NCBI RefSeq assembly: GCF_000718775.1 | Contig: NZ_JOCB01000140.1 | Span: 1 to 18,939 of the forward strand | Length of the DNA: 18,939 nt | Source of the DNA: Streptomyces sp. NRRL S-31 | GTDB taxonomy: Bacteria; Actinomycetota; Actinomycetes; Streptomycetales; Streptomycetaceae | Direction of reading: 5' to 3' | Shown here: one piece after another, positions 1 through 18,939 of the stretch | Layout of the letters: each line of letters opens with the position of its first letter | Numbering within the stretch: the first letter of the stretch is position 1 | The notes under the pieces: model-generated | Seen by the model: only the letters and a program-made list of their open reading frames with translations | Told to the model about the DNA's origin: nothing | Database searches by the model: none | Program-made: the position numbers and the translations under genes

Positions 1-169
1 CGTCGACTTCCCACGGCTTCGGCCGAGCCACCCCACACCCCCGGATCACCAGTTCCGAACTGATCCAACCACCTCGAAGATCATTTCGTTAGGAGTTCTT
101 ACGCGATCCGAGTGGTGCGACTTCATGGGCACAGGCGCGACCAGCAAGATCACAACTACGGCTGGAGTA

Positions 170-334
170 TTAGCTGAAGTTCTTTGCGTCGTGGATCGGC
201 GCCGATCCGAACGCACGTTTGTAGTCGCGGCTGAACTGGGCTGGGCTGGCATATCCGACTGCCTCGGAGATGGAGGCCATGCTCCGAGAGCGTAGGGCCA
301 CGAGTCGTCGTGCCTCATGCAGACGCAGCATCTC
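170..334 (-). pseudogene. AraC-family regulator, C-terminal DNA-binding remnant
   Basis: About 55 codons on the minus strand match the last part of an AraC/XylS DNA-binding domain. A helix reading LRLHEARRL is followed by the second helix-turn-helix, with ISEAVGYASPAQFSRDYKRAFG as the recognisable signature, split here by a normal-looking stop (TAA at 170-172). Full family members are about 250-330 residues, so the ligand-binding part and the first helix-turn-helix are missing. Homology stops near 334, where an IS5 transposase tail in the opposite direction begins, so the gene was probably cut by that element. An open frame continues to 397 but its residues there are antisense to the transposase. 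Family assignment is firm; the original target is unknown. Confidence 0.72.
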
Positions 335-558
335 CGGAGGAGCGGGACCAGGAGCGCCACCGCCGCGGAGAAGGCCGCCGCGATGGCTGGCCGCCACGGT
401 TCGACCGAGGGGTCTGTCGACAGCGCAACATCGTCGAAGGCTGCGTCAACCGGCTCACGGGCTTCCGCGGTATCGCGACCGGGCATGACAAGACCGCCAC
501 CTCCTTCGAAGCGGTGGTCTTCCTGGCCTAGTTCCTGCTCTGGGCAGGATCCGTTTGA
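328..558 (+). pseudogene. IS5-family transposase, C-terminal remnant
   Basis: The plus strand carries the C-terminal catalytic end of an IS5-family DDE transposase. The segment RQRNIVEGCVNRLTGFRG corresponds to the family's RN-VER-x-x-NRLK-x-x-R block that holds the catalytic glutamate, and is followed by the usual ATxHDKTATSFEA tail. An in-frame TAG at 529-531 interrupts the tail, after which FLLWAGSV and a TGA (556-558) complete the usual family ending, so the stop is a later mutation. Everything upstream, including both catalytic aspartates, is missing. The left edge coincides with the break in the AraC remnant. Confidence 0.75.
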
Positions 559-566
559 AGACGACC

Positions 567-1141
567 TTAGATGGCGGCCCCGGCTTCGAGGTCGAAGGGG
601 ACGCCCGTGAGCTGCTCGCTCGCCGCCCACAGCCGCCTGCCCTCCGCGGGGTCGTCGGCGCCTGTGGGGAGCTTGGCGGGCTTGGGGGTGCCGGAGGTCT
701 GGTCCCGTCCGCGGGGCCGATGAACCGGCCCGACTGAACGTATGGGCTGGTCGCCGCGTACAGGGAGGGCCAGGCGGCGCCCTCGGCCGAGCCCATGAGC
801 AGGCGTGCGGCGATCAGGGTGATCACGCGGCTCAGAGTGCCGTTGCCGTGCTGCTGCAGACCGGTCATCGCCGACCCCGGGCGGACGACAAGCGCCTCGA
901 CGGTGCTGCTTGCAGTGCGGCGCGCGAGTTCGAGGGTGTAGACGATGTCGGCGCGCTTGGACTTCGCGTGGGCGCCCATGGCGCGGTAGCTCCTTTCGCT
1001 CATCAGGTCGTCCAGCCTGCCCATCGGCCACCGCGCCGCGATGGCGCTGACGGTGACCACGCGCGGCGCGGACGAGCGGCGCACGGCGGCCCAGACCTGG
1101 GCGTCGAAGGCGAAGTGCCGAGGTGATTGGTGCCGACCGTC
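567..1141 (-). pseudogene. Short-chain dehydrogenase (retinol-dehydrogenase-like), truncated and frameshifted
   Basis: On the minus strand the C-terminal two thirds of an SDR oxidoreductase can be followed through three reading frames. TNHLG (near 1125) is in one frame. FDAQVWAAVRR, APRVVTVSAIAARW and GSAMTGLQ, up to GRFIGP near 712, are in a second. DPAEGRRLWAASEQLTGVPF, ending at the TAA at 567-569, is in a third. At least two indels (about 1115 and 711) are therefore needed. The N-terminal Rossmann TGxxxGxG is absent. The YxxxK site reads H-A-K-S-K, so the catalytic tyrosine also appears lost. Homology starts next to the hairpin at 1144. This is a dead gene of the type that reduces or oxidises small carbonyls or alcohols with NAD(P); its former substrate cannot be told. 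Confidence 0.7.
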
Positions 1142-1143
1142 AT

Positions 1144-1188
1144 GCCTCGGGGCTGGAGACAAGCGCCGTTTGTCTCCAGCCCCGAGGC
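1144..1188. repeat. 19-bp perfect inverted repeat (hairpin)
   Basis: GCCTCGGGGCTGGAGACAA (1144-1162) is repeated exactly in inverse orientation at 1170-1188, around a 7-nt centre that can add a G-T and a C-G pair. There is no T-run on either side, but many actinobacterial terminators lack one. It lies about 130 bp beyond the MDR stop and abuts the point where SDR homology begins. It may be a terminator for minus-strand transcripts, or the scar or end of a mobile element. Confidence 0.8.
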
Positions 1189-1252
1189 GTACAGGCGGTG
1201 TCGCCGATCCGGCCCTCCTGAGCGTGTGTTACGGAATCAACCGCTGACACGT

Positions 1253-1318
1253 CGTCCTGATGGCTTTGCAGTCCGCAAGATCGTCGCAGGCCCCGCGGGA
1301 CATCGCCCTGCCCACTCA
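1253..1318 (-). repeat. Left arm of 66-bp inverted repeat flanking the MDR/TetR pair
   Basis: Read on the minus strand from the MDR stop codon (TGA, 1318-1316), this 66-nt segment matches 2959-3024 on the plus strand with about 4 mismatches. Weaker similarity continues roughly nine bases further outward. Each arm begins exactly at the stop codon of its gene and contains a short GC hairpin around a GAT loop. The perfect version of that hairpin is in the right arm. Confidence 0.85.
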
Positions 1319-2251
1319 GCGGACATCGATGACGGCTTTGCCCGGCACGCGGCGACCTGCCAGGTCAGCGGCTGCCCGCGCCACCTGCGTCCAGTCGGTG
1401 CGCAGGGCGACTTGCGGGTCCAGTTCGCCGCGGGCGGTGAGTGCAGCGAGCCAGGTGAGGTCGGCACCCAGCCCTGCGGAATCATCCAGCAGGTAGAAGG
1501 TGGCAATCTGGCGGTTGTGGCGGCGGCCGTTGCCGAAGAGGGCTCCGTAGGGGAACTGCTCGCCGTCGCCGGAGATGTGGCCTGCGGCAACCAGTACGCC
1601 GTTCTCGGTCAGGGCGCCGTGTGCGGCAACCATGTGGGTGCCGCCGACCAGCTCGACCACTCCGTGTACCGGTTCGAGGTGCTGAAGCGTGGCCAGGTCG
1701 GTGACGATCTCGTGAGCGCCGAGTGCGCGCAGTGCGTCGCCCTTCGCCGGGTCGCTGGTCACCGCGGTGACATGTGCGCCGCCTCGGGCCGCGAGCTGCA
1801 GAGTGAAGCGACCCACGCCGCCGCCCGCACCGGTCACCAGCACGCGCCGTCCAAGGATCGGACCGATGCGGTGCAGGGCACGCAGCGCCGTGCCCGCCGC
1901 GACCGGCAGTGTGCTGATCGGGCCGAGGTCAGCCCCCTCGGGCACGATGCCGATCAAATCCGTTTCCACCGCGCGCAGTTCGGCCCAGGCTCCGTCTGCC
2001 CCCACCGTGACGACGGGGGTGCCGACCGTGGGACCGGAGCCGTCAGCGGCTGGCCGGACCACCACGCCCGCGGCGTCCCAGCCGGGCACCGTGCCGACGT
2101 CACCCTCGGGTACCACATGGTGGACCTCGCCAGCGTTGAGGGAGAACGAGTGGACCTCGATCAGGGCCTGGTGGGTGGTGGGTTCGGGGTCGGAGACCGT
2201 GGAAAGTGCAAGGTGCCCGGGTGCTGTGTGATCAATCGTCAGGGCCTTCAT
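1316..2251 (-). CDS. MDR-family NADP-dependent oxidoreductase (quinone oxidoreductase-like)
   Basis: The 311-residue product is a medium-chain dehydrogenase/reductase of the zinc-free quinone oxidoreductase type. It has an N-terminal GroES-like fold (residues about 1-115, with PGWDAAGVV near 56-64), followed by a Rossmann domain with VLVTGAGGGVG (137-147) for NADP(H). No cluster of zinc-binding cysteines is seen. Enzymes of this family reduce quinones or enone and other reactive carbonyls in the cytoplasm. I chose the ATG at 2251 (MKALTIDH) because family members begin there; the frame stays open to 2296, but those 15 extra codons run through the palindrome. No clear ribosome site precedes it. 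It is divergent from the TetR gene, with 71 bp between the starts, which suggests repression by that neighbour. Substrate unknown. Confidence 0.9.
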   Translation of the reverse strand: MKALTIDHTAPGHLALSTVSDPEPTTHQALIEVHSFSLNAGEVHHVVPEGDVGTVPGWDAAGVVVRPAADGSGPTVGTPVVTVGADGAWAELRAVETDLIGIVPEGADLGPISTLPVAAGTALRALHRIGPILGRRVLVTGAGGGVGRFTLQLAARGGAHVTAVTSDPAKGDALRALGAHEIVTDLATLQHLEPVHGVVELVGGTHMVAAHGALTENGVLVAAGHISGDGEQFPYGALFGNGRRHNRQIATFYLLDDSAGLGADLTWLAALTARGELDPQVALRTDWTQVARAAADLAGRRVPGKAVIDVR

Positions 2252-2263
2252 GGCGAGAGATGG

Positions 2264-2278
2264 TGCCACTGAGTGGCA
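2264..2278. promoter_or_regulatory. Candidate TetR operator palindrome
   Basis: TGCCACTGAGTGGCA is a perfect 7-1-7 palindrome. It lies 12 bp upstream of the MDR ATG and 44 bp upstream of the TetR ATG. Its size and position between divergent genes fit the operator of a self-regulating TetR repressor that also controls the oxidoreductase. The role is inferred from position. Confidence 0.7.
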
Positions 2279-2322
2279 TAAGCCTGCAAGAGGCAACAGT
2301 CACTGGGGGGTAGGCTTCGCTC

Positions 2323-2961
2323 ATGCAGAAGGATCCGAAGAAACTGCCGCTGCGTGAGCGAAAAAAGCTCCGGACCCGGCAGGCTTTGGTCAATACAGCC
2401 CTCGAGTTGTTCACCGCACGGGGCTTCACCGCGGTCACCCTGGACGAGCTCGTTGACGCGGTCGAGATCTCCAAGCGCACCTTCTTCCGCACGTTCACCT
2501 CGAAGGAAGACGTGGCCCTGGCCCCGGAGAAGGAACTGTGGGCCGCCTACAGCGCATACATTGAGGGCCGGCCCCTGCCCAGCGAACACCTGTTTGGCGC
2601 CTACAAAGACGCGCTGTTCGCGGCGCTGGAGCAGATGGCGGACGGATGGGAGCAGCGCTTCCTGGCCAGCCGCAGCCTGGCCGACCGAACCCCCGCGCTC
2701 ACCGCACACAGCCTGCGCCACTGCTCAGAGGTCTCCGCGAACGTTGTTCGGATCGTGGCGGACCGGCTGGCCGGACAGCATCCCGGCCACGCCGAACTGC
2801 GCATGCTGCTCGATCTCATGCTGGCCGCCTGGCACTGCGCACTGGAGACGTGGACCTCATCGGACGCCGCACAGCAGGACCGCGCGGCACTGATCCAGCA
2901 CATGCGCAAAGCCTTCGCGGTAATTCCCGCGGTCGCGGCAGCGGCAGCACTGGACAGCTGA
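2323..2961 (+). CDS. TetR-family transcriptional regulator
   Basis: The 212-residue protein has a canonical N-terminal TetR helix-turn-helix at about residues 17-62: TRQALVNTALELF, then the recognition segment SKRTFFRTFTSKEDV, with KRTFFR in place of the commoner KGTFYR type. The helical C-terminal ligand domain is of usual length and resembles no ligand class I can name. A G-rich ribosome site (GGGGGG, about 2305-2310) sits roughly 12 nt before the ATG. It is transcribed away from the MDR oxidoreductase, and the palindrome at 2264-2278 lies between them. It probably represses both genes and releases on binding an electrophile or substrate of the oxidoreductase. The C-terminus is alanine-rich and ends where the right inverted-repeat arm begins. 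Confidence 0.93.
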   Translation: MQKDPKKLPLRERKKLRTRQALVNTALELFTARGFTAVTLDELVDAVEISKRTFFRTFTSKEDVALAPEKELWAAYSAYIEGRPLPSEHLFGAYKDALFAALEQMADGWEQRFLASRSLADRTPALTAHSLRHCSEVSANVVRIVADRLAGQHPGHAELRMLLDLMLAAWHCALETWTSSDAAQQDRAALIQHMRKAFAVIPAVAAAAALDS

Positions 2962-3024
2962 GTGGGCGGGGCGATGCCCCGCGGGACCTGCGACGATCTT
3001 GCGGACTGCGAAGCCATCAGGACG
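2959..3024 (+). repeat. Right arm of 66-bp inverted repeat flanking the MDR/TetR pair
   Basis: This is the partner of 1253-1318 (about 62 of 66 positions identical by eye). It starts at the TetR stop codon and contains the hairpin CGGGGC-GAT-GCCCCG near 2967-2981, which could end TetR transcription. The two arms are 1.6 kb apart and inverted, so homologous exchange between them could flip the divergon. Confidence 0.85.
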
Positions 3025-3057
3025 CCGTGCCAGAAGTCGTTTTCGCCTGATGTGATC

Positions 3058-3215
3058 TCAGGGAATCGGCTGTTTGGCCCGTGATGTCGGATCGTGCCAG
3101 GAGATGGTGCTCTCGCTGGTGAGGCGGCGAGCCATGAGGTCGGTCATGGCGAGGTGGATCATGGCTTCGGATCGGGTGGGCAGGGTTTCGTAGTCACCGA
3201 CTCGAAGTCCGATCA
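3058..3215 (-). pseudogene. Transposase C-terminal remnant (IS5-like)
   Basis: The last 50 or so codons of a transposase are readable on the minus strand. The segment GLRVGDYETLPTRSEAMIHL and then TDLMARRLT give the end typical of a group of IS5-family transposases (RDYE-x-x-x-x-RSEAMI-x-x-A-x-x-x-LM-x-RRL), finishing at TGA (3060-3058). No start or catalytic residues remain, and upstream similarity vanishes at about 3215. It differs in sequence from the other IS5 pieces in the window, so it comes from a separate element. Confidence 0.62.
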
Positions 3216-3343
3216 CGTCCCGCCCTCCCCGCCTCCTGCGGCTCCTGTGGGGCCGAGCCGCCCATGGGACGAACCAGCGTCTCTCAACCGAACATTGAGG
3301 GAGGACGTGACGGCAGAGGACCGGCTCACGGTCTCCAAACTCC

Positions 3344-3367
3344 TAGGACCTGTCCAGCCGATCATGT
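3344..3367 (+). repeat. IS5-family element, left terminal inverted repeat
   Basis: It begins TAGGACCTGTCC and ends at ATCATGT. It matches the reverse complement of 4326-4349 except at two positions (C/T and A/G). Confidence 0.88.
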
Positions 3368-3399
3368 GATTGCTCCGCAGTCGTGTCGTTGATGTGGAC

Positions 3400-3894
3400 A
3401 TGGGGCGGGGCGATCTGACGGATGCCGAGTGGGAACGGCTGCGGCCCTTCCTGCCGGTCAGCGACAGGCGTTGTGGCAGGTGGCGGGATCACCGGCAGGT
3501 GATCGACGGGATTCTGCACCGGGTGCGGACCGGCGTTCAGTGGCGTGACCTGCCCGAATGGTTCGGCCCATGGAAGACGGTGTGTGAACGCCGCCGCCTG
3601 TGGTCGGCCGACGGAAGGTGGGAACGCCTGCTCCAGCAGGTCCAGGCCGAGGCCGACGCGGCTGAGGAGATCGACTGGGACATCTCGGTCGACTCCACCA
3701 TCGTGCGGGCACATCAGCATGCTGCCGGCGCCCGCACCGAACCACCGCCGGCGCCCGTCTCAAAGGGGGCCGAACCGGCAGAACACCAGGGCGAGCCGCC
3801 GTGGCAGAGCCTCGTTGCCCGCCTGGTGGAGGTGGTGCAGGAGGTGAGGGCCTGGGCCGCTCGCGGGGCGGGTTCACCACCAAGCTCCACCTGA
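3400..3894 (+). CDS. IS5-family transposase, OrfA
   Basis: The 164-residue first half of the transposase starts at ATG 3400 (MGRGDLTDAEWERL), the same opening as the IS5 fragment at 18109. It contains the N-terminal DUF4096-type region, with RQVIDGILHRVRTGVQWRDL and W-x-x-x-C-x-R-x-x-x-W-x-x-D-GRW. The first catalytic aspartate is in WDISVDSTIVRAHQHAAGA. The frame leaves family similarity after about residue 110, and stops at 3894 inside the start of OrfB, which lies in the -1 frame. A full-length enzyme would need a -1 shift in the 94-nt overlap (3801-3894), where the conserved text moves to LGRSRGGFTTK. Either programmed frameshifting or a mutation is possible. Confidence 0.82.
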   Translation: MGRGDLTDAEWERLRPFLPVSDRRCGRWRDHRQVIDGILHRVRTGVQWRDLPEWFGPWKTVCERRRLWSADGRWERLLQQVQAEADAAEEIDWDISVDSTIVRAHQHAAGARTEPPPAPVSKGAEPAEHQGEPPWQSLVARLVEVVQEVRAWAARGAGSPPSST

Positions 3895-4331
3895 GTGCGG
3901 ACGGCCGCTGCCGCCCGCTGTCCTCGATCGTCACACCGGGACAGCGGGCGGACTGCACGCAGTTCAAGCCGGTGCTGGAGAAGATCCACGTCCCGCGGAT
4001 CGGGCCGGGCAGGCCGCGCAAGAAGCCTGAGAGCCTCGCGGCGGACAAGGCTTACAGCAACGGACCGTGCCGCGAGTACCTGCGGCGCCGGGGCATCCGG
4101 CACACGATTCCGGAGAAGACTGACAGCCAGGCCGCCCGACTGCGCAAAGGGTCACGCGGCGGACGGCCACCCGGCTTCGACGAAGAGCGGTACAAGAAAC
4201 GCAACACCGTCGAACGGGCGATCAACCGGCTCAAGCACGCTGGGGCCGTGGCCACCCGCTACGACAAACGCGGCCACGTCATCCTCGGGACCGCGACTGC
4301 CGCAGCCCTCGTCATCTGGCTTCGTACATGA
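3801..4331 (+). CDS. IS5-family transposase, OrfB (catalytic C-terminal half)
   Basis: The 176-residue second half of the DDE transposase has LGRSRGGFTTKLHLSADGR near the start, the second catalytic aspartate in AADKAYSN, and the glutamate-bearing block KRNTVERAINRLK. It ends in WLRT at TGA 4329-4331, inside the right inverted repeat. ATG 3801 is only a possible internal start, since the functional product is more likely an OrfAB fusion made by a -1 frameshift. No decay is seen inside this half, so the element may still be active. Confidence 0.82.
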   Translation: MAEPRCPPGGGGAGGEGLGRSRGGFTTKLHLSADGRCRPLSSIVTPGQRADCTQFKPVLEKIHVPRIGPGRPRKKPESLAADKAYSNGPCREYLRRRGIRHTIPEKTDSQAARLRKGSRGGRPPGFDEERYKKRNTVERAINRLKHAGAVATRYDKRGHVILGTATAAALVIWLRT

Positions 4332-4349
4332 TCGGCCGGACAAGTCCTA
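4326..4349 (-). repeat. IS5-family element, right terminal inverted repeat
   Basis: It is the reverse complement of 3344-3367 with two mismatches, and it overlaps the OrfB stop codon. A flanking CTAG ends at 4350. Confidence 0.88.
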
Positions 4350-4391
4350 GTCGCAATACCAGTGACTTTGTTGGGTTCTGGGGGACTGTAA

Positions 4392-5380
4392 ATCGTTCGG
4401 GTCTGTTTCGTAGTCGGTGGTGACGGTGAGCGAATCGAGGTGCTGCCCGGCCGGGAAGCCGCCACTTTGGAAGCCTGGCTGCGCGGGCATCCGGGCATCG
4501 AGGCCGTGTGCCGGGACGGATCGGCCACCTACGCCGAGGCGGTCCGCCGAGCCCTGCCCGACGCGGTCCAGATCAGCGACCGCCGGCACCTGTGGCACAA
4601 CCTCGCCGAGGCCGTCCCCAAAGAAGTCGCCGCGCACAGCACCTGCTGGGCGAAGGCGGGCCCGCCCCCGGCCGAGGGGAGACAGGCCGCCACCACACGT
4701 GAGCGCTGGCAGCAGGTCCACGCCCCGCGCGAGCGCGGAGTCGGCCTGCTGGAGTGCGCACGGCGCCTCAACCTCGCCTTGAACACGGTCAAGCGCTACG
4801 ACCGTGTCGCCGAGCCTGAACGCCTCATCCGCGCCCCCAAGTACCGGCCCACCCTCGTGGATCCCTACCGCGATCACCTGCGCAAGCGGCTGGAGAACCC
4901 GGCCGTTCCCGTCACCCGTCTCCTTCAGGAGATCAGGGAGCCGGGCTACACCGGCAACTCGAACCTGCTGGTCCGCTACATCAACCAAGGCCGCGTCGAG
5001 GCCGACCGGCCCGCCCTCTCGCCCCGGCGCCTGACCCGCTACCTGCTCCCCCGCCCCGACCGCCTCGAAGACCACCAAGCGGGAACGCATCGAGGCCGCC
5101 CGCACCACCTGCCACGAGATGACCGCTCTGACCGATCTCATCCACCACTTCGCCGCACTGCTGGATCCCGCCGACGGCAATGCCGCCCTGCTGAGCACCT
5201 GGATCACCTCGGCCCAGACCGAGGACCTGCCCCACCTGCATGCCTTCACCCGGGGCCTCGAGAAGGACCGCGCCGCGGTCGACGCCGCCCTCACCCTGCC
5301 GCACCACAACGGCGGCACCGAAGGCGTCAACAGCAGAACCAAGCTGATCAAGCGCCAGATGTATGGCCGCGCATCGGTGC
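4392..5380 (+). pseudogene. ISL3-family transposase, N-terminally truncated and frameshifted
   Basis: This is the DDE_Tnp_ISL3 part of an ISL3-family transposase without its N-terminal zinc-finger and helix-turn-helix half. The frame is open from about 4392 and shows LPGREAATLEAWLRGHPGIE, then DGSATYAEAVRRALPDAVQI and DRRHLWHNLAEAV. It continues through an inserted helix-turn-helix-like linker (RERGVGLLECARRLNLALNTVKRYDR) to LSPRRLTRYLLPRPD. Near 5045-5075 the reading frame changes, and CHEMTALTDLIHHFAALL through LPHHNGGTEGVNSRTKLIKRQ and MYGRA follow in the new frame. The usual final GFxLLRxRIL is degraded after about 5375. With a missing 5' half, a frameshift and a damaged tail, it cannot be functional. 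Confidence 0.82.
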
Positions 5381-5681
5381 CTGCGAGGGGGCGCGCTGAC
5401 TCTGTGCGGCCCCTCTGCCCCGGTCACATCGCCGTCGTCCCGACAGCGCAGCCGTCGATGGCGGATCCCTGGCTCGACGGCCCCGCACCCAGGCTGTGAT
5501 CCAAGCGCGGCGCGGAGCCACATCGGGGAACGCCTGTTCCCTGCTTCCAGCGCGCACCCGGTTCCGGACACCGTCCGTGCGGTGTGTTCGGGCGCGGCGG
5601 CGGCCATCACGAAGAAGATCCGACCGCTGCGACGAACCACTTTGGGTTCCCCCGGCTTCCGTGCCCGAGGCAGCCTGCACG

Positions 5682-6218
5682 TCAGGTGGCAGTCGACGTC
5701 CGGCAGGCGTTGTCACTGACCGGCACGGTCATCCAAGCAACCTTCCCGCCGTCACTCACGCGGTCGAACCCCCATCGGCCGCCAGCGAGTTGGTCCACTA
5801 TGTGCAGGCCCCGGCCGCGCTCCGCGAGCAGTTCCACCACCTCGTCCGAACCAGGCCCGTCGCAAGGCAGCCCATCAGGGGCCGCGTGCGGAAGTACGGG
5901 GACACGCGGATCATGATCATGAACCTCGCACACAAGTCCGGATGCGCTACGGCGAAGAACCATCTTGTAGGGCCCGACCGCGTGTTCCGTGGCGTTCGCG
6001 ACGAGTTCGGACGCGGCCAATACCGCACCGTCCACGACATCTTCCGCGAGCCCTGCCCGGTTCAGGGCCTCCCGCAGAGCCCTTCGCGCTGCGGACACCG
6101 GCGCACGGCTGCCCTTGGTCCACGTATAGAGGGTGTGGCATCGCTCGCACGCCGAGCCCTTGCCGGACAGCTCCGGCAGCGAAGGCCGGCCCGTCAGGGC
6201 CGTGAAATCTCCGGACAT
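5682..6218 (-). CDS. RsbW-like ATP-binding regulatory protein (HATPase_c_2)
   Basis: The 178-residue protein is a single GHKL ATPase module of the anti-sigma / serine-kinase type common in Streptomyces. The N box reads VLAASELVANATEHA (E71, N75). HDHDP at 100-104 supplies the nucleotide-binding aspartates, and the G box is ERGRGLHIVDQLAGGRWG near 133-150. Such proteins bind and phosphorylate anti-anti-sigma partners or act in signalling near membrane regulators, in the cytoplasm. Here no partner gene (STAS, sigma factor, XRE or DUF397) is adjacent, so its target is unknown. An extra N-terminal stretch of about 35 residues includes a CERC pair (C24, C27). The start at 6218 is supported by AGAAGG about 8 nt upstream. 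The downstream side is ISL3 debris. Confidence 0.85.
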   Translation of the reverse strand: MSGDFTALTGRPSLPELSGKGSACERCHTLYTWTKGSRAPVSAARRALREALNRAGLAEDVVDGAVLAASELVANATEHAVGPYKMVLRRSASGLVCEVHDHDPRVPVLPHAAPDGLPCDGPGSDEVVELLAERGRGLHIVDQLAGGRWGFDRVSDGGKVAWMTVPVSDNACRTSTAT

Positions 6219-6707
6219 GGTAAGGCCTTCTCGGGAGGAAACCGGATGGCGGTCTGCCGCAGGGCAAGAGGTTCACGCAGCAGCAGTTGTTCGCCGCTCT
6301 ATGAGGGGCAAACCCGACATACGCCCCAACGCTTCCCCGCAAGAAGTGATGATTCGGAATAACGGTCATCTTCACTCAAGATGAAGGCATCCCCGAGAGC
6401 CCTCCTCGGAGCCCCGGACGACCACCGCGCATAAAAGGCTGCGCAGATAGGCGCGGCTTCAGGCTCGTCGGCTTGGACTGGGTGTTTCAGACGCGCGGAC
6501 GAGGTTACGCACGGTACGCCTTCAAGCGGCCCTTGCGCGTGGAGGCGCTCGCTCAGGTCAGACCCTCGCCTGGAAAGGCGGGACAGAACCTGGCTAGGCG
6601 GTCCGGGCTGTGCCGTTGAGCGTGCTGCAACGGTAGGCGGGGTATCAGTCCGTCCATCAGCCCGCGGGGTGGGCTACGGCAGTCCGTCCACCGGCAAGCG
6701 GCATGGG
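6219..6707. other. Intergenic region, no gene seen
   Basis: These 489 bp lie between two minus-strand genes. They should hold the promoter of the ATPase gene and the 3' untranslated part of the PucR-type regulator. I found no convincing ORF: the open frames here have neither codon bias nor recognisable content. What I see is a 7-bp inverted repeat at 6366-6384 and a short direct repeat at 6670-6721. Confidence 0.5.
6366..6384. promoter_or_regulatory. Candidate operator upstream of the RsbW-like gene
   Basis: TCATCTT and AAGATGA form a perfect 7-bp inverted repeat around CACTC, about 150 bp upstream of the ATPase start in unusually AT-rich sequence. It could be a binding site or a chance palindrome. 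Confidence 0.3.
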
Positions 6708-6721
6708 CTACGACAGTCCGT
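6670..6721. repeat. 18-bp direct repeat at the 3' end of the PucR-type gene
   Basis: TGGGCTACGGCAGTCCGT (6670-6687) recurs at 6704-6721 with one difference. The second copy spans the last codons and stop of the regulator, and the first lies just beyond its stop. It looks like a small local duplication of the gene end. Confidence 0.6.
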
Positions 6722-8465
6722 GGGCGACATCCAGCACCGTCAGCGCCGACCGGGCCTCGACGGCTGCGGTCGGGTCACGCAGGTCCAGCCCGGTCAGCGC
6801 TTCGATGCGGCGCAACCGCTGGCTGATCGTGTTGGGGTGGACGAGCAGCGCCTGCGCGGTCGCCTGGCGGTCCAGGCGGTGCGTCAGGTGCGCGCGCAGG
6901 GTTGCCACCAATGCGGTGCCGTGCTGCTCGTCGTGTCGGATCAGCGGGCCGAGGGTGCGATCGGCGTAGCCGCGCAGGGGCCCCGGATCGCCCAGCTGGA
7001 GAAGGAGGCCGGCTACGCCCAGCCCGTCCAGGGTGACGACGCCTCCGGTGCGGTCCGCGCGTGCGGCGACGGCGAGCGCGCCCCGGGCGGTGCGGTAGAC
7101 CTCGGCGAACTCGCGGTCGGTGGGGCCGGAGACGGCGACCGTTGCGGAGGTGACCCCGACAGCCGCTGACAGGGTCTTGCGCAGTGTCTCGGCGGCATCC
7201 GGACCCGCCTCGGGGCCGGACGCCTGGACCGGCCACAGCGCCACGATCGCGTCCTGGTGCTGACTCACCAGTGGGCGCGGGGTGATGGTGGAGGCCAGCC
7301 GGTTCGCTTCGTCCGCCGCATGCCTCAGGGCCAGGGCCGCACTGCCCCGCCCGGTGGTCTCGATCTTTGCGACCAGCGCACGGTGGGCGCGTGTCAGGTC
7401 ATGGCCGAGCAGACTGGCGCGGTGGCGGATCGCGTCCGTGCGGGGATCGGCGCCCCCGACCAGTTCCGCCAGCAGTTCGCCGCGCAGGTTCTGCTCGACC
7501 TCCAGCGCGGTGCGCCGACGGAGCAGTTCGAGTGACAGCACCACCGAGGCGTGCTCCAGTGCTCGGCGGTCCAGTGGGGACAGCGGCCCGGGGTGGCCGG
7601 GCAGCCACAGCCGGGCGGGCACCTCCCCGAAGAGGACGACGTCGGCTACGACGTGACCGTCCTGCTCGCGGACCAGCTCGGTGCCCGGTGCCGGTGCGGC
7701 CGTCGACCAGCCGGTGACGGGAGGCTCGGCAGGTGGCCCGGCCGCCGCCAGCACATCGCCGCGCGCGTCCTGCAGAAGCACCGCGGTGTCGAGCAGGTCG
7801 TGGAGGGCGGCGGCGATGCCGGGCATCCCGCCGGAGCGGACGGCCACCCGGAGCAGGCGTTCGTGGATCTGCTCCGAGCGGGTCACCAGTTGGTGCTGCC
7901 GGCGCAGGTCCTCGACGAGCCTGGCGGAGGTGATGGCGATCGCGGCGTGCTCGGCGAGTAGTTGCAGGCGACCGGTTTCCTCGGCGTCGAACTCGTGCAC
8001 CGTGGAGCGATAGCTGTTGAGCGTGCCGATCACGCCGGACGCGGTGACGAGCGGGACCGACAGCATCGAACGGTAGTCCTGGTCGTGCGCGACACCACCC
8101 CAGATGAATCCCGGCTCGCGCGAGATGTCGCTGACCGCGGCCGGCTTGCCGGAGCGGTATGCCCGGCTCGAGGGCGCGCCGCTGTGCGCGTCGTCCTCCA
8201 GCGGGACCGGGTGGTCGGAGTTGACCCGGGCGACGTAGGTGGCCGACAGCCCACTCCATGCGGCGATCACCAGGTTGCGTTCCTCGGCGTCAGGCAGCAG
8301 GACGCCGCAGAAGTCGAGCCCGAGCAGGTGCCGGGCCGTCGAGGCGACCCTTTCCAGCACCTCGCGCAGCCCCCGGCCGGCGTTCACGGCCGACGTCAGC
8401 GTGCCGATCGCGGCCAGCCAGGCACGCAGCTCGTTCCTGTCCTCCACGAGAGAGGAGTGTTTCAT
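6708..8465 (-). CDS. GAF-domain PucR/CdaR-type transcriptional regulator
   Basis: The 585-residue regulator has an N-terminal GAF sensor (about residues 20-185: LLGLDFCGVLLPD, AYRSGKPAAVSDI, MLSVPLVTASGVIGTLNSY). A linker and a CdaR GGDEF-like region (about 300-440) follow. The C-terminal PucR helix-turn-helix (about 515-570) contains RQATAQALLVHPNTISQRL and RRIEALTGLDLRDP. Regulators of this layout sense small molecules in the cytoplasm and usually activate neighbouring catabolic genes. It lies head-to-head with the seven-gene operon (108 bp between starts), so control of that operon is the simplest reading. ATG 8465 lacks an obvious ribosome site. A GTG seven codons in (SLVEDRNEL) is an alternative, also without one. 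An inverted repeat starts three bases upstream of the ATG. Confidence 0.9.
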   Translation of the reverse strand: MKHSSLVEDRNELRAWLAAIGTLTSAVNAGRGLREVLERVASTARHLLGLDFCGVLLPDAEERNLVIAAWSGLSATYVARVNSDHPVPLEDDAHSGAPSSRAYRSGKPAAVSDISREPGFIWGGVAHDQDYRSMLSVPLVTASGVIGTLNSYRSTVHEFDAEETGRLQLLAEHAAIAITSARLVEDLRRQHQLVTRSEQIHERLLRVAVRSGGMPGIAAALHDLLDTAVLLQDARGDVLAAAGPPAEPPVTGWSTAAPAPGTELVREQDGHVVADVVLFGEVPARLWLPGHPGPLSPLDRRALEHASVVLSLELLRRRTALEVEQNLRGELLAELVGGADPRTDAIRHRASLLGHDLTRAHRALVAKIETTGRGSAALALRHAADEANRLASTITPRPLVSQHQDAIVALWPVQASGPEAGPDAAETLRKTLSAAVGVTSATVAVSGPTDREFAEVYRTARGALAVAARADRTGGVVTLDGLGVAGLLLQLGDPGPLRGYADRTLGPLIRHDEQHGTALVATLRAHLTHRLDRQATAQALLVHPNTISQRLRRIEALTGLDLRDPTAAVEARSALTVLDVAHGLS

Positions 8466-8468
8466 AGG

Positions 8469-8491
8469 ACATAACTGCTGTCGAATTATGT
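8469..8491. promoter_or_regulatory. Candidate operator between regulator and catabolic operon
   Basis: ACATAA-N11-TTATGT is a perfect 6-bp inverted repeat in an AT-rich patch of an otherwise GC-rich intergenic region. It starts 3 bp upstream of the regulator ATG and about 83 bp upstream of the aldehyde dehydrogenase. The half-site centres are 17 bp apart. Position suggests a binding site for the divergently encoded PucR-type protein. Confidence 0.5.
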
Positions 8492-8573
8492 TCCCGCTGA
8501 CATATCGGCCGCCTGCGGGCGTGGGTCAGACTCCGTAAGCCCCCTCCGCCGGATCACACCAGAAAGAGCCGGT

Positions 8574-10064
8574 ATGTCTATGACTTCTGTTTCGTCTCCT
8601 GCTCACCCGCTTCCCGCCACTGGTTCGGGCCGCCCGGTGTTCGACCCGGCCACCGGGGCCGTCATCCGCACCGTTCCCGACAGCTCCGTCGCCGAAGTCG
8701 ACGCGGCCGTCGCCCGTGCCCGCGAGGCGTTCCTCGAAGGCCCGTGGCCCACGCTGACCCGGACGGCACGCGGCCGCCTGCTGCTCCGCGTGGCGGACAT
8801 CGTCGAGGAGGCCGCCGAGAACCTTTACCGTCTCGAGACCCGGAACAACGGCCGCCCGGTCACCGAGACCCGCGCGCAGCTGTCCCGGGTACCGGAGTGG
8901 TTCCGCTACAACGCCGCGCTGCTGGCCGCCCAGCGGGACGCGGTGCTGCCCTCGGACGGGCCCTACCTGACCTACCAGCGCCGGGCTCCGCTCGGGGTCT
9001 GCGGGATCATCACGCCGTTCAACCACCCGCTGCTGATCCTGGCCCGCAGCCTCTCCGCGGCGCTGGCGACGGGCAACACCGTGGTGGTGAAGCCGTCCGA
9101 GACCACGCCGTTGTCCACCTTGGCGATGGCCGAACTGTTGACGAAGGCGGGGATCCCGGCCGGCGTGGTGAACGTGGTGACCGGCGGTCGTGACGTGGGA
9201 GAGCGGCTCACCGGGCACCCGGACGTCGCCAAGATCACCCTGACCGGCGGGACCGAGGCCGGACGGGCGGCCGCCGTCGCCACCGCGCACCGCTTCGCCC
9301 GGGTGACCGCCGAGCTCGGCGGCAAGACCCCGATCGTCGTGTTCGACGACATCGACCCCGGCGTCGCCGCCGAAGGGGCGGCGTTCGCCGCCTTCGTCGC
9401 GGCCGGGCAGTCCTGTGTGGCCGGTTCCCGCTTCCTCGTCCAGCGTGCGAGCTACGACCGGTTCGTCACGGCGCTCACTCGGCGGGCGGACGCGATCCGC
9501 ATCGGTGACCCGTCGGACCCGGCCACCCAGCTCGGCCCGATGGTCAGTGCGGCGCAGCGGGAGAAGGTCCTGGCACTGATCGAGAAGGGACGCGCCGAAG
9601 GGGCCCGTGTCGCCGCCGGGGGTGGTGTCCCGGAGCTGCCCGCGCCCCTGGACGGCGGGTTCTTCGTCCGTCCCACCGTGCTCGCCGACGCGACGATGGA
9701 CATGCAGGTCGCCCGTGAGGAGATCTTCGGCCCAGTCGCCGTCGTCGTGCCGTTCGACGACGAGGCCGACGCGATCGCCAAGGCCAACGACAACCGGTTC
9801 GGGCTCGGCGCGGGCGTGTGGACCCGTGACCTGGCCCGCGGACACCGGGTGGCCGACCGTATCCAGGCCGGAATGGTCTGGGTCAACGACCACCACCGGC
9901 TCGAACCGTCGCTCCCCTGGGGCGGGATCAAGGAGTCCGGCACCGGCCGCGACGCGGGCACCGAGTCGTTCGACGACTTCAGCTGGCTCAAGACCGTCGT
10001 CGTGCGTACCGCGGCCGACGACGTCGACTGGTACGGCTCCGCTGAACCCGGCCGCCTCAACTGA
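8574..10064 (+). CDS. NAD(P)-dependent aldehyde dehydrogenase
   Basis: The 496-residue protein is a full-length ALDH superfamily member that oxidises an aldehyde to an acid with NAD(P)+. Visible landmarks are GVCGIITPFNHPLL, the cofactor lysine in VVKPSETTPLS, ELGGKTP with the general base E247, the nucleophile C281 in AGQSCVAGSR, and EEIFGPV. The spacing of 34 residues between E247 and C281 is the family norm. It reads closest to the broad group that includes betaine-aldehyde and (hydroxy/amino)muconate-semialdehyde dehydrogenases; I cannot fix the substrate. It is the first gene of the operon. Two start codons lie six bases apart (8574 and 8580), behind only a weak AGAAAGAG site. As a semialdehyde dehydrogenase it would follow ring opening by its neighbours. 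Confidence 0.94.
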   Translation: MSMTSVSSPAHPLPATGSGRPVFDPATGAVIRTVPDSSVAEVDAAVARAREAFLEGPWPTLTRTARGRLLLRVADIVEEAAENLYRLETRNNGRPVTETRAQLSRVPEWFRYNAALLAAQRDAVLPSDGPYLTYQRRAPLGVCGIITPFNHPLLILARSLSAALATGNTVVVKPSETTPLSTLAMAELLTKAGIPAGVVNVVTGGRDVGERLTGHPDVAKITLTGGTEAGRAAAVATAHRFARVTAELGGKTPIVVFDDIDPGVAAEGAAFAAFVAAGQSCVAGSRFLVQRASYDRFVTALTRRADAIRIGDPSDPATQLGPMVSAAQREKVLALIEKGRAEGARVAAGGGVPELPAPLDGGFFVRPTVLADATMDMQVAREEIFGPVAVVVPFDDEADAIAKANDNRFGLGAGVWTRDLARGHRVADRIQAGMVWVNDHHRLEPSLPWGGIKESGTGRDAGTESFDDFSWLKTVVVRTAADDVDWYGSAEPGRLN

Positions 10065-10101
10065 CCCGAAAGACGTTCGACTTACGGCAAAGGAGCCGCC
10101 C

Positions 10102-11493
10102 ATGTCGAATATCACCATTCCGTCACCCCAGACATGGCGCACCGTCATCACCCGCACCCAGTGGCTGGTGCTGGCCGGCACGACGATGGGCTGGGCGCTC
10201 GACGGGTTCGCGGGCAGCCTGTACGCGCTGATCCTCGGACCGGCGATGACGGAACTGCTGCCGCACAGCGCCATCGTCCCCGCCGCAGACACCATCGGTC
10301 TCTATGGCGGCCTGACCGTCGCGCTGTTCCTCTTCGGCTGGGGCACGGGAGGGATCCTGTTCGGGATCCTCGCCGACTACTTCGGCCGCGTCCGGGTCCT
10401 GTCCGCGGGCATCGTGACCTACGCCGTGTTCACCGCGCTGGCCGCGTTCGCCGACACCTGGTGGCAGCTGGGCGTGCTGCGGTTCATCGCCGGGCTCGGT
10501 TCCGGCGTCGAGGCACCGGTCGGTGCGGCCCTGGTCGCCGAGGTGTGGCGCAACCGCTACCGGGCCCGCGCCTGCGGCGTGATGATGTCGGGCTACGCGA
10601 TGGGCTTCTTCCTCGCGGCGCTGTGCTACTCCCTCATCGGCGACCACGGCTGGCGACTGATGATGGGCATCGCCGTCCTGCCGGCGCTGCTGGTGTACTT
10701 CCTCCGCCGGCACGTGCCCGAGCCGCCGGAGATCCGCGGCACGATCACCGCGCGCCGCGCCCGGCGGGCCCGCGGACAGCGCGATGAGCAGGACCGGTTC
10801 GTGCTGGCCCGATTGCTCACCCCGCCGCTGCTGCGGCCCACCCTCGTCGGCACGACCCTGGCCACCGGCTCGCTGATCGCCTTCTGGAGCGTGTCGACCT
10901 GGTACCCGCAGGTCATCCGGCAGGCCGCGGCTGCCGCCGAGCTGAGCCCGGACGTGGCGAACTCCCGCGTCGCCACCGCCTCCATGCTGTTCAACGCCGG
11001 TGGCGTGCTGGGCTACGCCACCTGGGGCTTCCTCGCCGACGCGATCGGCCGCCGCCGGGCGTTCGCCACCAGCTTCGCGGTCTCCGCCGCCGGCGTGGGG
11101 TTCCTTTTCCCGTTCGAGCACGGATGGGGAACGTTCCTGACCGTCATCCCCCTCGCCGGGTTCGGCCTCTACGGGGCCCTGTCCGGGATCCTCGTCTACG
11201 GCCCGGAACTGTTCCCACCGTCGGTACGCGCCACCGGAATAGCGCTGTACAACGGCATCGGCCGGTACATCACCGCGGCGGGTCCCCTGGTCGCCGGCGT
11301 GATCGCGGCGTCGTGGTTCGGCGGCGATCTCGGCCTGGCCACCACCTGCGTGGTCGCGGTCGGCCTGCTCGGCGCGCTAGGCCTGCTCTTCGCCCCTGAA
11401 ACCCGCGGCCTGGCCCTGCCGGCCGACCCCGACCCCGACCCCGGCCCGGAACCCGCACCGGACGCCGCGGCCCGTCTTGAGGAGAGTTCCTGA
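10102..11493 (+). CDS. MFS transporter (aromatic acid/sugar-porter-like)
   Basis: The 463-residue protein has about 12 hydrophobic segments in two halves. Each half has an MFS motif A in the loop after its second helix: GILADYFGRVRVL and GFLADAIGRRRAF. The first helix carries an acidic residue (WALDGFAGSLYALI), as in organic-acid/H+ symporters. A cytoplasmic tail rich in Asp-Pro repeats ends the protein. The start ATG 10102 has AAAGGAG seven bases upstream; the frame is open further 5' but that part is antisense-like filler inside the dehydrogenase gene. It starts 37 bp after the dehydrogenase stop and its own stop overlaps the hydroxylase start. It probably imports the pathway substrate at the membrane. 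Confidence 0.92.
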   Translation: MSNITIPSPQTWRTVITRTQWLVLAGTTMGWALDGFAGSLYALILGPAMTELLPHSAIVPAADTIGLYGGLTVALFLFGWGTGGILFGILADYFGRVRVLSAGIVTYAVFTALAAFADTWWQLGVLRFIAGLGSGVEAPVGAALVAEVWRNRYRARACGVMMSGYAMGFFLAALCYSLIGDHGWRLMMGIAVLPALLVYFLRRHVPEPPEIRGTITARRARRARGQRDEQDRFVLARLLTPPLLRPTLVGTTLATGSLIAFWSVSTWYPQVIRQAAAAAELSPDVANSRVATASMLFNAGGVLGYATWGFLADAIGRRRAFATSFAVSAAGVGFLFPFEHGWGTFLTVIPLAGFGLYGALSGILVYGPELFPPSVRATGIALYNGIGRYITAAGPLVAGVIAASWFGGDLGLATTCVVAVGLLGALGLLFAPETRGLALPADPDPDPGPEPAPDAAARLEESS

Positions 11494-12683
11494 TGACCCC
11501 CTACGCCCACGCCCGCGCCGTCGTGATCGGTGGCTCCATCGGCGGGCTGACCACCGCGCTGCTGCTGCGCGACCTCGGTTTCGAGGTCGACGTCTTCGAG
11601 CGCACCCCGACCCCGCTGGACGGTCGCGGCGGCGGGATCGTGCTGCAGCCGGACACCGTCCGCTGGTTCGCGGAGCGCAGCGAACAGCATCCCGAGACGC
11701 TGTCCACCTCCACCGACCACGTGCAGTACCTCGGCCCCGGCAACGAGATCGTGCACCGGGAGCGGCGCCGCTGGACCTACACCTCGTGGGGGACCTTCTA
11801 CCGAGCGCTGCTCGCCGACTTCGGCACCGAGCGCTACCACCTCGGCGAGTTCGCCTGCGGTGTCACGCAGGACGCCGACCGCGCGACGGTCCGGTTCGTC
11901 AGCGGCCGGAGGGCGGAGGCCGAACTGGTGGTGTTCGCCGACGGAATCACCTCCGTCGGCCGCCGGCTGCTCGACCCGGAGTCCGCGATGGAGTACTCCG
12001 GCTACATCGGCTGGCGAGGCACCGTGCCGGAGCACCAACTGCCCGGCGAGGTGCGGTCGCTGCTGGGTGACGCGATCTCCTACAGCGTCGTCCCGCATTC
12101 GCACATCACGCTCTATCCGATCCCCGGCGAGACCGGGACCGGGCCGCAGGACCGGCTGATCAACTACGTCTGGTACCGCAACGTACCGGCCGGCCCCGAA
12201 CTGGCCGAGATGCTGATCGACAAGCGCGGCTTCACCGGCACCGTTTCGCTCCACCCCGGCCAGGTCCAGGACCGCTACGTCGACGAGATGCGTGCGACCG
12301 CGGCCGAGTTGCTGGCCCCGGCCGCGGCCGAGGTCGTCACCGCCACCGAACAGCCCTACATCCAGGTCGTCTCCGACGTCCGGTCGGCGAAGATGGCCGA
12401 GGGCCGCATCGCCCTGCTCGGCGACGCCGCGTCGGCCGCCCGCCCGCACGCCGCCGCCGGCACGGCCAAAGCCGCCGCTGACGCCTGGGCCCTGGCCGAG
12501 GCGCTGACCGGCTCCGACGGCGACATACCGGCCGCACTGCGCAAGTGGGAGCCCGCGCGGCTCGAACTCGCCTCCCGCCTGCTGGAGCGTGTGAAGGAGA
12601 TGGGCGAGCGCTCCCAGTTCCACAACAACTGGACGCCCGGCGATCCGAACCTGCGCTTCGGCCTCTACGGCCCGGGCCGTTGA
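11493..12683 (+). CDS. FAD-dependent aromatic hydroxylase, 2,6-dihydroxypyridine 3-monooxygenase-like
   Basis: The 396-residue flavoprotein monooxygenase has a Rossmann FAD site (AVVIGGSIGGLTTALLL at 9-25, E36 for the ribose) and the second FAD motif GRIALLGDAASAARPHAAAG (GD at 310-311). The length, the YIGWRGTVPE and ITLYPIPGE segments, RPHAAAGTAKAAADAWAL, and the closing GDPNLRFGLYGPG all resemble the 2,6-dihydroxypyridine 3-monooxygenase of nicotine-degrading Paenarthrobacter (397 residues) as I remember it. The reaction would be NAD(P)H- and O2-dependent hydroxylation of an electron-rich ring, sometimes with loss of a carboxyl group. Its ATG overlaps the transporter stop (TGATG), with a GAGGAG ribosome site. 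The family assignment is firm. The pyridine substrate is a hypothesis, since related enzymes act on other phenols. Confidence 0.9.
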   Translation: MTPYAHARAVVIGGSIGGLTTALLLRDLGFEVDVFERTPTPLDGRGGGIVLQPDTVRWFAERSEQHPETLSTSTDHVQYLGPGNEIVHRERRRWTYTSWGTFYRALLADFGTERYHLGEFACGVTQDADRATVRFVSGRRAEAELVVFADGITSVGRRLLDPESAMEYSGYIGWRGTVPEHQLPGEVRSLLGDAISYSVVPHSHITLYPIPGETGTGPQDRLINYVWYRNVPAGPELAEMLIDKRGFTGTVSLHPGQVQDRYVDEMRATAAELLAPAAAEVVTATEQPYIQVVSDVRSAKMAEGRIALLGDAASAARPHAAAGTAKAAADAWALAEALTGSDGDIPAALRKWEPARLELASRLLERVKEMGERSQFHNNWTPGDPNLRFGLYGPGR

Positions 12684-12715
12684 GCACCCTCCACCCTTAC
12701 CCGAAAGGACCCACG

Positions 12716-13156
12716 ATGACCGACACAGGATTCCTGTCCGACCTGCCTCTGGCCGGCGAACTGATCGGCACCGACTTCGAGGGCTGGAACCCCGAGTTGC
12801 GTGCCGAGTTCGAGGCCCACGCCCACGACGGAGCGGTCGGCTCGCGGCTGCTCAGTCAGAACGACCGCGTACGGGTCTGGGAGATCCGCCTCGCGCCCGG
12901 CGAGCGCTGGCACGCCCACCGGCACGTCCTGGACTACTTCTGGACCGCGGTGAACGCCGGCCGAAGCCGCCAGCACACCAGCGACGGCACCACCCGCGAC
13001 GTCGCCTACGCCGCAGGGGAGACCCGGCACTTCACCTTCGCGGCGGGACAGTACCTGCTGCACGACATCGAGAACGTCGGCGACACCGAGCTGGTGTTCA
13101 CCACGGTCGAGCACCTCGACAGCGCCAACGCGCCGCTCCCGCTGGACGCCGCATGA
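12716..13156 (+). CDS. Small cupin protein (BauB-like)
   Basis: The 146-residue single-domain cupin has motif 1 GERWHAHRHVLDYFW (H66, H68, H70) and motif 2 FAAGQYLLHDIEN (H116, N120). The usual motif-1 glutamate is replaced by D73 or Y74. This leaves a possible three-histidine metal site, as in some thiol and diketone dioxygenases. The text resembles cupins annotated BauB (beta-alanine degradation), whose biochemical role is unclear. AAAGGA precedes ATG 12716, and the stop overlaps the next start (ATGA). Open frame upstream of 12716 lies inside the hydroxylase gene and is ignored. Here it could be a ring-cleaving or tautomerising enzyme acting on the hydroxylated intermediate; that is inference from position only. 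Confidence 0.88.
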   Translation: MTDTGFLSDLPLAGELIGTDFEGWNPELRAEFEAHAHDGAVGSRLLSQNDRVRVWEIRLAPGERWHAHRHVLDYFWTAVNAGRSRQHTSDGTTRDVAYAAGETRHFTFAAGQYLLHDIENVGDTELVFTTVEHLDSANAPLPLDAA

Positions 13157-14109
13157 CCGGCGGGATCGACATCCACGCCCACTGGCTGCCCGAGGAACTG
13201 TTCGCACTGCCACCGGGCGCGCCGTACGGGCCGCTGCGCGACCGCGACGGCGAACTGCACCTCGGCGAGGTCCCGCTGTCGATCGCCACCCGCGCGATGA
13301 GCGACGTCACGGCGATCCGGGCCGACATGGCCGAAGCGGGCGTCGCTGTGCGGGTGCTCTCCGCGCCGCCCTTCGCCTTTCCGGTGGCCGGGCCTGCCCC
13401 CGACTACGTCGACGCGTTCAACGACTCACTCGCCGCAGTCGTCGCCGATTCCGGCGGTGCGTTGGCCGGCCTCGGCCTGGTGCCACTGGACGACGCCGCG
13501 GCGGCCACCGCCCGGCTGGTGGGTCTGGCGTCGGTGCCCGGGATCGCCGGCGTGGCGATCCCGCCGCTGCTGGGCAGCGAGTCGCTGGACTCCGGTGTGC
13601 TGCGGCACGTCCTCGCCGAGTGCACGCGGCTCGGGCTGGCCGTGCTGGTGCACCCCATGCAGCTGCCCCGGCCGGAATGGGCGCACCACTACCTGGCCAA
13701 CCTCATCGGCAACCCGGTGGAGACGGCCACCGCGGTGGCGGCACTGCTGCTCGGCGGGGTGCGCGAGGCGCTCCCGCGGCTGCGGATCTGCTTCGCGCAC
13801 GGCGGAGGCTGCACCCCTGGGCTGCTGGGCCGCTGGGACCACGGCTGGCGGGCCCGGCCCGACGTCCGCCGCGACTCGGCCCGCCCACCTGGCGAGGCGG
13901 TACGGGACCTGTGGTTCGACACCGTCACCCACGATCCGGCGCTGCTCGGCCTGCTGGCCGGACGGGTCGGGAAGCAGGCCGTCGTCTGTGGCAGCGACTA
14001 CCCGTTCGACATGGCACAGCACGATCCGCTCGGCTTCGCCGCCTCCGGCGGCCTGGACGCCGACACGCTCACCGCCAACGCCCGCGCCTTCCTGGGGTGG
14101 GCGCCCTGA
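13153..14109 (+). CDS. Amidohydrolase-2 family decarboxylase/hydrolase (ACMSD-like)
   Basis: The 318-residue TIM-barrel metalloenzyme has the full residue set of aminocarboxymuconate-semialdehyde decarboxylase relatives. These are H8 and H10 in GIDIHAHW, H167 in VLVHPM, H216 in CFAHGGG, and D282 in GSDYPFD. The spacing is close to the H9, H11, H177, H228, D294 set known for the Pseudomonas enzyme. Members decarboxylate aromatic or muconate acids, without oxygen or organic cofactor, or hydrolyse ring-opened products. PicC, a 3,6-dihydroxypicolinate decarboxylase, belongs to this superfamily and also works beside an FAD hydroxylase. The start overlaps the cupin stop (ATGA), so translation is probably coupled. 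The most likely role is decarboxylation of the hydroxylated substrate or its ring-opened product. Confidence 0.92.
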   Translation: MTGGIDIHAHWLPEELFALPPGAPYGPLRDRDGELHLGEVPLSIATRAMSDVTAIRADMAEAGVAVRVLSAPPFAFPVAGPAPDYVDAFNDSLAAVVADSGGALAGLGLVPLDDAAAATARLVGLASVPGIAGVAIPPLLGSESLDSGVLRHVLAECTRLGLAVLVHPMQLPRPEWAHHYLANLIGNPVETATAVAALLLGGVREALPRLRICFAHGGGCTPGLLGRWDHGWRARPDVRRDSARPPGEAVRDLWFDTVTHDPALLGLLAGRVGKQAVVCGSDYPFDMAQHDPLGFAASGGLDADTLTANARAFLGWAP

Positions 14110-14204
14110 GCGGGCTGTAGAAGCCCCTGCGGCTGCGCCGCCGGCAACTGCCAGACCGGTTCCGACGCACGGGCCGGTGTACCCATCGACACAAGGAACA
14201 CGCC

Positions 14205-14900
14205 TTGATCAGCCTCGACCACATAGCCGTCTGGTCGGACAACCTCTACCGAACCACTGCCGAGCTGAGCCGGAGGACCGGCCTCGGAAGCGCCGACGGC
14301 GGCTACTTTCCCGGTCTCGGCCTCGGCCAGAAGCTGCTGTCGCTCGGCGGCCACGTGTACATCGAAGTCGAGAGCATCGTCGACCACCGGATGATCGCCG
14401 AGCGGGCCCCGATGGCGTTGGAACTGGAACGCCAGACCGCCGACGGGGACTGTTTCGCCGGGCTGTGCCTGCGCAGCGACGACCTCGACGAAGTGGCGGA
14501 GTTCGCCCGCCACCGCGGCATCACGCCCGTCGGGGACATCGCCGGCGGCAAGGTGCGCATGGTTCCCGCGCAGGGCACCTCGCCCGCGGTGCACGCGCCG
14601 GACTTCCGGAACTCCTGGCTGCTGGGCAAGCCCAACATCTACTACGTCCCCGACCTGACGAACCACTCCAGTCTGCTTCCCCCGCAACCCGGCACCGGTG
14701 ACGTGCGGGGGACCGGTGTCACCGCCATCGAGATCGGCGGTACCGAGTCCGGCTTGAAGGCCTGGCTCGGCGATGTCGTCGCGCCCGCGGAACTCGGCAT
14801 CGACATCGCCTACAACGGCGGCCCCGACGGGCTCTATGCGGTCACCTTCGACACCACCGACGGCCCCCGGACCATCCGGCTCCACCCGATCACCTTCTGA
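14205..14900 (+). CDS. VOC-superfamily (glyoxalase-fold) protein
   Basis: The 231-residue protein begins at TTG 14205 (MISLDHIAVWSDN), with AAGGA eight bases upstream. It opens with the LDHIAV strand typical of VOC/glyoxalase-like domains (H6) and has a later GGHVYIEVESI strand (E54 or E56) that could complete a metal site. The length fits two betaalphabetabetabeta modules of the Glyoxalase_3 type rather than a one-module glyoxalase. The family includes extradiol ring-cleavage dioxygenases, isomerases and lyases. No classical ring-cleavage dioxygenase is otherwise visible in the operon, so this gene or the cupin is the best candidate for that step. The gap of 95 bp from the amidohydrolase is the longest inside the operon. 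Confidence 0.82.
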   Translation: MISLDHIAVWSDNLYRTTAELSRRTGLGSADGGYFPGLGLGQKLLSLGGHVYIEVESIVDHRMIAERAPMALELERQTADGDCFAGLCLRSDDLDEVAEFARHRGITPVGDIAGGKVRMVPAQGTSPAVHAPDFRNSWLLGKPNIYYVPDLTNHSSLLPPQPGTGDVRGTGVTAIEIGGTESGLKAWLGDVVAPAELGIDIAYNGGPDGLYAVTFDTTDGPRTIRLHPITF

Positions 14901-14934
14901 GCCCCGGCTCAACCGCACAATCAGGAGCTGCCCC

Positions 14935-16242
14935 ATGCTCACGACTTCTCACGCCCTCAGCGCGCCGAGATCCCGGAAGATCCGCCGCGCGGCAGTCTCC
15001 GGCTTCTTCGGCAGCGCACTGGAGTACTACGACTTCCTGATCTACGGGTCGGCCGCCGCCCTGGTCTTCGGCAAGATCTTCTTCCCGGACGCCGGGGCGA
15101 CCGGGACGCTGTTGTCGATCGGCACGTTCGGCGTCGCCTACGTCGCCCGTCCCTTCGGTGCCGTGTTGTGGGGACACCTGGGGGACAAGCTGGGCCGCCG
15201 GCTCGCCCTCATCCTGACGATCAGCCTCATGGGCGTCGCCACGTTCGCGATCGGGCTGTTGCCCTCCTATGGCACGATCGGCGTCACGGCTCCGATCCTG
15301 CTGGTCCTGCTCCGCCTGCTGCAGGGCCTGTCCGCGGGCGGTGAGTCGCCCGGATCGACGTCCTTGACCATGGAGCACGCCCCGGAGAACCGGCGCGCCT
15401 ACTACGCCGGCTTCTCCATGAGCGGGATGCAGCTCGGCATGGGCCTGGGCAGCCTGGTGTTCCTGCCGCTCGCGGCCCTGCCCGAGCAGCAGTTGCTGAC
15501 GTGGGGCTGGCGGCTGCCGTTTCTGCTCAGCGGCGTGCTGACGGTCGTCGCCTACCTTCTGCGGCGCAAGGTCGAGGAGCCGGAGGTGTTCACCGGTATG
15601 CAGGAACGCCAGGAGCGCGCCTCGCTGCCCATCGCCACGCTGCTGCGCGAGTACTGGGTGGCCACTCTGCGTGTGGCGATATGCAGCACGATCAACGTCG
15701 TGGGAACCATCTTCACCGTCTTCGCCCTCGCCTACGCGACCGATGCCGCCGACATCTCACGGCCGGTGATGCTCACCGTGGTGTCGCTGGGCAACCTGGG
15801 CGCGGTCGTGATGGCCCCGCTGGTCGGGCGCCTGTCGGACCGGATCGGCCGCAAGCCGGTGTTCGTGCTCGGCGCCCTGGGCTCCAGCCTGTCGTTGTTC
15901 GTGCTGTTCGACGCCATCGACGCGGGCAACACGCCGCTGGTGTTCGCCGCTGGGATCATCGGTACGGGGGTCTTCTTCATCATGCCGGTCGGAGTCGGCG
16001 CGGCGTACTACCCGGAGCAGTTCCCCGCGCAGGTCCGCTACACGGGCATGGCGGTCGGGCTGATGCTCGGCCTGCTCGCCTCGGGATTCGCTCCCGCCCT
16101 GGCCCAGGGACTCAGTGCCGGCGAGAGCACCTGGCACCCGACCGTGTGGATCTGTGTCGGAATCTCGGTTCTGGCCTCGATCGCGGTGCTGAGCGGCCCG
16201 GAGACCTACCGCGTGCCGACGAACCAGCTCGGCCGGCGATGA
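14935..16242 (+). CDS. MHS-type MFS transporter (metabolite:H+ symporter)
   Basis: The 435-residue membrane protein belongs to the metabolite:H+ symporter subfamily. It opens with AAVSGFFGSALEYYDFLIYG, the helix-1 signature. WGHLGDKLGRRLAL is the first motif A, LLRLLQGLSAGGESPGSTSL is the helix-4/5 signature, and GRLSDRIGRKPVF is the second motif A. Relatives carry shikimate, alpha-ketoglutarate, citrate, proline/betaine and aromatic acids. AGGAG lies seven bases before ATG 14935, and the gene starts 34 bp after the VOC gene. It is the last gene of the operon, with hairpins just past its stop. It is unrelated in subfamily to the transporter at 10102, so the operon encodes two different import (or import and export) routes. 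Confidence 0.93.
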   Translation: MLTTSHALSAPRSRKIRRAAVSGFFGSALEYYDFLIYGSAAALVFGKIFFPDAGATGTLLSIGTFGVAYVARPFGAVLWGHLGDKLGRRLALILTISLMGVATFAIGLLPSYGTIGVTAPILLVLLRLLQGLSAGGESPGSTSLTMEHAPENRRAYYAGFSMSGMQLGMGLGSLVFLPLAALPEQQLLTWGWRLPFLLSGVLTVVAYLLRRKVEEPEVFTGMQERQERASLPIATLLREYWVATLRVAICSTINVVGTIFTVFALAYATDAADISRPVMLTVVSLGNLGAVVMAPLVGRLSDRIGRKPVFVLGALGSSLSLFVLFDAIDAGNTPLVFAAGIIGTGVFFIMPVGVGAAYYPEQFPAQVRYTGMAVGLMLGLLASGFAPALAQGLSAGESTWHPTVWICVGISVLASIAVLSGPETYRVPTNQLGRR

Positions 16243-16247
16243 ACAGG

Positions 16248-16273
16248 CGGCGTCGCATCAGCATCCGACGCCG
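16248..16273 (+). terminator. Hairpin just after the operon stop
   Basis: CGGCGTCG and CGACGCCG form an 8-bp perfect stem around a 10-nt loop, starting 6 bp beyond the stop of the last operon gene. There is no T-run, as is usual for high-GC actinomycetes. A second hairpin follows. Confidence 0.55.
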
Positions 16274-16288
16274 AGCGTGAGTCGACCC

Positions 16289-16324
16289 CCGGCGGCACCG
16301 TCGGGCCGAAACGGCTGCCGCCGG
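16289..16324 (+). terminator. Second hairpin downstream of the operon
   Basis: CCGGCGGCA (16289-16297) and TGCCGCCGG (16316-16324) form a 9-bp perfect stem around an 18-nt loop that can itself pair CCG with CGG. With the previous hairpin it makes a tandem terminator-like end to the catabolic operon. Confidence 0.5.
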
Positions 16325-16804
16325 CTCACCTGCGACGACCAACTCGCCCGGCCTCACTGCTGTGGTCGATGCGCGCCTGTCACCGGCAGCGGTGGGAGGA
16401 GGCGCTCGGGCACTGCGCGTCAGTAGGAGGCCGGCTCGGCGCACGCGCAGGCGAGTGGTCGGCCGGCGTATCTGCCGCCTGTGGCGGCCAGCCCGGGGCC
16501 GCCTGCTGCTGGACGCGGGCCAGCTGTCGAAGGCAGCACGGGAGCCAGCGGCCGTCGGGCCAGGACCGCATCGGCCGGGTGTCTCTGCGGTGGATTCAGC
16601 GGCACTGATGTGTAGGTGTATCGGCCGAGAACGGAAGGACTGTGGCGTTGAACGCTGTATCACCGGGAACGGACAGGGGGCCCACGGGAGAGAAATGCTC
16701 AGATCCTGTGGATCGGCTCGGGGAGGACGTACCTTCCCGGGTGATTGATCGATAGGTCACCGAGCAAGAACGGTGTTCGCAGCACCGGCGGGGAAGGCAC
16801 GTCC
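16325..16804. other. Intergenic region, no gene seen
   Basis: These 480 bp between the operon and the IS256 remnant hold open frames on both strands, but none has recognisable protein content or a good start. The part from about 16690, with CAGATCCTGTGGATCGG, may include the eroded left end of the IS256 element, whose relatives carry similar text near their ends. I could not identify a matching right end. Confidence 0.4.
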
Positions 16805-17761
16805 GTGCTCAGCGTAGTGAACGACGACGGCACCACCGCCAACGGCTCCTCCCTGGTCGACGAGGTCGTCCGGGAGGGCGCAAGAAGGATGCTGGCCGCC
16901 GCGCTGGAGGCTGAAGTCAACGCCTACATAGCCGAGTTGGCTGACCAGTGTGACGAGCGTGGCCGTCGCCTGGTGGTCCGCAACGGCTACCACCAGCCCA
17001 GGAAGGTCACCACCGCGGCTGGCATAGTCGAGGTGAAGGCGCCGCGGGTGAACGACAAGCGCGTCGACGAGACCACCAGCGAGCGCAAGCGGTTCTCCTC
17101 CGCGATTCTGCCGCCGTGGTGCTGCCGGTCCCCGAAGATCAGCGAAGTGCTGCCGCTGCTCTACCTGCACGGACTGTCCTCCGGCGACTTCGTGCCCGCG
17201 CTGGAGCAGTTCCTCGGCAGCTCGGCCGGGCTGTCGCCGGCAACGGTCACCCGGCTGACCCAGCAGTGGCAGGCCGACCACGCCGCGTTCATGGACCGCG
17301 ACCTCGCGGAGGTCGACTACGTGTACGTGTGGCCAAAGCCTGCGTACTCGTCCTCGTCGGCGTGCGCGCCGACGGCAGCAACGAGGACCGCGACCTCGCG
17401 GTCAAGGCGATCAAGACGTTCGCCCAGCTCTACGGAGCGAAGTTCCCCAAGGCCGTCAAGAAGATCAGCGATGATGAGGCCGAGCTGCTGGCGTTCCACG
17501 ACTTCCCCGCCGAGCACTGGATCCACCTGCGGACGACCAACCCGATCGAGTCCACATTCTCCACCGTCCGCCTGGCGCACCAAGGTCACCCGCGGCGCCG
17601 GCTCCCGCACCGCAGGACTGGCGATGGTCTTCAAGCTCGTCGAATCCGCCCAGGCCCGGTGGCGGGCCGTGAACGCACCCCACCTCGTCGCCCTCGTCCA
17701 CGCCGGAGCCCGCTTCGAACACGGCCAACTGGTCGAGCGCCCCGCCACTGCCGCGGCATAG
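16805..17761 (+). pseudogene. IS256-family (mutator-type) transposase, internally deleted
   Basis: A transposase_mut-family gene is readable from about GTG 16805: LVDEVVREGARRMLAAALEA, then RNGYHQPRKVTTAAGIVEVK and APRVNDKR, LPLLYLHGLSSGDFVPALEQ, and DLAEVDYVYVW. Near 17335 the frame shifts. ACVLVLVGVRADG then runs directly into LAVKAIKTFAQLYGAKFPKA and AEHWIHLRTTNPIESTFSTV. A second shift near 17580 returns to the first frame for TKVTRGAGSRTAGLAMVFKL up to the TAG at 17759-17761. Compared with intact relatives, the DGIHV-type stretch after DYVYVW and roughly 70-80 residues after VRADG are gone, which removes the central catalytic part. It is dead. The edges of the element are not clear. Confidence 0.85.
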
Positions 17762-17774
17762 GGTCTGGTGCACC

Positions 17775-17890
17775 ATGACCGACCACCACACCTACGGCAC
17801 CAGCACCCACACCGCCGGCGAGCTGGTCCGGCTCGTCAGTGACCGTCTCGGGCTGGTCTTCACCGAGCACGACAGCGACTACCGAGGCGT
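17775..17890 (+). pseudogene. Fragment of a small ORF following the IS256 transposase
   Basis: ATG 17775 starts MTDHHTYGTSTHTAGELVRL, followed by VSDRLGLVFTEHDSDYRGV, about 39 codons. It begins 13 bp after the transposase stop. The pattern (a helix, then GLxFTExDSxYRGVY) resembles the start of a conserved small actinobacterial protein of unknown function that I recall from Streptomyces genomes. The rest is replaced at about 17888-17892 by an inverted IS5-family fragment. A link to the IS256 element is suggested by spacing alone. Confidence 0.45.
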
Positions 17891-18109
17891 GCCGTCCCGC
17901 TGCCAGCGCCGGAACAGGTCATAGACCCGGTCCCACGGCCCATGACGTTCGGGCACGTCCCGCCAAGGAGCACCGGTCCGCGTCCGCCACCGTATGCCGT
18001 CTATCAACTGCCGCCGCGTCCACACCTGCGGCCGACCCGGCTTGATGCCCGTCGGCACCAGGGGCTCAAGCCGGGCCCACTGGCCGTTCGTCAGATCTCC
18101 ACGTCCCAC
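17888..18109 (-). pseudogene. IS5-family transposase, N-terminal fragment
   Basis: Minus-strand codons from ATG 18109 give MGRGDLTNGQWARLEPLVPT, then RRQLIDGIRWRTRTGAPWRD and GPWDRVYDLFRRWQRDGT, the N-terminal region of an IS5-family transposase. Homology ends at about 17890, before the first catalytic aspartate, and a chance stop follows at 17879. It shares its opening (MGRGDLT) with the element at 3400 but is clearly a different copy. Its upstream end runs to a CTAG at 18154-18157. Confidence 0.8.
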
Positions 18110-18157
18110 AGGACGTGATCATCAACGAACAAGATCCACTTTCGCAACAGTCCCTAG
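18110..18157 (-). mobile_element. Outer end of the truncated IS5-family element
   Basis: Upstream of the fragment's ATG, the minus strand begins (from 18153) GGACTGTTGCGAAAGTGGAT, a typical IS5-family terminal sequence, directly next to CTAG at 18154-18157. This is the one surviving end; the other was lost with the 3' part of the transposase. Confidence 0.55.
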
Positions 18158-18468
18158 ACGGCTGCCTTGCCGAGACAGGACTGACCATCAACCCCTGATC
18201 CCGGAAGACGACATCACGAGTTCAAACTCAGTAGCCACCGCAACTGGAACCCAAACCGTGGGGCAAGTCAACCCGTCACCCATACCTGCAGCAGACCCAA
18301 CCGAGTAGACCCACAGCTATGAAACGGTGGACTCACCGCTAACGACACTTCCGGGGGCGCCCGGCATCCTGAGGTGACTGCACATGGACGGACCCTCGGT
18401 GCTGCAGGCTGCAGAGCCGATGTGCGCGTGCTGTCTGAGTCGTGACGAAACGGGAGGATGAAGAGAGA
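18158..18468. other. Intergenic region upstream of the secreted protein
   Basis: These 311 bp have lower GC than the rest of the window. I see no gene in them. They presumably carry the promoter and 5' untranslated region of the gene at 18469, but I could not pick out convincing -35/-10 elements. Confidence 0.4.
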
Positions 18469-18837
18469 ATGGTGAAGCATTTCAAGGCGAAGGCTGCGTT
18501 GATTACTGGTGCCGCATTGTTCGGCTCGCTGTCTTTCGCCGGAAGTGCCGTGGCAATAGACGGTAGCGTCACTGCCGTCTATAAGGGCGGCCCCGCTGCG
18601 GAAGCGCTGTCCTATGGCGCAAACGGCGCCGTCAAGGTGTGTGACATCAGGGCCGACGGCTACGCTGTCGCCACCGAGTACCAACGAGCCAACGGCACGT
18701 GGGGGCGCCTGGAGAACCACAATGGCAACGGCACGTGCAAATCAACCAGCAACATCGAGAGCAACCCGATCATCTGGTACAACGCGTGCGTCATGGACTC
18801 GGGTGATCACTGCACCGCATACGTCCGCGGTTGGTAA
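18469..18837 (+). CDS. Small secreted protein with four cysteines
   Basis: The 122-residue protein has a Sec signal peptide: basic MVKHFKAKA, a hydrophobic core ALITGAALFGSLSF, and a cleavage site after SAVA, before IDGS. The mature part of about 92 residues has four cysteines (in VKVCDI, NGTCKS, YNACVM and DHCTAY), enough for two disulfides, and is rich in Gly, Asn and aromatic residues, suggesting a small beta-rich extracellular fold. ATG 18469 is preferred over the in-frame GTG at 18442 because it starts the signal peptide directly and GGGAGG lies 11 bases upstream. It resembles the many short secreted proteins of Streptomyces without known function. It stands alone, next to IS debris, and has somewhat lower GC than the catabolic operon. 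Confidence 0.85.
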   Translation: MVKHFKAKAALITGAALFGSLSFAGSAVAIDGSVTAVYKGGPAAEALSYGANGAVKVCDIRADGYAVATEYQRANGTWGRLENHNGNGTCKSTSNIESNPIIWYNACVMDSGDHCTAYVRGW

Positions 18838-18939
18838 ATTCCGTGCGGGGTGCTGTTTTCGGGGATCCGGGTGTGGGCGCCGGCCACCGCCCCGGGCCTC
18901 CAGCTTCGACATGATGTCGTCGGCCTGCTTGTCCGTGAG
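18838..18939 (-). CDS. Possible C-terminal end of a gene entering from the right edge
   Basis: The last 50 bp read on the minus strand give LTDKQADDIMSKLEARGG, which resembles the helical LTxxQADxI ends of some small actinobacterial proteins. The frame stays open past the secreted-protein stop to TGA 18744-18742, so either the gene truly overlaps its convergent neighbour or the resemblance is chance. Only sequence beyond the window can settle it. Confidence 0.25.

What the first reader, a model, noticed from the sequence alone, without database searches (positions are those of the whole stretch)
8465..16242. Apparently undescribed catabolic cassette: GAF-PucR regulator, FAD hydroxylase, cupin, ACMSD-like decarboxylase, VOC protein, ALDH and two transporters
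Seven same-strand genes with overlapping or short junctions, a divergent sensor-regulator and terminal hairpins form one unit containing uptake, ring hydroxylation, decarboxylation and aldehyde oxidation. Pairing a dihydroxypyridine-hydroxylase-like flavoenzyme with an amidohydrolase-2 decarboxylase parallels the picolinate route (PicB/PicC), but PicA- and PicD-like genes are absent and a cupin and VOC protein take their place. A hydroxylated pyridine or aromatic carboxylate is my best guess. I know of no described pathway with this gene set.
Basis: partly seen in the sequence, partly recalled or inferred. Interest (0 to 1): 0.8.

Follow-up and report, generated by a model that had tools for sequence, protein, structure and literature searches.

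The report
Conserved uncharacterised ring-acid catabolic cassette
A Streptomyces-like bacterium carries a mobile-looking set of eight genes, kept in the same order in several other soil bacteria, that probably takes up and breaks down a nitrogen-containing ring acid by a route for which I found no description.

Summary
In detail: seven same-strand genes (ALDH, aromatic-acid-type MFS, DHPH-like FAD hydroxylase, small cupin, ACMSD-like amidohydrolase-2, VOC protein, MHS transporter) with a divergent GAF-PucR regulator. The claimed terminal hairpins do not stand out from chance. In 9 of 16 named loci found with the amidohydrolase, hydroxylase-cupin-amidohydrolase follow in that order. In 4 of those 9 an alkene reductase (OYE) gene follows; this window lacks it.

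The picolinate parallel fails in detail, since PicB is encoded by four genes. The guess of a hydroxylated pyridine acid gains support: the hydroxylase is sister to 2,6-dihydroxypyridine hydroxylase; four amidohydrolases 59-62% identical sit beside molybdenum hydroxylases; the amidohydrolase keeps ACMSD's metal site but has Ser for its Arg47 in 120 of 120 listed sequences; the cupin's best solved match is titled a triazine former.

My reading: decarboxylation, hydroxylation to a polyhydroxypyridine, metal-dependent ring processing. No step is shown biochemically, and a benzenoid meta-cleavage reading stays open. New variant of a known kind.

The parts
6708..8465 (-). GAF / GGDEF-like / PucR-type HTH regulator (585 aa), divergent from the operon
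   Evidence: Pfam GAF_2 74 bits, GGDEF_2 54, HTH_30 62; relative (45-86% identical) at the same place in 7 of 9 cassette loci
8487..8504 (.). Candidate operator: inverted repeat TATGT-N8-ACATA between regulator and ALDH
   Evidence: aligned intergenic regions of six cassettes; TATGTC-N6-GACATA perfect in L011 and L014, no such pair reported in L013 and L015 with exact 6-base seeds; binding is inference
8574..10064 (+). NAD(P)-type aldehyde dehydrogenase (496 aa)
   Evidence: Aldedh 534 bits; best NCBIfam TIGR01804 478 bits, below cut-off; best solved relative 3r31, third 4go3, a putative gamma-hydroxymuconic semialdehyde dehydrogenase
10102..11493 (+). MFS importer, aromatic acid/H+ symport-like (463 aa)
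   Evidence: TIGR00895 179 bits, below cut-off
11493..12683 (+). Single-chain FAD hydroxylase of the 2,6-dihydroxypyridine hydroxylase type (396 aa)
   Evidence: NF005566 475 bits over cut-off 333; best solved relative 2vou DHPH 264 bits, next 82 bits; its clade groups with DHPH in a tree of 22 rows, support 99/98
12716..13156 (+). Small single-domain cupin (146 aa) with three invariant His and an invariant Tyr
   Evidence: H68, H70, H116 and Y74 invariant in 30 aligned sequences; model pLDDT 75; best solved match 9u8o/9u8n AzcA by sequence and Foldseek, with 2fqp and 3lag of unknown function nearly tied in fold
13153..14109 (+). ACMSD-like amidohydrolase-2, probable metal-dependent decarboxylase (318 aa)
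   Evidence: PF04909 72 bits; ACMSDs best solved relatives, E 4e-38; metal ligands kept, Arg47 position Ser in 120 of 120 listed sequences
14110..14204 (+). Gap where several relatives carry an alkene reductase (OYE) gene; no clear remnant of it
   Evidence: OYE after the amidohydrolase in L011, L014, L015, L023, L027, L034, L090; only weak matches of the gap to those loci
14205..14900 (+). VOC-fold protein, Glyoxalase_3-like (231 aa), role unknown
14935..16242 (+). MFS importer of the metabolite/H+ symporter type (435 aa)
   Evidence: TIGR00883 341 bits, below cut-off
3370..5399 (+). Remnants of IS4/5-type and ISL3-type transposases left of the cassette
   Evidence: DUF4096, DDE_Tnp_1, DDE_Tnp_ISL3
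16745..17778 (+). Mutator-type transposase split over two frames right of the cassette
   Evidence: Transposase_mut in both frames

Best explanation
A self-contained, inducible and probably horizontally moved cassette for using a hydroxylated N-heteroaromatic (pyridine-type) carboxylic acid as food. Two MFS proteins import it; the GAF-PucR protein senses it or a product and acts at an inverted repeat before the ALDH gene. The amidohydrolase-2 removes the ring carboxylate (non-oxidative, metal-dependent). The DHPH-type flavoenzyme adds a hydroxyl to the dihydroxypyridine-like product (2,6-dihydroxypyridine to 2,3,6-trihydroxypyridine is the model reaction). The three-His cupin works on that product and opens or rearranges the ring; ALDH oxidises the aldehyde that follows. 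In relatives that have it, an OYE reduces a double bond. Shown: gene content, conservation, retained active-site residues. Inferred: every reaction, their order and the substrate. My odds: catabolic cassette about 0.9, N-heteroaromatic substrate about 0.55, the exact 2,6-dihydroxypyridine route about 0.25.
For: Hydroxylase: 264 bits to DHPH against at most 82 to any other solved enzyme; grouped with DHPH, 99/98 support. Amidohydrolase: relatives at 59-62% identity lie next to molybdenum-hydroxylase subunits in L018, L019, L020 and L022 (Pfam for L019; the others by clustering with it), with a second flavin hydroxylase, 36% identical, in L020. In L025, molybdenum-hydroxylase genes, a frame-broken amidohydrolase and hydroxylase and the regulator-ALDH end of a cassette share one contig. 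A Rhizobium plasmid has OYE, VOC, cupin, hydroxylase, ALDH and amidohydrolase beside a molybdopterin/2Fe-2S/cytochrome c set. Arg47, which the ACMSD paper ties to substrate binding (passages of PMC9021598), is Ser in 120 of 120 listed sequences while the metal ligands and Arg235 stay, so the substrate is unlikely to be ACMS. The core is amidohydrolase-hydroxylase-cupin in L091-L093. The cupin's best solved match is AzcA, a triazine former by its entry title. In fungal nicotinate breakdown a hydroxylase is taken to make 2,3,6-trihydroxypyridine and an OYE to reduce it (passages of PMC9304392).
Against: No amidase, deaminase or other nitrogen-releasing gene lies in the cassette. No molybdenum hydroxylase was found in the window or in the eight of nine cassette loci that went into. 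The closest solved amidohydrolases are ACMSDs, which act on an open chain, and the ALDH fits a semialdehyde as in meta-cleavage. The cupin also occurs without hydroxylase or amidohydrolase: 10 of the 13 wider regions match with the cupin alone. The flavoenzyme beside the molybdenum hydroxylase in L020 is a long branch outside the DHPH group, and rhizobial hydroxylases paired with the cupin fall in another clade. HCOMODA decarboxylase, a benzenoid-pathway name, is given to some homologues. The 120 sequences are all 60% identical or more to the query, so they are not independent.
Confidence: 0.4

Rival explanations
1. Benzenoid meta-cleavage with later decarboxylation, as in the 3-hydroxyanthranilate, protocatechuate 2,3-cleavage or p-cumate routes (recalled): hydroxylase makes a diol or aminophenol acid, the cupin is the ring-cleaving dioxygenase, the amidohydrolase decarboxylates the carboxylated semialdehyde, ALDH oxidises it.
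For: Best solved relatives of the amidohydrolase are ACMSDs, and those of the ALDH include a putative hydroxymuconic semialdehyde dehydrogenase; cupin and amidohydrolase genes overlap by 4 bases; some homologues are named HCOMODA decarboxylase.
Against: Arg47 of ACMSD is Ser in 120 of 120 listed sequences; the cupin matches no Pfam family at E<=0.001, so not the 3-HAO family model; hydroxylase is DHPH-like; no tautomerase, hydratase or aldolase is in the cassette, and no further gene family recurs in more than 2 of the cassette loci compared.
Confidence: 0.3
2. Purine- or triazine-like chemistry: the flavoenzyme hydroxylates a fused or diazine-type ring as urate hydroxylase does, and the cupin rearranges the dearomatised product as AzcA is titled to do; the amidohydrolase then decarboxylates the resulting ring acid.
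For: Best solved match of the cupin is AzcA; in two Methylobacterium plasmids the cupin and a flavoenzyme sit with uraD, uraH, a molybdenum hydroxylase and an NCS1 transporter.
Against: About 31% identity to AzcA; ALDH, OYE and two carboxylate-type importers do not fit purines (judgement); no uraH, uraD or amidase in the cassette.
Confidence: 0.1
3. The window copy is a decaying or partial cassette that no longer supports growth, because the OYE gene is absent and insertion-sequence remnants flank it.
For: OYE absent here and in L012 and L046; IS remnants on both sides.
Against: All eight genes are open and 82-95% identical to their counterparts in L011, L012 and L014 (L012 holds only five of them); other OYE-type genes lie elsewhere in the genome, the best two 54% (one stop in the match) and 50% identical; L013, L016, L017 and L021 show no such OYE either.
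Confidence: 0.1
4. Tailoring or self-protection genes of a secondary-metabolite cluster rather than catabolism.
For: Actinomycete host; flavoenzymes and cupins are common in such clusters (general knowledge).
Against: No biosynthetic core gene among the ten flanking frames scanned; the same core occurs with importers in Rhodococcus and in L091-L093.
Confidence: 0.07

Closest known systems
2,6-dihydroxypyridine 3-hydroxylase (DHPH) and the pAO1 nicotine lower pathway
   Same: Same hydroxylase subfamily; a PucR-family regulator is annotated in the corresponding region of a related plasmid
   Different: No amidohydrolase-2 or OYE is annotated in the 13-kb region around dhpH; its small cupin is not detectably related (17-residue match, E 0.048)
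Picolinate pathway PicABCDEF (Alcaligenes, Bordetella)
   Same: An amidohydrolase-family decarboxylase acting on a hydroxylated pyridine acid (PMC10142695)
   Different: PicB is encoded by four genes; PicA and PicD have no counterpart in the cassette; the PicC sequence itself was not compared
ACMSD (kynurenine / 2-nitrobenzoate route)
   Same: Fold family, metal ligands, His224 and Arg235
   Different: Human Arg47 to Ser, Trp176 to Met, Trp191 to Asn in 120 of 120 (in my alignment the Pseudomonas ACMSD itself has Ala at the Trp191 place); no 3-HAO-family cupin
Fungal nicotinate (Hxn) pathway
   Same: Flavin hydroxylation to 2,3,6-trihydroxypyridine followed by an OYE (passages of PMC9304392)
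   Different: HxnV resembles phenol 2-monooxygenase and 3-hydroxybenzoate hydroxylase; no amidohydrolase decarboxylase or cupin is mentioned in the passages seen; OYE missing in this window
AzcA cupin (PDB 9u8n, 9u8o, 9u8p)
   Same: Best solved match by sequence and Foldseek
   Different: About 31% identity over 97 columns; 100 residues long; 2fqp and 3lag (unknown function) score nearly as well in fold; no paper found

Membership tests
DHPH-type flavoprotein hydroxylases (PRK07236) | Score over the curated NCBIfam cut-off | tested here: met
   NF005566 475 bits against 333
DHPH-type flavoprotein hydroxylases (PRK07236) | Groups with characterised DHPH in a tree | tested here: met
   99/98 support, 22 rows, midpoint root, no other characterised hydroxylase family in the tree; some rows are long branches
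DHPH-type flavoprotein hydroxylases (PRK07236) | Hydroxylates 2,6-dihydroxypyridine | not testable with these tools
   needs enzyme assay
ACMSD | Metal ligands and catalytic His (H6, H8, H174, H224, D291, human numbering) | tested here: met
   119 of 120 at H8, 120 of 120 at the others
ACMSD | Substrate-binding Arg47 | tested here: not met
   Ser in 120 of 120 listed sequences, the window's own among them; role from passages of PMC9021598
Picolinate (pic) pathway | PicB encoded by four genes | tested here: not met
   single-chain hydroxylase here; PicB described
Picolinate (pic) pathway | PicA dehydrogenase and PicD-type dioxygenase in the unit | tested here: not met
   none among the eight proteins by Pfam; rest of the genome not searched for them
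Picolinate (pic) pathway | PicC orthologue | not tested
   PicC sequence not fetched
3-hydroxyanthranilate 3,4-dioxygenase cupins | Match to the Pfam family | tested here: not met
   no Pfam family for the cupin at E<=0.001
AzcA cupins | Close sequence and fold relation | tested here: inconclusive
   E 7e-11 by sequence; 31% over 97 columns, TM 0.86 by target, on a model of pLDDT 75
VOC extradiol or HPPD-like dioxygenases | Fold and metal site | tested here: inconclusive

The most novel reading that the evidence does not exclude
A new bacterial route for dihydroxypyridine carboxylates: an ACMSD-like enzyme of new specificity strips the ring carboxylate, a DHPH-type flavoenzyme makes 2,3,6-trihydroxypyridine, and a three-His cupin, a family I do not know as pyridine ring openers, takes the ring apart, with an OYE step like that of the fungal nicotinate pathway in relatives that have the gene.
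Probability: 0.22. Interest if true: 0.7.

Novelty: new variant of a known kind. Interest (0 to 1): 0.5.

Why it matters
Many catabolic clusters lack a substrate, but this one is compact, recurs in several actinobacterial genera, has a recognisable enzyme set in Rhizobiales plasmids and offers a three-gene core that can be assayed directly. It would give a function to a widespread cupin (2594 proteins at E<=0.001 among 2651 candidates) that records name variously as hypothetical, quercetin dioxygenase-like or BauB, and to an ACMSD-like subfamily that some records name aminocarboxymuconate-semialdehyde decarboxylase although a substrate-binding residue is replaced. If the pyridine reading is right it adds a bacterial use of an OYE on polyhydroxypyridines, a step the fungal paper says had been detected only in its pathway (passages).

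Tried and rejected
Terminal hairpin as terminator: rejected. OYE deletion scar at 14110-14204: no convincing remnant by short blastn; translated matches weak, best 21 residues at E 3e-4, so 'never had it' and 'lost it' stay open. Kinship with the pAO1 nicotine cupin: not detectable. Riboflavin/lumichrome and 4-hydroxypyridine routes: passages read, gene sets differ (PMC12746152; PMC7356986). 3-hydroxypyridine in Agrobacterium: passages, goes by 2,5-dihydroxypyridine (PMC6525221). Homarine and isonicotinate literature: listings gave no matching cluster. Misses, counted: of the eight plasmid regions opened, L028 and L033 show the cupin with no hydroxylase or amidohydrolase, L031 has a VOC protein and L032 an alkene reductase and a glyoxalase but neither core partner; 10 of 13 regions have the cupin alone. 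L094 gave no usable gene calls, L095 only cupin and a weak transporter match. L024 and L026 show the amidohydrolase without a clear partner. Foldseek and VIA-align on the VOC model show a shared fold only. No sigma-70-like site was found, but only 0.2 are expected in shuffles, so that says little.
Full report
What is there. The window is the whole of contig C140 of an 8.7-Mb assembly. Eight open genes form the unit: regulator 6708-8465 (-), then ALDH, MFS, FAD hydroxylase, cupin, amidohydrolase-2, VOC protein and a second MFS on the + strand up to 16242. The MFS and hydroxylase genes overlap by one base and cupin and amidohydrolase by four; other gaps are 32 to 95 bases. Broken transposases lie left (IS4/5 type, ISL3 type) and right (Mutator type).

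Is it a unit? In 9 of 16 (L011-L017, L021, L023) hydroxylase, cupin and amidohydrolase follow each other; 7 of these 9 also show regulator, ALDH and MFS in place, and the other two contigs begin inside the cassette. The same order is in L027 (annotated Rhodococcus plasmid), L034, L046 and L090. When all predicted genes of 22 loci were clustered, no family other than the cassette's own occurred in more than 2 of the cassette loci put in; L012, L046 and L090 were not among them, and those other families were not named. So the borders look sharp and the flanks differ. The cassette is rare: the cupin at E<=1e-30 occurs in 17 of 392 same-genus genomes, the window's own counted, and at 95% identity or more in 2 of 392; in the class sample a match at E<=1e-45 is in 9 of 394. 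Together with the insertion-sequence remnants this suggests horizontal movement (inference).

A gene missing here. After the amidohydrolase, L011, L014 and L027 carry an OYE-type NADH:flavin oxidoreductase gene before VOC; L015, L023, L034 and L090 carry it without a VOC match behind it, L023 being cut by its contig end. Of the nine loci that makes 4 with and 5 without (L012, L013, L016, L017, L021; for all but L012, for the gap in L012). L016 and L017 have a transporter gene there. The window, L012 and L046 have a short gap instead. The genome has other OYE-type genes, best 54% and 50% identical.

The core. Of six regions from the class sample, L091, L092 and L093 have amidohydrolase, hydroxylase and cupin in that order, an NMT1/SsuA-type ABC importer upstream (Pfam for L091 and L093, the ATPase for L092) and a PucR-type regulator, with no ALDH, OYE or VOC match; L090 has the cassette from regulator to OYE; L094 and L095 show no core. 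In Alphaproteobacteria, Bosea, Rhizobium and Agrobacterium plasmids hold cupin, hydroxylase, ALDH, amidohydrolase and OYE in one locus, the latter two also VOC, in another order and with ABC and ActP transporters. The Rhizobium locus continues into a molybdopterin/2Fe-2S/cytochrome c set. In two Burkholderiales plasmids a VOC protein of about 160 residues stands next to a hydroxylase where Rhizobiales have the cupin, together with amidohydrolase, alkene reductase, a second hydroxylase and such a molybdenum set. That exchange hints that cupin and small VOC do the same job (inference).

Enzymes. The hydroxylase is over the PRK07236 cut-off; DHPH scores 264 bits against 82 for the next solved enzyme. 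In a 22-row tree the actinobacterial clade of ten groups with the two DHPHs at 99/98 support, while hydroxylases paired with the cupin in Rhizobiales group with those of Methylobacterium and Burkholderiales (several long branches, so their place is unsure). The amidohydrolase is nearest to ACMSD. Over the 120 listed sequences (window's own included; 684 had E<=0.001 among 8000 scored) the metal ligands and Arg235 are kept, but the Arg47 position is Ser, Trp176 is Met and Trp191 is Asn in all 120, human numbering. Passages of PMC9021598 tie Arg47 and Arg235 to ACMS binding, so this looks like an ACMSD-like enzyme for another acid. The cupin has H68, H70, H116 and Y74 invariant in 30 sequences, the usual cupin ligand set with Tyr where Glu is common (motif recalled). 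Its model is of middling quality (pLDDT 75) and best matches AzcA, whose entry title says it forms a triazine carboxylate, with two cupins of unknown function close behind. I found no paper on AzcA in the library. The VOC model is good (pLDDT 93) but matches only the fold at large.

Substrate. Three lines point to an N-heteroaromatic acid: the hydroxylase kinship; molybdenum-hydroxylase subunits next to amidohydrolases 59-62% identical in L018, L019, L020 and L022, with L025 holding such genes and the regulator-ALDH end of a cassette on one contig (L016 is from the same genome and its contig begins in the MFS gene, so the two may adjoin); and the cupin's company (uraD, uraH in Methylobacterium; AzcA). 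Against it: no nitrogen-releasing gene in the cassette, ACMSD kinship, an ALDH that fits a ring-cleavage semialdehyde, HCOMODA decarboxylase names on some homologues, and the L020 flavoenzyme lying outside the DHPH group. The fungal nicotinate route (passages of PMC9304392) shows the same idea of a flavin hydroxylation to 2,3,6-trihydroxypyridine followed by an OYE, and states that the saturation step had been detected only there. The order in L091-L093 is what decarboxylation, hydroxylation, ring processing would give, but gene order is weak evidence.

Regulation. Intergenic DNA before ALDH in six cassettes aligns over an inverted repeat, perfect as TATGTC-N6-GACATA in L011 and L014, one mismatch in the window (8487-8504), not reported in L013 and L015.

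Verdict. The closest-pathway parallel is wrong in detail, the substrate guess is strengthened but unproved, and the cassette is best called an uncharacterised, conserved catabolic module: a new variant of a known kind. Searches for a description (listings only, open-licence papers only) found none.

Noticed in passing
window 3370-5399 and 16745-17778: Frame-broken or partial transposases (IS4/5, ISL3, Mutator types) on both sides of the cassette.
   Followed up: partly
window 1316-2296 (-) and 2323-2961 (+): Zinc-type dehydrogenase-like gene divergent from a TetR/MftR-type regulator.
   Followed up: no
window 5682-6218 (-): HATPase_c_2 protein; anti-sigma-like by general knowledge.
   Followed up: no
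L029 7307-15207, L081 5262-13174: In two Methylobacterium plasmids the cupin and a flavin monooxygenase sit with uraD, uraH, a molybdenum hydroxylase and an NCS1 transporter, which suggests urate catabolism with an unassigned cupin step.
   Followed up: partly
L062, L063, L064: Three unnamed same-genus genomes have hydroxylase (57-59%), cupin (75-76%) and a PucR-type regulator without amidohydrolase; in L062 zinc dehydrogenase and hydrolase genes lie on one side and HpaB, FAA hydrolase and DHDPS-family genes on the other.
   Followed up: partly
L078 6004-7714, L082 3862-5573: A VOC protein of about 160 residues precedes the hydroxylase where other clusters have the cupin after it: possible non-homologous replacement.
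   Followed up: no
L025 5904-7969: Amidohydrolase and hydroxylase relatives are broken by frame changes in this Streptomyces contig, by sequencing error or decay.
   Followed up: no
window 14177-14192: A second inverted repeat, GTGT-N8-ACAC, just before the VOC gene, similar to the one before ALDH; could be chance.
   Followed up: no
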